Source: Saccharofermentans sp.
GTDB lineage: Bacteria > Bacillota > Clostridia > Saccharofermentanales > Saccharofermentanaceae
Assembly: GCA_024403855.1 (NCBI GenBank)
Contig: JAKSRC010000007.1
Coordinates: 1-64,000 of the forward strand
Direction of reading: 5' to 3'
DNA: 64,000 nt
Shown here: one piece after another, positions 1 through 64,000 of the stretch
How positions within the stretch are numbered: the first letter of the stretch is position 1
Layout: every line of letters starts with the position of its first letter
Position numbers and translations under genes: made by a program
The notes under the pieces: generated by a model
The model's database searches: none
What the model was told of the DNA's origin: nothing
What the model saw: the letters and a program-made list of their open reading frames with translations, nothing else

Positions 1-101
1 ATGTTTTTTGTGTTATTCAGTTGTCAAAGTTCAGTTTTAGTTTTTCAATCAAAGATTATTTGAGAATAATTATATAAAACTTGATACGCGATTAAATGGA
101 C

Positions 102-1817
102 TTACTCTTTGTTTCCCGTAAGCATCTCGTAAGTTACGCCGTACTTTTTCGCGATATCAGAAGCGTAAGAAGAACCTTCCGGAGGTGCAATCTCAAGCTT
201 GAAGGAACGGTTGCCACCATCACTTTTTACAATAAGCGAAGATGCTTTGTGCTTGAAGCCTTGTGATAATTCCTCTGCTTCAATTCCAAGCTTATGCATA
301 TGGGTGTTATAGATAGTTCTTGAACCCTTAGTAAAGAGCGCCTTTATGGAATCGCAAGCGATATAGTAGCCCTCTTCAAATGAGGTCGTTGAAAATGTCT
401 CATTCATCAGGATAAGACTGTCTTCAGTAGTGTTAGTGAAAATCTCTTTGAAACGTATGCACTCTTCACCAAGGCGTCCCAAATCCATTGTCTTGTCTTC
501 GTCAGCCGGGAAATGAGTATAAATGCAGTCTGCCGGTGCGAATTCGAAGGAATCTGCAGGAACATATACACCGCCTTGTGCGAGCGCGAAAAGAAGTCCT
601 ACAGCCTGTGTTGAAGTAGTCTTACCACCTCTGTTAGCACCGGTAAGAATGTATATCGTATGGTCGTCATCGAAGATCAAGTCATTAACGACGAGTTCTT
701 TCGGATCAGAAAGATTTATTGCAAGCTTGAAGTTGTAAAAGCCCTTTGCATTCATCGTCTGATTGCTTCCGGGTACAGCTTTAGCTTTGGAGAGTTTGAA
801 GCCCTTCTTTTCGAGGCCTTCCATGTATTCGATAAATCTTATGTAATAGACGAATTCAGGAATTACTGAAGCGATATTTGTAATTGCCAGATCAGCATAT
901 TTATCGATGGTTTTTCTAAGGTTCTTGGAAGTCGTATCAAGAAGTCTGTTGAGTATGCTGTCAAACTGCGCAGGGGTGCTGCTCATTCCGTCGCCGTTTA
1001 CGATAGAAGACATGGTCATATTGCGCAAAATAGGATTTGCCGATGTCGAAGTAAAAGCTGCAAAATCATTCATGGCGCGAACAATACCGCCGGACTTTGT
1101 CGCATCTACAAGGCGGTAATGCATATCGCCCTTCCATTCGGTTGTATCACTGATCTTGTCACCTGAAATACTGTCTGCGAAGTTTCCTACAATGCCAGAC
1201 TTTTTGAAAGGCTTGTTGTTGACAGAAATAATGCCGATACTTGTTGCTTCAAGTCTGCTGTTGAGATTCATGCCGAGCGTGACGCTCTGAATCTCTGATG
1301 CTTCTTGGGTAAGCTTTTCGAGGTCGGATTTGAGCTCATGAAAATGTGAATCTTCGTAAATCTCATCGATATAATTCTTGTAATCCTTAAGGCCCTGTGC
1401 GGTGATTCTCTCATCGCTCAAGCATTCTTTAAGTGCATCAACACAAGTGATGTAATCACGGTACTGATTCAGGCGGTGCATCAGGAACCAGAGACCTTCA
1501 ACTTCGTCTTTGGATTTTCTGATAACGCCATATGTCTTGTTGAATTCGATCTTCTCGAACAACTCGATAAGCTTCGCTCTGACGTCAGGAAGTTTTTTCA
1601 AATCTTCGAAAATATCCTGTCTGTAATTCGTTACTTCAGGATCGGATGAAAGGTTCGATAAAATCTCAGCAACTATTGCCTGCTCCTTGGGCTCTGAAGC
1701 TACTTCCTTGCTTATGGTATCAAGTCCAAGATCGTGGAATGCACTTGGTTCGAGCTTCTTAAATTCAACATTCTTGCCTCTTGGGAAAAGAAGGCTGTAG
1801 TTTGCATTTACTGACAT
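102..1817 (-). CDS. MutS-family ATPase (short, MutS domain III/V type)
   Basis: MutS-superfamily protein of 571 residues, expected to clamp DNA and hydrolyse ATP in the cytoplasm. The Walker A loop GANRGGKTTS lies at residues 393-402, followed by the ABC-type signature region and a Walker B strand LILMNETFSTTS near 468-478. Compared with MutS (about 850 residues) it lacks the N-terminal mismatch-recognition domain, and it has no C-terminal Smr nuclease as in MutS2, so classical mismatch repair is unlikely. The Walker B acid just before the catalytic Glu473 is Asn472 rather than Asp. A GGAGGG ribosome site 8 bases before the ATG supports the start. It is followed by no visible gene in the first 101 bases, which hold only AT-rich sequence. 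Family membership is clear; the biological role is unknown. Confidence 0.88.
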   Translation of the reverse strand: MSVNANYSLLFPRGKNVEFKKLEPSAFHDLGLDTISKEVASEPKEQAIVAEILSNLSSDPEVTNYRQDIFEDLKKLPDVRAKLIELFEKIEFNKTYGVIRKSKDEVEGLWFLMHRLNQYRDYITCVDALKECLSDERITAQGLKDYKNYIDEIYEDSHFHELKSDLEKLTQEASEIQSVTLGMNLNSRLEATSIGIISVNNKPFKKSGIVGNFADSISGDKISDTTEWKGDMHYRLVDATKSGGIVRAMNDFAAFTSTSANPILRNMTMSSIVNGDGMSSTPAQFDSILNRLLDTTSKNLRKTIDKYADLAITNIASVIPEFVYYIRFIEYMEGLEKKGFKLSKAKAVPGSNQTMNAKGFYNFKLAINLSDPKELVVNDLIFDDDHTIYILTGANRGGKTTSTQAVGLLFALAQGGVYVPADSFEFAPADCIYTHFPADEDKTMDLGRLGEECIRFKEIFTNTTEDSLILMNETFSTTSFEEGYYIACDSIKALFTKGSRTIYNTHMHKLGIEAEELSQGFKHKASSLIVKSDGGNRSFKLEIAPPEGSSYASDIAKKYGVTYEMLTGNKE

Positions 1818-1851
1818 ATATTAATCCCTCCGGGATATATAAACTTCCAAA

Positions 1852-2916
1852 TTAATCGGCGTTGTTTCCAAACTTAATGTTATCGCCCCTGCCATGATCT
1901 ATTTCGAATCCAATGCGTTCCATTCTTCCCGAAAGACAACGCATACATTCTGCAGCTTCATCGCCGGTACAGATCTTGTTATCGTAGAGGAGATATTTCT
2001 GCCTTACTCCGACAGGTGAAAGATTTGGCATTATAACGTTGGCACCTGCAAGAATGCCCAATTCCCTGCCCCTCGGATTAATCGTTCCAAGTGCAGTTGT
2101 GGCAGGCAAAAGAACTGTAGGTAGCATAAGTCTGATTATGCTTAAAAGATAGAGCGTCATGTCCAGACCGCCTGCTTCCATATCCTTAAAAACAGAATCC
2201 TTGTGAGGAATGAAAGGTCCGATTCCTACCATTTCAGGATCGAGTTTCTTAAGGAAGAGTAAGTCATCCGCGATATTTTCGATTGTCTGATACGGTGAAC
2301 CAACCATGAAACCTGCACCGGTCTGGAAACCAATCTCTTTGAGGTTATAAAGGCACTGCTGTCTGTTCGCAGGTGACAGATATGCAGGATGAAGCTTTGC
2401 ATAGTGCTCAAAATCAGCAGTCTCATGTCTTAACAGATATCTGTCTGCGCCGGCCTCGAAAAATGCCTTGTAGGATTCATAGCTCTTCTCGCCTATGCCC
2501 AAAGTAATTGCTACATCAGGATGTGCTTTCTTAATCGACTTTATGATGTCCACCATCAGATCATCGGTATAGTACTGATCCTCGCCACCTTGTAAAACGA
2601 TGGTTCTAAAGCCCAGTTCATATCCTTTGGATGCACATTCAAGAATGTCTTCTTTGCTTAATCTGTAACGCTCAACATTTTTGTTGCCACATCTGATACC
2701 GCAATAGTAGCAATCGTTCTTGCAGTAATTGGTGAACTCGATAAGTCCTCTTAAAAAGACTTTTTTACCATAGTACTTCTGAGATGTAGCTGATGCCTTA
2801 TCTGCAAGTCCCGCCTGTATCTCAGGATTGTGATTCTCTAATAGCGTAATAATCTCATCTCTCGTAAGAACGCTTGTATCACAAAGCTTATCGATTATTC
2901 TTCTGACTTCATCCAT
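1852..2916 (-). CDS. hydE: [FeFe]-hydrogenase maturase HydE, radical SAM
   Basis: Radical SAM enzyme of the biotin synthase/HydE group, 354 residues, which helps build the organometallic H-cluster of [FeFe] hydrogenase. The CxxxCxxC cluster motif is Cys65-Cys69-Cys72 (NYCKNDCYYCG). Further HydE-like segments are GFRTIVLQGGED and YLLRHETADFEHYAKLHP, and a Cys pair near the C-terminus (CMRC) could carry the accessory cluster seen in some HydE proteins. HydF, HydG and a hydrogenase are not in this window. The gene ends 34 bases before the MutS-like gene and starts 14 bases after the aldo/keto reductase stop, so it probably belongs to a three-gene unit read from 4106. Length and motifs fit HydE better than BioB or PylB. 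Confidence 0.85.
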   Translation of the reverse strand: MDEVRRIIDKLCDTSVLTRDEIITLLENHNPEIQAGLADKASATSQKYYGKKVFLRGLIEFTNYCKNDCYYCGIRCGNKNVERYRLSKEDILECASKGYELGFRTIVLQGGEDQYYTDDLMVDIIKSIKKAHPDVAITLGIGEKSYESYKAFFEAGADRYLLRHETADFEHYAKLHPAYLSPANRQQCLYNLKEIGFQTGAGFMVGSPYQTIENIADDLLFLKKLDPEMVGIGPFIPHKDSVFKDMEAGGLDMTLYLLSIIRLMLPTVLLPATTALGTINPRGRELGILAGANVIMPNLSPVGVRQKYLLYDNKICTGDEAAECMRCLSGRMERIGFEIDHGRGDNIKFGNNAD

Positions 2917-2930
2917 TTTGTTGCCTACAC

Positions 2931-4106
2931 TTACTTTTTCTTTTTTCCAACCATTACTCGCCTTGCAAGCTTCAGGTAAATCTTCTGATGCCAGGGGCGG
3001 AGCGCCTTATCAGCTTCTTTAAGTTTTTCTCTTATCGGAATATTCTGTGGACAATGCTGTTCACACTTGCCGCACTGTATGCAAAGAGATGCATCTGCAG
3101 GTGTCATACGAAGGCCCATCGTCTGAAAGTATTCAAGTCTTCCTGAAGATTTATTCTCTGAATACATATGGTTATAGCATGAGAAAATTGCAGGAATATC
3201 GACGCCTTTAGGACAGGGCATGCAATATCTGCAACCGGTACAGCCTACCTTAGTGCTGTCTATTATGTAAGATCTGATTTTCGCGATGAAATCAAGTTCT
3301 TCGCTCGTCATCTCACCCGGCAAAACTTCGGATGCTACGCGGCAGTTTTCTTCGATCATGTCGATGGAATTCATTCCGGACAAAACACAGGTAATCTCTT
3401 TCTGATTCCAAAGCCATCTGAATGCCCATTCCGCAGGAGATCTCTGATGGGATTCTTTCTTTATCTCAGCCTTGGCCTTCTCGGGCAAAAGGTCAACTAA
3501 CTTTCCGCCTCTCAAAGGCTCCATGATTATTACCTTTACACCCTTAGCATATGCTGCTTCAACGCCTCTTCTTCCGGCCTGGGTATGCTCATCGAGATAG
3601 TTGTACTGAACAAGGCTCGCATCCCAGTCATAAGCATTCAAAATCTTTAAGTATGTATCTGTATCGCCATGGAAAGAGAAGCCTGCATTACGGATCTGGC
3701 CGCTCTTCTTTTTCTCATCAAGCCATTCTTCAATGCCTATTGCCTTGAGCTTTTCCCACTGAGCGTAGTCAGTCATGTGGTGCATCAGGTAATAGTCGAC
3801 ATAATCAGTGCGAAGGCGCTTCAATTCCTCATCGAAATACTTATCAAGTGCTGCCCTGTTGTTGATCATGTACTGGGGAAGTTTTGTTGCGAGATTGATC
3901 TTTTCTCTTATACCGTTCTTCTCGATTATTCGACCAACCAAATCTTCGCTACCGGGATAGATATATGCCGTATCGAAATAGTTAACACCGAGTTCTACAG
4001 CTCTCATAAATTCTTTCTCGGCTTTCTCAAAATCAAGTGATGCACCGTTTTTTGTAAATCTCATGCATCCGTAGCCAAGAATCGATATACCACTTCGTTG
4101 CTGCAT
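2931..4106 (-). CDS. Aldo/keto reductase with C-terminal 4Fe-4S ferredoxin domain
   Basis: NAD(P)H-type aldo/keto reductase (residues about 1-280, TIM barrel) fused to a ferredoxin-like tail. The barrel shows the family's DTAYIYPGSEDLVG and DYYLMHH segments with the expected catalytic Tyr and His. The tail carries a first Cys set (CTGCRYCMPCPKG, about 290-302) and a canonical second set CIQCGKCEQHCP (about 342-353), enough for two iron-sulfur clusters. This fusion is common in anaerobic Clostridia and suggests electron exchange with ferredoxin-like partners; the carbonyl substrate cannot be read from sequence. An AGGAGAAG ribosome site precedes the ATG. It is the promoter-proximal gene of the AKR-hydE-mutS-like run and diverges from the EAL gene. 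Confidence 0.85.
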   Translation of the reverse strand: MQQRSGISILGYGCMRFTKNGASLDFEKAEKEFMRAVELGVNYFDTAYIYPGSEDLVGRIIEKNGIREKINLATKLPQYMINNRAALDKYFDEELKRLRTDYVDYYLMHHMTDYAQWEKLKAIGIEEWLDEKKKSGQIRNAGFSFHGDTDTYLKILNAYDWDASLVQYNYLDEHTQAGRRGVEAAYAKGVKVIIMEPLRGGKLVDLLPEKAKAEIKKESHQRSPAEWAFRWLWNQKEITCVLSGMNSIDMIEENCRVASEVLPGEMTSEELDFIAKIRSYIIDSTKVGCTGCRYCMPCPKGVDIPAIFSCYNHMYSENKSSGRLEYFQTMGLRMTPADASLCIQCGKCEQHCPQNIPIREKLKEADKALRPWHQKIYLKLARRVMVGKKKK

Positions 4107-4216
4107 ATAACTTCTCCTGTTATCATTTGTGCCAGCATTATCAAAGATGAACCTTAAACTAACCTGACAATTACCTTAAAGTTACCACTGATAGCGTCAT
4201 ATTGATTATCTTACCA

Positions 4217-4225
4217 TGATATAAT
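4217..4225 (+). promoter_or_regulatory. Extended -10 promoter of the EAL gene
   Basis: The sequence TGATATAAT is an extended -10 element (TGnTATAAT) placed so that transcription would begin near 4232, giving a 5' leader of about 28 bases before the ATG at 4260. No good -35 hexamer lies 16-18 bases upstream, as is usual for extended -10 promoters. The GGGTGGG at about 4242-4248 serves as the ribosome site. Confidence 0.5.
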
Positions 4226-4259
4226 ACAACGAAATCACCGAAGGGTGGGATATAAGTAG

Positions 4260-6248
4260 ATGGCTAGAAGAGATAAGAGATATAGACTTCCCAAAAACTG
4301 GATCGTTTTACCGTTAATTGTTTATTCCTTGCTTTTCGTCTTATCTTTTTGGATTATCACTGAATCAATAGAGATTTTCCTTGCGTACACTTCAAGCTTA
4401 AAAGCGAAAGCTGAGACAGAAAACGTCGTATATTATGCTGATCTATACGATCAATCAACTTTTGACTCTGACGAGCTCTTCATCGATTACGTGGCTTCCG
4501 AGTACGAGTTTTTCGTTGCGGATGAGAACTTCAACATAATCTGCAAGAATACTGACAACATAACTGCTGAGTTCATCCTACCTGACGAAGAATCAGCTTC
4601 TATCGGCCTAGTAAGACATTTAGCTTACGAACTCGACCTCACTTCAGAGAGGGACTATTTCTTTATGCCCGATAAAGATTGTTCCTTCCTCGAAGTCGAA
4701 GCTTATAAAATCATGCCAATCTATGCTCACGTTCCGACCAGTTTCTTTAAGAATAAAGGTGAGTTATTCCCTTACTGGACCGTATTCACAGTAAAAAACG
4801 GCACCGAATTTATCGCATTCAAGACTCATATCCCGATAACATTAACCGATATGACTTACCTTGCGGTATTTACTACAGTTTCCATTCTGCTCGTTTTTAT
4901 CATCTTCGTAATCCTGATTGTTAATTTGATAAGAACTACCAAAAATAACAGCCAGATGAAGAAAGTCATCTTCAGAGACAACATCACGATCGACAGGAAC
5001 TGGTTCTGGTTCGCAATAAAGAGCAGAGAGATTCTGGGCAGAAGAAAAGCCGGTACACAGTATGCAATTGTCAGCCTTGTTTTCGTAAAGTATCGTCAAT
5101 ACTTACTCTGCCATTCATTGGTTCAAGGCGAACAGGCTTTACGTGTCATGTATAGGACGATCAAAGCGTCTCTTGAAAAGGGCGAGATTGTTGCGCACGG
5201 CAATTTGAACACTTTCCCAATCCTGATGAAAGCCGAAAATGAAGAAACATTAAGACAAAGAATCGCTGATATTATCAGTCGCCTTGAAGCAACCGGCGGT
5301 GAGCATGATTTCAATTTCCAGGCCGGAATCTACATGATTGAACCGACAGTAAAGAAGAACGCTGATATTGATATGCTTTACAACAATGCATCGAATGCGA
5401 GACTTACGCTGGAATCAACAGATGAAAGTGGCATCGCTTTCTTCAATAATCAGCTTCTCGAAGAAGCAAAATGGACTAACATCGTAACTGAGAATCAGAA
5501 AGATGCGATAGCTAATGAAGAATTCAAGGTATTTTACCAGCCTAAATACGATCCCAGAACAAACGAACTCATGGGTGCAGAAGCACTTGTCAGATGGGAC
5601 TCCCCAAAGATGGGATTTATTGCTCCCGGCAAGTTCATTCCCTTATTTGAGAGGAGCGGTTTTATCACTGAGATTGACCATTACATGATTTCTCACGTAG
5701 CAAGAGACCAGAAGAGATGGCTTGATGAAGGCAAGAATATCGTTACTGTATCAGTTAATGTATCAAGAGCACATTTCTCTGAGGTAAATCTTGCAGAGCA
5801 GATAAGAGATCTCGTAGATGCTGAAGGCGCTCCCCACGACAAGATCGAAATCGAACTTACAGAAAGTGCCTTTTTCGACAATCAGAAGCTCATTCTCTCG
5901 ACTATCAATAAGCTTAAAGAGTATGGCTTCCACGTATCGATGGATGACTTTGGTTCCGGTTACTCTTCACTGAACTCTCTTAAGGATATGCCGCTCGACG
6001 TCTTGAAGCTCGACGCAGGCTTCTTCAGAGGCGAAAAGGACAACGAAAGAACAGAAATCGTTGTATCCGAAGCTCTCCACCTTGCAAGAAAACTTAATAT
6101 GCAGACAGTCGCAGAAGGTGTTGATGAACAGTATCAGGTAGACTTCCTCGCAAAAGAAGGATGCAACATGATTCAGGGCTACTTCTACGCTAAGCCGATG
6201 CCAAGAGAAGACTTCGAGCTTAGAATGTCTAATCAGCAGCCTTTATAA
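4260..6248 (+). CDS. Membrane-anchored EAL-domain c-di-GMP phosphodiesterase with degenerate GGDEF
   Basis: Predicted cyclic-di-GMP phosphodiesterase of 662 residues. A first membrane helix lies at about 15-38, followed by an extracytoplasmic sensor-like segment to about 195 and a second helix at about 200-225. The next region (about 240-410) has the size and fold hints of a GGDEF domain but no GGDEF signature, so cyclase activity is unlikely. The C-terminal EAL domain has a full set of catalytic elements: EALVRW (about 441), an Asn in SVNVSRAHF, ELTESAFF, DDFGSGYSSL, LKLD, and QGYFYAKPM. It should therefore be an active hydrolase. Its stop overlaps the convergent cyclase gene by six bases. 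The signal sensed by the N-terminal region is unknown. Confidence 0.9.
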   Translation: MARRDKRYRLPKNWIVLPLIVYSLLFVLSFWIITESIEIFLAYTSSLKAKAETENVVYYADLYDQSTFDSDELFIDYVASEYEFFVADENFNIICKNTDNITAEFILPDEESASIGLVRHLAYELDLTSERDYFFMPDKDCSFLEVEAYKIMPIYAHVPTSFFKNKGELFPYWTVFTVKNGTEFIAFKTHIPITLTDMTYLAVFTTVSILLVFIIFVILIVNLIRTTKNNSQMKKVIFRDNITIDRNWFWFAIKSREILGRRKAGTQYAIVSLVFVKYRQYLLCHSLVQGEQALRVMYRTIKASLEKGEIVAHGNLNTFPILMKAENEETLRQRIADIISRLEATGGEHDFNFQAGIYMIEPTVKKNADIDMLYNNASNARLTLESTDESGIAFFNNQLLEEAKWTNIVTENQKDAIANEEFKVFYQPKYDPRTNELMGAEALVRWDSPKMGFIAPGKFIPLFERSGFITEIDHYMISHVARDQKRWLDEGKNIVTVSVNVSRAHFSEVNLAEQIRDLVDAEGAPHDKIEIELTESAFFDNQKLILSTINKLKEYGFHVSMDDFGSGYSSLNSLKDMPLDVLKLDAGFFRGEKDNERTEIVVSEALHLARKLNMQTVAEGVDEQYQVDFLAKEGCNMIQGYFYAKPMPREDFELRMSNQQPL

Positions 6249-6857
6249 AGAAATCAGTATAGATCTGGCGGGAGCTCCGTCAGATCCACTTAAGTTAATA
6301 GGTGCAGAATTCAAAAGATATACGCCCTCAGGAACCTCAGCAAGCCTAATTCCTTCAAGAAGGACCACCTCCGCCCCAAGCATTATCAGGTGAACTGCCA
6401 TCGGAGCATTCTCAGGACCTACCGTCTGTGATTCATTACCATATAAGAGTATTCCGTTGTCAGCTAAGTACTTTGCTGCTTCTTCAGTCATCTCGGAATT
6501 TCCCTTTACAAGGATTCTGTTATAACAGTCGCAATCCGGATTATTTGAATTTTTAGAAGCTTCTTTAGCCTTGGCATAAATGTCTTTAGCAACATCTAAA
6601 GTCACCTGACCTTCATGGGAAGCAACATATGCATAGCCGACGAATTTGTTAAGAGCAACCTGTTCAATAGTTTTTCCATCTTTAAAGAAATGGTATGGAG
6701 CATCAACATGTGTTCCGTTATGTGCACACATCTGAAAAGCCGTCAGATTGCAGACAGCACCATCTTCTATCTTGAGCATTACTTTTCTTTCGGGAGACGG
6801 ATCACCCGGGTAAACGACGCATCCGAAGACTTCCTGTGCAATATCGTAGATTTCCAT
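6243..6857 (-). CDS. Cyclase-family metal-dependent hydrolase (kynurenine formamidase-like)
   Basis: Member of the cyclase/kynurenine formamidase superfamily, identified by the metal-binding motif HNGTHVDAPYHF (HxGTHxDxPxHF) and the following NLSGSDGAPARSILI tail. Such enzymes hydrolyse amide or cyclic substrates with zinc or manganese; the substrate here is unknown and there is no tryptophan-catabolism gene nearby. An upstream TTG at 6881 could extend the protein by eight residues, but GGAGGG sits eight bases before the ATG at 6857, so the ATG (204 residues) is preferred. It stands alone on the minus strand, converging on the EAL gene, and has a palindrome in its promoter region. Confidence 0.82.
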   Translation of the reverse strand: MEIYDIAQEVFGCVVYPGDPSPERKVMLKIEDGAVCNLTAFQMCAHNGTHVDAPYHFFKDGKTIEQVALNKFVGYAYVASHEGQVTLDVAKDIYAKAKEASKNSNNPDCDCYNRILVKGNSEMTEEAAKYLADNGILLYGNESQTVGPENAPMAVHLIMLGAEVVLLEGIRLAEVPEGVYLLNSAPINLSGSDGAPARSILISL

Positions 6858-6902
6858 GTTCTGGGCCCTCCATTCAGGCAAATAATCTTGTCCAAAACCT
6901 AT

Positions 6903-6917
6903 TGTAACAATGTTACA
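6903..6917. promoter_or_regulatory. Candidate operator palindrome upstream of the cyclase-family gene
   Basis: Perfect palindrome TGTAACA-A-TGTTACA. On the minus strand it overlaps a possible -35 (TTGTTA) that is 17 bases upstream of a weak -10 (GATTAT), which would start transcription about 23 bases before the ATG at 6857. A repressor bound here would block that promoter. The overlap with promoter elements is seen in the sequence; the repressor is not identified. Confidence 0.4.
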
Positions 6918-7005
6918 GTGCTTATAATATAAGGGATTTAAGCTTTATCCTCTTTTCCTGTGCCAAATCCGAAAATCAGACTAAAAAGTGGCCAGATCCA
7001 CCCCT

Positions 7006-7497
7006 TTACCAGCTTTTCTCCTCGTGCTCAGCCAGAATATTTCCTTCGTAACGGAACTTCATGGTGAAAAATCCTGAGTCCTTCATCGAACCGAAAAGGT
7101 AGTCGAACATAATCTTGTCGCCTTCCCAAACAGGAAGATCCTTGATATCTGATAAAGGCACCCAGCATAATTCGCCTTCATCGCATCCGGCTTCAGGAAG
7201 CTCAAAATCCTCTGCGACAGTTGCCGTAAATACATGCATGTACTCTGTCGGATATTCAGAAGAAATGAAGGTTATTAATCCTCTGTAAGAAAAATCTTCG
7301 AGTGATTCAGCGGAAATTGCAGATTCTTCTTTAAGTTCTCTTAAAACACACTCTTCAGCCGTCTCATCTGATTCAAAGTGACCACCTATTCCAAGATATT
7401 TATCAAGGTTCATGTCACCTTTTCGAGTCTTACGAATAAAGAGGCAATCACTGCCTCTTGTAATGTAGATAAGTGTTGTAAGATTTTCTACTCGCAT
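7006..7497 (-). CDS. Nudix hydrolase
   Basis: Nudix pyrophosphohydrolase of 163 residues, of the MutT/8-oxo-dGTPase-like size class. The Nudix box is nearly complete: GGHFESDETAEECVLRELKEES (about residues 36-57) with the RELxEE core that binds the metal. The substrate, an oxidised or non-canonical nucleotide or a nucleotide sugar, cannot be told from sequence. The start lies eight bases after the stop of the HD-domain gene, so the two form an operon of nucleotide/phosphate hydrolases. Confidence 0.88.
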   Translation of the reverse strand: MRVENLTTLIYITRGSDCLFIRKTRKGDMNLDKYLGIGGHFESDETAEECVLRELKEESAISAESLEDFSYRGLITFISSEYPTEYMHVFTATVAEDFELPEAGCDEGELCWVPLSDIKDLPVWEGDKIMFDYLFGSMKDSGFFTMKFRYEGNILAEHEEKSW

Positions 7498-7505
7498 ACC
7501 GGAAA

Positions 7506-8087
7506 TTAATATTCGGCTTTTGTATCGCCGTAATTGGTTGAATAATCGCCTTCAGAAAGTGCAATTCTGTAATTCATACGATAGATGATATAAGAAGACA
7601 CATCTATCTTGAATGTCTCAGCTAAAGCACACCATTTATCAGCAAGACTTACAATGATGCTCTCGCGATGCATGGGCGGAATGGGAGTTAACGGGAACAT
7701 GTGCTTGCAAATGATGTCCTTCTCGATGTCATTCAATTCGAAATCCCTCTCGGCATTTCTTCTGGCAACTCTTGGATGAGTAAAGCCGTGAAGGCCTTCT
7801 GCTGCACCCTTTACATGCCAGTCGTAAAGGAAATAATCGTGAAGAAGAGCACCTCTTACAAGGCTATCCATATCGACATTGATCTTGAGTGTTCTTGTAA
7901 CAAAATATGCGATAAGAAGGCTATATTTGGCAACAGCTACGCTATGCTCGAAAACAGTAGTCTCTCCATGCTGCGTAAATGTCTTCAGCACCTGAACCTT
8001 GGGACTCAAAATAATATCCTTGCCGCGACTGAAAAGATCCTTCGCAAGCTTATATTCGGTAATACGTTTTTCAATATGTACTGACAA
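7506..8087 (-). CDS. HD-domain phosphohydrolase
   Basis: Protein of 193 residues with a metal-binding HD fold: an early His in TTVFEHSVAVAKYS, the HD pair in GALLHDYFLYDWH, and later His residues in HGFTHPRVARRNA and ICKHMFPLTPIPP. These match single-domain HD phosphohydrolases common in Clostridia, often annotated as hydrolases of unknown nucleotide. It lacks GYP and RelA/SpoT features. It is the promoter-proximal gene of a two-gene unit with the Nudix hydrolase. Confidence 0.82.
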   Translation of the reverse strand: MSVHIEKRITEYKLAKDLFSRGKDIILSPKVQVLKTFTQHGETTVFEHSVAVAKYSLLIAYFVTRTLKINVDMDSLVRGALLHDYFLYDWHVKGAAEGLHGFTHPRVARRNAERDFELNDIEKDIICKHMFPLTPIPPMHRESIIVSLADKWCALAETFKIDVSSYIIYRMNYRIALSEGDYSTNYGDTKAEY

Positions 8088-8200
8088 TCTAAACCCCTCG
8101 CGTCCTGAAAGTTCAGGACTAAAATGCTATCCAAGGATAGTATAACCCATAGCACTGATTTTTACTCTATCAATTGAGTACAAATTGAAGATAGTGTGTA

Positions 8201-8230
8201 TAAAAAATGAGGCAATTCAAGATCGCCTCA
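8201..8230 (-). terminator. Rho-independent terminator after the family 2 glycosyltransferase
   Basis: Read on the minus strand, a TGAGGC/GCCTCA stem (8208-8213 with 8225-8230) is followed by TTTTTTA. It lies 22 bases after the glycosyltransferase stop codon and would close the 11.1-8.25 kb transcripts. The rest of the 8088-8252 gap shows only AT-rich sequence. Confidence 0.7.
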
Positions 8231-8252
8231 TAACTACCTGCAGCAGGTTAAA

Positions 8253-8978
8253 TTATTTGAAATATGTCTTTCTGATGTTCAAGTTCCACCAGATTTTCCA
8301 GGTGTCTGTAAACATCTTCCAGACATCGCCCATCTTAATTCTGCCGAAAGATTCAGATCTAGTGAAGTTAAGCTCGATAGGCATCTCGATAAGCTTTGCC
8401 TTGGATTTGGAAGCAAGAGCCAAAAGCTCAATATCAAAGGCATAGCCTTCGATTTTTCGAAGAGGTGCAATCGTTCTTAATACGGAACCTTTGTAAAGCT
8501 TAAGACCGGTCTGGGTATCATGACACTTAAGGCCAAATAATACCTTGAGCATTATGTAATAGCAGAATGAGAATACTTTTCGAGCAAAGGGATATTCGAG
8601 CTTCGAATCCTTATGCATTTTGGATCCGATAACAATGTCGGAACCTGTAGCGATCATCTCGGCATAGTACTTCCCGATGAATTCAGGAGACAAATCAAGA
8701 TCTGCATCGATGAATCCTACAATGTCACCTTTGCTTTTCATAGCGCCCCATGCGATCGCACCGCCCTTACCACGGTTATTCTCGTATGAACAGTCCTTGA
8801 TATTGGAATTATCGCGAGCTGCGCGGGCAACCTCCGAAGCGGTGTTATCCTTACTTCCATCGCTCACAGCAAGAATCTCGTAGTCAGAACAAAACGCCTT
8901 AAGCGCTTTGTCTATAACCATGAGATTATCGTAGATGTGTTCGCCTTCATTGTAGGCAGGCACGATGATGCTGAGCAT
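8253..8978 (-). CDS. Family 2 glycosyltransferase (polyprenyl-phosphate glycosyltransferase-like)
   Basis: GT-A fold transferase of 241 residues. N-terminal MLSIIVPAYNEGEHI is typical of GT2, followed by the nucleotide site VSDGSKDNT and the metal-binding DADLD (about 97-101). Late residues include KCHDTQTGLKLYKG, seen in dolichyl-phosphate glucosyl/mannosyltransferase-like enzymes that load a sugar onto a polyprenyl phosphate at the membrane face. No transmembrane tail is present. It is separated from the TPM gene by 43 bases and may be co-transcribed with it. The donor and acceptor are inferred from family only. Confidence 0.84.
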   Translation of the reverse strand: MLSIIVPAYNEGEHIYDNLMVIDKALKAFCSDYEILAVSDGSKDNTASEVARAARDNSNIKDCSYENNRGKGGAIAWGAMKSKGDIVGFIDADLDLSPEFIGKYYAEMIATGSDIVIGSKMHKDSKLEYPFARKVFSFCYYIMLKVLFGLKCHDTQTGLKLYKGSVLRTIAPLRKIEGYAFDIELLALASKSKAKLIEMPIELNFTRSESFGRIKMGDVWKMFTDTWKIWWNLNIRKTYFK

Positions 8979-9021
8979 AAATTCCCTTCACTATTACAAA
9001 ATATCGCGATATTTTAGCATA

Positions 9022-9966
9022 TCAGAAACGGCCACCGCCACCGCCGGAGAAACCGCCTCCGCCGCCACCGGAGAATCCGCCTCCGCCGCCACCGGAGAAG
9101 CCACCTCCGCCACCACCGGAGGAACCACCGCCGGAGAAACCACCTCCGCCACCACCGAAGAATCCTCCTCCGGAACTTGATGACTCATGGTGAATGACTC
9201 GCTTGTTTTTGTATGTATCAACCTTTTTGATCATTCTGTTTATGGGCGTACCATAAGTGTACATGGGCGGACGAGGGTCAAGCTTTCTCTTAGGCGTTGC
9301 CACATTGGCAATGAAAAGAGCCAATACAACAGGAATAACCATAGTAAAGATAACGATAGCGCCATAGCTCTTGTATGAGAAATCGTTAAGCTTCGCGATG
9401 ATGTTTTCAACTGCAGCACCATACTGACCAAAGCTGAGCAAATCGAGATTGTTTCTGAAAATTGAATAACAATCGTCATCGTCGACAGCGAAATGTGCCG
9501 TGCCGTATGTATAAAGCCAGAAGAATCTTCCACCGTCGTAATCCAGAGTAAGATCGATAAGGATACAAACGCCTGAATTGTTTTGGAGAGGAACAGAAGT
9601 AATGCTGTCATTATAGAAATCTTCAGCAAATCTTACTTCATCATCATCCTCGTTAGTGTATCCGGCGCCCTTATCTCTGGTAGTAACTACAACTACATTG
9701 ATGTCCTTCTTTTTAGAAAGCATCTCTGCGGCATCGGTAATTCTTTCAAGTTCATCACTTGTAAAGATACCGGCGTTATCTACGACTTTGACACTCTTCT
9801 TCGGAGAGAGATTCATGAATACATAGAACGCAAGGCTTACGATAATAATTGCAATAAGTGCGATTCCAATTCCTACGGAAGCACCGCTAAGCTCAGACAT
9901 AACGGAGAGCTTCTGGCCGGCATCTTTATTCTGATGCAGTTCGTTATAATCAACGTTTTCGCTCAT
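9022..9966 (-). CDS. TPM-domain membrane protein with long Gly-rich tail
   Basis: Protein of 314 residues: an N-terminal membrane helix (about 31-53), a TPM/YgcG-type domain (VVDNAGIFTSDELERITDAAEML onward, about 60-190), a second helix (about 203-223), and a C-terminal tail of about 45 residues made almost wholly of Gly, Ser and Phe in GGGFSGGG units. TPM domains have been linked to photosystem repair phosphatases in plants and to membrane proteins of unknown role in bacteria. The start overlaps the zinc-ribbon gene stop by four bases, so the two are translated together. A second TPM protein in this window (56.9 kb) has its Gly-rich segment at the other end. Confidence 0.8.
   Translation of the reverse strand: MSENVDYNELHQNKDAGQKLSVMSELSGASVGIGIALIAIIIVSLAFYVFMNLSPKKSVKVVDNAGIFTSDELERITDAAEMLSKKKDINVVVVTTRDKGAGYTNEDDDEVRFAEDFYNDSITSVPLQNNSGVCILIDLTLDYDGGRFFWLYTYGTAHFAVDDDDCYSIFRNNLDLLSFGQYGAAVENIIAKLNDFSYKSYGAIVIFTMVIPVVLALFIANVATPKRKLDPRPPMYTYGTPINRMIKKVDTYKNKRVIHHESSSSGGGFFGGGGGGFSGGGSSGGGGGGFSGGGGGGFSGGGGGGFSGGGGGRF
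9025..9180. repeat. Degenerate tandem repeat encoding the Gly-rich tail
   Basis: About 155 bases of imperfect repeats built from GCCGCCACCGGAGAA-like and CCGCCTCC units, strongly GC-rich against the AT-rich surroundings. It lies inside the TPM coding sequence and is explained by repeated Gly codons. Such tracts are prone to length change by slippage. Confidence 0.7.
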
Positions 9967-11063
9967 CCCCAGAACCCCCTCATGATCATACCAAGAATAA
10001 ATCTTGTAATAACGGCAAGGATACCCAGAACAACGAAGAAGAACATAGTCTTCTTTACAGGGCTTACAGGAACTTCTCCTGCTACCTCACCTGTCTGTCC
10101 GTTCATCGCAAAATAGTAGAATTTATTGTGGTACTTGTAAGCCATGAACCACACCGGAAGAAGCGCATAATTTGCTTCCATTGAATCAATAGCGCTCAGA
10201 TTCTTTGTGAAAGAATAAGAATCATATTTACCAGTCAAAGAACTCTTCAAGCTCTGATCAATAGCCGCCACGCCTCTTTTGGTTGCACGGTTAGCAAGCT
10301 TATCAGGTGACTGGTCAAATTTATCAGCATAAAAACCCGGGAGATATCTGTAGTCGTAAGGAATAAGTCCCTTAAAATCAAACGGTTCGATTGCTTCCAT
10401 AAGAGCATCATCGATTCTTGTCTCACCGTCGAGAGGAACATTCTCCCATCTGAGCTTTGCGTGTCTTTCAAAATCAAAATTTTCAATAATCTCATCGTTG
10501 CCGCTAAAATACTTCTTCACACCCTTACCGGTTGCATTAATAGTCGCATTGATATTAAAAAGCCAGAACGGAACATAAAGTCCTGTCATCTTGGCAATAT
10601 TCTTCTTCGAGACAAATCCGAACGGTGTCCACTTACCCTTGCCTGCCCACTTTATGAAAGCTTCTTCAGCAGACTGTCTTGAGTACTTGAACGGTATCAT
10701 GTACTGCGGCTGGAACTTCTCAGTGAGTCTTTTACCAACGAGCGCCGGTGAACCGCAGAAAGTGCAGAAAGTTGCTGCTGTATGAGCATCTGTTACAAGC
10801 TTTGCACCGCATGCATTGCAGACAAATTCTGTCTGCTCGGGTGCCGGCTGAGATTCCTCCGGTTGCTGTGTCTCTGCTTCAGGAGTTTGCTGCTCTGCTG
10901 TAGGCTCAACGGGTGTTGGTTTCTGTTCCAATTCTCCAACCGTTATCGAGCTTAACTGTTCCGGATCAAAAGAAGAACCGCAGCTTGCACATTCAAGCTT
11001 TTGAGTATCTGCATTAAGTGTCAGATTCGCCCCGCAGTTTGGGCATTTAATCGTATCTGCCAT
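9963..11063 (-). CDS. Zinc-ribbon membrane protein
   Basis: Protein of 366 residues with two zinc ribbons, CPNCGANLTLN...CASCGSSF (about 8-31) and CNACGAKLVTD...CTFCGSPA (about 82-105), separated by a Pro/Gln/Glu-rich linker. The middle region is soluble, and a single membrane helix (about 338-360) closes the protein. Its architecture matches TFIIB-type zinc-ribbon proteins of Clostridia whose function is not known. It overlaps the TPM gene by four bases, and the pairing of a zinc-ribbon protein with a TPM protein points to a joint membrane complex. I cannot assign a biochemical role. Confidence 0.78.
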   Translation of the reverse strand: MADTIKCPNCGANLTLNADTQKLECASCGSSFDPEQLSSITVGELEQKPTPVEPTAEQQTPEAETQQPEESQPAPEQTEFVCNACGAKLVTDAHTAATFCTFCGSPALVGKRLTEKFQPQYMIPFKYSRQSAEEAFIKWAGKGKWTPFGFVSKKNIAKMTGLYVPFWLFNINATINATGKGVKKYFSGNDEIIENFDFERHAKLRWENVPLDGETRIDDALMEAIEPFDFKGLIPYDYRYLPGFYADKFDQSPDKLANRATKRGVAAIDQSLKSSLTGKYDSYSFTKNLSAIDSMEANYALLPVWFMAYKYHNKFYYFAMNGQTGEVAGEVPVSPVKKTMFFFVVLGILAVITRFILGMIMRGFWG

Positions 11064-11108
11064 GCTATTCCTTCCCCCTTATTAAATATTATAAACCTTT
11101 CTTGCTTA

Positions 11109-11831
11109 TCAGACCTCACTATCCATAAGAGCCTTCAATGTCTTATCGTGACTCCTTACTGAGTGCGGATATTCAATCTTCTGGTACTCTTTACCCTTCT
11201 GCTCACAGATAATCTTAACGAAAGAATCAGCAATTACAGGATTCTTAAGAAGCACCGGACCTATGAGACTTATTCCAAGAAGATTGTTCTTGCGTGCTGC
11301 ATCTTTATGCATAGGAACATTACCGATTACCTTTACGACATCAAATGCGAGATCATCTTCAACATCAGGTGTACCTGCTCTGTTGACGAAGCCTACATAT
11401 TTGTCGCCTGTTGTATTGTCAGACAAAATTACATCGCCTGTATAACGCTTTTCGGACTGTTCCTTGAACGAATAATTAAAGATTCCCAGGCCTTCAATAA
11501 AGCCTGCATCAGGTGTTGTAATGCCCTTTCCAAGAATGTCGTAGCTGTTGCCTGTAAAAAGCATCGGGACGCCCTTTTCGAGTGCCTCAATATGGCCTGA
11601 CTTAAACCTGCCAAGGTGCTTAGCAGCAAGATTTCTACTGGACTCAACACCTGAACCCATATAAACAAAATCTGCATCTGCAAAACTGATATCGTTGTCT
11701 GTAATCGTGCGCTCAATTATCTCGACTTCAAAGCCCTGGTCTTCGAGCATCTTTGTGAGGATACGGACATTAGCATTATCGCCGTAAAGACTCATAAAAT
11801 CAGGATACAGGTAAAGGATCTTTACGTTCAT
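11109..11831 (-). CDS. GatD-like class I amidotransferase domain lacking catalytic Cys and His
   Basis: Homologue of GatD, the glutaminase half of the MurT/GatD lipid II isoglutaminyl synthase that amidates D-Glu in the peptidoglycan stem. Alignment by eye is straightforward: LYGDNANVRIL near the start, the segment PMLFTGNSYDILGKGITTPD...EGLGIF, and NLLGISLIGPVLLKNP. In GatD the nucleophile lies in ICGGYQ and the catalytic His in YLHGP. Here the Cys position is Gly94 and the His position is Ile190, so glutamine hydrolysis should be impossible. The frame is intact at 240 residues and overlaps murT by four bases, so this is not simple decay. It may act as a structural partner of the MurT-like ligase. 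Family confidence is high; the function is open. Confidence 0.82.
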   Translation of the reverse strand: MNVKILYLYPDFMSLYGDNANVRILTKMLEDQGFEVEIIERTITDNDISFADADFVYMGSGVESSRNLAAKHLGRFKSGHIEALEKGVPMLFTGNSYDILGKGITTPDAGFIEGLGIFNYSFKEQSEKRYTGDVILSDNTTGDKYVGFVNRAGTPDVEDDLAFDVVKVIGNVPMHKDAARKNNLLGISLIGPVLLKNPVIADSFVKIICEQKGKEYQKIEYPHSVRSHDKTLKALMDSEV

Positions 11832-13174
11832 GAAAGTTCCCTCCTTGTAACGAGCGAGAGAATCTTCTCCTTATCAGAAAAACATGTGATTACATAAAGG
11901 AATGAATCAAGATTCTTAGCGCAGTAATCAGCCGCATCGCTGACCTGCTCGAAAATCTCCACCTTGTCAGAAGCGGCTCCCGCAAGCTCGAATCTGATTG
12001 CCAGATCATCGCAATACTGACCTGCAAGAATGATCTTGTCGATACTCTCATCATTTAACTTCTCGAAATTAATATCCCAGAGCCAGCTTGAATCCGAAGT
12101 GTAGTATTTACGACTGATTGCATCAACGATTATCATGACGCTCTTCTTGCGCTTATCGTTGACTACGACATCGATTGAACGGTCATAGGATACAGAATTC
12201 TCGTGCTTGGAAAGAAGAAGTCTGCCGTTGAGATTGCCCAGTGTAAAATCAGAGATACGACCGGACTTTAAGATGTATCCGCCAAGAGCTTCAGCGACCT
12301 TCTCCGGCGCAATTCCGGCAATAACCGAAGCAGTATATGCAGCAAGGATATTGTAGCAGTGATAGATTCCCGTAAAGAAAACAGGAATATCGTACTTGCC
12401 GTCTATTGTGATGAAATCCTTGCCATCGACATTCTTAATCGAAGTAAGTGAATGATCGGTATTATGTCTTTCAAATCCACAGGAAGTGCACTTGAATTTT
12501 CCGATGTGATTGTAGTGGTAATATTCGTATTCCATCGGAGCTTTACAGATAGGGCAATACTTACCGTCGTTATAGATACCTTCGTGTGTATCCATATCGG
12601 TAGGAAGCTTATCAGCACCGAAATAAACCGTACCGGGTCTGTCCTTGCCAAAGCTTGCAACAAGCGGATCGTCGCTGTTAAGTATCAGCGTCATGTCGTC
12701 GTAGATTGCCTGGCCAATGACGCTCTTAATAAATTCCGGATGGCCATTTCTGGTCATCTGATCCCTGTAAAGGTTGTTAATAACGAAATACTTGGGATGG
12801 AAATGCTTGAATGTGTGTCTTGAATAACGCTCATCTGATTCAAGCAAAATAACGTCACTTTTGACCTTTCCGCTCATCGTGGAATCGCCTACGAGGAAAG
12901 TAACTACGCCTTCAATCTGATTGGAGCCTTCTTTGTTATAAGCAACCTTGAGGCCGTTACTCTTCAAAATATGAGCAATCATCTCGACAGATGAAGTCTT
13001 ACCGTTAGAACCGGTTACAGCTATGGAAAGCTCAGGAAGCTTAAGCTCGGATAAAATATCCGGGCAGATCTTGAGGGCATACTTACCTGGCAAGCTCGAT
13101 CCACGTCCGACAAGCTTGGCAAGTCCTCTTACAATTTTGCAAACAAGTATAGCTGTAAAAACTCTTAATTTCAT
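11828..13174 (-). CDS. murT: MurT-like Mur ligase (lipid II isoglutaminyl synthase subunit homologue)
   Basis: Mur-ligase family protein of 448 residues with a central ATPase P-loop TGSNGKTSSVEMI (about 55-67), a four-Cys zinc ribbon CPICKAPMEY...FKCTSCGF (about 207-235) typical of MurT, and a C-terminal DUF1727 region with the DSSWLWDINFE segment. MurT activates the D-Glu carboxylate of lipid II with ATP and accepts ammonia from GatD. Just before SWLWD this protein reads IIVDAISRKYYTSD, which does not resemble the Asn/Asp-rich active-site stretch I know from MurT. Together with the Cys-less GatD next door this suggests an altered reaction. The gene begins with an ATG only about two bases after its predicted transcription start and has no ribosome site. 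Confidence 0.82.
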   Translation of the reverse strand: MKLRVFTAILVCKIVRGLAKLVGRGSSLPGKYALKICPDILSELKLPELSIAVTGSNGKTSSVEMIAHILKSNGLKVAYNKEGSNQIEGVVTFLVGDSTMSGKVKSDVILLESDERYSRHTFKHFHPKYFVINNLYRDQMTRNGHPEFIKSVIGQAIYDDMTLILNSDDPLVASFGKDRPGTVYFGADKLPTDMDTHEGIYNDGKYCPICKAPMEYEYYHYNHIGKFKCTSCGFERHNTDHSLTSIKNVDGKDFITIDGKYDIPVFFTGIYHCYNILAAYTASVIAGIAPEKVAEALGGYILKSGRISDFTLGNLNGRLLLSKHENSVSYDRSIDVVVNDKRKKSVMIIVDAISRKYYTSDSSWLWDINFEKLNDESIDKIILAGQYCDDLAIRFELAGAASDKVEIFEQVSDAADYCAKNLDSFLYVITCFSDKEKILSLVTRRELS

Positions 13175-13182
13175 AGTTAGAG

Positions 13183-13188
13183 ATTATA
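13183..13188 (-). promoter_or_regulatory. -10 element of murT, apparently giving a leaderless mRNA
   Basis: On the minus strand TATAAT is followed by only eight bases (CTCTAACT) before the murT ATG at 13174. Transcription would start near 13176, leaving almost no 5' leader and no Shine-Dalgarno. The -35 region is poor. Confidence 0.45.
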
Positions 13189-13297
13189 CCAAAAACGGCT
13201 GACACATGCTCGATTTTACATTATTTATTTTAAATATAGCGTTGCTGCCTGATAATGGCCCAGGCGAAGTGTTTTCGAGCAGGTTTTAATCAAAGTG

Positions 13298-13325
13298 TTT
13301 ACTTTTTCGACACGTGGTATATAAT
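13298..13325 (+). promoter_or_regulatory. Promoter of the pheA leader
   Basis: A -35-like TTTACT at 13298-13303 and a consensus -10 TATAAT at 13320-13325 are 16 bases apart. Transcription should start close to 13332, which is the first base of the leader peptide ATG. No ribosome site precedes that ATG, consistent with leaderless initiation. If the true start lies further upstream the leader would need another promoter, which I do not see. Confidence 0.55.
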
Positions 13326-13331
13326 TTCGGC

Positions 13332-13394
13332 ATGGTTAATTTTTCATTTACATGGCGTGAGTTTTCATTTTTTGCCTTTACGAAGTTGGGGTAA
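13332..13394 (+). CDS. pheL: Phe-rich leader peptide of the pheA attenuator (20 codons)
   Basis: A complete small frame of 20 codons plus TAA. Six codons are Phe (TTT at 13341, 13347, 13362, 13368, 13371 and 13377), i.e. residues 4, 6, 11, 13, 14 and 16, ending in the cluster FSFFAF. This density far exceeds chance and resembles the PheA and PheST leader peptides of enterobacteria in logic, not in sequence. Its stop lies 3 bases before the antiterminator arm. The peptide's role is to sense charged tRNA-Phe: a ribosome stalled on the TTT codons stops short of 13398, while one that reaches the TAA covers roughly 13398-13406. The peptide itself probably has no function. Confidence 0.78.
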   Translation: MVNFSFTWREFSFFAFTKLG

Positions 13395-13397
13395 TTA

Positions 13398-13476
13398 GTT
13401 CACTGCATGTAAAAAAATGATTTGATTTACGTAATTACAGAGCCCCGCAGTGAACAAAGCTGTGGGGCGTTTTATT
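13398..13476 (+). promoter_or_regulatory. Two-state attenuator (antiterminator/terminator) of pheA
   Basis: Terminator: GCCCCGCAG (13442-13450) pairs with CTGTGGGGC (13460-13468; one G-U pair), loop of nine bases, followed by GTTTTATT. Antiterminator: GTTCACTGC (13398-13406) is a perfect nine-base complement of GCAGTGAAC (13447-13455), which takes bases from the left arm and loop of the terminator, so the two helices exclude each other. When Phe is short and the ribosome stalls upstream, the antiterminator forms and pheA is transcribed; when Phe is ample the ribosome at the leader stop masks 13398-13406 and the terminator forms. No T-box conserved sequence is present. Confidence 0.75.
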
Positions 13477-13491
13477 GCAAAGGAGAGCATT

Positions 13492-14622
13492 ATGACACAG
13501 AACCAGGCTGGCAAGAGAATCGAAGAGATCGATGAGCAGATCAGAGAGCTTTTCGCAGAAAGACTGGAAGCTAGTAAAGCTGCGAACGAGACATTGAGCA
13601 AGTCCGAGATTTCCCTCAAGAGCAAGCGCTATGAGAGAAGCTACCTTTCAGGACTTCAGAGCTCAAATTCACTGATCGACAACTACGAGCGCGTACTCTT
13701 TTCGACGATGTTCAACTTGAGCCACTCTTACCGCAATACAGAGTACGGCACAAGAACAGATCTCGCTGACAAAATTCATTATGCTCTTGAGACAACACCC
13801 AAAGAGCTCCCTAAGTCACCAATGGTCGCTTGCCAGGGCATCGAAGGCGCTTACTCACAGATCGCAACAGATAAGATCTTCAGCCACGCAAACATCATGT
13901 ATTTCAGAACCTTCGACGGCGTATTCCAGGCAGTTGAATCCGGCCTTTGCAAGTTCGGCGTCCTCCCTATCGAGAACAGCTCTTACGGTTCAGTAACACA
14001 GGTTTACGACCTCATGGTAGGCCACAATTTCCACATCGTAAAGGACTTCAAGCTCAGAATCAACCACAGACTTCTTGTAAATACTGGAACAAGCTTCGAA
14101 GATATCCGTGAGGTTTATTCACACGGTCAGGCAATCGGTCAGTGCAGCAAATTCCTCAAAGAGCACCCTGAGATCAAGGTAAACATCGTAGAAAACACCG
14201 CAATTGCAGCAAAGACAGTAGCTGATTCAGGCCGCAAGGACATCGCAGCTATCTCATCTTCTGACTGCCAGCAGCTCTACGGCTTGGTATCAGTAAAGAA
14301 TGACATCCAGAACACCGATAACAACTACACAAGATTCATCTGCATCACAAAAGAGCTCATGATCTTCCCCGGCGCATCAAAGACATCCGTCATGCTGGCT
14401 TTGGGCCACACTCCCGGCGCACTCGCTGACACACTTGCTAAGTTCTCCTCTCTGGGTCTCAACCTCACAAAGATTGAGTCACGTCCTATTCCCGGCAAGG
14501 ACTTCGAATTCATGTTCTACCTCGACTTCGAAGCTTCTGCTTACTCCGAGGAGTTGATCACTCTCCTTTGCGAGCTCGACGCTGATCCTACAGAATTCGC
14601 TTATCTCGGAACATATATCTGA
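13492..14622 (+). CDS. pheA: Bifunctional chorismate mutase / prephenate dehydratase
   Basis: Converts chorismate to prephenate and then to phenylpyruvate for phenylalanine synthesis. Residues about 1-85 form an AroQ-type helical chorismate mutase (RIEEIDEQIRELFAERLEASK). The prephenate dehydratase domain begins at about 97 (ACQGIEGAYSQIA) and includes the NYTRFICI motif with its catalytic Thr. A C-terminal ACT domain has TPGALADTLAKF and IESRPIPG, the Phe-binding GAL and ESRP motifs, so feedback inhibition by Phe is likely. A GTG at 13450 is in frame but lies inside the terminator hairpin; AAGGAGAG at 13480-13487 sets the ATG at 13492 (376 residues). Expression is under the leader-peptide attenuator upstream. 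Confidence 0.93.
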   Translation: MTQNQAGKRIEEIDEQIRELFAERLEASKAANETLSKSEISLKSKRYERSYLSGLQSSNSLIDNYERVLFSTMFNLSHSYRNTEYGTRTDLADKIHYALETTPKELPKSPMVACQGIEGAYSQIATDKIFSHANIMYFRTFDGVFQAVESGLCKFGVLPIENSSYGSVTQVYDLMVGHNFHIVKDFKLRINHRLLVNTGTSFEDIREVYSHGQAIGQCSKFLKEHPEIKVNIVENTAIAAKTVADSGRKDIAAISSSDCQQLYGLVSVKNDIQNTDNNYTRFICITKELMIFPGASKTSVMLALGHTPGALADTLAKFSSLGLNLTKIESRPIPGKDFEFMFYLDFEASAYSEELITLLCELDADPTEFAYLGTYI

Positions 14623-14646
14623 GTTTCAGCATTACCTGATTATTGG

Positions 14647-14680
14647 GAGCCACTTCATTGATATGAGGTGGCTCTTTTTT
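14647..14680 (+). terminator. Rho-independent terminator of pheA
   Basis: GAGCCACTTCAT (14647-14658) pairs with ATGAGGTGGCTC (14663-14674) across a four-base loop, one G-U pair, followed by six T. It lies 24 bases after the pheA stop. Confidence 0.9.
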
Positions 14681-14980
14681 GTGCACGGATTTTGAATGGA
14701 ATTCCTCAGTTGAATGCCCTGTAGTTTTCGCATGTGAAATCTAGGGGCATTATTCCAAAGCGATAACAAGTTGAACAATACTCGTCGTGTTGCTCTGCCA
14801 TTCACGTAGGATTCACGAAAATCGTGTTATCCGTGAACGCAGCGTGAATATTGGCCCAAAGTGCACGATTTATTCACGAAATTTGCGTTTTTCGTGAATA
14901 TCTCGTACCGGAACTTTTGCGGTATCCGGAACAATCCTCCGCCCCGCTCGAAAATCAGGCGAGACGCCATTTCACTTCAA
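14681..14980. repeat. Gene-free stretch with clustered TTCACG/CGTGAA inverted repeats
   Basis: No convincing gene lies between the two terminators at 14647 and 14981. Within 100 bases there are three TTCACG (14801, 14812, 14873) and three CGTGAA (14832, 14843, 14893). ATTCACGAAA at 14872-14881 pairs perfectly with TTTCGTGAAT at 14890-14899, and ATTCACG at 14811 can pair with CGTGAAT at 14843. There is no T-tract after these stems, so they are not ordinary terminators. They may be regulator-binding sites, a structured small RNA or a degenerate palindromic repeat element. Confidence 0.45.
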
Positions 14981-15011
14981 TTAAAAAGACCATCTCGAAA
15001 ATGAGATGGTC
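14981..15011 (-). terminator. Rho-independent terminator of the small membrane protein gene
   Basis: On the minus strand GACCATCTC/GAGATGGTC (15003-15011 with 14988-14996) form a perfect nine-base stem with a six-base loop, followed by TTTTTAA. It lies nine bases past the stop of the 15020-15403 gene. Confidence 0.88.
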
Positions 15012-15019
15012 CGAAGTTT

Positions 15020-15403
15020 TTAATAACGACTTGCTGCTATCGCACCGATGATTGCAACACCAATCATTATAGCGAAGTACAGGATGTAGATTGCCCAGAA
15101 AATTGTGTAACCGATACCGCCATAAGTTGCTGCTCTGCTCAATATTGAGCTTACCTTAATCTTTACTGTGTGATATCCGCCACGGGTAAGATAATCTAAG
15201 AGCAATTCTCTGTTCTTCTTTGCCATGAAGATTGCGATGATGCTTCCTACCGGCAAAAAGCAAATGCAACAAGAAACGATTGCTTTTGTAAGGAACTGCT
15301 TTGAAGCTTCTTCATAGCTGGAATTAACAACCTGCTGCTGAGGCTGCTGCGGTTGCTGAGGCTGATAAGCCTGCTGGGGCTGCTGATAATAATTATTCTC
15401 CAT
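15020..15403 (-). CDS. Small membrane protein with Gln/Pro-rich N-terminus
   Basis: Protein of 127 residues. The first 27 residues are almost all Gln, Pro and Tyr (QQPQQ repeats), then a short soluble stretch, a membrane helix at about 42-61 (IVSCCICFLPVGSIIAIFMA), a basic loop, and a second helix pair toward the C-terminus (about 93-123, IGYTIFWAIYILYFAIMIGVAIIGAIAA). No enzyme motif is seen. It is transcribed alone between its own promoter and a strong terminator. Proteins of this layout in Clostridia are annotated only as membrane proteins, and I do not recognise a function. Confidence 0.72.
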   Translation of the reverse strand: MENNYYQQPQQAYQPQQPQQPQQQVVNSSYEEASKQFLTKAIVSCCICFLPVGSIIAIFMAKKNRELLLDYLTRGGYHTVKIKVSSILSRAATYGGIGYTIFWAIYILYFAIMIGVAIIGAIAASRY

Positions 15404-15422
15404 GTTTATCTCCTTTATTCCA

Positions 15423-15461
15423 AAAATCTTTCAAAGATTTTCTAAATGTAAAAGAATTATA
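15423..15461 (-). promoter_or_regulatory. Extended -10 promoter and 5'-leader palindrome of the small membrane protein gene
   Basis: TGTTATAAT (extended -10; TATAAT complement at 15456-15461) should start transcription near 15449. The resulting 46-base leader contains AAAATCTTT-C-AAAGATTTT (15423-15441), a perfect 19-base palindrome lying just before the ribosome site AAGGAG. The one-base centre makes a tight RNA hairpin awkward, so a DNA operator is more likely. Confidence 0.4.
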
Positions 15462-15563
15462 ACATATCCCAATTAACAAAATATGAACACCGAGTTAATC
15501 AAATTAAACCAACTATTATCAATGATTACCATCTTTTTTATGAATTACTCGCTTTCAATGCGA

Positions 15564-16340
15564 TCAGATGCTAGGTTCGCCTTCCGTATAAATAACCGGA
15601 AGATTCGGAAGACTTACTGACACAGTCTGTTCGCGAACTTCTTTTACTGGTGTTACTCTACCGTCAGCACTCATAACGACAGGTGTTGCAAGTCCTTCTT
15701 TGAATGCTTTTACGTAGTCCTGAGCTGATTCGATCTTCTTCTCGAAAAGCATTCCGCCCATATCTTTTTCTGTGATGTTATGAATGTCGGAACCGGCAGT
15801 CATAGGAAGGCCGTATTTGGAACAGTATTCATATCCCAAAGCATTCATGTTGGCGCTGTTACCGGCATTATAAACTTCGATACCATCGCATGCACCTAGG
15901 CCAAGTCGAATCTCAGAAATGTAGTCTCTTTCTCTGTAAGGGTGAGCCTGGATCATTATGCCGCCCGCTTTGTGAACGCATTCCTGAAGTTCTTTGCGCG
16001 TCATGGTCATGATGCATTCGTTTTCAAGGAGCCATTTCTTATCGACACCGTAGATTAAGTATTCATCCTTCTCGAAATTAAATTCGATACCGAACATGAC
16101 AAGGAAATCCAGTCCTTCTGCAGCCTTTAATGCGCGCTCGTAACCGGAACAATAAATCTCGACTCTTTCTTCCCAGGAAAGTTCTGCGGGAACGCATGTA
16201 TTGCCGTTGAAGAAGTGGTCAGTAACAAACAGACCGCTATAACCCCTCTTCATCATGAAAGGGATGTAATCTTCACCGTGAACTACACCGCACTTGCTTG
16301 CTTCACAAGTATGAAGGTGTGTCTCATAAATAAAACCCAT
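15564..16340 (-). CDS. PHP-domain metal-dependent phosphoesterase
   Basis: PHP-superfamily protein of 258 residues. The metal ligands are visible in order: YETHLHTCEAS (about 5-15), FVTDHF, GIEFNF, MIQAHPY, and AGSDIHN near the C-terminus. This pattern fits small stand-alone PHP proteins that hydrolyse phosphoesters such as histidinol phosphate or nucleotide 3',5'-bisphosphates. There are no histidine genes nearby. It starts 72 bases after the stop of the AMP-ligase gene, with no terminator between, so it may be the last member of the lipid operon's transcript. Its substrate cannot be assigned. Confidence 0.85.
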   Translation of the reverse strand: MGFIYETHLHTCEASKCGVVHGEDYIPFMMKRGYSGLFVTDHFFNGNTCVPAELSWEERVEIYCSGYERALKAAEGLDFLVMFGIEFNFEKDEYLIYGVDKKWLLENECIMTMTRKELQECVHKAGGIMIQAHPYRERDYISEIRLGLGACDGIEVYNAGNSANMNALGYEYCSKYGLPMTAGSDIHNITEKDMGGMLFEKKIESAQDYVKAFKEGLATPVVMSADGRVTPVKEVREQTVSVSLPNLPVIYTEGEPSI

Positions 16341-16412
16341 TATCCGTATTCCTCAAATCTGCAGATTCTCGCACAAGAATGCTAACACTTGCAAAATGTT
16401 ATATCAAGCAAA

Positions 16413-17876
16413 TCAGCCTTTAAGAAGCGCTGCAATATCCATAACACTAAAGTGTCTGATCTTCTCATACTTCGAGAGACCTTCATTTACCTTATCAATC
16501 ACCACCTGCCAGTCGCCTTCCATATCAGCTTTGCTCTTCACGAAAATATCGCATGTGAGCATCTCATCTCTGATATAAGCTTTGACAGATACGATTCTTG
16601 GATCAGCTTCCTTGACCTTATCGCATATTCTTTTCGAAGATACATTCTCGCCGTTAATAAGAACCAGCATGGTGTCTTTTCGGCCTTTAACATAAACCAT
16701 AGTACCAACGATTTTGCCAAGGTCGCCTGTGAGGAAATAACCGTCCTTATCAAAGGCTTTTTCTGTCGCCTGGGGATCGTTTAAGTAGCCGGCGAAAACA
16801 TTAGGTCCCTTGATCGCAAGTTCGCCGATTCCATCCTCATCAGGATCGATAACTTTAGCATCCACATATTCCAGCAAAGTGCCGGCGCTGTCCATATCGG
16901 TGACATCAGGATAATCGATCGAAAAGCCTGACGAAGTCTCAGATAAAGCATATGCATTCTGAGGATTCATACCCTGGTCGATAAAGGCCTGACGGATGTC
17001 GTAAGGAAGGCATGAGCCTCCGATAAAGAGATATCTGATCTTACCTCCAAGGATCATCTTCAAAGGCACATTCATCGCTTTAGAGGCATCGACAAACTTG
17101 ACGCAGACAAGTGGTACAGCACAGAAAATCGTAGGCTTAACCATCATCATTTCCTGAGCCATATTCTTTATATCGCCATTCAGATAGATCTTGAATCCGA
17201 ATACCAATGAATAAAGGAAATTGAAGATAGAACCATAGGTGTGATTAAGCGGAAGGAACAGATAGCAGATATCATTTTCATCAACCTGTATCCTTCGTCC
17301 AAGCGCTTCATAGCTTGCGTAAATATTCTTGATAGAGAGCATTACAGCCTTAGGAAAAGATGTAGAACCGCTTGTAAATACAATTTTTGCCGGCTTATCT
17401 TCATCTACCGGATCAAGCGCGAAAAGCTCCTTACATGAAGCTTTTCCGCAATCAAGCATTCTCTCAAACTCATCTTCGATACATATGAATTCAACACCAG
17501 GATGCTTGGGTTTTACCGCATTGATCTTATCTTCCAAAAGTTTGCTATAAAGCATCAGATCAATCTCGCATTTGTTGATTGCATAATCGAGATTATCGTC
17601 TTTCCAGTCCTTGTTAAGTCCAATACTCAAGCCTACGTAGTTCATTATCGCTACATCAGCAATCATCCAGGCAAGTGAGTTAGGACTATAGATACCGATA
17701 TGCTTATCTTTGTAGCCGTTATCGATCAGATATGTTGCGAGATAGTTCACCTTTTCGATGAATTCGCCGAATGTAATACCGATATATTTACCATCGACCA
17801 TCTCGTGAAGATAATCGATATCTCTCCACTTTTCATAGTCTGCTCTTAAGAATTTTTCAAGTTCATTTATAGCCAT
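16413..17876 (-). CDS. Adenylate-forming acyl/aryl ligase lacking the A10 lysine region
   Basis: ANL-superfamily enzyme of 487 residues, activating a carboxylic acid with ATP. Motifs: A3 FTSGSTSFPKAVML (about 170-183), A5 YALSETSSG, A7 YFLTGDLG and A8 KGRKDTMLVLINGENVSS. The protein stops at LSKYEKIRHFSVMDIAALLKG, where fatty-acyl-CoA ligases normally continue for 20-30 residues to the A10 motif with the lysine needed for adenylation. No frameshifted remainder is obvious downstream. It overlaps the acetyltransferase gene by one base and is the last or second-last gene of the lipid operon, suggesting it activates an acyl group for that pathway or moves it to a carrier. Confidence 0.8.
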   Translation of the reverse strand: MAINELEKFLRADYEKWRDIDYLHEMVDGKYIGITFGEFIEKVNYLATYLIDNGYKDKHIGIYSPNSLAWMIADVAIMNYVGLSIGLNKDWKDDNLDYAINKCEIDLMLYSKLLEDKINAVKPKHPGVEFICIEDEFERMLDCGKASCKELFALDPVDEDKPAKIVFTSGSTSFPKAVMLSIKNIYASYEALGRRIQVDENDICYLFLPLNHTYGSIFNFLYSLVFGFKIYLNGDIKNMAQEMMMVKPTIFCAVPLVCVKFVDASKAMNVPLKMILGGKIRYLFIGGSCLPYDIRQAFIDQGMNPQNAYALSETSSGFSIDYPDVTDMDSAGTLLEYVDAKVIDPDEDGIGELAIKGPNVFAGYLNDPQATEKAFDKDGYFLTGDLGKIVGTMVYVKGRKDTMLVLINGENVSSKRICDKVKEADPRIVSVKAYIRDEMLTCDIFVKSKADMEGDWQVVIDKVNEGLSKYEKIRHFSVMDIAALLKG

Positions 17877-18943
17877 TAGTTAATACCTCTTTCAAGCAAA
17901 ACATATTCATATACATCCGTGATATCGCCTGTTGCATATGTCTGTGTGAGCTTACCGTCACGCATAAGCGCACCGATTGAAGGAAGACCGGATGCCATAA
18001 GTTCTTTCATAACGCTATAGACAATCGCCTTGCCAAGACCTCTGTGTTTCTGGTCAACGCCCATGTAAAGCATTACATAGCGCTTCGGTTTCTTCTTGAT
18101 ATTCAGGATCTTCATTATATTCAGCGGATTATTCGTGTGATAAACAAGGTTGCCGTAATCAGGAACAGATACATAGAAACCAACCTCTTCGCCTTTATAA
18201 CATGCTACCTTGGTCATGTTCATGTTCATTATCTGCTTGTAGTTTTTGAATACTTCACAGAAATCTTCGTGCTTAACATCCTTGAAGATCGGGAAGTCGC
18301 TATAAAGATCCGTAACAAGTCTGTAGACAACATCTATACAATAAGAGAACTCCTCTTCCTTAGGACTTCTTATCTCATAACCGCTGTCAAGAAATGCCTT
18401 GTAGTGCTCTTCGAATTTCGCATTGCTGTATTCTTCATCAATGCTTCGAAAAGCATGAGAAGTATAATGTTCGGCGACTTCAAATCCGTTGTCCTTAAAG
18501 AGCTTAAAGTAGTAGTCTTTGTTGTAAGGTTCTCCGGTATAAGGCGCTTCGAATTTGTTGATCTTAAGTCTGTATTTGATCCAGAAGGAAGCATCGACAG
18601 GACCTGTGATCTTCGCATAGCCTTTTTCCTTGCAAAAATCGTATGCACTGTCGAATAAGAACTTTGCTACAGCAGCATCATTTACGCACTCGAAAAAGCC
18701 CAGATAGGCTGTATCGTCACCTTCATAAGTCGTAATGCAAAAACGTCCTTCAACCTTATCCTGATCGCCTAACACCAGGAATTTATCAAGAGTAAAATAC
18801 TTGCTCAAAGGGTGCTCTTCTTTGAGGATCTTCTTCATGGTATCAGGATTTTCCATATTGTCATTGGCATCGTAAATCTTCGCTGCAAGCTTTACGAATT
18901 CCTTGATATATTTGTCTTCCTTATCGAACTTAATAAGCTTCAT
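17876..18943 (-). CDS. GNAT-family acetyltransferase, two-domain type
   Basis: Protein of 355 residues. The C-terminal third is a GNAT acetyl/acyl-transferase domain with the CoA-binding motif A VDQKHRGLGKAIVYSVMKEL (about 304-323). The N-terminal two-thirds resembles a second, degenerate GNAT-like unit (FCITTYEGDDTAYLGFFE). In this context it may transfer an acyl group onto a lipid head group or a biosynthetic intermediate. It overlaps both the dikinase-like gene upstream (4 bases) and the ligase downstream (1 base), which implies translational coupling. The acceptor is unknown. Confidence 0.75.
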   Translation of the reverse strand: MKLIKFDKEDKYIKEFVKLAAKIYDANDNMENPDTMKKILKEEHPLSKYFTLDKFLVLGDQDKVEGRFCITTYEGDDTAYLGFFECVNDAAVAKFLFDSAYDFCKEKGYAKITGPVDASFWIKYRLKINKFEAPYTGEPYNKDYYFKLFKDNGFEVAEHYTSHAFRSIDEEYSNAKFEEHYKAFLDSGYEIRSPKEEEFSYCIDVVYRLVTDLYSDFPIFKDVKHEDFCEVFKNYKQIMNMNMTKVACYKGEEVGFYVSVPDYGNLVYHTNNPLNIMKILNIKKKPKRYVMLYMGVDQKHRGLGKAIVYSVMKELMASGLPSIGALMRDGKLTQTYATGDITDVYEYVLLERGIN

Positions 18944-21213
18944 TTTGTTTCATTCCTTCTTACTATTTCTATCTTGCCGTTATCGCCGTTCATTCTTAAT
19001 ATGTCGCCCGTCTGTATCGTGTCCATCAGGTTCTTTACGCCCACTATCGATGGAATTCCTATCTCTCTTGAGATAATCGCTGTGTGCGATAGGAGTGAGC
19101 CCTTCTCGGATATTACACCTTTTGCCTGTGTCAGCAAGAAAACCCAGCCGGGATCAGTCATCTTGGTTATAAGGATCTTATCCTTAACATCACCTGTGTT
19201 GCTGACGTCAGTAATTACCAAAGCTTCACCTTCTGCTATTCCGCCCGAACAAGGCACACCAAACATCTCATCATCACTGAACTTCTTGCGATAAGAATTG
19301 ACGCTTACATGGCTTTTGTTAAATTCACCGTCAGCGAAAATAATCCTTGAATATGGCGGTAATTCTCTATAGAGCTTGTACTGTTCTTTGCGTTCAAGAA
19401 TAACAGCCATCATGTTTTGTGGTTTTTCTGCCAAGCCAAGAACCTCATCAATCGTAAGGTAATAGATGTCGTAAGATTCAGAGATCAATCCTTGTGCCTG
19501 ATATTTCTCACCAAGAGTATCTGCAAGAAGTCTTACCAGGCCATAGATACGGCTTCTGTTAAGACGGGAAATCTCACGATTATAGATGCCCAAAGAGCTC
19601 TTCTTAACGTAGTATCTGGTAAGAGCATCGTACTTATCTTCAGTAGTCTTTTCTTTGGCAAAGTTATTCCATGTCTCTTTAAGGCGTACGAGATCTTTAC
19701 GGTATTCTTCGATTCTTCTGTCGAGGAGTTCCGGATTGCTTCTGAATGTACGGCTTTCTATCTTCAGTTCCTCAAGATTGCGGTCACCGTATTTTCGGAT
19801 GTACTCTCTCTTTGCTTCAGAAAAATCTTCAGCTGAAAGTTCGTCTTTTCGAAGAGCGAGACTGATCATCTCTTTTACGGGCTTCATGCTTTCAATATCG
19901 GATATTCCACTGATATATTCGTTGATTTCCTTGTCGTCTTTTCCATACTTCTTCTTCATTCTCGACTTAAGAAGGCCGGTGAAGATAAATGAGTACAGAT
20001 CATTGAGGAGCGTGACGTCCCAGCAGTCGAAAAGCTGCAATTTAACATTGTTAAACAGCGCCACAAGTTCACTGGGCGCAAGGGTTTTATCGAATTTTGC
20101 GTTGAAATCATCGTAAATTCTTATGAACTTCTCATTGAGTTTACGCATGTTCTTCGGAACCGACAAAAGCTCATAAACGGAGTTGAAATATGTTGCTGTT
20201 CGCGCGAAAAAACCGATGTTTACATCGTCGTCGTTATAGCTCTTGTTCCGCACGCCCATCATCTCCTGCCAGACAGGAATTATCTTCTTGCTCATCGGCA
20301 GGAATTTGATAACCGTGTACCAGTTACTGATCTTATAGTAAACACGACCATTGACGTGACCTGTCATGTTAAGGAACACATCTTCGTGCTTGCTTAGTTC
20401 CTTATCGTTCTTGAGAACTCTGCTGCTTACACCTCTGAAAACTCCGCTATAAACGAGATCTACAAATGAAGTCGTCAGAGGGAGCGAGATGCCGGGATAA
20501 CTTTCAACGATGTTGCTGTTATCCATAATAAGCGGATTATCAGTTTTAAGAGTTGTTATAGGGCGTACCTGAAGGAAATAAATGACGTCATCTTTAATGG
20601 CGAATTCGATATCCAGATATTCACCGAAGACTTCCTTCATATTCTCTGACAAAGTGATCAGTTCTTCAATTTTAGAAGGCTCTAAAAGATTCTCTCTGCC
20701 TTCATAATAGAAGATCCTGTCAGTGAGATTATAAAAGTACGAAGTCGTATCAACTCTGGAAGATACAACGCCTTCACCAAGGCCTCTTCCGACTGTAATG
20801 ACGCTCTCGTTTAGAATTCCCTGTGGATTGGAAGTAAACAGGACACCTGAGATGTCAGAATCGATCATATCCTGAACGATCACATTAACTTTGATGTCGT
20901 TTATGTCGGTACCGCTTTTCGCGCAATAGGCCTTAACGTTGTCGCTATTACGCGAATCCGCAATATCTTTGACTCTTGAAGGAACATCTCTAGCTTCGAC
21001 ATTAAGGTACGTATCAAACTGGCCGGCAAAGCTTGTAGACTCTCCGTCTTCGACATTAGCCGAACTTCTTACGGAAAAGAGATTACCGTCAGAAGGAAGA
21101 ACAATATTCATGTCAGCCTTGATCGCATCTTCATAAGGGACAATTGTAAAAAGCGGAACATTAAATCCGTTATCTCTAAGCTTTATAAGATTGTCAATCT
21201 TAGTGCCGTACAT
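18940..21213 (-). CDS. Dikinase-like protein A (PEP synthase / rifampicin phosphotransferase architecture)
   Basis: Protein of 757 residues with three regions. Residues about 1-200 are an ATP-grasp PEP/pyruvate-binding domain (LFSVRSSANVEDGESTSFAGQFDTYLN, then GVLFTSNP and GRGLGEGVVS, ending in FAIKDDVIYFLQVRPITTL). Residues about 230-640 are helical and unlike PEP synthase. Residues about 650-757 are the swivelling phosphohistidine domain, with the catalytic His in GSLLSHTAIISREIGIPSIVG. The order and size match rifampicin phosphotransferase, which uses ATP to phosphorylate a bound substrate, releasing AMP and phosphate. The PEP-synthase C-terminal barrel is absent. It starts one base after the UbiA stop. 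The substrate is likely a lipid intermediate, by context only. Confidence 0.83.
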   Translation of the reverse strand: MYGTKIDNLIKLRDNGFNVPLFTIVPYEDAIKADMNIVLPSDGNLFSVRSSANVEDGESTSFAGQFDTYLNVEARDVPSRVKDIADSRNSDNVKAYCAKSGTDINDIKVNVIVQDMIDSDISGVLFTSNPQGILNESVITVGRGLGEGVVSSRVDTTSYFYNLTDRIFYYEGRENLLEPSKIEELITLSENMKEVFGEYLDIEFAIKDDVIYFLQVRPITTLKTDNPLIMDNSNIVESYPGISLPLTTSFVDLVYSGVFRGVSSRVLKNDKELSKHEDVFLNMTGHVNGRVYYKISNWYTVIKFLPMSKKIIPVWQEMMGVRNKSYNDDDVNIGFFARTATYFNSVYELLSVPKNMRKLNEKFIRIYDDFNAKFDKTLAPSELVALFNNVKLQLFDCWDVTLLNDLYSFIFTGLLKSRMKKKYGKDDKEINEYISGISDIESMKPVKEMISLALRKDELSAEDFSEAKREYIRKYGDRNLEELKIESRTFRSNPELLDRRIEEYRKDLVRLKETWNNFAKEKTTEDKYDALTRYYVKKSSLGIYNREISRLNRSRIYGLVRLLADTLGEKYQAQGLISESYDIYYLTIDEVLGLAEKPQNMMAVILERKEQYKLYRELPPYSRIIFADGEFNKSHVSVNSYRKKFSDDEMFGVPCSGGIAEGEALVITDVSNTGDVKDKILITKMTDPGWVFLLTQAKGVISEKGSLLSHTAIISREIGIPSIVGVKNLMDTIQTGDILRMNGDNGKIEIVRRNETK

Positions 21214-22122
21214 TTAGATTTTGCCAAAGATTATGAAGCAGACTATTGTAAGAAGCATCGTTGATTCCTGGAGATAGGTATAAAGCTCCACTTTCTTGAC
21301 GATGACGAACCTCTCAGGATTCTTAATGAACTGAACGAACTTCCATGTCATCCAGGATGCGAGAAGAGCAAGAACCGCTACAGAGATCTTGTTGAGATTC
21401 CATACGAGGATGAAGTTGGTGATGATATCAACAATAGTGAGAATCAATACGAAAATCGTCGAATCCCTGTATCCGAAAAGCTTCGAATATGTAGTGTAAT
21501 CCGTCTCGTCTTTTGGTGCTCTGATCTTTCTTGATACCTCCCAGATAAGTGCAGGGAAATACAATGTCCAAAGCGCCATGATGTTCGTCAAAGAGAACGC
21601 AGGAAGGCCATACTTTCGAATCGTGAAAGAGATAATGTAAAGGTTGATAAATGCCTGTACCGGATTGTGCGTAATAAGTGCGAGAGGAAGGCTTGGCTGA
21701 ATCTTCTTTTTCTTGAAGAACCACTTACTCATAAGGAAACCATAGGAATAAAGGATTCCGAGGAAAATCAGGTTTTCTCTCATGAAAGCGATATTAAGTC
21801 CAAGCACGATTGCCTGAGCTATTGCGCATGTGATAATTATGTCTTTCTTTAATACTCTGCCGCTCGGCAAGGGTCTGTCCGGAAAAAGCCTCTTATCCGT
21901 CTCAAAATCCTTTAAATCGTCAGCTACACGGAGCCATAAAAGGAATGCGAAAACAGTAAATGCACCCGTAAATTCGGCCATTCCAAGATGCACATCCTTC
22001 CATGTAACACCCATGTTCAGAAGGATGATGAAATAGATCTCAAGGAATACGATAAGACCAAGAACAAGTCCTTGCAGAATCGGGTAACGCTCCTTGTAAT
22101 ATATGTAAATTCGTTTAATCAT
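21214..22122 (-). CDS. UbiA-family membrane prenyltransferase
   Basis: Integral membrane protein of 302 residues with seven to nine helices. The first prenyl-diphosphate/Mg motif is ADDLKDFETD (about 67-76) followed by PDRPLPSG, matching the NDxxDxxxD...RPxxSG signature of UbiA enzymes. A second conserved block is EVSRKIRAPKDETDYTTYSKLFG (about 195-217), which I associate with an uncharacterised UbiA branch, not with quinone enzymes. UbiA proteins transfer prenyl groups to acceptors ranging from quinone rings to geranylgeranylglyceryl phosphate in archaeal lipids and phosphoribose diphosphate. Its overlap of four bases with psd and position among CDP-lipid enzymes favours a lipid acceptor. 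The exact reaction is inferred. Confidence 0.83.
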   Translation of the reverse strand: MIKRIYIYYKERYPILQGLVLGLIVFLEIYFIILLNMGVTWKDVHLGMAEFTGAFTVFAFLLWLRVADDLKDFETDKRLFPDRPLPSGRVLKKDIIITCAIAQAIVLGLNIAFMRENLIFLGILYSYGFLMSKWFFKKKKIQPSLPLALITHNPVQAFINLYIISFTIRKYGLPAFSLTNIMALWTLYFPALIWEVSRKIRAPKDETDYTTYSKLFGYRDSTIFVLILTIVDIITNFILVWNLNKISVAVLALLASWMTWKFVQFIKNPERFVIVKKVELYTYLQESTMLLTIVCFIIFGKI

Positions 22123-22973
22123 AAAACTGTGCCAATCCTCTCTCCGTATCTGACTTTAGTCTCGATTCCCATATCGCTCTGCTCCATAATGTCCTGATCA
22201 ATTTCCACATTATTGACGAGCATAACGACCGTCGATCCACCCGGCTCGAAATAGCCCTTTTCCTGGCCTTTATCAAACACGTCAGTTCCGTTATCAACGA
22301 TTCTTCCTATCAGCATCGCACCAACTTCGATATATGCGAGCGTTCCGAAATTTTCCGTTTTGAGCATGTTTACTTCGCGGTAATTTTCTTTGTAGATCTT
22401 GTATCTTTTCGAGATGGGACTTACCGTGTGAAGTCTGCCCTTTATAGTCTTTCTGCTGATGAGGCAGCCTCTGTCCGGATAACAGAATCTGTGGTAATCA
22501 TCGACACTTAATCTGAATACAAGTGCTTTGCCGCCCTTAAACTCCTGAGCAGCCTCTGCGTCTCCCAAAATCTCATCGAGCGTATATCCTCTGCCCTTAA
22601 CCATCATGCGCATTTCATCATCAATCTCATATACGAGAAGCTTGGAATCAGCAGGTGATATAAGCACATCTTTTGCCATGTTAACCGGGCGTTTTCCATA
22701 GCGTATCTTGCGCGTGAAGAAATCATTAAACGATGTATATTTTCGCTGCTCGAAATCATCCATTTTAATGTGATGCTCATTAACGAAAGCAGGGATTTTC
22801 TTGGCAGAGCGCTTGGTAGAATTTACCTTGCCGTAGATATTGGATACGAAATGCGACACAGCAAGTCTTAAGAAGATCCTTCCAAAGACATTGTTGTACA
22901 GAAATTCAAGCTTTGAAGCTCCGAATTGTTCAACTAATTCGTAATGTCTGGTTCTTCTGTCGTAAATCTTCAT
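22119..22973 (-). CDS. psd: Phosphatidylserine decarboxylase
   Basis: Pyruvoyl-dependent decarboxylase of 284 residues that converts phosphatidylserine (or archaetidylserine) to the ethanolamine lipid at the membrane. The self-cleavage site is GGSTVVM (about 247-253), where the Ser becomes the pyruvoyl group. The charge-relay region VDDYHRFCYPDRG contains the conserved DYHR. Length and the N-terminal segment fit the clostridial Psd group. It starts six bases after the pssA stop and overlaps the UbiA gene by four bases. The serine lipid comes from the adjacent CDP-alcohol transferase. Confidence 0.9.
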   Translation of the reverse strand: MKIYDRRTRHYELVEQFGASKLEFLYNNVFGRIFLRLAVSHFVSNIYGKVNSTKRSAKKIPAFVNEHHIKMDDFEQRKYTSFNDFFTRKIRYGKRPVNMAKDVLISPADSKLLVYEIDDEMRMMVKGRGYTLDEILGDAEAAQEFKGGKALVFRLSVDDYHRFCYPDRGCLISRKTIKGRLHTVSPISKRYKIYKENYREVNMLKTENFGTLAYIEVGAMLIGRIVDNGTDVFDKGQEKGYFEPGGSTVVMLVNNVEIDQDIMEQSDMGIETKVRYGERIGTVL

Positions 22974-22979
22974 AAGCTA

Positions 22980-23591
22980 TCAGATAAATACGAGATAAAC
23001 TACAAGCAACGCAATAGCTGCGACGCCGAATATTCCGTACCATATTCCCTTTGGCTTAATGACGTTGATCTTGAGCATCTCAAGGATAGATACGATAACG
23101 ATTCCTGCTGTAAAAACGGGAACAAAAATTACATCTTCAAGTACCAGCTTCAACAGATACAAGAGCGGGAAGATCATCGCAACATAAGTAACCGGAAGAC
23201 CGATATAGTACTTGATTGCCTTCTGGCTATCAGCAGTCACTACATTGAAATAAGCAAGTCTTGCAACACCTGCAAGTGCGAAAAACATATAAATGAAAAT
23301 ATCCCAAACATGAGTAAGACCCATGCTGATGAAGATGCAAATAGGCAGCGCAATAAAGCTTACAACATCGACCAATGAATCAAGTTCAATTCCAAACAGC
23401 TTTTCTTCTTCAGTACGCTTACATCTTCTTGCAATCATACCGTCGAAAAGATCACATACACCGGCCACCATAAGGCAGCATAAAGAATAGTTCAATTTAT
23501 CTGCAGCAAATGCAAGAAAGATACCAAGTATCGAGACAAACATTCCTACATAGGTTAAGATAACTGACTTGTTCCACTTGCCGATAATCAC
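22980..23591 (-). CDS. pssA: CDP-alcohol phosphatidyltransferase, PssA type
   Basis: Membrane enzyme of 203 residues with the full CDP-alcohol transferase signature DLFDGMIARRCKRTEEEKLF followed by GIELDSLVD (about 47-75), and five to six helices after it. The position next to psd identifies it as a serine transferase: CDP-lipid plus serine gives the phosphatidylserine-type lipid and CMP. It could equally accept a CDP-activated ether lipid, as archaeal orthologues do. It is separated by two bases from dikinase-like protein B and six bases from psd. Confidence 0.88.
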   Translation of the reverse strand: MIIGKWNKSVILTYVGMFVSILGIFLAFAADKLNYSLCCLMVAGVCDLFDGMIARRCKRTEEEKLFGIELDSLVDVVSFIALPICIFISMGLTHVWDIFIYMFFALAGVARLAYFNVVTADSQKAIKYYIGLPVTYVAMIFPLLYLLKLVLEDVIFVPVFTAGIVIVSILEMLKINVIKPKGIWYGIFGVAAIALLVVYLVFI

Positions 23592-23593
23592 AG

Positions 23594-26098
23594 TTATTCT
23601 CCTTCATTGATTGTTACAACGCCGGTGCTTCCGTCAATTGTAATTGTCTGACCGTCTTTAATCTTGCTCATGGCATCCTTGCAGCATACGATCGCAGGAA
23701 TACCATATTCACGAGATACGATTGCTGCATGGCAAAGGATTCCGCCATACTCTGTAACGATGCCGGAAAGAATTGCAAACTTAGGTGTCCATCCGGTATC
23801 AGTAAATCTTGTAACCAATATATCTCCCTGCTGGAGTCTGTCGATTGAATTGAAATCTTCAATGACTCTTGCAGTACCGGTGATCTTACCGTTATTTGCA
23901 CCAAGTCCCTTAATGGAAGATGCACTGTCAGGTGTATCAATAACTGTAAAGTCAGATCCTATCTCGTTGTCGCTTATATAATTTCTGTAAGCGTTATAGT
24001 AAATCTTGTTTTTCGCGATGATGTCGTTAATATCTTCTTTTGTCTTCTTTCCATCGATGTAATCCCAGACATTAGCGACCTTAAGGAACCATACATCTTC
24101 CCACTTCGCGAGAACGCCATCTTTTTCGAGTTTTTTAGCATACTCGATCGTGTACATACGGAGCATATAATAGAATCTCGTAGATACATCACGGAATTCT
24201 TCACGCCACCAGAGCATCTTACGCATATTGGTGACTTTCTCGCTTATCTTCTTATACTTCGAAGAAGACACCTTGCTCTTAAGATCTTCAAGAATCTTCT
24301 CGTAGACTGCGGTTCCTCTCTCCTTATCCTTTGCAGGAGAATAGTCATCGGTAAGAAGCGTCATATCCTTAACCATTGAGATCATGACCTCAGGTTCTTC
24401 GTAGTAGCAGGGATATGTAATATCAAGCTCCTTATCGGAGTGATAGCCGTATTCTTCGATAAGCTTTTTAACAAGCGGAATGTTATATCGACCGTCATCT
24501 ATGTTTTTCGCGATGTCTATAGCTGACGTATCTTTCCAGTACTTTGCATCTTCTTCACTTGCTCTGATCTTTCTTGTTATATCCCACATCTCATAGAACG
24601 GAAGAAGGTGTGAAATGTTATCGATGCTTCCAAGAAGTGACAAATATTCACTCTCAGATACATACTTCAGAAGGCTGTCCTTATACAAAGACTGGTGAAT
24701 CGTGTTAATAAAGATCTGCCAGAAATATGTCGTCTCAGATCTTAAGTAAGTCTCTTTGGTAATCTTGTAATAAGCCTTCGTGATATCTTCAATCGTGCCT
24801 TCATCAAGCTGCTTTTTATAATCGAAATAGATATCCAAAAGTTCCTGCTTATATCGCTCGTTATTCTTCTTACGATCGTTAACTAAGGCCGTCTGCTTAA
24901 GTGCAATCGGAATCAGATGCAAAAGCGCACCGGGTGTAGTTCCGGTAACCTTGCCGTCGCCTTCGTAGTTGCCAACGATACCGTATTCACTATCGAATTC
25001 TCTTTCCTTATAACCGACGATCTGTGCCATGCCGTTCTTTACTACCGAAAGATTCCAATAGCATCTGCCGTAATACATCTGGCCGAGCTTTGCAGGCATC
25101 TGGCTGTCTCGTAAGATCATTGAATCAACGATGAACTTTCTTAATGAATATTCCCAGATGTATTCATAAAGGCTCCACATATAAGGAGTGCAAACTGTCG
25201 CTGATACACCGCCGTCTTTAAAGTCCGCGGTAGACCACATATCTGTAATTCCTGAATAATTGAGCTTGGTAATCCTTCTTGACTGGAGTATAAAAAGTTC
25301 ATCATCCTTTATCGCAAACTCAATATCACAGGGATATCCGAACTTCTGCTGAATGCTTGCGAAAACCTTCGCATATTCTTTAACCTTCTCCTCGCTGATA
25401 AGCTTGTTGGAAGGAGTTCTGTCGGTCTCCTTATCTTCATACCAGTCGTAGTGGTACTGCTCCGGAACGGTCTTACCGCTGACAATATCTTCGCCAAGGC
25501 CCTCCGACACTTCGATAAGCATCGTCTTGTCATTACCTGTTACAGGATCGATCGTAAAGCATATACCACTCTTATCAGAAGCTACCATCTCCTGAACAAC
25601 AACTGACATCTTAAGATCACTCAGATCGATCTTGCGGTTAACAAGATAGCTGAGAATAATCTCTGAGAACATCGACTTATAGCAATCGATAACTCGATCT
25701 TCTACATCTTCCGGCTTCGTATTAAGGAATGTCTGATACTGTCCTGCAAAAGAGAACTCGTCTAAGTCTTCTTTGGTACCGCTGCTTCTGACTGCGTAGA
25801 GTTTGTCTTCTTTTACGATAGACTTAATCTCTTCAATCGTATCTTTGGGAAGACTTGCATTGTCCAAGCAGGCGCAAAGCTTATTTGAGGTCTCTCTTAT
25901 ATTTTCGGAGTTAAGGTTTTCGAGCGAATTGGAAATCTCTGCTTCCAGTTCACCTTTGACAGTCTCATCGTACGTATCGCTATCAAGCACAAAACCACTT
26001 GGAACATTAAGTCCTTCCTGCTTCATTAACAATAGGAATTTACCCTTGTTGCCGAGTTTGCCGTTCTCCTGATTCTTACTGTCTAACCTTACTAACAT
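23594..26098 (-). CDS. Dikinase-like protein B (PEP synthase / rifampicin phosphotransferase architecture)
   Basis: Protein of 834 residues, paralogous in layout to the 18940-21213 product. The N-terminal ATP-grasp domain has LYAVRSSGTKEDLDEFSFAGQYQTFLN (about 98-124), SGICFTIDPVTGN, EGLGEDIVSG and FAIKDDELFILQSRRITKL. A helical central region of about 400 residues follows, then a phosphohistidine domain with the His in GGILCHAAIVSREYGIPAIV (about 785-804). All catalytic elements for ATP-to-His phosphotransfer are present, so both copies should be active, but their central substrate regions differ. It lies 12 bases after the CarS-like gene. Two dikinases in one lipid operon suggest two phosphorylated intermediates or one substrate pair. 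Confidence 0.83.
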   Translation of the reverse strand: MLVRLDSKNQENGKLGNKGKFLLLMKQEGLNVPSGFVLDSDTYDETVKGELEAEISNSLENLNSENIRETSNKLCACLDNASLPKDTIEEIKSIVKEDKLYAVRSSGTKEDLDEFSFAGQYQTFLNTKPEDVEDRVIDCYKSMFSEIILSYLVNRKIDLSDLKMSVVVQEMVASDKSGICFTIDPVTGNDKTMLIEVSEGLGEDIVSGKTVPEQYHYDWYEDKETDRTPSNKLISEEKVKEYAKVFASIQQKFGYPCDIEFAIKDDELFILQSRRITKLNYSGITDMWSTADFKDGGVSATVCTPYMWSLYEYIWEYSLRKFIVDSMILRDSQMPAKLGQMYYGRCYWNLSVVKNGMAQIVGYKEREFDSEYGIVGNYEGDGKVTGTTPGALLHLIPIALKQTALVNDRKKNNERYKQELLDIYFDYKKQLDEGTIEDITKAYYKITKETYLRSETTYFWQIFINTIHQSLYKDSLLKYVSESEYLSLLGSIDNISHLLPFYEMWDITRKIRASEEDAKYWKDTSAIDIAKNIDDGRYNIPLVKKLIEEYGYHSDKELDITYPCYYEEPEVMISMVKDMTLLTDDYSPAKDKERGTAVYEKILEDLKSKVSSSKYKKISEKVTNMRKMLWWREEFRDVSTRFYYMLRMYTIEYAKKLEKDGVLAKWEDVWFLKVANVWDYIDGKKTKEDINDIIAKNKIYYNAYRNYISDNEIGSDFTVIDTPDSASSIKGLGANNGKITGTARVIEDFNSIDRLQQGDILVTRFTDTGWTPKFAILSGIVTEYGGILCHAAIVSREYGIPAIVCCKDAMSKIKDGQTITIDGSTGVVTINEGE

Positions 26099-26110
26099 GT
26101 GATTAATTCC

Positions 26111-26701
26111 TTAAAACATATTTTTACGAAGCTTTGCAAAATAAAGCAGCATATTGAACACGATATGAGTTACCGCACCGATAACTACAAACAAAAGATA
26201 CTTGAGTATTCCAAGTGGATAGAAGAGCCATACAACGAGGGCACAGCCAAATACTGAATCTGCCTGATCGAGGAAAACGAAAAAGCCTTTCATGAAGCCT
26301 TTTAATGTCTTTCCGGGCGTAATATCAAGTCTTCTCTTGAGGAAACTGTTCGGCAGCTCGAAAAGAGCATATCCAAGGCCCAGCAGCAGTCCGATGAGAA
26401 GATTAAAAGTCAAAGTATTCTCGTGATTCTGGTAGAAATAATTGAGCGAACCCATCGACGGATTTTTGCAGAGAAGTCCCCACAAAACTGCAATAAGCAT
26501 ATTGAAAATGATATAGCCCAAAAGACCCTTCCAGGTCTTGTTATCGCCGAAGATTCTCTTACCGTCAACAAAATTCTTGCCGAAATCCATAGGCTTAGAT
26601 AAAGCCTTCAAAATAGGTAGTTTGCACCACACCATCACTATGACGCCCGACAAGATGGCCGGTGCCGTAGTGACATACATCATTAAAATTGTTTTCAACA
26701 T
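26111..26701 (-). CDS. CarS-like CDP-archaeol synthase family membrane protein
   Basis: Integral membrane protein of 196 residues of the CDP-archaeol synthase (CarS, former DUF46) family, identified by RIFGDNKTWKGLLGYIIFN (about 49-67), KTLKGFMKGFFVFLDQADSV and five predicted helices. CarS transfers CMP from CTP to a phosphatidic-acid-like ether lipid. Bacterial CdsA is larger and has a different signature. As the first gene of the operon it would supply the CDP-activated lipid used by the PssA-like enzyme. An AGAGG ribosome site lies five bases before the ATG. Whether the substrate is a diacyl or prenyl glycerol phosphate cannot be told from this protein alone. Confidence 0.8.
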   Translation of the reverse strand: MLKTILMMYVTTAPAILSGVIVMVWCKLPILKALSKPMDFGKNFVDGKRIFGDNKTWKGLLGYIIFNMLIAVLWGLLCKNPSMGSLNYFYQNHENTLTFNLLIGLLLGLGYALFELPNSFLKRRLDITPGKTLKGFMKGFFVFLDQADSVFGCALVVWLFYPLGILKYLLFVVIGAVTHIVFNMLLYFAKLRKNMF

Positions 26702-26702
26702 A

Positions 26703-26756
26703 ATCGCCTCTTTGAATATCGTACCACAACTATATATAACTTTAAATAAAGGCGAT
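26703..26756 (-). promoter_or_regulatory. Leader region of the lipid operon with SD-complementary repeat
   Basis: ATCGCCT at 26703-26709 and AGGCGAT at 26750-26756 are inverted repeats. In the mRNA the start-proximal copy contains part of the ribosome site of the CarS-like gene. A possible -10 (TATATA/TATAGT) lies between them, so whether the distal copy is in the transcript is uncertain. No strong -35 is seen. Confidence 0.25.
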
Positions 26757-26849
26757 GTGTTGAATCATGTGGATAGAAAAGTATTTCTTTATGTTTTTGT
26801 TATATTTTGGAGCAAAATTCAGATGTTCGAAAACACTATCTGCAACAAA

Positions 26850-27914
26850 TCAATTAGTGATTATTCCGCCGCCTATTACTCTGCCCTCTTCGTCGTAGAA
26901 TACGGCTGACTGTCCGGGAGAGACTCCCTTGACTGCTTCATCAAGAGTAACCATGACTTTTCCATCGCCCGTGCATTCGATCGTCGCAGGGCGCTCAGTC
27001 TGGTGATATCTGGCCTTTGCAAGACAGCGTATTGTATCGCCGCAGGAAAGATTCGGAACACTCAAATAATTAACATCACGGCAATTAAACTTATCGACCA
27101 TCAAAGAAGCTTCTGTACCAAGAACTACAGTGTTGTTCTCTGCATCGATCTTAGTTACAAAAGCAGGATAACCAAGTGCAATACCTAAGCCTTTGCGCTG
27201 GCCGACAGTATACTGATGGATACCTTTATGCTTACCAAGGACATTGCCGTCTACATCTACAAAGTTACCTTCTGCAGGTAATGTTTTGTCAGTGTGATCT
27301 TTAATAAAATCAGTATATCTGCCTTCAGTTACAAAGCAGATCTCCTGTGATTCTTCCTTGTGTGCACACGGAAGACCGGCCTTCTCGGCAATGGCTCTTA
27401 CTTCGTCCTTTGTGTATTGACCAAGTGGCATCAGAGTTCTTGAAAGCTGCTCCTGTGTAAGCTTATAGAGCATATATGTCTGATCCTTGGCAATATTTGA
27501 AGCTTTGCGGACGGTATATCTGCCGTTAGGGAGCTTTTCGACATAGGCGTAGTGACCTGTCGCAATATAGTCAGCATCTAAAATATCAGCAAGCTCGATC
27601 ATTTTCGCCCACTTGACGTATCGATTACACTCGATGCATGGATTGGGTGTAAGACCATCGAGATATGCATCAACAAAAGGATCAATAACGCGGTCTTTAA
27701 ACAGTGATGTGCAGTTATGCGGATGGTATTTGATATCGAGAAGATTGCATACATTTCTTGCTTCATCGATCTCACAACATCTGCTGTCGCCTTCCTCATC
27801 TGAACCCCAGACACGGAGAGTAACACCTCTGACTTCATAGCCCTGTTGCTTCAGCAAATATGCTGCAACAGCACTATCAACTCCGCCTGACATTCCTACA
27901 ATTACTTTAGCCAC
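26850..27914 (-). CDS. mnmA: tRNA-specific 2-thiouridylase MnmA
   Basis: Thiolates uridine 34 of Glu, Gln and Lys tRNAs using a persulfide sulfur and ATP. The PP-loop GMSGGVDSAVAAYLL is close to the N-terminus, the first catalytic Cys is in TPNPCIECNRYVKW and the second in ESQEICFV; the C-terminal beta domain ends in AVFYDEEGRVIGGG. A GTG at 27926 is in frame, but AAGGTGAG precedes the GTG at 27914 by seven bases, giving the usual MAKVIVGMSGG start. It lies between the sugar/G1P cluster and the lipid operon on the same strand, 69 bases after GH29. Confidence 0.95.
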   Translation of the reverse strand: MAKVIVGMSGGVDSAVAAYLLKQQGYEVRGVTLRVWGSDEEGDSRCCEIDEARNVCNLLDIKYHPHNCTSLFKDRVIDPFVDAYLDGLTPNPCIECNRYVKWAKMIELADILDADYIATGHYAYVEKLPNGRYTVRKASNIAKDQTYMLYKLTQEQLSRTLMPLGQYTKDEVRAIAEKAGLPCAHKEESQEICFVTEGRYTDFIKDHTDKTLPAEGNFVDVDGNVLGKHKGIHQYTVGQRKGLGIALGYPAFVTKIDAENNTVVLGTEASLMVDKFNCRDVNYLSVPNLSCGDTIRCLAKARYHQTERPATIECTGDGKVMVTLDEAVKGVSPGQSAVFYDEEGRVIGGGIITN

Positions 27915-27983
27915 GTTAATACTCACCTTGAATTATTTTCGCCTGATATAGTCGCACATTTGGACTGATTGAGCAATCAGATA

Positions 27984-29468
27984 TCAGCAGATTTCGATCT
28001 TGAAACAGACCGGTTTATTGTCTGAAGGCACCCTATCGATAACGATCTTAAGACCGTCACCGCTTCTTGAAGTGCTCAAGACTTTATAGTCACCCAACAC
28101 CTCAACATTGCCAGTCACCAGATCGTAGTTTCCTTTGATCCTAAGAGACTTGATCAGGAATTCTGCCTTAGAAGGATTCATGCAAAAGGCGTAAAGATAT
28201 CCATTCTTGTATGTGAATCTGAAATCTTCCGAAGTAAATAACTTCTCGTCGTTATCCATGAATGAACCATCGACATTATTGACTTCACCCTCGCCGAAAA
28301 CCTTCCACGGTATAGTTCCGTAGATGCCTTCGCCGTTAACGCCAAGCCATGAACCGATTTCTTTCAACACCATCGTCTCTTCATCAGTTATTGTTCCGTC
28401 AGGCTTGGGGCCGACATTTAAAAGCAGCATTCCGTTTTTACTGACGATATCTATGAGGTCACAGATAATCTGCCTAGAAGGCTTAAATTCATTGTCCCTG
28501 ATATATCCCCAAGAGAGTTTTCCGATAGCCGTATCAGTCTGCCACGGCAAAGGAGATATTCCGGTCAAAGCACCTCTTTCGACATCGAAAGTCGCTACAG
28601 AATCAGGGAAAGACTGGTGCTTATAATTTATCGTTACTTCCTTACCCCACTCTTCGGCACGGTTATAGTAGTAGGCGCAGAATTTCTTGAGATATGGCTT
28701 AAAAGCAGCGTTATGGATCCATGAATCGAAATAGACAATAGAAGGCTCAAGTTTATCGACGAGTTCACATGTTCTTACGAGCCAGTCCGTGAGCCACTCT
28801 TCTGTCGGTGGCACAGAGAAAGTGTCTGCAATAGTATCGAAAACCTTAGTATCGGCAAGCTCCGGACAAAGATAAGAAGGTCCGTAAAAATCTCTGTATT
28901 CTTCGTCATTTACGTCACTTTCAATCGAGCGTCCCATGTTCATGTAGAAGAAGTGTTCAGCACGGTGTGACGAAGCACAAAAAGCAAGTCCTCTCTCCTC
29001 GCATGCACGCTTTATCTCGGATGCGACATCTACCATAGGTCCCATTTTCGCTGCATTCCAACGATTGAAATCAGTGTCATACATGGCAAAGCCATCGTGA
29101 TGCTCTGCGACAGGCATTATGAATTTTGCACCCGAATTTGCGAAAAGCTCTACCCATTCATCAGCATTGAACTTCTCGCCCCTGAACATAGGAATAAAAT
29201 CCTTGTATCCGAACTTCGAAGGATCGCCAAAGTTTTTGATGTGATACTCATATTCACGTGATCCGGGATTATACATCCATCTCGGATACCATTCACACGC
29301 ATACTGTGGAACGCTATAGATTCCCCAGTGAATAAAGATGCCGAATTTACCCTCGTAATACCAGTCTGGAAGCTTGTGTCCGGACAATGAATCCCATGAG
29401 GCCTTATATCGACCTTCTTCTATTGTTCTGTCTATTATTCTCAGATATTCTTCGTGGTTCATAATCAC
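27984..29468 (-). CDS. Alpha-L-fucosidase, GH29
   Basis: Glycoside hydrolase family 29 enzyme of about 492 residues with no signal peptide, so cytoplasmic. Family features are WYYEGKFGIFIHWGIYSVP near residue 36, AEHHDGFAMYDTDFNRWNA, and the nucleophile Asp in PSIVYFDSWIHN; a beta-sandwich C-terminal domain follows the barrel. It should release L-fucose from imported oligosaccharides. The GTG at 29468 overlaps the G1PDH stop (GTGA); an ATG two codons later at 29462 is the alternative start. Translational coupling to G1PDH is evident. Confidence 0.9.
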   Translation of the reverse strand: MIMNHEEYLRIIDRTIEEGRYKASWDSLSGHKLPDWYYEGKFGIFIHWGIYSVPQYACEWYPRWMYNPGSREYEYHIKNFGDPSKFGYKDFIPMFRGEKFNADEWVELFANSGAKFIMPVAEHHDGFAMYDTDFNRWNAAKMGPMVDVASEIKRACEERGLAFCASSHRAEHFFYMNMGRSIESDVNDEEYRDFYGPSYLCPELADTKVFDTIADTFSVPPTEEWLTDWLVRTCELVDKLEPSIVYFDSWIHNAAFKPYLKKFCAYYYNRAEEWGKEVTINYKHQSFPDSVATFDVERGALTGISPLPWQTDTAIGKLSWGYIRDNEFKPSRQIICDLIDIVSKNGMLLLNVGPKPDGTITDEETMVLKEIGSWLGVNGEGIYGTIPWKVFGEGEVNNVDGSFMDNDEKLFTSEDFRFTYKNGYLYAFCMNPSKAEFLIKSLRIKGNYDLVTGNVEVLGDYKVLSTSRSGDGLKIVIDRVPSDNKPVCFKIEIC

Positions 29469-30520
29469 TTGAAAATCGCCTTAAGTTTCTCATCTGTGGT
29501 AAGGAGTTCTTTTGCAAGAGTCCTGTACTTTTCTTCGTGGAGATAAGTGTGACGGAAAGGCTTCATTGAAGGCGCAAGATCGATCGCCTTGCTGTAGTCT
29601 TCAACTTTCAGATCAAGCGTTGCACAGTAATCCCAGAAGCCTGTCTGAGTAAAGAGTGTATCGACTCTCTTCCATCTGTGATCAGTAACCTTACACATAA
29701 TGTAAGTCGCAATACCTACCTGTATTCCGTGAAGCTGAGGACGCTCAAGGAATGAATCCAGAGCATGGGAGATCAGGTGCTCACTTCCGCTTGTAGGAGC
29801 TGAAGATCCGGCAATCTCATTTGCGACACCACTCATAGCAAGTGAGTCCAAAAGTTCTTTTAAAAAGAGCTCATCCTGAATTGTCTCAAATGGTGTTCTG
29901 ACAAACGAATTGACGGCTTTTTTCGCAACCATAAATGAAAAGTCATTTACTTCATCAAAGCCCTGATCCTCTTCATGCTGCCAGTCGTATGTAGATGAGA
30001 TTTTCGATACCATGTCACCGATTCCGGAATAAAGGAATCTTACGGGTGCGCTCTTAATAACATCTGTATCTACAAGAATTCCGTAAGCCATTTTCGCAGG
30101 CAGAGACTTTCTGTGGCCATTGACGATGAGGGATGCTGATGAGCTCGAAAAGCCATCTGATGAAGAACTCGTAGGAACGCTGATGAAAGGAATCCTTAAG
30201 ATGTAACCAATGTATTTTGCAGCATCGATTACCTTGCCACCGCCCATTCCGATAACAGCCTGAGTCTTATTAGGAAGTTCGAACGCAAGGTTTGTAATGT
30301 CGTTAAAATCGACAGTGTCCATCTCCTGACAGTGAAGAACATTAACGCCTGCCTTCTCGAAAGAAGCGAAGACGACAGGACCGAACATATCAGTCAAACC
30401 GTTTCCAAGAAGAAGTGTTACCTGTGTAAGTCCCGCCTCTTTAAGGAACTCACCGATATTTGCTGTAACACCTTTTTCGATTTTAAGGATTACCGGAATT
30501 GATATCTCATCTTTGGGCAT
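29465..30520 (-). CDS. sn-Glycerol-1-phosphate dehydrogenase (AraM/EgsA family)
   Basis: Iron/zinc-alcohol-dehydrogenase-fold enzyme of 351 residues that reduces dihydroxyacetone phosphate to sn-glycerol-1-phosphate, the backbone enantiomer of archaeal lipids. Evidence: GMGGGKVIDAAKYIGY (cofactor loop, about 91-106), the diagnostic SVPTSSSSDGFSSSSASL (about 114-131), SGSEHLISHALDSFLERPQLHGIQVGIATYIM with the two metal-binding His. Glycerol dehydrogenase lacks the PTSxSxDG block in this form. In Bacillus the homologue AraM lies in an arabinose operon, and here GH51 is also near. The other context is the lipid operon 2.8 kb downstream. It starts 21 bases after the HAD gene. Confidence 0.88.
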   Translation of the reverse strand: MPKDEISIPVILKIEKGVTANIGEFLKEAGLTQVTLLLGNGLTDMFGPVVFASFEKAGVNVLHCQEMDTVDFNDITNLAFELPNKTQAVIGMGGGKVIDAAKYIGYILRIPFISVPTSSSSDGFSSSSASLIVNGHRKSLPAKMAYGILVDTDVIKSAPVRFLYSGIGDMVSKISSTYDWQHEEDQGFDEVNDFSFMVAKKAVNSFVRTPFETIQDELFLKELLDSLAMSGVANEIAGSSAPTSGSEHLISHALDSFLERPQLHGIQVGIATYIMCKVTDHRWKRVDTLFTQTGFWDYCATLDLKVEDYSKAIDLAPSMKPFRHTYLHEEKYRTLAKELLTTDEKLKAIFK

Positions 30521-30541
30521 AAATACTACCTCACTTTCAAG

Positions 30542-31204
30542 TTAACCAATAACTTCAGGAACAACTTTTATGAGCTCATCAAAGCTATTGATAAATGGCA
30601 CTTCGGTATTGATAGTTCCGAAGCCGTATTTGGCATGAATAAAAGGAAAACCGGCCTTAACAGTCGAATCGTAATCGCCCTGAATATCACCTACATAGCA
30701 GGCAGAAGCAAGGCCGTTGCGCTCAGCGATAAGCCTGATATTGGCATCTTTGGGAAGGAAATTATTGCCATAGCATTCAATATCTTCGACCAGGTCTTCC
30801 GGTTTGCCGTAATCAATCTTGTAGTAGTCCAGGAATGCCTCAATGTATCCAGCCTGGCAGTTGCTTACTATATAGACGTGATAGCCCATCTCCTTAAGCT
30901 TTGCCCATGTCTCGCATACACCATCGTAAAGAATGCCGCCGTTAAGTCTTAAATACTCATTCTCGTAATTCTCACAGGCAACTCTTAAAGCATTTCTCTC
31001 TTCGCCTTCTTTGGCATACGGGAAAAGATTATCAGCTATGACATCCATAGTCTTTCCCATATTTCTCTGGATATCGTCACGGGTTATGATCTTATCCGTA
31101 AATCCTGCCTCCTGAACCTTAACAGTCCAAGATTTGGCAACATTCTCGGCCGAATCCCAAACTGTGCCGTCCATATCGAAAATAACACCTTTTTTGGATT
31201 GCAT
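30542..31204 (-). CDS. HAD-family phosphatase
   Basis: Haloacid-dehalogenase-fold hydrolase of 220 residues, phosphoglycolate-phosphatase-like. Motif I is VIFDMDGTVWDS (about 8-19), motif II YIVSNCQ, and motif III ACYVGDIQGDYDSTVKAG, with a helical cap between I and II. It should remove phosphate from a small phosphorylated metabolite. In the Bacillus ara operon a HAD phosphatase (AraL) precedes AraM, and the same order occurs here, although this one belongs to a different HAD cap class. The gene lies 22 bases after the Cys-rich small gene. Confidence 0.86.
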   Translation of the reverse strand: MQSKKGVIFDMDGTVWDSAENVAKSWTVKVQEAGFTDKIITRDDIQRNMGKTMDVIADNLFPYAKEGEERNALRVACENYENEYLRLNGGILYDGVCETWAKLKEMGYHVYIVSNCQAGYIEAFLDYYKIDYGKPEDLVEDIECYGNNFLPKDANIRLIAERNGLASACYVGDIQGDYDSTVKAGFPFIHAKYGFGTINTEVPFINSFDELIKVVPEVIG

Positions 31205-31226
31205 TTTTACTCCTTTACGAGGCTTA

Positions 31227-31472
31227 TTACCATTTGCTATATGGGCACCTGCCCTTTTTTAAACTGGCGCGGATCTCAACAAAGCATCCGCACGCAAGGC
31301 AAGTCCCCTGATTAATCTTGTCGCATTCTTTACAAACTGAAAGTCTGGAAGACGCAATATCTTCCGCAACCAGATCAGCTTCAGGAAGAGCTTTGAGGCC
31401 ATCTACAATGAACTTCTCATAGTCTTCCTTGCTGATATCTTTTAACAGACAACGTCTGCATGGTTTTGGCAT
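31227..31472 (-). CDS. Small Cys-rich protein (DUF6171-like)
   Basis: Protein of 81 residues with eight Cys: Cys5/Cys8 (CRRC), Cys47/Cys50 (CKEC), Cys58, Cys61 and Cys63 (CLACGC) and Cys76 (CPYSKW). The C-terminal pattern CKxC...CxxCGCxVExRA...CP..W resembles the DUF6171 family found in many Clostridia. It probably binds zinc or an iron-sulfur cluster; its role is unknown. It begins two bases after the GH51 stop and is translated within the same operon. Confidence 0.7.
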   Translation of the reverse strand: MPKPCRRCLLKDISKEDYEKFIVDGLKALPEADLVAEDIASSRLSVCKECDKINQGTCLACGCFVEIRASLKKGRCPYSKW

Positions 31473-31474
31473 TT

Positions 31475-32986
31475 TCAGATCTCTACTTCGATGTGCATTA
31501 CGCTTGATGCAGGAATCGTAAATACGAGCTTATCGCCATCGATCTTAATGTCATCGAAAGCCTTCTCTGTAACAACATCCGGATTATCGAATGTGTTGTA
31601 ATCGTCCATCTTACCGCCAACGATTGTAGCCTTTACGGACTTAATTGCTTCGCCCATAAGATTGCTTGCAACTTCGTAAGAATCTGTGCAGGAGAGGTTG
31701 CCCAATGTGATATGAACCTTGCCATCCTTGCCCTTTGAAACTGATTCATGGAGATTAGGAACCATGTACTCATCTTCAAGACCGATCTTGGAGCAGTTAA
31801 GTGAGCTCTCCAAAAGTTCGCCGTCCTGGTGGCTTGAGAACATCTTAAACACATAGTATGTAGGTGTCTTAACCATCTTATCGCCTTCAGTAAGGATTAC
31901 TGCCTGAAGAACGTTTACAAGCTGAGCGATATTTGCCATCTTAACGCGCTTGCAGTGCTTGTTGAAGATGTTGAGATTGATGCATGCGATAAGTGCATCT
32001 CTGATCGTATTCTGCTGGTAGAGGAAGCCCGGATTGGTGCCTTCTTCAACGTCATACCATGTACCCCATTCATCGACCATAAGACCGATCTTGCACTCAG
32101 GATCGTATCTGTCCATGATGGCAGAATGCTTCTCGATAAAGTCTTCCATTGCGAAAGTCTTAGCAAGAGTCATGTACCATTCTTTGTCATTAAACTTTGT
32201 TGCAGAACCCTTCTTTGCCCAATCGTAAGGAAGCGTGTAGTAATGGAGAGTAAGGCCGTCCATGTAACCGAAATTCTGAGGGAATGTACCCTGCTGTCTG
32301 AAGCACTCGTGAAGCATTGTCTCTGTCCAGTTGTAGTCCTTATCTGAAGGACCTACAGCGAGCTTCTTGATCTTCTTATCAGGGTTGAACTGCTTAATGA
32401 ATGTCTGATAATGCTTATAGAGGTTGGCATAGTATTCAGGAACCATGTTACCGCCACAGCCCCATGTCTCATTACCTACAGCGAAATAATCGACTGTCCA
32501 GGGCTTCTCACGACCGTTAGCTCTTCTGAGATCAGCCATCGGAGATACGCCGTCAAAAGTCATGTACTCGACCCATTCGCTCATCTCCTGAACAGTACCG
32601 CTTCCGATGTTACCATTTACATATGTCTTACAACCGAGCTGCTCTGCAAGTTCCATGAACTCGTGAGTACCGAAGCTGTTATCTTCTGTAACTCCACCCC
32701 AGTTTGTATTTACCATCTTCTTTCTGGATTCCTTGGGTCCGATACCATCCTTCCAGTGGTATTCATCTGCAAAGCATCCACCCGGCCAGCGAAGAACCGG
32801 AATCTTCATCTCTTTGAGCGCCTCAACGACGTCGTTACGCATACCGTTTGTATTGGGAATAGAAGAGTTCTCTCCGACGTAAACGCCTTCGTAAATACAT
32901 CTTCCCAAGTGTTCTGAAAAGTGGCCCTGAATCTCAGGATTGATGTGTCCAAGCTCTTTGCCTGTGTTGATAAATAAGTTGTACAT
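31475..32986 (-). CDS. Alpha-L-arabinofuranosidase, GH51
   Basis: Intracellular GH51 enzyme of 503 residues releasing L-arabinose from arabino-oligosaccharides. The acid/base Glu is in [12 protein letters not shown] (about 172-183) and the nucleophile Glu in [11 protein letters not shown] (about 302-312). The N-terminal [21 protein letters not shown] and [19 protein letters not shown] segments are typical. No signal peptide is present. It is the first gene of the GH51-Cys-rich-HAD-G1PDH-GH29 run. A TATAAT on the minus strand (complement at 33055-33060) lies about 70 bases upstream and AAAGAGGAGC gives the ribosome site. Confidence 0.93.
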
Positions 32987-33062
32987 AAGCTCCTCTTTCC
33001 TCGAAAACGATAACTGTAGAGTAAGTTAGAATCTGCTATGAGATTCACCCTTGCATTATACC

Positions 33063-33096
33063 AAAAAACGGATACCGATTTTCTTCGGAATCCGTT
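33063..33096 (-). terminator. Terminator between the acetyltransferase and GH51
   Basis: AACGGATACCGA (33067-33078) pairs with TCGGAATCCGTT (33085-33096), one mismatch, six-base loop, followed on the minus strand by TTTTTT. It ends the 33.9-33.1 kb unit immediately before the GH51 promoter. Confidence 0.75.
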
Positions 33097-33110
33097 TAGA
33101 ATTTGATGAT

Positions 33111-33563
33111 TTATCTGTGAATATAAAGCCTTGTCGGTTCAGGTTCTCCATCACCCTGCGCCATGCAGTAGAATTCCCATCCGTAGCGCTCGTAGAAACC
33201 AATGTGATCCGTAACGAGATAGATAGGAGTGATACCTTTTGCGCGCATGTCTTCAACGACGTAGTGCAATAGCATTCCGGCAATACCTTTGCAGCGGTGA
33301 TTCTCATCTGTATAAACAGCGCAGACATTCGGATTTAAATCTTTTCGATCGTGGAAATCGTTAAAGATTACACCAAGACCGCCGACGATCTCGCCTTTAT
33401 AAAGACACATATACCAGCCAAATTCAGTCTTGCCTTCAAGATAGTCGCTCATGCATTCAAGATAGGCTTCTTTGGGAATACCCCACTTATCGCTGAACCA
33501 AACAGCGGCAGTTTCCATCAACTCCGGTCTGTCGATAAGGTCAATTAACTCATAATCGTCCAT
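33111..33563 (-). CDS. GNAT-family acetyltransferase
   Basis: Single-domain GNAT of 150 residues. The acetyl-CoA motif A is VYTDENHRCKGIAGMLLHYVVEDM (about 86-109), with the RxxGxA/G core written RCKGIA. The C-terminal FYERYGWEFYCMAQ is the usual motif B. The substrate is unknown. It lies 16 bases after a small membrane protein gene and ends at a terminator. Confidence 0.85.
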   Translation of the reverse strand: MDDYELIDLIDRPELMETAAVWFSDKWGIPKEAYLECMSDYLEGKTEFGWYMCLYKGEIVGGLGVIFNDFHDRKDLNPNVCAVYTDENHRCKGIAGMLLHYVVEDMRAKGITPIYLVTDHIGFYERYGWEFYCMAQGDGEPEPTRLYIHR

Positions 33564-33579
33564 AAAATTCTCCGTTTAA

Positions 33580-33873
33580 TCAAAGAGCCGGCAGATAAGC
33601 CGAAGCGAGAATGCCTAAAAATCCGGCTACGGCACAAACAACAAGGTTTACTAGTAGCATCCAGAAACGGAATCCATCAACTCTTCTGAATGAAAAAATA
33701 ATGTATCCGAAAGTAATGATCAGATACAAAAGCATTCCGCCGATAAAAACCAATCCGGCCATCGTGTTATCGCCTCCGACAAAGGAAGCATTATACAAAG
33801 TAATATAACCTACAAGCGTGGTGAAAATCAGAGACCATGCTCCCTGAATAAGAAAATAAACTGATTTTTTCAA
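33580..33873 (-). CDS. Small three-helix membrane protein
   Basis: Protein of 97 residues with hydrophobic segments at about 8-26, 37-59 and 68-92, and no recognised motif. The first segment begins close to the N-terminus without a cleavage site. It is likely transcribed with the acetyltransferase that follows. I do not recognise a family. Confidence 0.6.
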   Translation of the reverse strand: MKKSVYFLIQGAWSLIFTTLVGYITLYNASFVGGDNTMAGLVFIGGMLLYLIITFGYIIFSFRRVDGFRFWMLLVNLVVCAVAGFLGILASAYLPAL

Positions 33874-34042
33874 AATCGAATCCTCGACACTTTCAAATAT
33901 TCCAATGTGTTAATTATACAGATATTGGTCCTTTCGGAAAACACACAAAACAAATATAAAGCCTCCATTAGAAAAGGATGGACAGGTAAGCCTTCCTACA
34001 ACGCTCAACGAATAAAATTTAATGTTTATCGTTAAAAAGTTG

Positions 34043-34071
34043 TTGACAAAGATAAATTGCGGTTGTATAGT
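34043..34071 (+). promoter_or_regulatory. Consensus promoter of the DUF2975/HTH pair
   Basis: TTGACA (34043-34048) and TATAGT (34066-34071) with a 17-base spacer form one of the best sigma-A promoters in the window. Transcription should start near 34078, which excludes the upstream ATG at 34022 as a start codon. Confidence 0.8.
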
Positions 34072-34132
34072 TAAGCCATCTTCGAAGACAGAACATTTAA
34101 CTTCCCTACGGAATAAAAGGATGGTATTAATT

Positions 34133-34714
34133 ATGGATAATGATAATGCAAAATTAGAGAGAATAAAGAAGAGCTGCAGAGTCGGCGCAAAGGTAACGAG
34201 GATTATAATGGTCGTCATGATCGTATGTTCGATTATCGGTACCGCTGCAGGAATCACAATCCTCACGATGGGTCCAAAGTACGATGCGATGGCAATAGCA
34301 ACAGGCAATGAACAGGCCTTTAGTTCCCACGGAAGCTCATTCAGTGTCCTTAACATGAATATGGATCTGGATAGCGTGAAAAGTGACATTCCCGCTCTTC
34401 AGGAATACATCGACAATTGCCCCCTCGCAGCAAGCCACGGCATCACGATATTAATCACAAGCCTGGCCTTGATACTCGCTATTGTTCTACTTGCGATAAC
34501 CAATGCAACCTTTAAGAAAATGAGCGAGTCAGATACACCGTTCACACCTGAGATTAAGAAGAGGATTCTTATCACCATGATAATATTGGCTGTTGCAGTC
34601 GGTCTTACTATGGGACTTGGTGAAGGTGCAATAATCGCAATCCTTGCATGGATTGTCACATCGATCCTCGACTACGGCATCTCCTTGCAGCAGCAGTACG
34701 ATGAGACACTTTAA
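34133..34714 (+). CDS. DUF2975-type membrane protein
   Basis: Membrane protein of 193 residues with four predicted helices: about 20-43, a long extracytoplasmic loop, then about 105-128, 147-169 and 173-190. Size, helix spacing and the immediate downstream HTH partner match DUF2975 proteins. The frame is open from 34022, but the promoter lies inside that extension, and AAAAGGATGG sits about nine bases before the ATG at 34133. DUF2975/HTH pairs are widespread in Firmicutes and behave like membrane sensor-regulator modules, without a defined signal. Confidence 0.75.
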   Translation: MDNDNAKLERIKKSCRVGAKVTRIIMVVMIVCSIIGTAAGITILTMGPKYDAMAIATGNEQAFSSHGSSFSVLNMNMDLDSVKSDIPALQEYIDNCPLAASHGITILITSLALILAIVLLAITNATFKKMSESDTPFTPEIKKRILITMIILAVAVGLTMGLGEGAIIAILAWIVTSILDYGISLQQQYDETL

Positions 34715-34726
34715 GGGAGAAAGAAT

Positions 34727-34933
34727 ATGGGACAGATAATACTAAGATTGGACAGGGTCATGGCAGATCGCAAGATCTCACTAAATGAGTTATCTGAAAA
34801 GGTCGGTGTATCGAACGTCAACCTCTCGAAGATGAAGAATGGCAAGATATCAGCTATCAGATTCTCAACTCTGGAAGCAATATGCGATGCGCTGGATTGC
34901 CAGCCGGGTGACATTCTGGAATATCAGAAATAA
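34727..34933 (+). CDS. Small Cro/CI-type HTH regulator (YozG-like)
   Basis: DNA-binding protein of 68 residues that consists of one XRE helix-turn-helix: LDRVMADRKISLNELSEKVGVSNVNLSKMKNGKISAIRF, then LEAICDALDCQPGDILEY. It is coupled to the DUF2975 gene 12 bases upstream and ends before a strong terminator. The likely target is its own promoter at 34043. It has no effector domain, so the membrane partner may control it. Confidence 0.88.
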   Translation: MGQIILRLDRVMADRKISLNELSEKVGVSNVNLSKMKNGKISAIRFSTLEAICDALDCQPGDILEYQK

Positions 34934-34956
34934 GATTAAGGAATAGAATAAGAACG

Positions 34957-34988
34957 AAGGGCTATCTCACTATTGGGATAGCCTTTTC
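34957..34988 (+). terminator. Terminator of the DUF2975/HTH operon
   Basis: GGCTATC (34960-34966) pairs with GATAGCC (34977-34983), extended by A-T and G-U pairs, followed by TTTTC. It lies about 25 bases after the HTH stop. Confidence 0.82.
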
Positions 34989-35230
34989 ATATCCGCATAA
35001 ATCCGGAAATAAAAATCGTGCTTCCTCTCTGCTGAATGCGACAAAGAGGAAACACGAAGTTCCAGGAGAATTTCCCAAATTAATTTTCAATTCATTAGAA
35101 AATTCATCTCCAGAAATCGAGATCAATTCCTACTAACAGTTTAAGATTATCAGACAAATATATGCAGAAAAAGGTGACAAATTCTTACTGTTGCACCGAC
35201 AAAATAATGTTTAGGAAGAAAATTACCACT
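34989..35230. repeat. Gene-free stretch with an imperfect inverted repeat
   Basis: No gene is seen here. CGTGCTTCCTCT at 35017-35028 and AGAGGAAACACG at 35045-35056 are inverted with one mismatch and a 16-base spacer, without a T-tract. Further on, AATTTTC and GAAAATT flank nine bases. The rest is AT-rich and converges on the stop of the P-loop gene. Confidence 0.35.
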
Positions 35231-36295
35231 TTATAAATCAGCTAATGCCTTTTTGCACTCTTCGATAATGAGTGATTTCTCAGTCTTATCAATACTTGTG
35301 CTTTCTATCGCACGCTGCATAATGCTGTTAATGCCATCTCTGTCGCCATGTGCAAAGCAGTCATTGATAGTATTTATCTGGGCCATTATGTTTTCTCTCA
35401 GAATGGTGAAGTAATTTGCTTCAGTCTTAATTATAGTAGTGCGTTCTCTCTCAAAATGTCTTCTCCATTTATCGACATTTGAGTCATGTGCAGCTGAATC
35501 GCCCGCATAGATACCGAAATCAATCAGTCTGTACCAGGTGTCTTTCGGCGAGTTGTAGGACTCTCTCTTAAGTCTTCTGAACTTCGACTTCATAAGAGAT
35601 GTTCCCTTCATATAAACAGCATAATTATCAAAGACTGAAGGATCTTCAAAGAAGAGATAAGTCCATATTCCTTCAAGGATGTACTTCTTATCCTTATGAG
35701 TTGTCGCATACTGCATCGCGTACATTATAAATGCAACGAATACTGCACTGTGATCAGCAAATACATCTCTTTCTTCTCTGGAGATATAGTACTTTGCACC
35801 TGTACCGGTAAAGAAAGAATACATCAGTTCACCGGTTTCTTTCAGCTGATCTAATGTGAAATGATCCTTGGGACAAACAAGGTCATCTAAGGCAACTTTT
35901 TCGATATTGGAACCTTCGTATTCCTTAGTAAGTACTGATTTGCCCGAACCGGAATAACCAATGACAAAACAAAGATTGATCTTGCCTTCATCAAAAGCTT
36001 TCTTGTTGTAATAAAGGTCGGGTTCAGAGAAGAATAATGTCTCCTGCATTGGAATAATCGTGTCCAATTTGAATCTGTAATTCATCGAAAAGAACATCTC
36101 AGGAACATTACTTCCAAAGAGCTTTACTGAGTAATAGTCGGAAAAGCGTCTGTCTCTCCTTGAAAGCATAAGATACTTCATGAAAGCATCTTGAAATTCC
36201 TCACGCGAAGACACCTCATCACTAATAAGTGAAATGTCATTTCTTGCAATAAGATTCTCGTAACTTACGAGTTCTTCAGGAAGCAGTTTTTCCAT
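35231..36295 (-). CDS. P-loop nucleotide-binding protein of unknown function
   Basis: Protein of 354 residues with one Walker A loop CFVIGYSGSGKSVLTKEYE (about 109-127). The downstream strand KYILEGIWTYLFF could supply a Walker-B-like Glu, as in zeta-toxin and gluconate-kinase-like phosphotransferases. The N-terminal 100 residues and C-terminal tail (DGINSIMQRAIESTSIDKTEKSLIIEECKKAL) are helical and unrecognised. It overlaps the acetyltransferase stop by 20 bases. A kinase acting on a small molecule or protein is the most plausible guess; I cannot name the family. Confidence 0.6.
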   Translation of the reverse strand: MEKLLPEELVSYENLIARNDISLISDEVSSREEFQDAFMKYLMLSRRDRRFSDYYSVKLFGSNVPEMFFSMNYRFKLDTIIPMQETLFFSEPDLYYNKKAFDEGKINLCFVIGYSGSGKSVLTKEYEGSNIEKVALDDLVCPKDHFTLDQLKETGELMYSFFTGTGAKYYISREERDVFADHSAVFVAFIMYAMQYATTHKDKKYILEGIWTYLFFEDPSVFDNYAVYMKGTSLMKSKFRRLKRESYNSPKDTWYRLIDFGIYAGDSAAHDSNVDKWRRHFERERTTIIKTEANYFTILRENIMAQINTINDCFAHGDRDGINSIMQRAIESTSIDKTEKSLIIEECKKALADL

Positions 36296-36782
36296 CTTTC
36301 ACTATCTCCATAAATACGTCTATATCGTTCCTGTCGTATTCCTTAAATCCACATTTCTGATATACATGAATTGCTCTCTCATTGTCGGTATAAACAGCGA
36401 GAAAAATCCTGTTAAGTCCAAGTATATCAAACCCATATTCGACGGACCTCATAAGAGCCTCTTTGCCATAGCCCTTATTCTGCATGTCGGCAGTAATCAC
36501 TATTCCCCACTCTGCACAATCGAAAGTGCGGTTGAAAAATTCGATATTTCCAATGAACTTTCCGGAAGCCTTATCGATCATCGAAAACATGGTCGCGTCA
36601 TTATCCATCTTATCTCTGATATAATCGCATTCCTGTTCTTCGGTATAAGGTTCTGTTCTGTCACCTATAAACCTTGCGACATTTTCGATATCATTTACCA
36701 TCGTCAAATATTCAGGAACCAACTCCATAGTCGGCCTGATATAGTTGATATTTTCCGATTCAAAAATTACATTCATGTTCAT
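36276..36782 (-). CDS. RimJ/RimL-type GNAT acetyltransferase
   Basis: GNAT protein of 168 residues. Characteristic segments are IDKASGKFIGNIEFFNRTFDCAEWGIVI, motif A ITADMQNKGYGKEALMRSVEYGFDILGLNRIFLAVYTDNERAIHVYQKCGF, i.e. QNKGYGKEA as CoA loop followed by the N..A..YxKxGF motif. These mark the RimJ/RimL subgroup acting on N-termini of ribosomal proteins or on small molecules. It overlaps the P-loop gene downstream and starts 33 bases after the flippase stop. Confidence 0.87.
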   Translation of the reverse strand: MNMNVIFESENINYIRPTMELVPEYLTMVNDIENVARFIGDRTEPYTEEQECDYIRDKMDNDATMFSMIDKASGKFIGNIEFFNRTFDCAEWGIVITADMQNKGYGKEALMRSVEYGFDILGLNRIFLAVYTDNERAIHVYQKCGFKEYDRNDIDVFMEIVKDGKTAS

Positions 36783-36815
36783 CTATATATGCTCGATGGA
36801 TATAACCATTGTCGA

Positions 36816-38129
36816 TTACTGCTTTGAAGTCTTCGGTTCTTTCTTAAACAGTTTCTGGAAAGCTTCAATGAAGTTTTTCGGATTAAGACTGCTTACCATA
36901 ATGGCATTGTTAGGCCTAATAGGTTTAATGATGTATCCTACAACAACGTTCGTAAAGAACTGTGAAACAAGCGACGCAACGGCTGCACCGTAAGAACCGA
37001 ACTTCGGAATAAGAAGTACATTAAGAACGATGTTTGCTGAAGCACCCAAAAGGTTAATAAGCCACAGATACTTTTGCTTTTCATTTGCAAGTATCCATAT
37101 ATTGCGAACTGATCCGAGATAAGAGAATGTTGTATACCATACAACGATCCTTAATACACCGATAGTTCCGGCATACTTCTCTCCGTATGTGAGCATAATG
37201 ATCGGATTAGCAAAAATGGTCATGAATAAACCCTGTAACAAAGACAGATAAATAACGAACGAATAAAGCATTTTAAGGCGCTTTTTAAATAATTCATCGC
37301 TGATCTTCTGTCCCTCGAAAATCCAGGGCCTGAACGAATCGATAATAGCTGCAAAGATAAACGCCGTCATACCGGCAACTGTGGCTGCAACACCATAAAG
37401 ACCGGTCTCAGCGCTGTCATACATACCCTTGAGCATGATCTTATCGGTCTGGGTGAAAATAGTTACCATCATGGAGGAGACGACATAGTGTTTGCCCCTG
37501 TTGAACATTTCCTTAGCAAGGCTTAAGGACACAGAAAGCTTCTGGGTCTTCTTCTTGCCGTAGATAACGAAAATACCAAGTGAGATCAACATATAGTCCA
37601 AAGCACTTGTTACCGCAAACCAATAAACACCCTTTGATGTCGCAAGAAGGAAGATTCTATATCCTGCAACAACGAAGTGCACAATGAGGCTTATGATCGA
37701 ATAATACTTCGACATAAGCTTAGCCTGATACCAGCATCCCATAAGGTCAGTTGCATGGAAGATCAGGGTAATGCTATACAGAGCGCAAACGAGGACTGTT
37801 TCCTTCTCACCCGGATTTGCTACATATGCAAATGCTACAAGTCCAACAATGCAGGCAAGCGAAGACAGGAAATTGACAAAGACACCCGTTCCCATCGCCT
37901 TGCCTTCTCTTTCCGGATGCTGGACGATCTCCTGAACCATAATGTTGCTGAATCCAAGACGCATCAATGGAACGCAGAATGTGACGAGTGCAGCTGCATA
38001 AGTAATAGAACCGAAAGTCGATGTTCCAAGGAATCTCGCTGTGAGAATATTAAGAATAAATCCAACGATTGATTGGATCAGTTTACATGCTATTATCCAT
38101 GTTGCATTTTTTGCAACTTTGTTTGACAT
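36816..38129 (-). CDS. Wzx-type oligosaccharide flippase
   Basis: Polysaccharide-biosynthesis (MATE/MOP superfamily) membrane protein of 437 residues with about 12-14 helices, starting NATWIIACKLIQSIVGFILNILTARFLGTSTFGSI, a typical Wzx N-terminus. It should flip undecaprenyl-linked repeat units across the membrane. As the last gene of the glycan cluster it is downstream of the transferases by 57 bases. No polymerase of the Wzy type is found in the window. Confidence 0.88.
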   Translation of the reverse strand: MSNKVAKNATWIIACKLIQSIVGFILNILTARFLGTSTFGSITYAAALVTFCVPLMRLGFSNIMVQEIVQHPEREGKAMGTGVFVNFLSSLACIVGLVAFAYVANPGEKETVLVCALYSITLIFHATDLMGCWYQAKLMSKYYSIISLIVHFVVAGYRIFLLATSKGVYWFAVTSALDYMLISLGIFVIYGKKKTQKLSVSLSLAKEMFNRGKHYVVSSMMVTIFTQTDKIMLKGMYDSAETGLYGVAATVAGMTAFIFAAIIDSFRPWIFEGQKISDELFKKRLKMLYSFVIYLSLLQGLFMTIFANPIIMLTYGEKYAGTIGVLRIVVWYTTFSYLGSVRNIWILANEKQKYLWLINLLGASANIVLNVLLIPKFGSYGAAVASLVSQFFTNVVVGYIIKPIRPNNAIMVSSLNPKNFIEAFQKLFKKEPKTSKQ

Positions 38130-38186
38130 ATTTATTTGCCTCTACTCTTGTTCAAAGTTTCGTTGATTTTAGCATATAAGCAAAAA

Positions 38187-39374
38187 TCAATTGTGGCTAA
38201 ACAGGCGCAAGTATTCGTCATATTTCAAGCCTGAATCAAAGTTTCTGGCACTCTCTGCCAAATCCTCTGATCTGTACGGTCTTTGCTCGTATATTGAGAT
38301 GATCGCCTTCTCTACTTCGTCTATATCATCTTCTACTACAAGACCTGTTTTGCTATTGACCATTTCAGGACTTCCGCCCGTCGGGAAAGTCATAACCGGT
38401 GTTCCGCAGGCAATAGCTTCCATATTTACAGTAGGATAGTTATCTTCTCTGGTGGGATTGAAGTACAGATCAGCAACCGAATATAAAGCTGCAAGTTCAG
38501 TCTGATTTGAAGTTCTGTGAATCGAGATTATATTGTCGGATAAAGTCTTATCCACCTGATCGTCCGTTCCTACGAGAACAATCTTGAATCTGTCATCCAA
38601 TCTCTTTTCGAGTTCGATAAAAACATCAATACCCTTACGCTTCTCCCAGATGGACGCAACACCAAGGATGATGAATTTACCATCCAATCCGTGCTTGGCT
38701 CTGAAATCGCTTTCTGTGGGCTTAAAAACACTAAGATCAATACCGTTGTTAATTACCTTAACCGGATAGTCTTTCAGATAGGATTCTTTCGCGAGATCAG
38801 CAAGCCACTTAGAAGGAGTTACAACAGTAAGATCATTTACTCCTGTGAACCACTCCTTCTTAAGGTTCCACATCTTGGATGTGCGGTCGACTTTGGAGGC
38901 AGGATATCTGTTTATCTGCTCACAGTCGTGACAGCCAGTTTTCCACTTATAGCATCCAGCCTCAGTAAAATATGGGCACTGACCGGTGAAAGACCAGCAA
39001 TCGTGAAGTGTCCATACAACTCTTATGTTGTTCTTCTTAATGAACTTGAAGAGCATCGGAAGATTTATATAGCAGTTGTGAAGGTTGTGAAGATGAATAA
39101 TATCCGGATTATACTTCTTAACCTTTCTGAGAAAATTCCATGTCGAGAGCCTCTGAAAATAGCCGTTATAACCCGTATATTTAAAGAGTCTCTTATGAAT
39201 ATTGTGCGAATACTTATTGCCGATATAGATGGTATTCTTGTCCGGATTTTTCACCCTTCTGGCATAGTAAGAACAGACGGCTTCGTGGCCTTCTTTACGC
39301 GCAAGATCTGCTATCTGAAGCATAATCTTTCCGGTACTTCCGAAATTAACTGTATTAATCTCAAGTATACGCAT
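38187..39374 (-). CDS. Family 4 glycosyltransferase (glycan locus, third)
   Basis: GT-B retaining glycosyltransferase of 395 residues. The N-terminus MRILEINTVNFGSTGKIMLQIADLARKEGHE and the C-terminal donor domain (GVASIWEKRKGIDVF, LYFNPTREDNYPTVNMEAIACGTPVMTFPTGGSPEMV) are standard for GT4. The frame opens further upstream to 39458, but the ATG at 39374 follows the LicD stop by one base and begins exactly at the conserved domain, so it is chosen. It resembles WcaL/WbfO-like transferases with a Cys-rich middle (CPYFTEAGCYKWKTGCHDC). Confidence 0.88.
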   Translation of the reverse strand: MRILEINTVNFGSTGKIMLQIADLARKEGHEAVCSYYARRVKNPDKNTIYIGNKYSHNIHKRLFKYTGYNGYFQRLSTWNFLRKVKKYNPDIIHLHNLHNCYINLPMLFKFIKKNNIRVVWTLHDCWSFTGQCPYFTEAGCYKWKTGCHDCEQINRYPASKVDRTSKMWNLKKEWFTGVNDLTVVTPSKWLADLAKESYLKDYPVKVINNGIDLSVFKPTESDFRAKHGLDGKFIILGVASIWEKRKGIDVFIELEKRLDDRFKIVLVGTDDQVDKTLSDNIISIHRTSNQTELAALYSVADLYFNPTREDNYPTVNMEAIACGTPVMTFPTGGSPEMVNSKTGLVVEDDIDEVEKAIISIYEQRPYRSEDLAESARNFDSGLKYDEYLRLFSHN

Positions 39375-39375
39375 A

Positions 39376-40185
39376 TCAGTCTTTCCAATACATCTTAGGT
39401 AAATGCTTGTAGTGACGCTGTTCCACAGGCGGAAGCTGCATATAATCACCAAAAGCATGTCTTAAACTCTCATCGGTTCCTGGTGCCCAGAATTCGCCGT
39501 CTTCGAATCTGATCTTTCTCAAAGGGATAATCGAATCTTTTCTTACAACTTCCCTTTGGCCATAGCCCCAAACGATAACACCAACATATTCAGAACTGTC
39601 GAAGTCATACTTCTTTGCATGCTCGATCGTTCTGCCTGTGTGATAGTGCTTAATCGGGAAGACTTTGTAGAACGCCTTGATAAGGTTGATCATGGTTCTT
39701 GTCTTTCCGGATCTCTTTGAAGGATCAATTATCGTTGCACCGATCTGCATCGCCTGGCAACGCTTCATATAATTAACTCTTCTCTTTCTCTTGCCTTCAT
39801 CTGAAGGAAGTCCGTCCACAGGGAAGATATCGATATTTACGCCGAACTCTTCGCCGAAATCAGCATTCTCTTTTACTTCTGTTCTTGGGTCATAAACTTT
39901 CGCAAACGGGAGCAATGCCTTGTTGTCCTTGCGCCATGTGTAAATAGCAAGATTCTCGCATTTAAAAGAATCAAGGAACTTCTCATAATCCGGTCTTGGC
40001 ATGCAGATATCAATATCGTCATCCCACGGAATGAATCCCTGATGTCTTACTGCACCAAGATATGTTCCGTAGTAGATAAAGTAACGGATATTATTTTCGT
40101 CGCAGTATTCTGAGACTTTTTTCAAAATCTCAAGCTGCATCATTTTTGCTTCTTCAATAGTTATTTCTTTCATTCTGACTCTCAC
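39376..40185 (-). CDS. LicD-family protein (first copy)
   Basis: LicD-type nucleotidyl/phosphotransferase of 269 residues; the family includes enzymes that add phosphocholine or related phosphodiester groups to surface glycans. Key residues are IRYFIYYGTYLGAVRHQGFIPWDDDIDICMPRPDYEKF, with the GxxLGAxRHxGFIPWDDDID signature. The frame starts at a GTG (40185) that overlaps the upstream stop as GTGA; an ATG four codons later (40173) is also possible. No licA/licC choline genes are in the window, so choline is not certain as the group. Confidence 0.87.
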   Translation of the reverse strand: MRVRMKEITIEEAKMMQLEILKKVSEYCDENNIRYFIYYGTYLGAVRHQGFIPWDDDIDICMPRPDYEKFLDSFKCENLAIYTWRKDNKALLPFAKVYDPRTEVKENADFGEEFGVNIDIFPVDGLPSDEGKRKRRVNYMKRCQAMQIGATIIDPSKRSGKTRTMINLIKAFYKVFPIKHYHTGRTIEHAKKYDFDSSEYVGVIVWGYGQREVVRKDSIIPLRKIRFEDGEFWAPGTDESLRHAFGDYMQLPPVEQRHYKHLPKMYWKD

Positions 40186-41435
40186 GCTTTACTTAACATT
40201 TCTAAGGATGTATCGACAACTAAGTCCGGTGTCGCGTCATCATAAGCTTTTGCGACAAGTTCAAAATCAACACGCTTGTCGCAATTTTCTTTCATCCATT
40301 CGCAGATCTTATCGCAGTTTTCTTCGACCTGATTCTGACGGATAAAGAGCACCAGCGGATACTTCTTCAAAAGGCCGTAGGATAATTCGTCTTCAGAGAA
40401 ATAGAAGTATACGATCGGATAGCCTGATGCCACGCTCTCGAAAATCTTACTTGAGACAATCTCCTTATCCCTGTTTGCAAGAATGATCTGGATATTTGCA
40501 GATGCATAATACTGATCTGCAATGACCTTGCCGACCTTGCCGTAAAAATTAATGCAATCAGGATTTGCTGCAGCTGCCTTTTCAATATCTTCAACAGCAT
40601 TTCCGGAAGCGAAAACATGAAGACTCACATCGCTATCCTTTTTGCTGATATTTGCAAACGCTGTAAGCATCGATTCAGCAGGCCTCATCTGATGATTGAC
40701 CTCACCCTGATAGATTGCATTTATTCTCTTTGGATTATTCAAAGGAAGTCCTTCTACCGGAGGTCTTTTAACAACAAGAGGATGCTCGACTCTTACAGCA
40801 TTTTCTCTCTTGTTTCTGGTAAAATACGGCTCCCAGTTATCGATATAAAAGATCTTCGATGAATAGTCGAAAACATCATTTTCGAACTTCTCTGCATAAG
40901 GCTTCTTAAGTTTCTGCGCCCATGTATAGCGGAAATAATCCCTGTTCTCGCTATATCTGTCGTAAAGAAGCGGGAACAACGGAATATTATATTTTTTGCA
41001 GAAAAGGTAGCCGGCCTTAACGCCTTCAAGCGGGAGGCAGCAAGGAACAACGCAATCGATCTTAATTCCTTCTGAATGCATCTGTTCAAGCTTGTTGTAA
41101 TAAGATTTTGTGAGCTGTTCTTCCATCCCGCTCTTTGTAAGGAGCTTTGAGATAGCCCAATAAGTCTTATTCATCGTAAGCCTCATTTTGCCGTAAAGAG
41201 ACTTCTCATTGAGATGTCTTCGCATCTCAAGATCCTTCGTCCTCTTACTTGTAACTCTTATAAGTCTGAGACCTTCGTAATCTATATCATTTTCTTCACC
41301 GTCAGGGCTTCTGGCGATCATGTAAACATTGTGTCCCTTTGCAACATAGCAGTTTGCGATCTGATGAATACAATTGCCCGTTGCTGAGAAATTAGGATAA
41401 TAGCTTCCGCTTATGAGGACGATGTTATATGCCAT
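40182..41435 (-). CDS. Family 4 glycosyltransferase (glycan locus, second)
   Basis: GT-B fold protein of 417 residues, N-terminus IVLISGSYYPNFSATGNCIHQIANCYVAKGHNV and donor half with YQGEVNHQMRPAESMLTAF, KVIADQYYASANIQIILANRDKEIVSSKIFESVASGYPIVYFY. The acidic Glu usually found in the EGFG-like motif is here in SSKIFE. It acts in the cytoplasm at the lipid-linked oligosaccharide. It is three bases from the next GT4 gene and overlaps LicD by four. The donor sugar is unknown. Confidence 0.83.
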   Translation of the reverse strand: MAYNIVLISGSYYPNFSATGNCIHQIANCYVAKGHNVYMIARSPDGEENDIDYEGLRLIRVTSKRTKDLEMRRHLNEKSLYGKMRLTMNKTYWAISKLLTKSGMEEQLTKSYYNKLEQMHSEGIKIDCVVPCCLPLEGVKAGYLFCKKYNIPLFPLLYDRYSENRDYFRYTWAQKLKKPYAEKFENDVFDYSSKIFYIDNWEPYFTRNKRENAVRVEHPLVVKRPPVEGLPLNNPKRINAIYQGEVNHQMRPAESMLTAFANISKKDSDVSLHVFASGNAVEDIEKAAAANPDCINFYGKVGKVIADQYYASANIQIILANRDKEIVSSKIFESVASGYPIVYFYFSEDELSYGLLKKYPLVLFIRQNQVEENCDKICEWMKENCDKRVDFELVAKAYDDATPDLVVDTSLEMLSKA

Positions 41436-41438
41436 AAA

Positions 41439-42557
41439 TCAATCCTTCTTCCCTTCTGCCAAAACTTTTGAATAGTAATCTTCAAGCATTGATCCGGAAC
41501 CTGCTCTGGAATACTTGCTTGATCTGAGAATTCTGTTGAAATCAGCGCGGTCATAAACCTTGTCGAGTTCGGTAATAATAGTGGAAGCCCAGAAATCAAT
41601 TTCCTTATCAAGAGGAACGAATACGACTTCACCGGTTATATTAACTTCTGAAGGAAAGTTCGAAGAGACAACGCAAGGAAGACCAGACGCTTCAGCTTCA
41701 ATACATGCAAGTCCAAAACCTTCACCTTTACTTGGCAGGAAGAACAAATCCATAGCCTTATAAAGATTGTTGCAATCGCTCCTGCTTCCAAAAAGCTTGA
41801 TCCTGTCTGATAAGCCTTTTGATTCGATATATTCCTTAATCTGATCATCAAGCGGACCGCTTCCGATCCACCAGTACTCAACATCAGATCTTCTCTTTAG
41901 AATCTCTTCAATTACATTTACAGAAAAGAACGGATTCTTTGCTTCTGCAAGTCGTCCGACAGAACCAATAACACACTTGCGAGTAACGTTTGCTTCTTTG
42001 CGGACTTCTTCTCTTTTCGCTTCATCGAAGACATATAGATCTGTATCTATGATATTCGGAATTACAAGAAAATCCTTATCGCCAAACATGGCTTTGCCGG
42101 CATTAGATGAACATGCAGTATAATGCGTTGCTGTCTTCTTAAGGAGCGGCAATAAAAATCTGTTGATCCTTTCTTTGAGCTTGGACTCACCAATCTCGAC
42201 GCTGTGAGAATGAAGAATCCTTATAGGAACCTTCTTCTGCGCATACTTCATTATCGGAAGCGATTTAAGAATAATATTGTCGTGAATGATATCGTAATCG
42301 TGTTCACGAATTACTTTCTTTGCAAGCCTGATGTGCTTAATCGGGTGGCTCAAAAGAGGTCCAAGAAAAAAGACTTCTGAACCATTTGCTTTAACTTCAT
42401 CGATATAAGGTGAATCAACATAAGACAAAGTAACAAAATCAATTTTAACCTTGCTGTGATCGACATTTCTGTAGTAGTTCATAACAAAGTTCGTAACTCC
42501 GCTTGATACGCGAAGATTCGGAACCATCATAAGAACTTTGATCTGTCTGTCACTCAT
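41439..42557 (-). CDS. Family 4 glycosyltransferase (glycan locus, first)
   Basis: GT4 enzyme of 372 residues: VLMMVPNLRVSSGVTNFVMNYYRNVD at the acceptor side, GSVGRLAEAKNPFFSVNVIEEI and LFFLPSKGEGFGLACIEAEASGLPCVVSS (EGFGLxxxEAxxxG motif) at the donor side. The set of motifs is complete, so it should be active. Being next to the UDP-FucNAc synthesis genes it could be the transferase for that sugar. It begins 18 bases after the CapF stop. Confidence 0.88.
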   Translation of the reverse strand: MSDRQIKVLMMVPNLRVSSGVTNFVMNYYRNVDHSKVKIDFVTLSYVDSPYIDEVKANGSEVFFLGPLLSHPIKHIRLAKKVIREHDYDIIHDNIILKSLPIMKYAQKKVPIRILHSHSVEIGESKLKERINRFLLPLLKKTATHYTACSSNAGKAMFGDKDFLVIPNIIDTDLYVFDEAKREEVRKEANVTRKCVIGSVGRLAEAKNPFFSVNVIEEILKRRSDVEYWWIGSGPLDDQIKEYIESKGLSDRIKLFGSRSDCNNLYKAMDLFFLPSKGEGFGLACIEAEASGLPCVVSSNFPSEVNITGEVVFVPLDKEIDFWASTIITELDKVYDRADFNRILRSSKYSRAGSGSMLEDYYSKVLAEGKKD

Positions 42558-42575
42558 ATTTATCTAAGCTTCCCG

Positions 42576-43775
42576 TTATACTTTCTCGAAAAATGTATCC
42601 GGTCTGTCCGGATTAAAGATCTCATTACAGGTCATAACAGTTACAAGATCTTCCGTGTCAGAAAGATTGATAATGTTATGAGTCCAGCCGGGAATCATGT
42701 GAACAGCTTCAATCTTGTCGCCGGACACATCGAATTCAACCATTTCACCTGTGTTGATATTTCTTTCCTGAATAAGCGCGTGACCCTTAACAACAATGAA
42801 CAATTCCCACTTGGAATTGTGCCAGTGCTGTCCCTTTGTAATGCCGGGCTTACTGATATTAATAGATACCTGACCACAGTCTTCTGTATGAACGAGTTCT
42901 GTAAAAGAACCTCTGTCATCAACATTCATCTTCAATGCATACTTGAACTTGTCAGAAGGAAGATAGGAAAGATAAAGACTGTAGAGTTTCTTTGCAAAAG
43001 AACCATCAGGCATTTTTGGCATCATCAAAGTCTTGGGCTGAGCCTTAAATTCAGCTAAGAGATCGACAATCTCGCCTAAAGTAACTTTATGGGCAGCAGG
43101 CACGCAGCAATAACGTCCGCCTTCAGTAATGACGGTCTCTACGCCCTCAAATTCGCAACGTGTTTCTTTGCCTTCGAGGAGATCGAACATGCCTTCAACC
43201 AGGTCATCGATATAGAGAAGTTCAAGTTCTGTGGAACGGTCGTTAACAGTGAATTCTTCATCATTTGCAACAGCCCAGCAGAATGTCGATACAGCGGAAT
43301 TATATTTCGGTCTTGAATGACCCATAAGGTTAGGAAAGCGATATACAAAAACTTTCGCACCTGTCTCTTTTGCATAATCGAAAAAGAGATCTTCTCCCGC
43401 TTTCTTGCTTCTTCCATATTCGGAATCGCCAAAGCGTCCGGACAAGGTCGCCTGAATAGAGGAACTCAGCATAATGGAAGCTTTATTCTGATGTGACTTA
43501 AGGCAATTCAAGAGTTCACTTGCAAAACCAAAATTACCCTTCATGAACTCTTCTGGATCCTTAGGGCGGTTAACGCCTGCCAAGTTGAAAACAAAATCAC
43601 AATCAGAACAGAATCTGTCCAGATCTTCAGAAGTTGAATCTATGTCATATTCGTAGATCTCATCAATTACGATTGAAGGTCTGGTCTTATTCTTACCGTC
43701 TCTTATATTCCTGAGATTATTAACAAGAGCGGTGCCTACCATGCCCTTTGAACCGGTGACAAGGATTTTCATCAA
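42576..43775 (-). CDS. capF: CapF/WbjC: SDR-cupin reductase of UDP-FucNAc synthesis
   Basis: Bifunctional protein of 399 residues: an N-terminal Rossmann SDR (ILVTGSKGMVGTALVNNL, YGRSKKAGEDLFF with catalytic Tyr-Lys) and a C-terminal cupin (GITKGQHWHNSKWELFIVVKG with the metal-binding His residues). In the CapEFG pathway the cupin epimerises C3 and the SDR reduces C4 to give UDP-N-acetyl-L-talosamine, the precursor of UDP-N-acetyl-L-fucosamine. It overlaps the epimerase gene by four bases. All three Cap enzymes are present and adjacent. Confidence 0.9.
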   Translation of the reverse strand: MMKILVTGSKGMVGTALVNNLRNIRDGKNKTRPSIVIDEIYEYDIDSTSEDLDRFCSDCDFVFNLAGVNRPKDPEEFMKGNFGFASELLNCLKSHQNKASIMLSSSIQATLSGRFGDSEYGRSKKAGEDLFFDYAKETGAKVFVYRFPNLMGHSRPKYNSAVSTFCWAVANDEEFTVNDRSTELELLYIDDLVEGMFDLLEGKETRCEFEGVETVITEGGRYCCVPAAHKVTLGEIVDLLAEFKAQPKTLMMPKMPDGSFAKKLYSLYLSYLPSDKFKYALKMNVDDRGSFTELVHTEDCGQVSINISKPGITKGQHWHNSKWELFIVVKGHALIQERNINTGEMVEFDVSGDKIEAVHMIPGWTHNIINLSDTEDLVTVMTCNEIFNPDRPDTFFEKV

Positions 43776-44938
43776 TCCTTCCTCCAGACCATCTTATTTA
43801 CGACGCCGACATAAGACTGAATAATCTTTACGACCTTGTCAGAAACATTCTCATCTACGTAGTCCGGTACAGGAATACCATTGTCGCCATTCTTAACCAT
43901 CTCAACGGCTGTGTCGACTGCCTGGAGAAGTCCCAAAGTGTCAATGCCTGAAAGAATGAAGCAACCCTTGTCGAGCGCTTCAGGACGCTCTGTAGAAGTT
44001 CTGATGCATACTGCAGGGAAAGGATTGCCGATCGATGTAAAGAAGCTGCTCTCCTCAGGCAATGTACCACTATCGGATACAACAGCAAACGCATTCATCT
44101 GGAGACAATTGTAGTCGTGGAAACCCAAAGGCTCGTGACGAATAACTCTCTTATCAAGTTCGAAACCTGATGCTTCAAGTCTCTTTCTTGAACGGGGATG
44201 ACATGAATAAAGAATTGGCATATCGTACTTTTCAGCCATCTTATTAATTGCTGTAAAGAGCGACATAAAGTTCTTCTCTGTGTCGATATTCTCTTCTCTG
44301 TGAGCTGACAAAAGGATGTACTTTCCCTTTGTAAGACCGAGCTTGGAATGGATATCTGAAGCCTGAATTTTGGCAAGATTAGCTCTTAAAACTTCAGCCA
44401 TAGGAGAACCAGTTACATAAGTTCTTTCCTTGGGAAGACCGCAATCAGCAAGATATCTTCTGGCATGCTCACTATATGCGAGATTTACATCGGATATGAT
44501 ATCTACAATACGGCGGTTTGTCTCTTCAGGGAGGCACTCGTCCTTGCATCTGTTGCCGGCTTCCATATGGAAAATCGGGATGTGGAGTCTCTTCGCACCG
44601 ATAACGGATAAGCAGCTGTTTGTATCACCAAGAACAAGAACCGCATCAGGCTTAAGTTCAGCCATTGCCTTGTAGCTTGAAGCAATGATGTTACCCATTG
44701 TCTCGCCAAGATCATTACCTACTGCATCAAGGTAGAGATCAGGATCTTCAAGTTCAAGATCCTTGAAGAAAACGCCATTCAGGTTATAGTCGTAGTTCTG
44801 ACCTGTGTGGACAAGGAGTGTGTCGAAGTACTTTCTGCACTTCTTAATTACAGCTGCAAGTCTTATGATCTCAGGTCTTGTACCTACGATGATCATGAGT
44901 TTGATTTTGCCGTTATTCTTCCAATTAGCATTCCCCAT
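43772..44938 (-). CDS. capG: CapG/WbjD: UDP-sugar 2-epimerase
   Basis: Non-hydrolysing UDP-N-acetylhexosamine 2-epimerase of 388 residues, GT-B fold. Characteristic segments: IVGTRPEIIRLAAVIKKC, LLVHTGQNYDYNLNGVFF, VLGDTNSCLSVIGAKRLHIPIFHMEAGNRC, YVTGSPMAEVL and SDSGTLPEESSF. The context with CapE and CapF assigns the final step to UDP-N-acetyl-L-fucosamine instead of the ManNAc reaction of WecB, to which it is related. It begins 72 bases after the capE stop. Confidence 0.9.
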   Translation of the reverse strand: MGNANWKNNGKIKLMIIVGTRPEIIRLAAVIKKCRKYFDTLLVHTGQNYDYNLNGVFFKDLELEDPDLYLDAVGNDLGETMGNIIASSYKAMAELKPDAVLVLGDTNSCLSVIGAKRLHIPIFHMEAGNRCKDECLPEETNRRIVDIISDVNLAYSEHARRYLADCGLPKERTYVTGSPMAEVLRANLAKIQASDIHSKLGLTKGKYILLSAHREENIDTEKNFMSLFTAINKMAEKYDMPILYSCHPRSRKRLEASGFELDKRVIRHEPLGFHDYNCLQMNAFAVVSDSGTLPEESSFFTSIGNPFPAVCIRTSTERPEALDKGCFILSGIDTLGLLQAVDTAVEMVKNGDNGIPVPDYVDENVSDKVVKIIQSYVGVVNKMVWRKD

Positions 44939-45010
44939 AGTTCATTCTCCATTCTGAAAAAGGGTTATCTTAAATATCTGAAATCGTCGAAAAAGAAACG
45001 GATCACACCA

Positions 45011-46057
45011 TCAGATGTGGCTGATTCCGTTCAATTCTTCCTGAACGTAGTCTGTTGTAAGAATCTTCTTAACAACACCATCAACATCAAGTCGAACAGT
45101 ATTGTGTGAAGTGTAGCTCTCTTCTGCCTGTGTCTCGACCTTACCCTGTACGAAGAACTTATCGTAGTTAAGATCTCTGTTATCTGCAGCAACACGGAAA
45201 TACTTACCCATATCTTCAGATCTGAGTCTTTCCTCACGTGTCATCAAAGTCTCATAAAGCTTCTCTCCGTGACGTGTTCCGATGATGTTCGTACCTGTAT
45301 CACCGAAAAGCTTCTGAACACCCTTGGCAAGATCACCGATTGTAGAAGCATCTGCCTTCTGGATGAAAAGATCACCCGGCTTTCCATTATTGAATGCGAA
45401 GCGAACAAGCTCTACTGCTTCATCGAGATTCATAAGGAAACGTGTCATATCAGGATTTGTAATCGTAATAGGATTGCCCTTCTTAATCTGGTCGATGAAG
45501 AGAGGAATTACAGAACCTCTTGAGCACATAACGTTGCCGTAACGTGTGCAGCAGATAACTGTACCACCACGCTCTGCAGCAACACGGGCATTTGCATAAA
45601 TAACGTGCTCCATCATGGCCTTTGAGATACCCATCGCATTGATCGGATAAGCAGCTTTATCTGTTGAAAGACATACGATTCTCTTTACACCTGCATCGAT
45701 AGCTGCGTGAAGAACATTATCAGTTCCTTCAACATTGGTCTTAACAGCCTGCATAGGGAAGAATTCGCATGAAGGAACCTGCTTTAACGCAGCCGCATGG
45801 AAAATATAGTCTACTCCCGGCATGGCATCTGCTACGGAGCGTGGATCTCTTACGTCACCGATATAAAACTTAACCTTGCCGGCAGTTTCAGGATGCTTTA
45901 CCTGAAGTTCATGTCTCATATCGTCCTGCTTCTTCTCATCACGTGAGAAAATGCGGATCTGACCGATGTCAGTATCAAGGAAATGCTTAAGTACTGTGGA
46001 ACCAAAAGAACCTGTTCCACCTGTTATCATTAGTGTTGCACCATTAAATTCAGACAC
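45011..46057 (-). CDS. capE: CapE/WbjB: UDP-GlcNAc 4,6-dehydratase (inverting)
   Basis: Extended SDR of 348 residues that performs C4,6-dehydration and C5-epimerisation of UDP-GlcNAc, the first step to UDP-FucNAc. Motifs: MITGGTGSFGSTVLKHFL (NAD loop), FSRDEKKQDDMRHEL, FHAAALKQVPSCEFFP, and the family's MxxxK active site in AMGISKAMMEHV. The start codon is GTG at 46057 with AAGGAAG eight bases upstream. It is the first gene after the promoter at 46092 and leads the long glycan operon. Confidence 0.92.
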   Translation of the reverse strand: MSEFNGATLMITGGTGSFGSTVLKHFLDTDIGQIRIFSRDEKKQDDMRHELQVKHPETAGKVKFYIGDVRDPRSVADAMPGVDYIFHAAALKQVPSCEFFPMQAVKTNVEGTDNVLHAAIDAGVKRIVCLSTDKAAYPINAMGISKAMMEHVIYANARVAAERGGTVICCTRYGNVMCSRGSVIPLFIDQIKKGNPITITNPDMTRFLMNLDEAVELVRFAFNNGKPGDLFIQKADASTIGDLAKGVQKLFGDTGTNIIGTRHGEKLYETLMTREERLRSEDMGKYFRVAADNRDLNYDKFFVQGKVETQAEESYTSHNTVRLDVDGVVKKILTTDYVQEELNGISHI

Positions 46058-46091
46058 AATAAATCTTCCTTTACTTATTTAATAAATATAT

Positions 46092-46097
46092 ATTATA
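46092..46097 (-). promoter_or_regulatory. -10 element of the capE glycan operon
   Basis: TATAAT on the minus strand (complement ATTATA at 46092-46097) lies 35 bases before the capE GTG, just past the LicD terminator. The -35 would fall inside the terminator stem and is not a good match. The site is plausible because the operon must restart here. Confidence 0.5.
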
Positions 46098-46100
46098 TAA

Positions 46101-46131
46101 CAAAACGGGCGTCTTAACAAAAACGCCCGTT
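46101..46131 (-). terminator. Terminator after the second LicD gene
   Basis: ACGGGCGT and ACGCCCGT (46123-46130 paired with 46105-46112) form a perfect stem followed on the minus strand by TTTTG. It lies a few bases after the 46135 stop and separates this LicD gene from the capE operon. Confidence 0.85.
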
Positions 46132-46134
46132 ATT

Positions 46135-46953
46135 TTATTCTTTCCAGTAAACTTTGAATGAGTGATGGGTTACCCTCTTATCTTCAGGTGGTAGTTGCAT
46201 ATAGTCTTTGTAAAGGCTGGTAAGATATGCTTCATATCCTTTAGGAGCACTGAAAGTCTCATTCTCAAAAGGAACATCTACTACATCTTCAAAGACCTCT
46301 CTTGGAAGGATCTCACGTTCCTTATACTGTCCCAGAGGACAACCTGCATATTTTGAAGTCTTAAAAGGAATCTTGAGTCCTTTGCGTCTTATAGCATCGA
46401 AATAGGGTTTTCTAGATATGAAACCATATGCGATAAGAATATTCTTCAAGAACTTCTTGGGACCCTTAGTCAAGGGATAGTAGTAATACTGGCAGAAGTT
46501 TCCATAGTGATAATTATGTCTTGCCTTCTTTACGATCGACTTGGCACCTTCAAGCGTGTCACCCAAACCATCGAAAGGGAAAATATCTACAAAAACTCCC
46601 ATTCCTGAAGTGCTTCTTACAAGTTGTTCTTCAAGCACAGTCTGAGAATCAACGAGCTTCGCAAACGGATGACGGAATTCTTTGTTATTGACATGGGTAA
46701 TCAGCTTATATCTGCCGGATGAATCAAATTCAGAAATGAATCTTTCATAATCCTCTCTGAGCATTCCAATATCGATATCATCATCCCACGGAATAAATCC
46801 CTTATGTCTTACAGCACCGAGCAAAGTTCCGCCGCACAAGAAATACTTGATTCCCTTGGCATTACAGAAATCTCGAATTGCTATAAGAGTATCTAATTCA
46901 ACCTGTTTCAGTTCTTCTGTAGTAAGCTCTTTCAAAGGGTATATTCCTTTCAT
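46135..46953 (-). CDS. LicD-family protein (second copy)
   Basis: LicD-family protein of 272 residues, paralogous to the one at 39376. It shows IKYFLCGGTLLGAVRHKGFIPWDDDIDIGMLREDYERF, the same GGTLLGAxRHxGFIPWDDDID signature, and SQTVLEEQLVR...VFVDIFPFDGLGD. The C-terminus ends in DYMQLPPEDKRVTHHSFKVYWKE, close to the ending of the other copy. It has its own promoter and terminator, so it can be expressed apart from the glycan operon. The transferred phospho-group is unknown. Confidence 0.87.
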   Translation of the reverse strand: MKGIYPLKELTTEELKQVELDTLIAIRDFCNAKGIKYFLCGGTLLGAVRHKGFIPWDDDIDIGMLREDYERFISEFDSSGRYKLITHVNNKEFRHPFAKLVDSQTVLEEQLVRSTSGMGVFVDIFPFDGLGDTLEGAKSIVKKARHNYHYGNFCQYYYYPLTKGPKKFLKNILIAYGFISRKPYFDAIRRKGLKIPFKTSKYAGCPLGQYKEREILPREVFEDVVDVPFENETFSAPKGYEAYLTSLYKDYMQLPPEDKRVTHHSFKVYWKE

Positions 46954-46979
46954 CGGACATAATATTTTTGACCAGTGAC

Positions 46980-46988
46980 ATTATAGCA
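46980..46988 (-). promoter_or_regulatory. Extended -10 promoter of the second LicD gene
   Basis: On the minus strand TGCTATAAT (TATAAT complement at 46980-46985) is a perfect extended -10, giving a start near 46973 and a 20-base leader before the ATG at 46953. Confidence 0.6.
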
Positions 46989-47017
46989 TTATATTCGGAA
47001 GTATTTATTCCAACTGA

Positions 47018-47632
47018 TCACTTCGTATAAACAACTATAAAGCTTCTGCCCTTAGAGATTTCTTTTACTTCGATCTTTTCAAAGCCCGCTTTTTTACCGA
47101 GCTGAACTAATTCATCAGGCTTAAATTTCTTAAAACCATATTGGGTATATGCGATAGTATCCAGAAATTCTTTTGTGTAAGCCACATTGTAAAAAGAGCC
47201 ACCGTTTTTCAAGCATCTTCTGATCTCGCTTAATCCTTTGACTGTATCAGACCAGAAATAAACGGTATTGATTGTTGTGACCGCAGCAAACATCCCATCG
47301 TCAAAAGGAAGTGCGCAACAGTCGCCAACCTGCAAATGAAGCTTTCCTGCAAGTTCAGCCTTTCTGTTACGTTTGGTGGCCATCAATTTTGCGTCATCAG
47401 AAATATCTATGCCATACATATCAGGCCTGCACTTCTTATAAATGCGCTTCAATAAATGACCATTTCCGTAGCCGACATCAAGCAGTTTCTCATCATTGGA
47501 AACATTAACTTGTGCTACGGTATTGCGATACAGCTGACTGTTTGCGATATTCTGAACCAGACTAACAATCTTTCCGCCTAAGCCACGCGGATTACTAAGC
47601 TGCGATCCAACATATTCAGTAAATTTACTCAT
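47018..47632 (-). CDS. Class I SAM-dependent methyltransferase (Ubi/Coq5-like)
   Basis: Methyltransferase of 204 residues. Motif I is EKLLDVGYGNGHLLKRIYKKC (about 48-68), post-I MYGIDISDDAKLMATKR, motif II LPFDDGMFAAVTTINTVYFWSD and motif III LKNGGSFYNVAYTKEF. These are typical of small-molecule methyltransferases; the substrate is unknown. It lies ten bases after the stop of the XRE regulator and is likely in its operon. Confidence 0.87.
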   Translation of the reverse strand: MSKFTEYVGSQLSNPRGLGGKIVSLVQNIANSQLYRNTVAQVNVSNDEKLLDVGYGNGHLLKRIYKKCRPDMYGIDISDDAKLMATKRNRKAELAGKLHLQVGDCCALPFDDGMFAAVTTINTVYFWSDTVKGLSEIRRCLKNGGSFYNVAYTKEFLDTIAYTQYGFKKFKPDELVQLGKKAGFEKIEVKEISKGRSFIVVYTK

Positions 47633-47642
47633 TCAATACCAC

Positions 47643-48248
47643 TTAACGATTTATCTTCGCTTTATTCACATCAAGATAGAACAATCCATCACGATTACAG
47701 AAGACATAAATCTTCTTCACGCCGGAAATCTTGAAACGAGCTTCACAACTTCCTTCAGGATAGAGCTTTACCATCTGCAATCTGTCACCCGACACGGCTG
47801 CAATGAACGAAATATAATGTTCCTTGCTCATATCGTGTTCTACATGAACATAATACTCATCTTCAATAATCTCAAGACAAATATCGTGATTAGTGTCGGA
47901 TATTTCTCCTGTTTCAGGAAGAAGCTGTATTCCGTGACAGTTGATAACCGCATCACCCATACTATGAATTATATTTCCGCAAACAGGACATATATAAAAC
48001 TTTGAGCGGAGCATATTTGCCGATACATTAAGATTGCTGATCGCATTTCCGGATAACAGTTCAGTTACCGATACGCCAAGACTTTTTGCCAGCGGTTCAA
48101 GTAAAGTAATATCCGGATAACCTTTTGCGGTTTCCCATTTCGAGATTGTTTTGTCTGATACATTAAGTCTTTCCGCAAGTTCAGCCTGTGTCAGATTATT
48201 TTTTTCGCGCAGTTCTTTAATGACTGCTCCGGTAATATATTGATTCAT
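47643..48248 (-). CDS. XRE regulator fused to a degenerate desulfoferrodoxin-like domain
   Basis: Protein of 201 residues. Residues 1-65 are a Cro/CI HTH (LTQAELAERLNVSDKTISKWETAKGYPDITLLEPLAKSL). Residues about 85-115 resemble a desulforedoxin knuckle with FYICPVCGNIIHSM but only one later Cys. The C-terminus resembles the superoxide-reductase domain: VEHDMSKEHYISFIAAV, PEGSCEARFKI and KIYVFCNRDGLFY. In superoxide reductase the iron is held by four His and one Cys (CNxHG); here the last His is Asp (CNRDG), so catalysis is doubtful and a redox or metal sensing role is more likely. GGAGGTG precedes the ATG. Confidence 0.8.
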   Translation of the reverse strand: MNQYITGAVIKELREKNNLTQAELAERLNVSDKTISKWETAKGYPDITLLEPLAKSLGVSVTELLSGNAISNLNVSANMLRSKFYICPVCGNIIHSMGDAVINCHGIQLLPETGEISDTNHDICLEIIEDEYYVHVEHDMSKEHYISFIAAVSGDRLQMVKLYPEGSCEARFKISGVKKIYVFCNRDGLFYLDVNKAKINR

Positions 48249-48339
48249 CGAAAATCACCTCCGGAAACAATACTAAAACTCTAATAGTTCATTGTGTACC
48301 TACGCAAAGTAGAGTCGCTTAATAGCACTTGTCTATTCT

Positions 48340-48367
48340 CCCAAAGCATAATGCTTCTTACTTTGGG
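48340..48367 (-). promoter_or_regulatory. Stem-loop between the AbrB-type and XRE regulator genes
   Basis: CCCAAAG (48340-48346) and CTTTGGG (48361-48367) form a perfect stem with a further AAGCATTATGCTT palindrome inside. It lies about 18 bases after the stop of the AbrB-type gene but has no T-tract, so it may be a weak terminator or an operator for the XRE gene. Confidence 0.4.
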
Positions 48368-48384
48368 CATAAATAATCGCTGCC

Positions 48385-48801
48385 TCAGTTTTTGTTACGC
48401 AGATTCTCGATCATATCAAGGAAACTCTTACTTTTAACAAGTGCAATACCCTGACCTTCATCGCCTAAGACAAGAATCTCATCTCCCGGTTCTATCTTAA
48501 ATATCTTTCTCGCCTTTGCAGGAAGCACAATCTGTCCCTTTTCGCCTACTTTTACAAGCCCGAAAATGTGTTTTCCTTTTGGTGGAATAGGAAATCCGTC
48601 TTCTTCCTTCTGAAAGCTTACAAGATCATCAAGTGACACGCCGAAAATCTCTGCAAGCTGCTTGCTCTTCAAAATATCAGGAGCAGATTCGCCCGTTTCC
48701 CACTTGGATAAAGTCTGTCTTGATACGCCAATGTTATCAGCAAGTTCCTCCTGAGACAGATTATTCACTTTGCGAAGATAAACAAGATTATCACCTAACA
48801 T
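48385..48801 (-). CDS. HTH plus AbrB/SpoVT-domain regulator
   Basis: Regulator of 138 residues with an N-terminal XRE HTH (LGDNLVYLRKVNNLSQEELADNIGVSRQTLSKWETGESAPDILKSKQLAEIF) and a C-terminal swapped-hairpin AbrB/MazE domain (GLVKVGEKGQIVLPAKARKIFKIEPGDEILVLGDEGQGIALVK). Two DNA-binding modules in one chain suggest a transition-state-type or antitoxin-like regulator. It overlaps the acyltransferase stop by 11 bases. No toxin partner is adjacent. Confidence 0.88.
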   Translation of the reverse strand: MLGDNLVYLRKVNNLSQEELADNIGVSRQTLSKWETGESAPDILKSKQLAEIFGVSLDDLVSFQKEEDGFPIPPKGKHIFGLVKVGEKGQIVLPAKARKIFKIEPGDEILVLGDEGQGIALVKSKSFLDMIENLRNKN

Positions 48802-49882
48802 TCGCCTCTACTCCTTTAGCTTTTTTCTTGGATATTCCGAGAAGAACCCACCTGAAGAACGGGATTCTTGAGAACAATTCATTAAGTAAATATCCTCCGG
48901 CAAATGCTGTCACAGCGCAGATTAAATACTTAAATACGCAAGGCATCTCTATCGGATAGATATAATAAGCAGCCGCTGCAAGTGGTGTGTAATGGAAAAT
49001 ATAAAGACCAAAACTTCTCTTACCAATGAACCTGAAGAAACCATTATCTCTATCAAAGAATCTCTTGAATATTCCGAACACACAAAGTACTGCCATCCAG
49101 CAGAACACAATATTGAAGACACTTCTGTTCACAGGGGCATCGGCAAAATTCTGACCGAAATAAATAACCGTATATGCTATTCCCATAATTACTGTCGCAA
49201 TAGTAGTAAAAAGCCAGTATTTACTGATTCGATTAATGATCTCATCATGCGCAAAAATATAGTATCCGACAAAGAATGAGAAGCCATAAAGTCCGAATCT
49301 GTAGACTGTTATCACAGGTGTATTCAGGATCTGAGCAAATGCCCAGAGAGGAATTACAAGCGCAATGATCAAAGGGAAATTCATCTTACCGGTGAGGTTA
49401 TAAAGCCTTCCCTTCTCAAGCTTATGGAAGATTGCAAGCACCATCGAGAAAAGCCAAAGAAGCTGGATATACCAGAGAACGCCCTGACCTGACAAAACCA
49501 TGATGAAATACTTAATCACAGAAGGAAGTTCTTCCGGCATGGTATCAAAAGCACCTGCCATCGACATTGAGAAATAGCCTGTAATCCAGTGGAATACGAA
49601 GAGCGATAGCGTAGATGGAACAAGAAGCTTTACTGTTCTGCTCCTTACGAATTCTTTTGTCGTATGCTTATCAAGATAGAATCTCGTGCTCATGCCTGAT
49701 ACGACAAAGAGAATTACCATAAACCACGGATAGACAAGATACATATAAGCATCCTGATACTGAACCTCAGCAAACGATCCTGCACCAAGAGGAATTATAT
49801 TTGTAAACATCATGATCACGTGGTAGATAACCACCAGGATCACAACTACGGATCTAATATTATCAAGGTATGTCTTTCTCAT
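48791..49882 (-). CDS. Membrane acyltransferase, family 3 (OafA-like)
   Basis: Integral membrane acyltransferase of 363 residues with about ten helices. It starts RKTYLDNIRSVVVILVVIYHVIMMF, where the His after the first helix is the catalytic residue of acyltransferase family 3. RFYLDKHTTKEFVRSRTVKLLVPSTL and GKRSFGLYIFHYTPLAAAAYY are also conserved. It likely O-acetylates a surface polysaccharide or lipid. An in-frame start at 49933 adds 17 residues, but AAAGGTGGG sits six bases before the ATG at 49882. It overlaps the AbrB-type gene. Confidence 0.87.
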   Translation of the reverse strand: MRKTYLDNIRSVVVILVVIYHVIMMFTNIIPLGAGSFAEVQYQDAYMYLVYPWFMVILFVVSGMSTRFYLDKHTTKEFVRSRTVKLLVPSTLSLFVFHWITGYFSMSMAGAFDTMPEELPSVIKYFIMVLSGQGVLWYIQLLWLFSMVLAIFHKLEKGRLYNLTGKMNFPLIIALVIPLWAFAQILNTPVITVYRFGLYGFSFFVGYYIFAHDEIINRISKYWLFTTIATVIMGIAYTVIYFGQNFADAPVNRSVFNIVFCWMAVLCVFGIFKRFFDRDNGFFRFIGKRSFGLYIFHYTPLAAAAYYIYPIEMPCVFKYLICAVTAFAGGYLLNELFSRIPFFRWVLLGISKKKAKGVEANVR

Positions 49883-50024
49883 ACATTTCCCACCTTTGCT
49901 ACATTTTTTAACATTATAAAAACGGGAAATCAATTACTCCACCAACAGATTTTTACATATAGTTGATGAAAATGTTAATTTGCGTTGCAGAGGCCTTAAA
50001 GATACATCAAGTCTTTGTTATTCA

Positions 50025-51218
50025 TCACTGCTTCTGAGCTTTGTATTTCTTTCTTACCATCAATACGCAGATTACAAGGACGATTGGAAATCCTATTCCG
50101 GCAAGTACGCCCACTTTCAGATCTTCACCGAATTTCTGGGAGATATTACCGACAATAGCAGGACCAGTGGCACCGCCTAAGTCGCCGGCAAGAGCGAGAA
50201 AAGCAAACATTGCAGTTCCACCCTTAGGCAATACTCTTGACGATATGCTGATTGAGCCGGGCCACATAATTCCAACTGTAAATCCACACAAAGCACAGCC
50301 GACAAGACCCAATACCGGGAATGGTGACAAGCCGGCGATCAGATAGCAGATAAGGCACATGATGCCGGAGAATACCATGAATATGGTGAGGTCGACCTTT
50401 TCGCCGTATTTGCCATAGAGTACGCGGCTGATTCCCATGCAAATTGCAAAGCCGCAAGGACCGGCAAGATCACCGACAGTTTTAGATACATGAAGTGCTG
50501 ATTCTGCGAAGGCTGAAGCCCATTGTGCCATGGAGATCTCTGAAGCGCCGGCACAAACCATAAGCACAATAAATACCCAGAACAGTCGGGTTTTAAATAA
50601 TTTGCCCATAGTCATGCCGTTACCGTCTTCGACAAGCTTCTCGATAGGACATGTCGCAAAATTATAGATGTTATAAAGCGGAATTACTGACCAGATAAGT
50701 GCAAGAATCTTCCAGTTTTCGATTCCGAAAACTGCGAAAAATAACGTAGATCCAAGGATTACACCTACTGAGCCCCAGCAATAGAATGAATGAAGCAGAC
50801 TCATTGTTCCTTCTTTGTTCTCAAAGGGGCAGGCTTCAACGATAGGGCTTACAAGAACTTCCGTAAGGCCGCTTCCAATTGCATAAATGACTACGCTGAT
50901 AATGATTCCTACAAAAGGGTTGCCTGTAATTTCAGGTAAAAACGCTAATCCTGCAAGGCCCAGACCGGAGGTTACTTCTGCTGCAACAACACAAGTTCTG
51001 TATCCGATATAATCAACGATCTTGGCACACAAAAGATCCACTATTAACTGTGTAAAAAAGAATACAGTAGATATCAATGCCAGACTGCTGAAAGATATTC
51101 CATATGATCTATGAAATGTGATAAACAGCAGTGGCACAAAATTTGCACATATAGCTTGTGTAACAAATCCCAAGTAACAAGCAATCAGAGTCTTTCTGTA
51201 TTTTTTAGCAGTATCCAT
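50025..51218 (-). CDS. MFS transporter
   Basis: Major-facilitator transporter of 397 residues with 12 predicted helices and a central cytoplasmic loop (about 195-215). The N-terminal YRKTLIACYLGFVTQAICANFVPLLFITFHRSYGIS and a later GxxxGPxxxG-like GDLGGATGPAIVGNI fit the sugar/FucP-type permeases of Clostridia. There is no adjacent sugar enzyme, so its substrate is unknown. The 49883-50024 interval holds only AT-rich sequence. Confidence 0.85.
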   Translation of the reverse strand: MDTAKKYRKTLIACYLGFVTQAICANFVPLLFITFHRSYGISFSSLALISTVFFFTQLIVDLLCAKIVDYIGYRTCVVAAEVTSGLGLAGLAFLPEITGNPFVGIIISVVIYAIGSGLTEVLVSPIVEACPFENKEGTMSLLHSFYCWGSVGVILGSTLFFAVFGIENWKILALIWSVIPLYNIYNFATCPIEKLVEDGNGMTMGKLFKTRLFWVFIVLMVCAGASEISMAQWASAFAESALHVSKTVGDLAGPCGFAICMGISRVLYGKYGEKVDLTIFMVFSGIMCLICYLIAGLSPFPVLGLVGCALCGFTVGIMWPGSISISSRVLPKGGTAMFAFLALAGDLGGATGPAIVGNISQKFGEDLKVGVLAGIGFPIVLVICVLMVRKKYKAQKQ

Positions 51219-51244
51219 ATTAATCTCTTTGCACTTTCAAACAA

Positions 51245-51835
51245 TCACAATAAGCTCAACGTTACTGTTATGCTTCCGCTTCCAAGTGCTTCTTCCCAAT
51301 TGGTCAGGTCATCGATTTTTCCAAGCCTTGTATAACTCCAGGAATTACTACCGTAGAACATAACTATATTGCTGCCGTTATAAAGAACTATGTCGCCTTT
51401 TTGCGTCGTAGTCTGTTTGTCACTTCTTGTTAGGCTTTTTCCCAGAGGACCGACTTTTTCGAATCCGGAATAGTCATCAAGTTCAAGTACCAGTGGTGCC
51501 TCTTCAAGCATTTGGAATAATTCATTTGCAGCAGTAGTCTTTTCGAGAGTTGCTGTGAATTTATAATCACCAATCTGAATACATATCTTGTCTGTGATTT
51601 TTTCCACCTGGCTTGTCTCCTCCGAATAAATAGTCTGAGTTGTAAACTCTTCTGTTGTATTCTCAGTCTGAGATGTTTCCTGCGACTGTTCTTCGGAAAC
51701 AATTTCCTGAACAGTTTCACTATTCGTTTGGGATGTTTCCTGTGAAGGCGCTGCCGCACAGCATGTTAACAGCGTAGTAAAAACTAGAATCAATACAAAG
51801 TTGGCAATCTTTCTAATGCGTTCTGACATAAACAT
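51245..51835 (-). CDS. Lipoprotein with cyclophilin-like domain
   Basis: Secreted lipoprotein of about 196 residues. The start at 51835 gives MFMSERIRKIANFVLILVFTTLLTC, a signal peptide with lipobox LLTC; an upstream in-frame codon at 51895 would add 20 residues without a signal-like sequence. A Ser/Thr/Glu/Gln-rich linker follows (about 30-80), then a cyclophilin-like beta-barrel (TDKICIQIGDYKFTATLEKTTAANELFQMLEEAPLVLELDDYSGFEKVGPLGKSL and GDIVLYNGSNIVMFYGSNSWSYTRLGKI). Such domains lack the prolyl isomerase residues. The role is unknown, probably in the cell envelope. It starts 66 bases after the 51901-52398 gene. Confidence 0.78.
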   Translation of the reverse strand: MFMSERIRKIANFVLILVFTTLLTCCAAAPSQETSQTNSETVQEIVSEEQSQETSQTENTTEEFTTQTIYSEETSQVEKITDKICIQIGDYKFTATLEKTTAANELFQMLEEAPLVLELDDYSGFEKVGPLGKSLTRSDKQTTTQKGDIVLYNGSNIVMFYGSNSWSYTRLGKIDDLTNWEEALGSGSITVTLSLL

Positions 51836-51900
51836 CTCTATCTCATAATTTATGAATGGGGTTGTTACCGCCACTTCTAAATACTTTTTCGTCAATAAAC

Positions 51901-52398
51901 TTAATAGGCAATATCCTTGTAGCCTACTTCATCGACTTCTTCGTCAACAAGTCTTACAGCGACGCCATTGTCATCAAGGTCTTCCCCACCCCAGTCACGA
52001 TTGAAGCAGAGAGTAATTGTTCTTTCGCCGTCCATCAGAAATTCAGGCGGGATAACAATAGATTCCAGATGAACATTTAAAGCTACATCCGCTCTGGTCT
52101 CAATATCAGGCCACCATGTCTTGAATTCTTCTTCATCAGAAGGGCCATACGCGCCCTTTTCTTCTTTGTTGTAGTAATTAATAATGCTGTCGGCAACAGC
52201 TTCCTGGACTTCATCCCATTTTTTCATTAATGAGATATATGCCTCATACTGAACATCAGAGATACCATCCTCTTCGTCCTCTGCCTGAATTAGGATTCTC
52301 ACCTCTGATTCTTCACCAAAACATTTTATAGTTTTTCCTGAAACAGTCTCAAAGAGTCCATAATCGTGATTCAGTTCACCAAACACTTTATCGATCAT
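51901..52398 (-). CDS. Acidic DUF6985/DUF2004-like cytoplasmic protein
   Basis: Acidic protein of 165 residues without signal or membrane segment. Recognisable segments are FGELNHDYGLFETVSGKTIKCFGEESEVRILIQAEDEEDGISDVQYEAYISLMKKW and RTITLCFNRDWGGEDLDDNGVAVRL, resembling DUF6985/DUF2004 proteins often linked with polymorphic-toxin immunity loci. No toxin is nearby. The assignment is tentative. Confidence 0.6.
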   Translation of the reverse strand: MIDKVFGELNHDYGLFETVSGKTIKCFGEESEVRILIQAEDEEDGISDVQYEAYISLMKKWDEVQEAVADSIINYYNKEEKGAYGPSDEEEFKTWWPDIETRADVALNVHLESIVIPPEFLMDGERTITLCFNRDWGGEDLDDNGVAVRLVDEEVDEVGYKDIAY

Positions 52399-52491
52399 AA
52401 ATCATTCACCTTTTCTTAGATTCGAAAACAAGTACAACACTGCCTGTTTTTCTTCAGTTAAATCGTAGCACAAATAGTCATTTTCTTTTCA

Positions 52492-52926
52492 TTAAAGCCA
52501 TTGAACAAATGCGGTCTTATCCGAGCTGTTATAACCAGCGTTCTCGTAAAATCTGAGTGTAGATTCTCTTTTCGAACCCGTAAGAAGCATCATCTTATAG
52601 CAGTTATCTTTGAGAGCAATTTCCTTCGCATAGTTGAGGCATTCTGTCGCATAACCCTTGCCACGATAGTTCTCATTTGTGACGACATTTTCTACGAATG
52701 CATAAGGTCTGATACCTCTTGTAAGGTTCGGAATAATTACGCAGACACATGATGCGACTATTTTGCCATCAACTTCTTTAACGATGATGTGATGGTTCTT
52801 ATCTGAGATTATCTCATCCCATGTTTTGCTTAAATGCTCAGTCATCTCAGGGATGGAATCTTCATGCAAATACAAGTATAAATTCAGAAGTTCATTCAAT
52901 TCTTCCTGTCTGATTTCCCTTACCAT
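52492..52926 (-). CDS. GNAT-family acetyltransferase
   Basis: GNAT of 144 residues with motif A VENVVTNENYRGKGYATECLNYAKEIAL (RGKGYA core) and a C-terminal FYENAGYNSSDKTAFVQWL. The substrate is unknown. It lies 45 bases after the MarR stop, so the two are likely co-transcribed and under MarR control. Confidence 0.86.
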   Translation of the reverse strand: MVREIRQEELNELLNLYLYLHEDSIPEMTEHLSKTWDEIISDKNHHIIVKEVDGKIVASCVCVIIPNLTRGIRPYAFVENVVTNENYRGKGYATECLNYAKEIALKDNCYKMMLLTGSKRESTLRFYENAGYNSSDKTAFVQWL

Positions 52927-52971
52927 TCAAGTGCCTCTTTTCGAGATATATAAATCACTATCTTCAAACTC

Positions 52972-53445
52972 TTATTCGAGTCCATTCATGTTCTTCTCAA
53001 TCGCTTCTATCGTTTTAATTGTTGTTTGAATCTGTTCTTCTGTGATTCCGGCAAACATCTTCTCCATGATAACGTCAGTCTCATAGTTGTTCTTGGTACA
53101 GAATTCTTTGCAATGTTCTGTCAATCTGATTCTGTGCTTACGCTTATCTTCAGAATCAGCATATATCTCAACAAAACCTCTTTCTACGAGCTTGATCAGA
53201 ATCTGCTTAACATTCTGATGAGATGATCCTACCATGTCTGCAATCTGATTAAGGGTCGGATCTTCTTTACACAAGCTTATGCAGATAATCAGGTAAAACT
53301 GCTTCCAGCTAATCTCTTTCATCTGGGCATCTGCCATCGCCTGAAAACGGTTCTCAAAGGCACTCATAATGCCAAGCAGATAATAAGCAGACGTCATTCC
53401 TATCATGTTTGCATTATCATCTTTGTTTACTTCATCTATAAGCAT
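52972..53445 (-). CDS. MarR-family transcriptional regulator
   Basis: Winged-helix regulator of 157 residues. The recognition region is DPTLNQIADMVGSSHQNVKQILIKLVERGFVEIYADSEDKRKHRIRLTEHCKEF, including the MarR wing with its D-x-R-x-x-x-x-LT pattern. It is likely a dimeric repressor of its own operon (with the GNAT) through the palindrome just upstream. The ATG has AAGGAGGC as ribosome site. The HD-GYP gene diverges and may be co-regulated. Confidence 0.88.
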   Translation of the reverse strand: MLIDEVNKDDNANMIGMTSAYYLLGIMSAFENRFQAMADAQMKEISWKQFYLIICISLCKEDPTLNQIADMVGSSHQNVKQILIKLVERGFVEIYADSEDKRKHRIRLTEHCKEFCTKNNYETDVIMEKMFAGITEEQIQTTIKTIEAIEKNMNGLE

Positions 53446-53464
53446 AAGCAGCCTCCTTATGTAA

Positions 53465-53494
53465 GATGTTACCTTTTAAGAAAAATGTAACATC
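53465..53494. promoter_or_regulatory. 30-base palindrome, likely MarR operator
   Basis: GATGTTAC (53465-53472) and GTAACATC (53487-53494) are perfect inverted repeats with inner symmetry TTTT..AAAA, so nearly the whole 30 bases is palindromic. It lies 20 bases upstream of the marR ATG, between it and the divergent HD-GYP gene. Position and symmetry are typical of autoregulatory MarR sites. Confidence 0.6.
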
Positions 53495-53606
53495 CTTCCA
53501 TTTTTGAGTCAACCACTTAGTTCTGTTAAAGGTCTTACAGTTGCACTTTCGTTTGAATATAATATATAAATAAATCCAAGACAAACTTAAGAAAGAAAAT
53601 CACAAC

Positions 53607-54932
53607 ATGTTAGATAGAATTTTCGCTTTGTGGGATTCACTTCTCCAGCTGACAGCAATGATAGTAATTGCAAGATATGTTTTCTTTGAAAAACCGCTTT
53701 CTCCCAAGAAACAGAAGATTTTCTATGCGGTTTCCTATTCGATTATTGTTATAAGTGAAATCTTTCTAACAGCAGATACAGTCTCGCTTTTGGCAATGCT
53801 TTTAATGGCACTGAATATTATCCTTGCGCGCAAGAAGAGAAAAGTACTCGGTGCACTTCTTGTTGTCCCTATCCTGGGAATCGCAGCGGGCCTTTTCATG
53901 CCGATTATGTATATGCCACGCGTCCTTTTCGAGTTAAATGGTACAGCCGGTTATATATATCAGGCCATCGTTTACGGTACACTGACAATACTTGCACTTA
54001 TTGCATTCTTTAACCGGAAGAGAATCAACAATTCACTCAATTATGATCCTGAGACAAGGACTCTTCACAAATGGGAAAGAACCCTTCTTATATTGATTGG
54101 AATCATACTGATTTTCGCAGTGAACTTCTTTGCTATTCCGGAATTGGATACGGCAAAAAATCCGGAAGAAACATATGCAGCACTGGTAACTACCATCTTC
54201 ATTATGGGACTCATCAGCCTCCTCATGGCAATCCTTGCAATAATCACTATCGTAGAAGGCAACAAACAGAGCTTTTACCAGAAGCGCGTTAATGATATGC
54301 AGTTCAACATCATTGTCATGATGGCTGACCTCGTCGAAAACAGAGACGCTAACACAGGCGGTCACATCAAGAGAACCGCGAAGTATGTTGAGATCATTGC
54401 CAAAAAGCTTAAGTCCATGGGCAAATTTCCAAATGAACTTACTAACGAATATATCGCAGACATCATCGTTGCCGCACCTCTTCATGACATCGGAAAGATT
54501 CATGTATCAGATCTTGTCTTAAACAAAAACGGCAGACTCAGCGACGAAGAATTTGAAATAATGAAATCACATGCTCCTGAAGGCAAAAACATCCTTGAGC
54601 ATGCAAGAGAACAGATCGGCGACTTCAGTTATCTGGACATCGCAGTTCAGATGGCAGGCTCACATCACGAATGGTGGGACGGCAATAAACGTGGTTATCC
54701 TCTCGGCACATCAGGAAACGATATTCCGCTTTCAGCAAGAATAATGGCCGTTGCCGATGTTTTCGATGCGCTTACATCCAAGCGCGTTTATAAAGAGCCT
54801 ATGCCTTCAGAAAAAGCATATTCGATCATCATGGAAGAGTCCGGCACACACTTCGACCCTGTAATCATCGAAGCATTTTGTGCAGCTAAGGACGAGATCA
54901 ACGAAGCACTCGACAAGTTCATGGCAGAATAA
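53607..54932 (+). CDS. Membrane HD-GYP domain c-di-GMP phosphodiesterase
   Basis: Protein of 441 residues with about six to seven N-terminal helices (1-215) and a C-terminal HD-GYP domain. Motifs: ENRDANTGGHIKRTAKY, PLHDIGKIHVSDLVLNKNGRLSDEEFEIMKSHAPEG, SHHEWWDGNKRGYPLG (the GYP) and RIMAVADVFDALTSKRVYKEP. All metal ligands appear present. It should degrade cyclic-di-GMP in response to a membrane signal. With the EAL protein at 4.3 kb it shows that this organism uses the messenger. It is followed 14 bases later by the PLC-like gene. Confidence 0.92.
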   Translation: MLDRIFALWDSLLQLTAMIVIARYVFFEKPLSPKKQKIFYAVSYSIIVISEIFLTADTVSLLAMLLMALNIILARKKRKVLGALLVVPILGIAAGLFMPIMYMPRVLFELNGTAGYIYQAIVYGTLTILALIAFFNRKRINNSLNYDPETRTLHKWERTLLILIGIILIFAVNFFAIPELDTAKNPEETYAALVTTIFIMGLISLLMAILAIITIVEGNKQSFYQKRVNDMQFNIIVMMADLVENRDANTGGHIKRTAKYVEIIAKKLKSMGKFPNELTNEYIADIIVAAPLHDIGKIHVSDLVLNKNGRLSDEEFEIMKSHAPEGKNILEHAREQIGDFSYLDIAVQMAGSHHEWWDGNKRGYPLGTSGNDIPLSARIMAVADVFDALTSKRVYKEPMPSEKAYSIIMEESGTHFDPVIIEAFCAAKDEINEALDKFMAE

Positions 54933-54946
54933 GGAGAGATTGATTA

Positions 54947-55570
54947 ATGTGTGACTGGAATACCCATTTATACTGTGCTCACAAGGTCAATCAGCACCTG
55001 AAATTTGAAGGACAGGAACTGGATATGTTTCTGTTCGGTAATTTACTGCCGGATGTCAATATGGGCTGGATTATCGCGCCGGAAGTGCGTTTGGAACAAT
55101 GTTACACTCACTTTGACGGCATGGGACAGGAGTATTTTTGGGCTCCTCAGAGATTCTACGAGAAATACAAAGAGGCAATCGATTCAATAGATCCTTTGCA
55201 TTTGGGATATCTCTTTCATCTATGGATGGATGTCGCCAACATGACGTATTTTGTGAATAAGATTCCCATGTCACAGATGATTTCCGACTACCACAAAGTC
55301 AGAGAACTTAAGTGGAAAGACACCAGTATCTTTATCAGAAATCACAAGTTCACATTATCAGATAACAATGTTAATTCCATCGTATCTCATGCGAAAGCGA
55401 TTGATGAGGTGAATATAACCGGAAACGATTTGCTTAAAGTCGTCGACTATATAAATGAAGGAACGCGAGAATTCGCAGCTGACAGTTATCAGTTGTATTC
55501 TGAAAAAGAATTAGCTGATTTTTACGAGAGTATCTGCTCTGATTTTATCTCCTGGCTTGCAAAAATCTGA
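54947..55570 (+). CDS. Zinc-dependent phospholipase C-like hydrolase
   Basis: Protein of 207 residues resembling the zinc-dependent phospholipase C/S1-P1 nuclease-like helical family. Likely metal ligands lie in NTHLYCAHKVNQH, FLFGNLLPDVNMG, CYTHFDGMGQ and LGYLFHLWMDV. No signal peptide is visible. It shares a transcript with the HD-GYP gene. The natural substrate is unknown. Confidence 0.7.
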   Translation: MCDWNTHLYCAHKVNQHLKFEGQELDMFLFGNLLPDVNMGWIIAPEVRLEQCYTHFDGMGQEYFWAPQRFYEKYKEAIDSIDPLHLGYLFHLWMDVANMTYFVNKIPMSQMISDYHKVRELKWKDTSIFIRNHKFTLSDNNVNSIVSHAKAIDEVNITGNDLLKVVDYINEGTREFAADSYQLYSEKELADFYESICSDFISWLAKI

Positions 55571-55588
55571 GCAATACAGATGCAAGGA

Positions 55589-56206
55589 TCACTCCTTCGT
55601 TGCAACTAATGCTCCTACCGGAGCTAATCCGCCATCAATTAGATGCAAAGCTTCGACTTTGAATCCATATTCGGTAATAAACGTTGTAAAGCTATCTCTA
55701 TCCCACTCTCTATAAGTTTTGAAACCGGTAAGCGACATCATTTTCCGTCTGGTCTTGCTGGCTTTTCCCTCGACCCAAAGAAATGTCGGTGCATATAAAA
55801 TTCCGCCGGGCTTTATTACACGACAAATCTCTGACATAGCCTTTTCGGGTTCCGGCATAATATGCAAAGCATTTGAGATTACGACACAGTCAAATTCGGA
55901 ATCGCCATAAGAAAGATTTGTCGCATCTGCTACGTAAAAACTCAATTTATCAGATACAGTTCTTTTCTTTGCATGTTCAATCATCTTCTCGGAGAAGTCA
56001 GTTGCAATCCAATTGTTAACACTGTCAGCAAGCTTTACTGAAAGCTGACCGGAACCACAGGCCAGTTCAAGAACATTCATGTCAGGCTTAAGATAGACGC
56101 GAATTTTTTCACAGATATCGGCATAAAACTTCTTATCTGATTCCATCAAAGGTGCATATATCTTGGCTATCTTCTGCCAGTATCCTTTATTAGTTGAATC
56201 TTTCAA
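55589..56206 (-). CDS. Class I SAM-dependent methyltransferase
   Basis: Methyltransferase of 205 residues with motif I MNVLELACGSGQLSVKLADSV (about 49-69), ATDFSEKMIEHAKKR, SEFDCVVISNALHIMPEPEKAMSEICRVIKPGGILYAPTFLW. It resembles phosphatidylethanolamine or small-lipid methyltransferases of the UbiE/PmtA-like type only at the family level. It stands alone, converging on the PLC-like gene. Confidence 0.87.
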   Translation of the reverse strand: MKDSTNKGYWQKIAKIYAPLMESDKKFYADICEKIRVYLKPDMNVLELACGSGQLSVKLADSVNNWIATDFSEKMIEHAKKRTVSDKLSFYVADATNLSYGDSEFDCVVISNALHIMPEPEKAMSEICRVIKPGGILYAPTFLWVEGKASKTRRKMMSLTGFKTYREWDRDSFTTFITEYGFKVEALHLIDGGLAPVGALVATKE

Positions 56207-56254
56207 ATCAATACCACCGGATCAAAACAATCCATCTTACAGTTTATGAACTTC

Positions 56255-56872
56255 TTAACGGATAAAATTCGTAAATGCTCTCGGTTCTTCTTCAGGCAAA
56301 CCGAACTTTTCTTTTCCAAGTTCAATGCTCTTCATGAGGAAGGTCATATTGCGTGCAAGAACTCTCATGGTGCGCTTGCCTTCTTCATCCGCATTAGCAT
56401 CACCGGGTGCACCGCCATGGATATTGTTCCAATACTGGCTGGATGCGACAGGCATGCCGCTTATTGTAAAGAACTTGTTGAGTTCATCAAATGTCGCAGT
56501 GCAGCCACCACGTCTTGCACAGACAACGCTTGCGCCGACCTTCATTGTCTTATCGAAATGAGTGCTGTAGAAAAGCCTTGCAAGAAGTGCCATCAATGTA
56601 GCATTGGCTGACGCATAGTAAACAGGGCTCGCTATTACAAGTCCGTCTGCTTCTTCGAACTTCTTAGCGATCTCGTTTACTTCATCGTCGAAAACACACT
56701 TGCCTGACTCAGAACATTTTCCACAAGCAATACATCCTCTTATATCTTTGTTGCCTACAACGATCGTCTCAAATTCCACGCCCTCAGATGCAAAGACTTT
56801 TTCCATTTCTTTAATAGCAAGCGCTGTATTTCCGTTTGCTCTCGGACTTCCGTTAAGTATCAGAACTTTCAT
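56255..56872 (-). CDS. Flavodoxin-fold NAD(P)H-dependent oxidoreductase
   Basis: FMN-binding oxidoreductase of about 205 residues. The phosphate loop is LILNGSPRANGNTALAI, followed by a Cys-rich insert IRGCIACGKCSESGKCVFDDEV that may hold an iron-sulfur cluster, and SPVYYASANATLMALLARLF. This is the iron-sulfur flavoprotein-like group common in anaerobes. An in-frame ATG at 56890 adds six residues, but AGAAGG precedes the ATG at 56872. The acceptor is unknown. Confidence 0.85.
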   Translation of the reverse strand: MKVLILNGSPRANGNTALAIKEMEKVFASEGVEFETIVVGNKDIRGCIACGKCSESGKCVFDDEVNEIAKKFEEADGLVIASPVYYASANATLMALLARLFYSTHFDKTMKVGASVVCARRGGCTATFDELNKFFTISGMPVASSQYWNNIHGGAPGDANADEEGKRTMRVLARNMTFLMKSIELGKEKFGLPEEEPRAFTNFIR

Positions 56873-56931
56873 TTTCGAACCTTCTTTCATCGATAACTAA
56901 TTATAACCGCAAAATTACTTATCTTATGTGG

Positions 56932-57888
56932 TTATATCCTTGGAACGTATGCTCCACAGAATGGGCAATCGCTCATAGCACCTTTGACTACAGGTCTTCC
57001 ACATTCTTCGCAGACATCCTCTTTGTACCAGGGTTCCCACTTCTTAGCATTCTTAAATCTCTTGTTTTTTAACATAACACCTACTAAGATCGGAACAGTA
57101 ACAACAGAGATCGCTACAACAACTAAAGCCGGACCTATTATGTCAAAATCCCAGAAGCCCCTTAATATTCTGGGTGTCAGATATTCAAAAGCCTCTATCA
57201 AAGAACCTTCGACTGAATATTCACCACTTTCAAAATTCTTATGAAGTCTTCGTCCGAATGCATCAGCGGCACCCTTCGTCAGAACAGGATCAGTATAATT
57301 TCCCTGCATTCCTTCCCAAGCAAAGCCTTCCGCACCTTCATCGTCGACGGAATAAACGATAAGCCAGTGATATTCGTCCTTGAATCTTTTTGTATATGCA
57401 GAGTAAGCATATCTGCTGAGAGTACCGCTGGTATTACCGATTTTGACATGTTTCCACTCAGAATGTTTTACAGTAAGCAGAGCAGGAATTATTCCCGTTT
57501 CATCGTAGAAATCTTCGAAAACCTTATATAACTCATCCGTATCTTCTAAGATGTTTGCATTATCTTCGATTACGATTCCGATATCGCTTTTCGAATCGAT
57601 TTTCTCGTTATTGAAATCTTTGATACCGGGGGCCAACAATCCGATAAAAATAATCAGGAAGGAAAGAATCGTTATAATAATAGCAAAACCTGAGCCATCC
57701 TTATTGTATGGTCCATCAGCATAGACATAGCGAAGTCTTCTGCCACGATAGTAGTAATATCTGTTAGCTCCCGCGAACGGACGGTTGCTGTAACGTGTTC
57801 CTCCGCCGCCGGAAGAACTGCTTCCATGAAAGCCTCCACCACTGTGGAAACCGCCTCCATGAAATCCACCGCCTGATGAATGTGGCAT
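56932..57888 (-). CDS. TPM-like membrane protein with N-terminal Gly/His tract and C-terminal zinc ribbon
   Basis: Protein of 318 residues. It begins with a tract of Gly, His and Ser (GGGFHGGGFHSGGGFHG), has a membrane helix at about 68-90, a TPM-like extracytoplasmic domain (IVIEDNANILEDTDELYKVFEDFYDETGIIPALLTVKHSEWK), a second helix (about 246-268) and ends in a zinc ribbon CEECGRPVVKGAMSDCPFCGAYVP. The upstream in-frame start at 57912 adds eight residues, but AGGAGG is seven bases before the ATG at 57888. It resembles the 9.0-11.1 kb zinc-ribbon and TPM genes fused into one product. Confidence 0.78.
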   Translation of the reverse strand: MPHSSGGGFHGGGFHSGGGFHGSSSSGGGGTRYSNRPFAGANRYYYYRGRRLRYVYADGPYNKDGSGFAIIITILSFLIIFIGLLAPGIKDFNNEKIDSKSDIGIVIEDNANILEDTDELYKVFEDFYDETGIIPALLTVKHSEWKHVKIGNTSGTLSRYAYSAYTKRFKDEYHWLIVYSVDDEGAEGFAWEGMQGNYTDPVLTKGAADAFGRRLHKNFESGEYSVEGSLIEAFEYLTPRILRGFWDFDIIGPALVVVAISVVTVPILVGVMLKNKRFKNAKKWEPWYKEDVCEECGRPVVKGAMSDCPFCGAYVPRI

Positions 57889-57975
57889 TATCCCCCTCCT
57901 GCTACAACGCAATTTACGAACACATTATACAGTTTGTTTTAAGAAATCTAAAAATGACGTTTCAGATATATCGGA

Positions 57976-58527
57976 TCACACTTTGCGGAAAAGCTTCTTC
58001 ATCACTTTCGACACGGGAATATATAAGATGAGCATCAGGACAAAGTTGCCGATACCATGAGTAATGTCCCACGGAATTCCTGCAACCCACCAGGCAATCT
58101 GAACAGAAAAAGCTTCCTTTATGCCACCTGAGGACAATCCGATAAAGAAATACGGGAAGCTGCATAAAAAGCCAAATGAGAGGCCGAAAACGCACGATAG
58201 AACGCTCCAGAAGATGCAGGAGTCTATGCGTTTGAATAACCAGGTTAATAATCCAAGAAGCGGCCATGTATATAAGTACATAACCCACCAGATTCCGAAC
58301 CCATAAAGGCACCCTTCAACCAATATGAATGCGGGTATGACAAGATAAGTTTTTCGCCCATAGAAAAGCATGAACATAATTATCCAGAAGCTTGTAAGTT
58401 CTATATTAGGCAGAAAAAGCAGCCCTGATTTGCATACTTCAATCAGGGCTACCATGAAAGCTATGTAAGCTATATCGCGAGCTGAAAAAGCTTTATTTTG
58501 TGTATTCGATTCTGAAGACATCGCCAT
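57976..58527 (-). CDS. ECF-type transporter S component
   Basis: Membrane protein of 183 residues with six helices and the typical AFSARDIAYIAFMVALIEVCK start followed by NIELTSFWIIMFMLFYGRKTYLVIPAFILVEG, the pattern of energy-coupling-factor substrate-binding subunits. ECF S proteins bind vitamins and use a shared EcfAAT module coded elsewhere. It overlaps the DUF4430 gene by 35 bases and follows the B12-dependent methionine genes, so cobalamin or a precursor is the likely cargo. That substrate is inferred from context. Confidence 0.8.
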   Translation of the reverse strand: MAMSSESNTQNKAFSARDIAYIAFMVALIEVCKSGLLFLPNIELTSFWIIMFMLFYGRKTYLVIPAFILVEGCLYGFGIWWVMYLYTWPLLGLLTWLFKRIDSCIFWSVLSCVFGLSFGFLCSFPYFFIGLSSGGIKEAFSVQIAWWVAGIPWDITHGIGNFVLMLILYIPVSKVMKKLFRKV

Positions 58528-58888
58528 CTGCTACAGGCTGTGAATCAACACCGTAATTGCAATATTCGTCATTGACGTAGAAAGCCCAATAAGACTGATC
58601 TACATTGTAATCAGCGGTTACACCGTTTATCTCGACGACCATCAGGCCATAATCACTCTCATCTCCGGAGAAAGTCAAACCTTTAGCTTCTTCCATTGCC
58701 TGTCTGAGATATTCAGCATCAGTATTAACATCGTAAACCTTGGTCTCACCTGCGTTATCAACAACGCGGATTTCAATGTTCTTACTACCCTTAGCAGTCT
58801 TCGGCTTCAACAGGAAATAACCTGCAACGAGAGCTGCAATAAGCACTACCGGGATCAACAACAATAAAAGTTTCTTTTTGTTCTTCAT
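58493..58888 (-). CDS. DUF4430 extracellular protein
   Basis: Secreted or membrane-tethered protein of 131 residues: signal/anchor helix KKLLLLLIPVVLIAALVAGYFLL (about 4-26), then a DUF4430 domain with YDVNTDAEYLRQAMEEAKGLTFSGDESDYGLMVVEINGVTADYNVDQSYWAFYVNDEYCNYGVDSQPVADGDVFRIEYTK. DUF4430 resembles the C-terminal beta-domain of transcobalamin/intrinsic factor. Its coupling to an ECF S gene suggests that it presents a cobamide to the transporter. No lipobox is seen. Confidence 0.82.
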   Translation of the reverse strand: MKNKKKLLLLLIPVVLIAALVAGYFLLKPKTAKGSKNIEIRVVDNAGETKVYDVNTDAEYLRQAMEEAKGLTFSGDESDYGLMVVEINGVTADYNVDQSYWAFYVNDEYCNYGVDSQPVADGDVFRIEYTK

Positions 58889-58938
58889 AAAAAATTCTCC
58901 TTTGGGTTCATATAATTAAAAGTTCCGAAAAGAACTTA

Positions 58939-61359
58939 TTAATTAGCTTCCATCTGTTCCATGGAATAACGCACAGTTGCCATGGCATCTTTTGCATAGA
59001 AATCAGCACCAATCTGATCTGCATATTCCTGAGTAAGAACTGCACCTCCGACAACGACCTTGGCCCATGGTGCCTTTACTCGTAACTGCTTAATGGTCTC
59101 TTCCATAGCAGGAACCGTCGTGGTCATTAAGGCACTCAATCCTACGAGAGGTGCATTCTGCTCGACTACTACTTCTACGATCTTTTCAGGCGGAACATCC
59201 TTACCAAGGTCAAAGACTTCAAAACCGTAGTTCTCCAAAATAAGCTTAACGATATTCTTGCCAATATCGTGGATATCACCGTGTACAGTTGCTATTACGA
59301 ACTTTCCGCGGCTAACGCTCTCACCGGCATTCTTTGCCATCGCTTCTTTAATCTTCTCGAAAGCACACTGGGATGCCTCCGCACTCATAAGAAGCTGTGG
59401 AAGATACATCGTCTTCTTCTCAAAGCCCTTGCCGACAATATCAAGAGCAGGAATTATCTGAGTTGATACAATATCCAATGGCTTTTCTGTCTCAAGAAGC
59501 TTTACGGTGATATTAGCTGCCTGCTCCTTAAGGCCCTTTACAATCGCTCTTTGAAGTTCACTTTCGAATGCAGAATCGCCAGGTGCTGACGCTGCCTGAT
59601 CAGGTGAAGCCGTCGGTGCTGCAGCAGCAACTGCATATTTTCCGATATTCTCGATATAGTCAGTGCAGTTATCGTCAATTCCGTGAAGTGCTCTGAATGA
59701 ATAGTAGCTCTTCATCATCTCGGCTGAATTAGGATTCATAATTGCTGCCGACAAACCATTCTCCATTGCGATCGTGAAGAAAGCAGCAGTAATTATCTCT
59801 CTGTTAGGAAGTCCGAATGATACATTGGAAACACCAAGTGACGTATGACATCCAAGCTCATTCTTGATTATGTGAAGTGCTTCAAGAGTAGCAAGAGCTG
59901 CATTCTTATCAGCACTTACAGTCATTGCGAGTGTATCGAAAATCAAATCGTTCTTCTCGATTCCATAAGTCTCAGCAGTCTTAATAATCTTCTTTGCAAT
60001 CTCTACGCGCTTGGAAGCAGTGTCAGGTATTCCGTCCTCATCGAGAGTAAGGCATACAACAAGTCCGCCGTATTTCTTTACCAGCGGGAAAATCTCGCGC
60101 ATGACTTCTTCTTTTCCGTTAACGGAATTGACCATTGCTTTGCCGTTATATCTGCGCAAAGCAGTCTCCATTGCAACGACATCAGTAGTATCGATCTGAA
60201 GCGGAAGATCGATAATTGCCTGCAGCTCAAATGTTACTTTTTTAAGCATCTCGACTTCATCGATCTCAGGTAAACCTACATTAACATCAAGTACATGAGC
60301 ACCCTTTTCCTGCTGTGTCAGGCCCTCACCTAAAATGTAATCGATATCGTTATTTCTCAATGCTTCTTTGAACTTCTTTTTACCTGTCGGATTGATTCGC
60401 TCACCAATAAGGATCGGTGATTCACCGAATTCAACTACATGTGTATATGAACTAATAAGCGTGCGATTCTTATTTGTAAGAGGCTGAGGCTTGAGAGCTG
60501 ATGTTTTCGCGACTGTCTCACGAATATAATCAGGAGTTGTGCCACAGCATCCACCGACGATTCTTACACCTGCCTTAACATATTCAGTTACATCGGATGA
60601 AAATTCGTCAGGTAAAACATCGTATACAGTCTGACCATTCTCGCTCTTGGGAAGTCCGGCATTAGGCTTAAGAAGGACCGGTACGGAAGCATACTTCAGA
60701 TACTCTTCTACAACCGGTTTAAGCTGCTTGGGGCCAAGAGAACAGTTAGCACCGATAGCGTCGGCGTGCATGCCTTCAAGCATAGCTACCATTGCAGCCG
60801 GAGTCGCACCTGTCATAAGCTTACCGTCTTCACCATAAGCATTTGAAACAAATACCGGAAGGTCGCAATTCTCCTTTGCAGCAAGGAGTGCCGCTTTTGT
60901 GTCGTAGCTGTCATTCATCGTCTCGATATAGACGAGATCGACGCCACACTTCGCACCGATTCGAACAGTCTTGGCATATACTTCAACAGCCGCTTCAAAT
61001 TCAAAATCACCATAAGGTTCAAGAAGTTTTCCCATTGATCCGATATCAAGAGCGATGAACTTCTCCTGAGTACCGGTACTAAGTTCTTTTGCCTTGCGAG
61101 CGTTATCAACAGCTGCAGTAATGACTGCTTCTAATTCTTCGTCGCTGTATTTCAACGAATTGGCTCCAAAAGTATTCGTGCAGATGATGTTCGTACCGGC
61201 ATCGAAATACGATTTCTGGATATCAATGATCTCATCCGGATGAGATACATTCCAACGTTCAGGCAATTCGCCCGGCTTAAGACCTCTTTTCTGCAAAAGA
61301 GTACCCATTCCGCCATCGAGATAAACAATGTTTTCTTTCAAATAATCTAAGATTTTCAT
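58939..61359 (-). CDS. metH: Cobalamin-dependent methionine synthase without activation domain
   Basis: MetH of 806 residues, methylating homocysteine from methyltetrahydrofolate by a cobalamin carrier. Homocysteine domain (about 1-290): zinc Cys in GANCSLGP and GGCCGTTP. Pterin domain (about 310-570): GERINPTGKKKFKEAL. Cobalamin cap and Rossmann domain (about 600-806): HGDIHDIGKNIVK (DxHxxG ligand His) and VGLSALMTTTV. The reductive activation domain of full MetH is missing and is encoded by the gene that ends one base before its start. Cobamide supply may come from the DUF4430/ECF pair downstream. Confidence 0.95.
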   Translation of the reverse strand: MKILDYLKENIVYLDGGMGTLLQKRGLKPGELPERWNVSHPDEIIDIQKSYFDAGTNIICTNTFGANSLKYSDEELEAVITAAVDNARKAKELSTGTQEKFIALDIGSMGKLLEPYGDFEFEAAVEVYAKTVRIGAKCGVDLVYIETMNDSYDTKAALLAAKENCDLPVFVSNAYGEDGKLMTGATPAAMVAMLEGMHADAIGANCSLGPKQLKPVVEEYLKYASVPVLLKPNAGLPKSENGQTVYDVLPDEFSSDVTEYVKAGVRIVGGCCGTTPDYIRETVAKTSALKPQPLTNKNRTLISSYTHVVEFGESPILIGERINPTGKKKFKEALRNNDIDYILGEGLTQQEKGAHVLDVNVGLPEIDEVEMLKKVTFELQAIIDLPLQIDTTDVVAMETALRRYNGKAMVNSVNGKEEVMREIFPLVKKYGGLVVCLTLDEDGIPDTASKRVEIAKKIIKTAETYGIEKNDLIFDTLAMTVSADKNAALATLEALHIIKNELGCHTSLGVSNVSFGLPNREIITAAFFTIAMENGLSAAIMNPNSAEMMKSYYSFRALHGIDDNCTDYIENIGKYAVAAAAPTASPDQAASAPGDSAFESELQRAIVKGLKEQAANITVKLLETEKPLDIVSTQIIPALDIVGKGFEKKTMYLPQLLMSAEASQCAFEKIKEAMAKNAGESVSRGKFVIATVHGDIHDIGKNIVKLILENYGFEVFDLGKDVPPEKIVEVVVEQNAPLVGLSALMTTTVPAMEETIKQLRVKAPWAKVVVGGAVLTQEYADQIGADFYAKDAMATVRYSMEQMEAN

Positions 61360-61360
61360 A

Positions 61361-62059
61361 TCAGTTTACATTCCTAAATTCGCAATCTGTTTTAGTACAA
61401 TCACTGCATTTATGTTTTTCTTCACTTCCAACGCAATCACCTATTCCGAAAAACGCTGTGACCGATTTGGATGGCGTCATCAGGAGGCTGTCGTTTAAAG
61501 ATATTCCTATATGTCTGTTGATCTCCAGGAGATTGAAAAAATCCACCTGGCGATCCAGCGGAAGTTCACCATAGCCCGGAGAATACCGCGTAGTGCATTT
61601 CATGGATTCAAGTGCAACTTTTGCTTTGAATTCAGAACAGAATTTATCGCATAAGCACTCAACTCGTTCCGCCCCATATGCCTGCAGAAGCAATGCCTTA
61701 ACAGGTGATAACTTCTGATATCTGGCAATTAATCTGTCGATATCCAATCCGATTGTTGCCGCGAAAAGAACCACATTACTGCTACCTTTGAGGAAGTTAG
61801 CTATCTTCTGAGAATTGCACTCAAAAGGGAGCTTGGGCATACCATCGTTCCACTCAAGATTGAACCTTCGATAACACACCTTATATGAGATTTTCTCATT
61901 GGCTTCGTCGATTACCTCGTTAAGAATCCTGTCGAGTTCCTCATCGAATCCAATGTCGGTTCTGAAATAGCCGGCATATCTCTGAATCTCTCTTTTGTTT
62001 ATCGCAAATCCGTCTTCAATGCCTTTGTATTGCTGTACAAAAACTGCACTGTCAGACAT
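61361..62059 (-). CDS. Methionine synthase reductive activation domain, stand-alone
   Basis: Protein of 232 residues matching the C-terminal activation domain of MetH, which binds SAM to remethylate inactive cobalamin. RYSPGYGELPLDRQVDFFNLLEINRHIGISLNDSLLMTPSKSVTAFFGIG contains the RYSPGYG substrate loop. The end carries a Cys tail HKCSDCTKTDCEFRN not found in E. coli MetH. An in-frame upstream start at 62113 overlaps metF by 53 bases; the ATG at 62059 follows the metF stop by one base and is preferred. Splitting of this domain from MetH is common in Clostridia. Confidence 0.9.
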   Translation of the reverse strand: MSDSAVFVQQYKGIEDGFAINKREIQRYAGYFRTDIGFDEELDRILNEVIDEANEKISYKVCYRRFNLEWNDGMPKLPFECNSQKIANFLKGSSNVVLFAATIGLDIDRLIARYQKLSPVKALLLQAYGAERVECLCDKFCSEFKAKVALESMKCTTRYSPGYGELPLDRQVDFFNLLEINRHIGISLNDSLLMTPSKSVTAFFGIGDCVGSEEKHKCSDCTKTDCEFRNVN

Positions 62060-62060
62060 C

Positions 62061-62942
62061 TTAGAACTCTCTGCCAAGGATGCTGGAAAGATTCTTCTGA
62101 ATGCCGAGAGCAATATCAGGCTTGTTCATTGAATAAACATGAACGTTTGTAATTCCGTTAGCGTAAAGATCCATTATCTGCTCTGTCGCATAAGCGATAC
62201 CGACCTGCTTCATTGCAGCAGGATTGGAACCGAATTTATCAACCATAGCTCTGAAACGCTGTGGCATAAACGCACCGGAAAGCTTAATTGCTCTTTCTAC
62301 CTGCTTAGCATTTGTTATAGGCATAATGCCGGGCAATACAGGAACAGTGATTCCGGCTTCTCTGATCTTATAAAGGAAATTGAAGAACAGGTTGTTATCG
62401 AAAACCATCTGTGTTGTAAGGAATTCTGCACCTGCATCAACCTTTTCCTTAATATGCTGAATATCAATTTTCTGATTTGGACTTTCAGGATGAACCTCAG
62501 GATAGCAAGCCGCTCCGATGCAGAAGTAATCCTCTTTCTTGAGTTCTTCAATCAGATCAATGGCATGCTTATAATCCCACTTGCTTCTGTCAGACTGCTC
62601 AAGTTCAGGCGTAAGATCACCACGAAGGGCCATTACATTCTCGATACCATTATTCTTGAGATCCTGAATTCTCTGATGGATTGTCTCCCTGTCAGATGAG
62701 ACACATGTAAGATGTGCCAACATAGGAATATTGTATTTATCCTTCATGCTCTTAGCGACATCGAGTGTATATTCACTCGTTCCTCCACCGGCACCATAAG
62801 TGACACTCATGAATGAAGGATTTATTGCAGCAATCTCATCGATAGTTGCTTTAACACTTTCAAATGCAGTCTCCTTTTTGGGCGGGAAAACCTCGAATGA
62901 AAGAGACATCTTTCCCGTATTCAAAACATCAATAATTTTCAT
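62061..62942 (-). CDS. metF: Methylenetetrahydrofolate reductase
   Basis: FAD-dependent MTHFR of 293 residues supplying methyl-THF to MetH. Signature segments are LSFEVFPPKKETAFESVKATIDEIAAINPSFMSVTYGAGGGTSEYT, HLTCVSSDRETIHQRIQDLKNNGIENVMALRGD, and AEFLTTQMVFDNNLFFNFLYKIREAGI with the catalytic and flavin-binding residues. It is first in the metF-activation-metH-DUF4430-ECF operon. Upstream lie a TATAAT -10 (complement at 62997-63002) and a large palindrome. No SAM riboswitch is apparent. Confidence 0.95.
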   Translation of the reverse strand: MKIIDVLNTGKMSLSFEVFPPKKETAFESVKATIDEIAAINPSFMSVTYGAGGGTSEYTLDVAKSMKDKYNIPMLAHLTCVSSDRETIHQRIQDLKNNGIENVMALRGDLTPELEQSDRSKWDYKHAIDLIEELKKEDYFCIGAACYPEVHPESPNQKIDIQHIKEKVDAGAEFLTTQMVFDNNLFFNFLYKIREAGITVPVLPGIMPITNAKQVERAIKLSGAFMPQRFRAMVDKFGSNPAAMKQVGIAYATEQIMDLYANGITNVHVYSMNKPDIALGIQKNLSSILGREF

Positions 62943-63039
62943 CTATCAATCACCTCTTATTCTCATAAGCGTTATATCAGTATTTAAATCTGGATAATTA
63001 TAATGCATTTTAATTCTATACAAAAATCTTTTTTAATTG

Positions 63040-63072
63040 TTGTTAGCCATAGATACAATCTATGGCTAACAA
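63040..63072. promoter_or_regulatory. 33-base palindrome upstream of the metF operon
   Basis: TTGTTAGCCATAGAT (63040-63054) and ATCTATGGCTAACAA (63058-63072) are perfect 15-base inverted repeats with a three-base centre. It is about 40 bases upstream of the TATAAT (complement at 62997-63002) of metF. Neither side has a T-tract of terminator length, which favours an operator or a small hairpin over a terminator. Confidence 0.55.
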
Positions 63073-63091
63073 TCAGCATTCTCCCAAAATG

Positions 63092-63126
63092 AAAAACACC
63101 ATCAAGTGCATATTGCTTGATGGTGT
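63092..63126 (-). terminator. Terminator of the Sel1-like gene
   Basis: ACACCATCAAG (63096-63106) and CTTGATGGTGT (63116-63126) form a perfect 11-base stem; on the minus strand TTTTTC follows. It lies 25 bases after the stop of the gene at 63152. Confidence 0.9.
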
Positions 63127-63151
63127 TCGCAGATGTCTCTTCTTCTCGGTA

Positions 63152-64000
63152 TCAGATTACTTCTATAACCTTTTTGTATTTGACTATATCCAAAGGAGCA
63201 TCAGCTTCTGACTGTTCGAAAACGCGAAAAACCATAGTCTTTTGAGGACCGGTCATGCCAGGAACGAGGACAAAATCACCCGGATTTACATTTAATCCAT
63301 CACACAGATAATCGTATGTTTTACCGCCTGGTTCAAACTGAACACTGGCAAACTTATGCATTACTTTAGAGCCGGTCTCCTTCTCTGCCTTAATACGCAA
63401 ATCAAACTTTTCAATGCTCAACACAAGTTTTCTCTTGTAGTAGAAGAAAAGTTCGTCTTTTTTCGCCTTAACCTTATCGATAATCAAAGTCTTGCTGTCT
63501 GTATAATTCTTGATCGTGCATTCTTTGGGGGCAAAGCAGGTAATCGAAGCAGACTTTTTGCAATATGAGATTTCCGGGAAAACAAACAACATATTGGGTG
63601 CGGGATCATACGCATTAGCCTTTAATCTGGTGAAAGTAATGCTGTTTCCCTGCTTGTTGGACTTAATCTTAAGTTCTATATTGCGAATGCTTCCAGTTAA
63701 CAAGAGACGCTCAAAGAACACGACAGGATTAAGTGAAATGTATTTGTTTTTTATAGCATTGCCAAGTTCCTTTTTTACTTCTGAAAGCCCGGTTCTGATA
63801 CTTGCTGATACGGTAGTTAATCCGAAGAAATTACTCTTCTTCATTCGTTCATCGATTGCAAGTTTTGCAATCAGATAATAGTAGTAAGCAGTCATCAGAT
63901 TCTTATAAGTTCCTTTGCCATGCTGATAGCAACTGGCAATTCTCAATGCGACATCGCTTAATACACAATCGCCATCACGAAGAAAGCGGGCGTAATTGTC
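63152..64000 (-). CDS. Sel1-like repeat protein, 5' part outside the window
   Basis: The frame stays open to the window edge: codons before the first possible TTG at 63946 read DNYARFLRDGDCVLSDVA and continue the fold, so the start lies beyond 64000. The visible 283 residues begin with a Sel1-like helical repeat (LRIASCYQHGKGTYKNLMTAYYYYLIAKLAI) followed by about 180 residues of beta-rich sequence that I do not recognise, ending in a strand-rich tail (VNPGDFVLVPGMTGPQKTMVFRVFEQ). Sel1 proteins serve as scaffolds. It ends before a strong terminator. Confidence 0.7.
   Translation of the reverse strand, partial: DNYARFLRDGDCVLSDVALRIASCYQHGKGTYKNLMTAYYYYLIAKLAIDERMKKSNFFGLTTVSASIRTGLSEVKKELGNAIKNKYISLNPVVFFERLLLTGSIRNIELKIKSNKQGNSITFTRLKANAYDPAPNMLFVFPEISYCKKSASITCFAPKECTIKNYTDSKTLIIDKVKAKKDELFFYYKRKLVLSIEKFDLRIKAEKETGSKVMHKFASVQFEPGGKTYDYLCDGLNVNPGDFVLVPGMTGPQKTMVFRVFEQSEADAPLDIVKYKKVIEVI

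Follow-up and report, generated by a model that had tools for sequence, protein, structure and literature searches.

The MurT and GatD homologues of a Saccharofermentans genome form a coupled pair whose glutaminase subunit has lost both the nucleophilic Cys and the catalytic His, and whose ligase subunit keeps its own catalytic residues within a rebuilt cleft. The pair may form amides on the lipid-linked wall precursor without glutamine, with GatD as a required pseudoenzyme and ammonia as the most likely amine, a reading to which we give a probability of a little under one half (about 0.48). Whether the donor is ammonia or another amine, wall modification in this gut bacterium and its many relatives is probably independent of glutamine.

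The murT-gatD Locus

The window is the whole stretch of 64,000 nucleotides that was analyzed. ORF calls place the pair on its minus strand, in agreement with the coordinates and the overlap of the sequence-only reading: gatD (11109..11831) encodes a pseudoglutaminase subunit of 240 aa and murT (11828..13174) an ATP-dependent Mur ligase subunit of 448 aa, so that the two genes share 4 bases. They are also adjacent in related loci. Overlapping genes and both folds are found as well in the MurT/GatD systems of S. aureus (6gs2/6h5e), S. pneumoniae (6fqb), and S. pyogenes (9sq9). In Pfam, GatD belongs to GATase_3 and MurT to Mur_ligase_M plus MurT_C. Unlike canonical MurT/GatD, however, the window pair misses the NCBIfam equivalog cut-offs by far (GatD 111 of 450 bits, MurT 211 of 800 bits). 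The source genome (2.08 Mb, 98.9% complete) contains one gatD and one murT; a search of it for a second copy of either gene, including the canonical pair that the sequence-only reading had proposed to look for, found none. The other class I glutaminases of this genome all retain Cys and His. The loss is therefore specific to GatD, and an organism-wide loss of the glutaminase Cys is excluded.

Other elements surround the pair. On the plus strand, 5' of the prephenate dehydratase gene, positions 13332-13468 include a short ORF encoding a leader peptide rich in Phe, MVNFSFTWREFSFFAFTKLG, and a repeat, GTTCACTGC, that is able to base-pair with the 5' arm of the terminator hairpin at 13442-13468. 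This region looks like a pheL-type attenuator; it has no match in Rfam, and Phe-rich leaders of a similar kind occur in 24 of 25 related loci. The start codon of prephenate dehydratase is probably at 13492, not 13450. On the minus strand (9022-11063) lies a TPM-domain protein with a Gly-rich repetitive tail, adjoining a zinc-ribbon protein; about 30 related loci have both genes downstream of gatD.

Loss of the Glutaminase Site in GatD

Alignment to the solved GatD structures (5n9m, 6gs2, 6fqb, 9sq9) bears out the two substitutions that had been read from the sequence. The nucleophile elbow ICGGYQ is replaced by TGNSYD, with Gly94 in place of the catalytic Cys94 (T93-G94-N95 codons, 11547..11555, minus strand), and YLHGP is replaced by SLIGP, with Ile190 in place of the catalytic His, His189 (I190-G191-P192 codons, 11256..11264, minus strand). 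A wider comparison covers 121 rows of the window type, 28 that are otherwise noncanonical and 46 that are canonical, corresponding to 95, 25, and 46 different sequences; some genomes are counted twice among the rows, which makes the numbers of different sequences more reliable. All 149 noncanonical rows (120 different sequences) have Gly at position 94, and all 46 canonical rows have Cys. The residues of TGN are each found in 120 or 121 of the 121 window-type rows. The His is present in 45 of the 46 canonical rows, and the window type has I, T, L, V, or S at its place. Q98, E149, and H151, found in 43 to 46 of the 46 canonical rows, are likewise missing from noncanonical GatD, whereas R129 and N150 are retained. 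A conserved Cys elsewhere at the active site would have overturned the sequence-only reading; among the 149 noncanonical rows there is none, the top Cys column reaching 57% (window type) or 61% (other noncanonical) at other sites.

The predicted fold is preserved. AlphaFold2 models were obtained as single chains, GatD and MurT separately, and in the GatD model (pLDDT 97.3) strand 90-93 and helix 94-100 form the elbow where the Cys would sit. Among PDB entries the model is closest to GatD (Z 28.8, rmsd 2.4 over 235 residues), followed by HisH (17.4), and human carbamoyl phosphate synthetase I (CPS1; 5dou) is also among the matches. In human CPS1 the glutaminase domain is dead, its Cys lost, and the synthase uses ammonia. 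The likeness is one of concept, in that a class I glutaminase fold persists after its Cys has gone; CPS1 differs in its unrelated synthase, its fused domains and its pathway. Window-type GatD thus has the fold of an active class I glutamine amidotransferase without the nucleophilic Cys, the catalytic His or other residues of the glutaminase site, and so is not expected to hydrolyze glutamine by the known mechanism. The description of the gene as otherwise intact holds for its coupling and predicted fold but not for the site itself, from which Q98, E149, and H151 have also gone.

Low dN/dS and the recurrence of the same motif in 120 different sequences exclude a pseudogene or a sequencing error. 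In close pairs, dN/dS is 0.04-0.13 for noncanonical GatD and mostly 0.02-0.06 for MurT. The median GatD/MurT ratio of amino-acid distances is 1.85 in window-type pairs vs. 0.70 in canonical pairs, which are mostly more distant; at matched MurT distance (0.4-0.8) the ratios are 1.84 and 0.78, given with no p-value because the pairs are not independent. Window-type GatD changes at roughly twice the rate of its MurT: it is under purifying selection but partly freed from constraint, and MurT is tightly held. This relaxation fits a scaffold role for GatD with the chemistry in MurT.

Single loci depart from these patterns. One GatD adjoining a canonical MurT has the Cys but an Asp for the catalytic His (YLDGP; locus L212), and one TGN-type gatD has an in-frame TAA inside the match (locus L097, genome G821).

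A Conserved and Rebuilt Active Site in MurT

The MurT model (pLDDT 93.4, less certain around residues 351-360, with a mean of about 70) matches MurT best (Z 37.4), then pMurC (27.3) and MurC (26.2). The nearest Mur ligase outside MurT, pMurC, has a similar zinc-ribbon insertion but is longer and belongs to a different (pseudomurein) pathway. As in canonical MurT, the ATP, Mg and acceptor residues, the zinc-ribbon Cys and the SWxWD segment are present. Kept in canonical and noncanonical MurT alike are the GK of the P-loop (G55-SNGK-T60, 12995..13012; these and all following coordinates on the minus strand), N85, E112, D114, E115, D138, R142, the four zinc Cys, Y274, N275, R306, K323, and N326. 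In S. pneumoniae, changes of K59, N85, or D112/E113 almost abolish activity (PMC6085368). The GatD-contact segment SWLWD (S363-D367, 12074..12088), which belongs to an interface described earlier (PMC6113224), is likewise kept.

Around these residues the cleft is changed, its canonical motifs being replaced. R116 (12827..12829) is new beside the Mg/acceptor pair D114-E115, where canonical MurT has Ala; it is found in 120/121 window-type, 26/28 other noncanonical, and 0/46 canonical rows. The loop RDQMTRNGH (R137-H145, 12740..12766), whose counterpart faces GatD in S. pneumoniae (PMC6085368), keeps D138 and R142 and has His for E145. KHENS (K323-S327, 12194..12208; 119-121 of 121 window-type rows) is two residues longer than the canonical KNP. 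The canonical DNxADG motif, the DNxAD of which sits between the GatD triad and the ATP site (PMC6113224), is missing, with DAISRKYYT (D351-T359, 12098..12124) in its place; S354, R355, and Y357 occur in 121/121 window-type rows. The unusual stretch before SWLWD that the sequence-only reading had remarked on is thereby accounted for, KHENS being longer by two residues and DAISRKYYTSD containing an insertion. Near-invariant switches of the window type are A84S, A116R, D141T, E145H, the inserted H324-E325, P327S, G329S, N351D, S354-R355-K356-Y357, and T359, of which S84, R116, and H145 are common to window-type and sister-group MurT. Asp349 of the triad shared by the subunits corresponds to Asp361 in the window; it is Asp or Glu in the window type and mostly Asn in the sister clade. 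Set against the amino-acid-binding loops of MurC, KHENS and SRKYYT have the same strand order by eye, but profile alignment gives no support for a MurC-like amino-acid-binding site.

Distribution and Origin

The 59 genomes of the genus hold canonical GatD (CGG/HGP) and two kinds that lack both Cys and His: one resembles the window protein (47-77% identity, TGN and SLIGP), and the other reads TGNA and YLLGP. Of 398 genomes drawn from the whole phylum, 137 had a match; among the best 29 of these, the window aside, the only two without Cys and His belong to the window's own class. A class draw of 391 genomes added members across many families. Scanning named genomes with window-type MurT returned 506 encoded relatives, of which the best 80 all have TGN and lack the His wherever the second site is in view; named members include Saccharofermentans, Ruminococcus (R. 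bromii YE282), and Massiliimalia. The Thr-Gly-Asn signature marks a subfamily that, among the best phylum matches, is seen only in the window's own class.

In a MurT tree made by a quick search without the diagnostic columns, one change parts canonical from noncanonical rows (SH-aLRT 85 for the branch), and a single origin of the noncanonical kind is thus the simplest reading. The loss of Cys and His is real, as first proposed; it is not local, but an old feature of the whole subfamily. There are two main noncanonical groups, the window type, marked by KHENS and SRKY, and a sister group, marked by K..NA and WSEN. In one family GatD is of yet another noncanonical type (VGTS/VGTT and LGP; loci L196, L197, and L215), and two of the genomes with it also have a TGN-type pair. 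Two contigs titled Erysipelotrichaceae (L142, L143) have a MurT inside the Saccharofermentans/Ruminococcus group, and are perhaps mislabelled bins or the result of recent transfer.

Window-type and sister-group pairs occupy the same genomic slot within the genus, with pheA at one end (one case) and genes for a small protein, a glycosyltransferase, and an HD protein at the other. The canonical pair of the genus is located elsewhere, adjoining genes that by eye resemble those for a sortase and adenylosuccinate synthase. The shared slot suggests, with phylogeny uncontrolled, that window-type and sister pairs have one common role. That no canonical GatD was found alongside a noncanonical one in 30 re-searched genomes fits such a role; three genomes (G027, G703, and G787) bear two noncanonical pairs. 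No third conserved partner gene was found, and since neighbors differ among genera, a third gene is excluded as part of the unit, which consists of two genes.

A Possible Mechanism and Its Alternatives

How could a ligase work with a dead glutaminase? In S. aureus, MurT combined with a GatD that carries C94G, the substitution also seen in the window, loses Gln-dependent amidation of lipid II but keeps NH3-dependent amidation in vitro at pH 8.5; it does not use ammonia at pH 7.5, and MurT alone is inactive (Muench et al., 2012; PMC3266927). A MurT with a dead GatD can thus make an amide with an amine from solution, and GatD is still needed. By analogy, the window MurT would convert the D-isoglutamate alpha-carboxylate of the lipid-linked precursor into an acyl phosphate, which an amine from solution, most likely free ammonia, would then attack. 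Ammonia is the simplest donor, and human CPS1 offers a precedent in which a synthase that uses ammonia has retained a dead glutaminase domain. GatD, though not catalytic itself, would be indispensable for keeping MurT in an active conformation and for closing the site, and the natural family would have fixed the state of the S. aureus mutant. That mutant is engineered, however, with its His and Gln pocket intact, and its failure with ammonia at pH 7.5 means that the explanation requires an adaptation, in which R116, H145, KHENS, and SRKY, all new in MurT, would let ammonia work at neutral pH. The acceptor, lipid-linked D-Glu, is proposed from homology, and the loss of the DNxAD motif, a suggested stem-peptide contact, counts against this explanation. 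Some archaea have a MurT-like protein with no GatD whatever (PMC11915815), and differ in this from the window pair. Among the papers searched, none joins MurT, GatD, and Ruminococcus, and wall composition data for the host genera were not found.

The use of ammonia alone would hardly seem to call for so many new MurT residues under such strict conservation, which also counts against it. These residues bring in the main rival, a real if less favored possibility: the amine attached to the alpha-carboxyl of D-Glu would be larger than ammonia, such as glycine, another amino acid or a polyamine, and GatD would have become a scaffold because no ammonia is needed. R116, H145, H324, E325, and S354-R355-K356-Y357 are invariant in the cleft and absent from canonical, ammonia-using MurT, and pMurC and MurC, the closest Mur ligases outside MurT, attach amino acids. 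The walls of Micrococcus luteus carry glycine on the D-Glu alpha-carboxyl. Against the larger amine stand the lack of support from the profile comparison and the sister clade, which lacks KHENS and SRKY in the same genome slot and may fill the same role by other residues. Alternatively, the amide bond could still be made on an acceptor other than lipid-linked D-Glu (another residue or another envelope precursor), as the replaced DNxAD motif and the position of A84S and A116R next to acceptor residues would allow; the invariance of the acceptor-carboxylate residues N85, D114, and E115, and the fact that the noncanonical pair stands in for the canonical pair in related genomes, make this improbable.

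Two further readings have very little to recommend them. GatD might still yield ammonia from glutamine via a different nucleophile such as Thr93, which is present in 120/121 window-type rows alongside the retained R129 and N150. It is not strict in the other noncanonical rows (25/28), though, and the missing Q98, E149, H151, and catalytic His, the relaxed constraint on GatD and the abolition of glutamine use by C94S and C94G in S. aureus (for C94G, PMC3266927) make such a mechanism most improbable. Equally hard to credit is a pair that is decaying or serves as a non-catalytic structural or sensory complex. The faster evolution of GatD would agree with it, but the low dN/dS of MurT, its invariant catalytic residues and the retention of the pair across many genera would not. 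The structural or sensory complex had been put forward in the sequence-only reading, and is unlikely because none of the tested MurT residues for ATP, Mg and the acceptor varies. The proposal of neofunctionalization in that reading stands as regards the lost glutaminase, the changed MurT site and the maintained coupled pair, but not in the sense of a new product.

Significance

The amidation of D-Glu influences the cross-linking of the wall and the sensing of wall fragments by the host. With glutamine-independent amidation by ammonia as the preferred reading, the natural C94G state would turn a laboratory finding, an ammonia-dependent MurT with a dead GatD, into a biological one. A name given by homology only, glutamine-hydrolysing isoglutaminyl synthase, would be wrong for the subfamily. 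This subfamily of gut and rumen Clostridia, which includes Ruminococcus bromii, Saccharofermentans, and Massiliimalia, appears to have left glutamine as a nitrogen source or to have changed the substituent. If the joining of a larger amine were true, the stem-peptide chemistry of many gut Clostridia would be carried out by an enzyme not yet described.

Follow-up and report, generated by a model that had tools for sequence, protein, structure and literature searches.

What controls pheA in this clostridial genome? In E. coli, pheA is a classic case of leader-peptide attenuation (pheL-pheA; Rfam Phe_leader), belonging to the trp attenuator class. An initial annotation, made from the letters of the DNA, proposed that a Phe attenuator also precedes pheA here, with Phe starvation favoring transcription. 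Covariation and the conservation of a Phe-rich frame in relatives support this proposal, including its sign. We conclude that the element very probably attenuates pheA transcription by a ribosome-mediated mechanism, with charged tRNAPhe as the signal.

A Phe-rich ORF separates a promoter from pheA

The stretch of DNA analyzed (the window) is 64,000 nt long. By database records, its closest relatives are Saccharofermentans sp. and members of the Ruminococcaceae/Clostridiales, mostly of ruminant-gut origin; NCBI taxonomy places Saccharofermentans in the Clostridia, family Oscillospiraceae. The pheA product is of the P-protein type, with whole-length matches to PRK11898 (3e-63) and PRK10622 (3e-56) that nonetheless fall under the curated cut-offs. 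Downstream, the first ORF of appreciable size lies on the opposite strand, so the attenuator would serve pheA alone. The features discussed below are as follows:

13298 to 13303, plus strand: TTTACT, -35 box of the leader promoter, followed by a 16-nt spacer (sequence)
13320 to 13325, plus strand: TATAAT, -10 box, ending 6 nt before the leader ATG
13332 to 13394, plus strand: leader peptide ORF MVNFSFTWREFSFFAFTKLG*, with six Phe codons in 20; Shine-Dalgarno absent
13347 to 13360, plus strand: segment 1, inside the leader ORF, TTTACATG (13347-13354) and GTGA (13357-13360); pairs with segment 2
13398 to 13413, plus strand: segment 2, GTTCACTGC (13398-13406) plus ATGTAAA; pairs with segment 1 or segment 3
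13426 to 13432, plus strand: TTTACGT, 3′ arm of the inner antiterminator helix (with 13407-13413; fold, alignment)
13442 to 13468, plus strand: intrinsic terminator hairpin (3:4), GCCCCGCAG / CTGTGGGGC; 98.2% paired, -18.8 kcal/mol
13447 to 13455, plus strand: segment 3, GCAGTGAAC; partner of segment 2, or of segment 4 by way of GCAG
13470 to 13473, plus strand: U-tract of the terminator (sequence)
13480 to 13485, plus strand: AAGGAG, Shine-Dalgarno of pheA (sequence)
13492 to 14622, plus strand: pheA, bifunctional chorismate mutase/prephenate dehydratase, 376 aa (PRK11898, PRK10622)

The layout first proposed holds base for base. The 20-codon leader with its six Phe codons ends in a TAA (13392-13394) three bases 5′ of segment 2, whose first nine bases are the exact reverse complement of segment 3, as the claim of perfect pairing requires. 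The terminator stem is followed by TTTT, and pheA starts 23 bases 3′ of that stem. The initial annotation overlooked the promoter (13298-13325), whose -10 box nearly adjoins the leader start codon.

The leader is conserved across one genus

We built a covariance model (R1) from the attenuator element. Searched against 188 genomes of the order, R1 matched 66, every one of them from a single genus. Of the 85 genomes of this Saccharofermentans-like genus, 65 carry the element in front of pheA; the remaining match (G088) is a copy at glmS. After identical sequences were dropped, pheA upstream regions from the genus and beyond yielded 62 distinct leaders. One parser match (L136, in G061) was a false leader and was removed. 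We also discounted the third-tier R1 matches L267-L270 (E 0.003-0.008), which have a terminator-like hairpin and no Phe- or aromatic-rich leader ORF, as well as match L277.

All 62 leaders encode a Phe-rich peptide, followed by the antiterminator arm pair and then a terminator. Thus, the frame that relatives were expected to keep is indeed kept: the ORFs have 17-30 codons, of which 5-10 specify Phe, and Phe makes up 31% of residues overall (356 TTT and 73 TTC codons, with exchanges between the two). Gaps in the first 60 alignment columns, the aligned Phe-rich part, occur only in multiples of three, and third codon positions vary most (0.48, versus 0.34 and 0.38 for the other two). The stop codon has two locations: it precedes the antiterminator arm, or falls within or past it (e.g., ORF end GFTA*, GGTTTCACTGCCTGA; L130, L134). 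A terminating ribosome would cover the arm at either location.

Several members of the genus carry pheA without the leader. In a separate group within the genus (L153-L157, in G137, G140, G089, G108, and G098), pheA lies a few bases after the end of a chorismate-synthase-like gene and has no attenuator of its own.

The leader peptide is probably translated from a leaderless mRNA

Each of the 62 leaders has a -10-like box whose distance to the ATG is 6-9 nt, and none has a ribosome binding site. The exact hexamer TATAAT is present in 60 of the 63 parsed rows, which comprise the 62 true leaders and the false row L136. In the -35 region, GTTTAC is kept in close relatives and a TTGC-type sequence is found in distant ones. 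Because the ATG sits only 6 nt past a conserved TATAAT box (6-9 nt in the relatives), the peptide is probably translated leaderless, a conclusion that is supported rather than proven.

Counts in the same genome speak both for and against a leaderless start. Of 30 cases of TATAAT-N5-8-ATG, 10 begin an ORF of 100 aa or more that lacks a close upstream start, versus 2 of 30 for the scrambled-hexamer control TAATAT, while the bare genome-wide count of TATAAT-N5-8-ATG (96) is barely above that of a reversed control (81). An exact -35/-10/ATG pattern with TTGACA had no match in this genome. In three relatives lacking the leader (L137, L139, and L149, in G107, G079, and G097), pheA begins immediately past a TATAAT box, which gives it the look of a leaderless gene.

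The transcription start is a predicted one, which leaves some room for the same attenuator to be transcribed from another promoter further upstream, giving an mRNA with a 5′ UTR. We regard this as unlikely. Across the 62 leaders, it is the distance from the -10 box to the ATG that is held at 6-9 nt and the -35 box that is conserved, while the spacer varies. Moreover, the pheA leader has no Shine-Dalgarno, whereas the aroF leader of the same genome has one.

On the other side of the intergenic region, a divergent MurT-like ligase gene (11828-13174, minus strand) starts 8 nt after a TATAAT box (window 13174-13188, minus strand). The region may therefore contain a pair of leaderless starts pointing in opposite directions.

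Three helices covary

We used an alignment of 25 diverse leaders (A1) to count pairing in each helix. RNAalifold returned only the terminator, since the antiterminator is its alternative and 1:2 is long-range with a varying register; we therefore counted pairs in named structures. The terminator is paired in 98.2% of cells, with double changes in eight of nine pairs. For the antiterminator, 94.6% of cells are paired and three of nine pairs show double changes; its covariation score was 0.239, versus 0.120 in shuffled alignments (0/500). Thus, both helices on which the initial annotation rested its proposal covary as it anticipated.

A third helix, which that annotation overlooked, lies further 5′. 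ORF codons ~6-8 (TTTACATG) pair with the end of segment 2 (CATGTAAA), and the helix is extended by GTGA (13357-13360) on TCAC (13400-13403), such that the segment 2 side spans 13400-13413. In A1, 72% of cells of this 1:2 helix are paired, with double changes in five of nine pairs. Its covariation was 0.149, versus 0.086 in shuffled alignments (0/500), and versions slid out of register reached at most 0.071. Compensated versions include TCTACAAGC with GCTTGTAGA (L035), TTGCAAAC with GTTTGCAA (L158), and CGGCA with TGCCG (L159). Segment 1 pairs more strongly with its own segment 2 (-9.9 kcal/mol) than with swapped ones (-7.4 kcal/mol; 0/20,000 permutations), and the difference persists in sets of 14 and 12 sequences that are less alike; these controls do not fully remove shared ancestry. 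Pairing of 1:2 is weak in some relatives (L064, L129, L132, and L147).

The inner antiterminator helix (13407-13413 with 13426-13432), likewise missed earlier, is visible in the close clade and is not obvious in distant relatives. We rejected it as a defining feature.

Predicted folds fit the E. coli logic

In the naked RNA, ViennaRNA gave a probability of 0.996 for 1:2 and 1.0 for the terminator. When segment 1 was masked, as by a ribosome on a middle Phe codon, RNA extending up to segment 3 formed the antiterminator (P = 0.99). When segment 2 was masked, as by a ribosome at the stop, the RNA formed the terminator, 3:4. On the complete RNA, the terminator beats the antiterminator at equilibrium even with segment 2 free. 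The switch must therefore be kinetic, with the antiterminator forming first; in line with known attenuators, we take it that the antiterminator must act by forming before the terminator.

These folds bear on whether the third helix matters. The initial annotation held that the element needs only two helices and is simpler than the E. coli design. If only the antiterminator and terminator counted, an untranslated leader would be read through. Both helices are real and conserved, and when naked RNA stops just past segment 3, the equilibrium favors the antiterminator over 1:2 (0.80 versus 0.19), making the outcome without translation uncertain. Nevertheless, a two-helix device is quite improbable. 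The 1:2 helix covaries, its true partners pair more strongly than swapped ones, and it is transcribed first, reaching P = 0.996 before segment 3 exists. The two-helix description is thus not supported, and the design follows the 1:2 / 2:3 / 3:4 logic of E. coli. Because the third helix ties the leader ORF to the antiterminator arm, an untranslated leader should also terminate.

A ribosome footprint ends ~15-16 nt past the first base of the P-site codon. On this model, a ribosome at the stop would reach about 13404-13405 and cover nearly all of GTTCACTGC. A ribosome whose A site holds Phe codon 11 would cover segment 1, while one at Phe codon 16 would not; early and middle Phe codons should therefore matter most.

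We infer translation of the leader, its leaderless start, stalling, and a response to Phe, which together would work as follows. Transcription would begin on the leader ATG or no more than two bases away, and the peptide would be translated leaderless. When Phe is short, the ribosome would stall on Phe codons and cover segment 1, leaving segment 2 free to pair with segment 3 once that is made; no terminator would form and pheA would be transcribed. When Phe is plentiful, the ribosome would reach the stop at 13392, its leading edge at ~13405 would cover segment 2, and the free segment 3 would pair with segment 4, ending transcription. If the leader were untranslated, segment 1 would take segment 2 and the terminator would form.

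The element shares with E. coli pheL-pheA a Phe-rich leader before the same gene, segments that pair as 1:2, 2:3, and 3:4, and an intrinsic terminator. Unlike pheL-pheA, it is clostridial, matches no Rfam family, and has a leader ORF without a ribosome binding site, and its segment 1 lies upstream of most Phe codons.

Charged tRNAPhe is the favored signal

Could the nascent peptide itself be the sensor, stalling ribosomes on a drug or metabolite rather than on tRNAPhe? Close relatives do keep the pattern FTW/S/G...FFAFT beyond the mere number of Phe residues. However, across the genus the C-terminal residues, the length, and the position of the stop all vary while the Phe content stays, the ORF of distant members runs into segment 2, and the target is pheA. 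We therefore consider an arrest peptide highly improbable. A T-box, or another tRNA- or metabolite-binding riboswitch that happens to contain an ORF, can be set aside with still more confidence: T-boxes do control trp, ilv, and leu genes in the same genome, but the pheA leader ORF starts at the promoter, leaving no space for 5′ structure, no Rfam model matched the window at its gathering score, and the genome-wide T-box search missed the pheA leader.

The Rfam search of the window included Phe_leader, and relaxed thresholds added only matches at chance level. The T-box covariance model (RF00230) gave no match at the pheA leader and six elsewhere in the genome, which precede ilvB, leuA, trpE, trpD, aspS, and a gene with an XRE-cupin start (reading frames judged by inspection). 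With its T-boxes sitting before these other genes, the genome handles phenylalanine differently. The T-box before the XRE-cupin gene (L004, G000:C19:14921-15164) precedes a reading frame in which the XRE-cupin N-terminus is joined to a long downstream part.

The attenuator sensing charged tRNAPhe is supported by the conserved Phe-rich frame, the promoter geometry, covariation of three helices, and the predicted folds. The element combines a conserved frame of Phe codons, a covarying and mutually exclusive antiterminator and terminator, a 1:2 protector, and a downstream gene that makes Phe.

Related leaders precede aroF and, in one subclade, glmS

On another contig of the same genome, a Phe/Tyr-rich leader, MKTAVFFYAYSYYYYFRENN, with an AGGAG ribosome binding site lies 199 nt before aroF (DAHP synthase) and is followed by a terminator-like repeat (L320; G000:C3:5159-6148 plus upstream). 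A Phe/Tyr aroF leader was present in all eight genus members examined (L313-L319 and L320). In other families, R1 also matched Phe/Tyr-rich leaders that precede aroF and have ribosome binding sites. Aromatic-dense short ORFs are common before aroF throughout the class (L338-L362 and L363-L402, from other families of Clostridia). In one sample of 39 further aroF upstream regions, 20 contain such an ORF, compared with 5.5% of shuffles that preserve base composition only, and a terminator-like hairpin is present in 16 of those 20. The examples tested from other Clostridia had no Rfam match.

A related element lies upstream of glmS in nine genus members of one subclade (G066, G073, G075, G088, G102, G111, G119, G134, and G141; loci L259-L266 and L271); none precedes glmS in the genome of the window. 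Where we read further (G073 and G119), the glmS operon continues with purF-like and dapL-like genes, named from inspection of their sequences. By eye, the glmS peptides (e.g., MKIIWFISYAYALHASDSKR) align with the subclade's own pheA leaders, Tyr standing in place of Phe at two positions; the glmS leader carries Trp, Phe, and two Tyr codons and lacks a run of Phe. The glmS element is a paralogue, a copy of the pheA attenuator made in one subclade.

We lean towards a wider reading, in which Clostridia run a hitherto unrecognized aromatic amino acid regulon by leader-peptide attenuation instead of T-boxes. In one genus, pheA would be served by a leaderless Phe leader; in many families, aroF would be preceded by Phe/Tyr leaders that have ribosome binding sites. 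A single duplication would have carried the pheA element to a glmS-purF-dapL operon, where Phe codons gave way to Tyr/Trp and the copy may sense something else.

Relation to known leaders and significance

The view that Firmicutes usually use T-boxes for this job stands in part. It agrees with the T-boxes at trpE, trpD, ilvB, and leuA in this genome; against it, leader-peptide attenuators have been reported in Firmicutes (PMC2965389, PMC5794164), and aromatic-rich leader ORFs precede aroF in many Clostridia. A His leader peptide upstream of hisS/hisZ in bacilli, described in 2010, was called by its authors the first regular leader peptide known to them outside Proteobacteria and Actinobacteria (PMC2965389), and a Leu-rich attenuator of ilv-leu was described in Staphylococcus aureus in 2018 (PMC5794164). 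Like the pheA element, these replace T-boxes with leader-peptide attenuation in Firmicutes; they serve other amino acids and genes. A candidate Phe uORF with a terminator upstream of aroF in Acholeplasma (motif uORFC-13-1, 2021) shares the position before an aromatic pathway gene (PMC8632094). It differs in gene and lineage, and is closer to the aroF leaders found here than to the pheA leader. In Sinorhizobium meliloti, the 5′ end of the trpL/rnTrpL leader RNA is the ATG of the leader ORF (PMC7298713). That leaderless start was mapped experimentally, whereas ours is predicted, and it belongs to a Trp leader of the Alphaproteobacteria. Among the papers covered by our literature search, none described a pheA leader in Clostridia or Saccharofermentans.

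Leader-peptide attenuation, its occurrence in Firmicutes, and leaderless leaders are each already known, and the mechanism here is ordinary. The element goes beyond the routine in its lineage, in a start that is probably leaderless, in sharing a genome with T-boxes, and in having relatives at aroF and glmS. In a rumen bacterium from the surroundings of Saccharofermentans, pheA appears to be controlled by E. coli-style ribosome stalling, in a class where T-boxes are the more familiar means. The finding adds a well-supported Phe attenuator to Clostridia, where T-boxes get most of the credit for amino acid control, with both systems in one genome. The alignment made here can be used to annotate the pheA element. 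Its probable leaderless start offers a natural test of ribosome-RNA polymerase coupling in an attenuator without a Shine-Dalgarno, and the glmS copy allows the re-aiming of a duplicated attenuator to be studied.

Follow-up and report, generated by a model that had tools for sequence, protein, structure and literature searches.

A run of eight minus-strand genes (16413-26701) in the window, the whole 64,000-nt stretch of DNA analyzed from a rumen Saccharofermentans-like Clostridium, constitutes a conserved, seemingly undescribed lipid operon. A literature search found no description of this eight-gene operon. The best explanation, put tentatively at a probability of about 0.45, was that the eight genes are a single transcription unit and that the operon makes an extra, non-standard ethanolamine phospholipid beside the ordinary CdsA/PgsA lipids.

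An ORF check recovered all eight reading frames. The tight packing described in the initial annotation was confirmed in coordinates, strand and spacing: adjoining genes overlapped by 4 or 1 bp, abutted, or were separated by gaps of no more than 12 bp. The operon genes, in gene order, and the genes beyond the first of them were:

26111..26701, minus strand: CarS-family CDP-lipid synthase, first gene (Pfam CarS-like, 74.5 bits; cut-off 22)
23594..26098, minus strand: dikinase 1 (PPDK1), PEP-synthase/rifampin-phosphotransferase-like (Pfam PPDK_N and PEP-utilizers)
22980..23591, minus strand: Pss, CDP-alcohol phosphotransferase of the serine-transferase type (Pfam CDP-OH_P_transf, 48.9 bits; cut-off 22)
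22119..22973, minus strand: Psd, serine-phospholipid decarboxylase (Pfam PS_Dcarbxylase, 175 bits; cut-off 22)
21214..22122, minus strand: UbiA-superfamily membrane transferase, PRK13592-like (NCBIfam PRK13592, 382 bits; cut-off 443)
18940..21213, minus strand: dikinase 2 (PPDK2), PEP-synthase-like (NCBIfam PRK06241.2-3, 794 bits; cut-off 850)
17876..18943, minus strand: tandem GNAT acyltransferase-like protein (AlphaFold pLDDT 87; Foldseek to tandem GNATs, E=4e-13)
16413..17876, minus strand: AMP-forming acyl ligase, last gene (Pfam AMP-binding, 188 bits; cut-off 29.9)
26850-27926: mnmA, between operon and G1PDH
27984-29468: alpha-L-fucosidase, between operon and G1PDH
29465..30520, minus strand: glycerol-1-phosphate dehydrogenase-like protein (G1PDH), AraM/EgsA type (Fe-ADH_2; NCBIfam PRK00843, 210 bits; cut-off 413)
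30542..31204, minus strand: HAD phosphatase, conserved G1PDH partner outside the operon (Pfam HAD_2)

The survey of operon conservation that the initial annotation had proposed recovered the gene set in 55 distinct complete loci from several Clostridial families. CarS, UbiA, dikinase 2 and the GNAT were present in all 55 loci, Psd in 53, dikinase 1 in 49, Pss in 47 and the ligase in 43. The recurrence of the set in 55 distinct loci, with identical gene order in 32, puts its packing far beyond chance. A promoter/terminator scan found 26 promoters, with 35.8 expected from shuffled sequence, and the operon boundaries were unsupported by the scan. The operon was patchily spread, occurring in 40 of 85 genomes of the genus and nine of 391 sampled genomes of the class. 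Carriers were mostly herbivore-gut Clostridia; cultured strains were among them, so lipidomics can address the nature of the product directly. Isolates with the operon included Ruminococcaceae YRB3002, Butyrivibrio XPD2006 and INlla14, and Lachnospiraceae P6A3 and AC2028.

CarS, Pss and Psd belong to well-known families of headgroup enzymes. The CarS profile matched the solved ApCarS structure (5guf, E=6e-9), and the motifs ELPNSFxKRR and DQxDSxxG were found in 70 of 70 orthologues; the protein scored above the Pfam CarS-like cut-off and below the NCBIfam PRK04032 equivalog cut-off. By these matches the CarS component of the archaeal ether-lipid pathway is present. Among NCBIfam models Pss matched archaetidylserine synthase best (78 bits), followed by pssA (69 bits), each time short of the cut-off, and its DGxxAR...G...D...D motif was present in 64 of 67 sequences. 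The Psd self-cleavage motif GGST was present in 79 of 79 sequences. CdsA, whose presence the initial annotation had left to be checked, was found elsewhere in the genome together with PgsA, making the operon a second CDP-lipid route.

The operon Pss was the only CDP-alcohol transferase in the genome besides PgsA and its only serine-type enzyme. This is compatible with CarS, Pss and Psd making ordinary diacyl-PE from phosphatidic acid while UbiA, the dikinases, the GNAT and the ligase decorate the lipid or its headgroup, and bacterial CarS-family enzymes are not tied to archaeol. Such an arrangement seems somewhat unlikely, since with CdsA already present CarS would be redundant for diacyl phosphatidic acid. 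Two reduced operons (L121 and L126) also argue against it, having kept CarS, UbiA, dikinase 2 and the GNAT and lost both Pss and Psd; CarS therefore groups with UbiA rather than with Pss and Psd. A role for the operon in replacing a missing PlsY was rejected: PlsY was absent from almost the whole genus with or without the operon, and the operon was also present in all three genomes of the genus that had PlsY.

The operon UbiA was the sole UbiA of the genome. Its Pfam UbiA score (30.6 bits) fell slightly under the cut-off of 34.2, and no solved structure was matched by its profile in a sequence search. The AlphaFold model had archaeal DGGGPS (6m31) as its nearest solved fold (TM 0.66/0.70), ahead of ApUbiA, UBIAD1 and AfUbiA. 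Weaker NCBIfam matches included PRK12884, EboC, ChlG and DGGGPS, with the DGGGPS models far below their cut-offs. With this DGGGPS-like fold and the Pfam and NCBIfam matches, the claim that CarS-family, Pss-type, Psd and UbiA enzymes share one lipid operon was borne out. A quinone enzyme was rejected, as no quinone UbiA/MenA/CtaB model was among the matches listed for 16 UbiA members and the genome held no second UbiA; placement in a quinone branch, which the initial annotation had named together with GGGPS absence as counterevidence to its reading, agreed with neither profile nor fold ranking. DGGGP synthases of the UbiA family carry two Asp-rich motifs (PMC9385802). The first, D-x3-D-x3-D, was kept in the operon UbiA, and the second was altered to E-x-x-R-K throughout the family and its cousins. 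Given this change and the sub-cut-off Pfam score, prenyl transfer by UbiA is putative. An apparent natural fusion of UbiA and PPDK2 (one 1012-aa ORF, L068) was set aside; both partners were cut short where they meet, which suggests a deletion or an assembly product.

In all loci PPDK2 was the first core gene to follow UbiA. Both dikinases carried PPDK_N and PEP-utilizers, that is, ATP-binding and swivelling phosphohistidine domains, and neither reached the cut-off of any NCBIfam PEP-synthase model listed. Their catalytic His motifs were intact, GGxLCHAAIVSRE in 71 of 71 PPDK1 sequences and SHTAI in 83 of 83 PPDK2 sequences. The GNAT protein matched no Pfam family, and a sequence search against solved structures returned nothing meaningful. 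The dikinases, the acetyltransferase and the ligase, called extra genes at the outset, are true operon members; the "modified or hybrid lipid" that they were taken to suggest is plausible.

Cousin operons with the content UbiA, dikinase, DUF3419, (kinase-like), GNAT and AMP ligase were found (L055-L057, Roseinatronobacter NZ_CP121116.1). They shared the UbiA, dikinase, GNAT and AMP ligase kernel with the main operon, and the GNAT and the protein in the corresponding position of the Roseinatronobacter operon were homologues (E=6e-6); the UbiA proteins were only 20-25% identical. In place of CarS, Pss and Psd the cousins encoded DUF3419, the BtaA betaine-lipid family, together with a membrane protein whose motifs resemble those of dolichol/phytol kinases. 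This replacement suggests that UbiA, dikinase, GNAT and ligase are a lipid-core module to which exchangeable headgroup genes are added.

Pairing of UbiA with an ATP dikinase recurred in Alphaproteobacteria and Streptomyces, including Streptomyces clavuligerus pSCL4, where the pair has an AfsA-like gene as neighbour. That setting, the PigC/RedH and Rph proteins among the dikinase relatives, and the patchy, mobile-looking distribution would fit a natural product or an amphiphile that is secreted or used in signalling, as opposed to a bulk membrane lipid. We consider this product improbable: Pss/Psd and DUF3419 belong to enzyme families for membrane-lipid headgroups, and no exporter recurred in most loci, an ABC-transporter-type cluster lying near only 21 of 92.

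For the extra ethanolamine phospholipid, substrates were assigned to each enzyme by inference, as was the isoprenoid nature of the chain handled by UbiA. The AMP ligase and tandem GNAT would activate and attach an acyl chain, and UbiA would transfer a prenyl-type chain to a glycerol-phosphate-type backbone. The prenyl group may come from an FPP/GGPP-like diphosphate that the cell makes itself, a prenyl diphosphate synthase being present in the genome, or from salvaged prenol, and the ATP dikinases may phosphorylate a lipid or prenol alcohol. CarS would convert the lipid phosphate to a CDP-lipid, Pss would exchange CMP for serine, and Psd would decarboxylate the serine to ethanolamine. The model is supported by the gene order conserved across the 55 loci, the intact catalytic motifs, CdsA and PgsA elsewhere in the genome, the profile and fold matches of UbiA and the cousin operons. 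Counting against it are the loci from which the ligase, dikinase 1 or Pss is missing, the Pfam score and second motif of UbiA, the lack of a solved-structure match for its profile, and the failure to find a geranylgeranyl reductase or GGGPS.

G1PDH lay 2.8 kb upstream on the same strand, as first described, but mnmA and the alpha-L-fucosidase intervene. It adjoined the operon in one of the 55 loci and lay within about 15 kb of it in a few close relatives. Co-occurrence of the two was not significant (Fisher p=0.13). The HAD phosphatase was paired with G1PDH in 12 of 12 loci inspected, and the pair occurred in operon-less genomes too. On these grounds membership of G1PDH in the operon or its pathway was rejected, and G1PDH was judged a separate HAD-linked unit independent of the operon. 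The AraM-type G1PDH of this genome was near arabinofuranosidase-like and fucosidase genes.

The initial annotation had read the region as a possible archaeal-like pathway to a G1P diether lipid: G1PDH from nearby would supply the backbone, UbiA would act as DGGGP synthase, and CarS, serine transfer and decarboxylation would follow. In keeping with this reading, CarS, Pss and Psd are present together with a UbiA of DGGGPS-like fold, and the window includes G1PDH. The PcrB-type synthase noted as missing from view was indeed absent, and from far more than the view: GGGPS/PcrB (PF01884) was found in none of 188 genomes of the order, with positive controls detected, and the only match in the operon's own genome was a sub-cut-off fragment of 18.4 bits, so a copy elsewhere in that genome was rejected. 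Geranylgeranyl reductase (TIGR02032) had no match in the genus at E<=1e-20 among those listed and none over cut-off in the 188 genomes; with at most 11 candidates per genome scored, it is likely absent. In addition, 14 of the 40 operon-bearing genus genomes had no G1PDH match. With the first archaeal enzyme missing, G1PDH belonging to a different unit, and CdsA and PgsA present, the archaeal reading was not supported and is highly unlikely. Bacterial synthesis of archaeal-like lipids without GGGPS is likewise quite improbable. If UbiA did add an isoprenoid ether chain, bacteria would be able to make archaeal-like or hybrid lipids independently of GGGPS, which would bear on the lipid divide and on archaeol as a marker for methanogens in ruminants (PMC7397718).

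Compared with the archaeal phospholipid pathway (G1PDH, GGGPS, DGGGPS, CarS, ASS, ASD), the operon shares CarS, the Pss/ASS-type and Psd/ASD-type enzymes and a UbiA with predicted fold nearest DGGGPS, but differs in its four extra genes, its unlinked G1PDH and a genome in which neither GGGPS nor geranylgeranyl reductase was found. The Bacillus AraM/PcrB heptaprenylglyceryl phosphate route has in common an AraM-type G1PDH, which here lies outside the operon and is not accompanied by PcrB. The FCB bacteria Ca. Cloacimonetes, in which archaeal-type lipids occur with GGGPS and DGGGPS and no CarS (PMC7852524), likewise combine lipid enzymes of archaeal type with an ordinary bacterial pathway; since CarS is present and GGGPS absent here, the two gene complements are nearly opposite.

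The eight-gene operon is predicted to belong to phospholipid biosynthesis. Its open reading frames, and the sn-glycerol-1-phosphate dehydrogenase-like gene (G1PDH; 29465-30520), lay exactly where the initial annotation had placed them. The operon genes and their Pfam matches were:

26111-26701, minus: CarS; CarS-like, above cut-off
23594-26098, minus: PEP-synthase-like dikinase 1; PPDK_N/PEP-utilizers, above cut-off
22980-23591, minus: Pss; CDP-OH_P_transf, above cut-off
22119-22973, minus: Psd; PS_Dcarbxylase, above cut-off
21214-22122, minus: UbiA; score slightly below cut-off
18940-21213, minus: PEP-synthase-like dikinase 2; PPDK_N/PEP-utilizers, above cut-off
17876-18943, minus: tandem GNAT; no Pfam match
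16413-17876, minus: AMP ligase; AMP-binding, above cut-off

Spacing between adjacent genes ranged from a 12 bp gap to a 4 bp overlap, so a single transcript with coupled translation is likely. The nearest NCBIfam model to dikinase 2 was PRK06241.2-3 (794 bits; cut-off 850). Elsewhere in the window were a surface-polysaccharide cluster (36816-43775; glycosyltransferases, polysaccharide-biosynthesis-type proteins and an epimerase) and a B12-dependent methionine-synthase-like protein (58939-61359) with homocysteine S-methyltransferase, pterin-binding and B12 domains.

UbiA orthologues were found in 40 of the genus's 85 genomes; a class-wide sample of 391 genomes held UbiA matches in 9, three of them distant (29-33%). 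Scanning named genomes yielded 73 loci, from Saccharofermentans, Lachnospiraceae, Butyrivibrio XPD2006 and INlla14, Ruminococcaceae YRB3002, Family XIII and others; most of these genomes bear ruminant or other herbivore-gut names, which sampling may favour. The conservation survey that the initial annotation had called for covered 55 distinct loci with sufficient flanking sequence: CarS, UbiA, dikinase 2 and GNAT were each present in all 55, Psd in 53, dikinase 1 in 49, Pss in 47 and AMP ligase in 43, and 32 kept the full gene order of the window. No other neighbour was shared as widely among the loci compared; the next most common was an ABC-transporter-type cluster, near 21 of 92 loci. Catalytic motifs were intact in CarS (70/70), Psd (GGST; 79/79) and the dikinases (His motifs; 71/71 for dikinase 1, 83/83 for dikinase 2), and the Pss motif DGxxAR..G..D..D was found in 64/67.

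The UbiA tree was discordant with taxonomy: sequences from the window's own genus and family lie scattered in it, consistent with transfer, although several branches were long or poorly supported. Two operon-bearing contigs were labelled Fibrobacter succinogenes (L076, with a UbiA grouping with the Saccharofermentans type) and Saccharibacteria (L112); these labels may reflect wrong bins. At another locus (L068, 9441-12479) UbiA and dikinase 2 formed a single 1012-aa ORF, probably a deletion or assembly product, as both partners were truncated at the join.

Among NCBIfam models, the UbiA lay closest to PRK13592, an uncharacterised 'prenyltransferase' (382 bits against a cut-off of 443). Its AlphaFold model (pLDDT 83) best matched the archaeal DGGGP synthases 7bpu and 6m31 (TM 0.66/0.70 for 6m31), followed by ApUbiA, UBIAD1 and AfUbiA and, lower, membrane PRTase, a comparison that lacked a quinone UbiA control and so ranks folds and assigns no function. 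Of 16 UbiA members compared with NCBIfam, 16 matched PRK13592, 15 PRK12884, 15 EboC, 13 ChlG and 12 the DGGGPS model PRK12883; no quinone UbiA model was among the families matched, quinone being one of the branches that the initial annotation had named, together with GGGPS absence, as counting against its reading. Compared with published DGGGPS motifs (PMC9385802), the first motif (D68-x3-D72-x3-D76) was invariant across orthologues and cousins, and the second was E195-x2-R198-K199 throughout. This second motif is not Asp-rich.

The archaeal-like G1P pathway proposed for this region is not supported. PcrB/GGGPS, the first ether-bond enzyme, was missing from the genome that holds the window and from every one of the order's 188 genomes (five control genomes matched), and no geranylgeranyl reductase was found in the genus among the matches listed. 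The proposed G1PDH link also fell away. G1PDH was in the operon neighbourhood at 1 of 55 loci; it occurred in 47 of 85 genus genomes, 26 of them with the operon (Fisher p=0.13), and 14 operon genomes, some incomplete, had no match. It was likewise frequent in a sister genus where UbiA gave no matches. A HAD phosphatase and G1PDH were adjacent in 12/12 loci inspected, and the same HAD gene lay beside G1PDH in operon-less genomes; their pairing is conserved and does not depend on the lipid operon. At 27984-31204 of the window, the ORFs for G1PDH and an alpha-L-fucosidase share 4 bp, with an arabinofuranosidase-like gene nearby, and mnmA separates G1PDH and the fucosidase from the operon. A 2026 paper (PMC13400652) shows that either enantiomer of glycerol phosphate is accepted by PlsY and PlsC, so a bacterial G1PDH need not mean archaeal lipids; in the window's genome, however, PlsY (PF02660) was undetectable. 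Among the 85 genus genomes it was detected in only three, and the others lacked it whether or not they carried the operon.

This genome (2.08 Mb, 98.9% complete), whose UbiA places it nearest, among named genomes, to rumen Saccharofermentans and related Clostridia, encodes one short-chain prenyl diphosphate synthase, nearest FPP synthase models; no second UbiA was found in it. The CdsA that the initial annotation had left to be checked is present in one copy, and apart from the operon Pss there is a single PgsA-type enzyme. This makes the operon a second CDP-lipid route, and the sole serine/ethanolamine one seen in this genome.

In the most likely mechanism, AMP ligase and GNAT would handle an acyl chain, UbiA would add a prenyl-type chain, the dikinases would phosphorylate alcohols, CarS would make the CDP-lipid, and Pss and Psd would make the ethanolamine head. 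Alcohol phosphorylation by PEP-synthase-like enzymes is known, e.g., in rifampin phosphotransferase. The headgroup steps draw on well-known families; the core steps we infer.

Cousin operons were found in class-level relatives (L055-L057) and on an alphaproteobacterial plasmid, from Roseinatronobacter (NZ_CP121116.1; L149, 523-8507). They encode UbiA, a dikinase, DUF3419, a 439-448 aa membrane protein, GNAT and AMP ligase; in Roseinatronobacter, the protein at the GNAT position is a homologue of the window GNAT (E=6e-6). The membrane protein had no Pfam family and dolichol/phytol-kinase-like motifs, read from sequence. DUF3419 is the family of BtaA, which adds a homoserine headgroup onto diacylglycerol. 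Both operon types thus share the UbiA, dikinase, GNAT and ligase kernel but not the headgroup genes, a pattern that favours a role for the kernel in building the hydrophobic core. Four adjacent genes on Streptomyces clavuligerus pSCL4 (NZ_CP016560.1; L150, 5442-10819) encode a dikinase, an unannotated UbiA-like protein, an AfsA-like hotdog protein and an isoprenylcysteine methyltransferase-like protein.

No description of the eight-gene operon was found in the literature searched. The operon occurs in cultured strains. Its gene complement is nearly opposite to that of Ca. Cloacimonetes, which has GGGPS and DGGGPS without CarS (PMC7852524).
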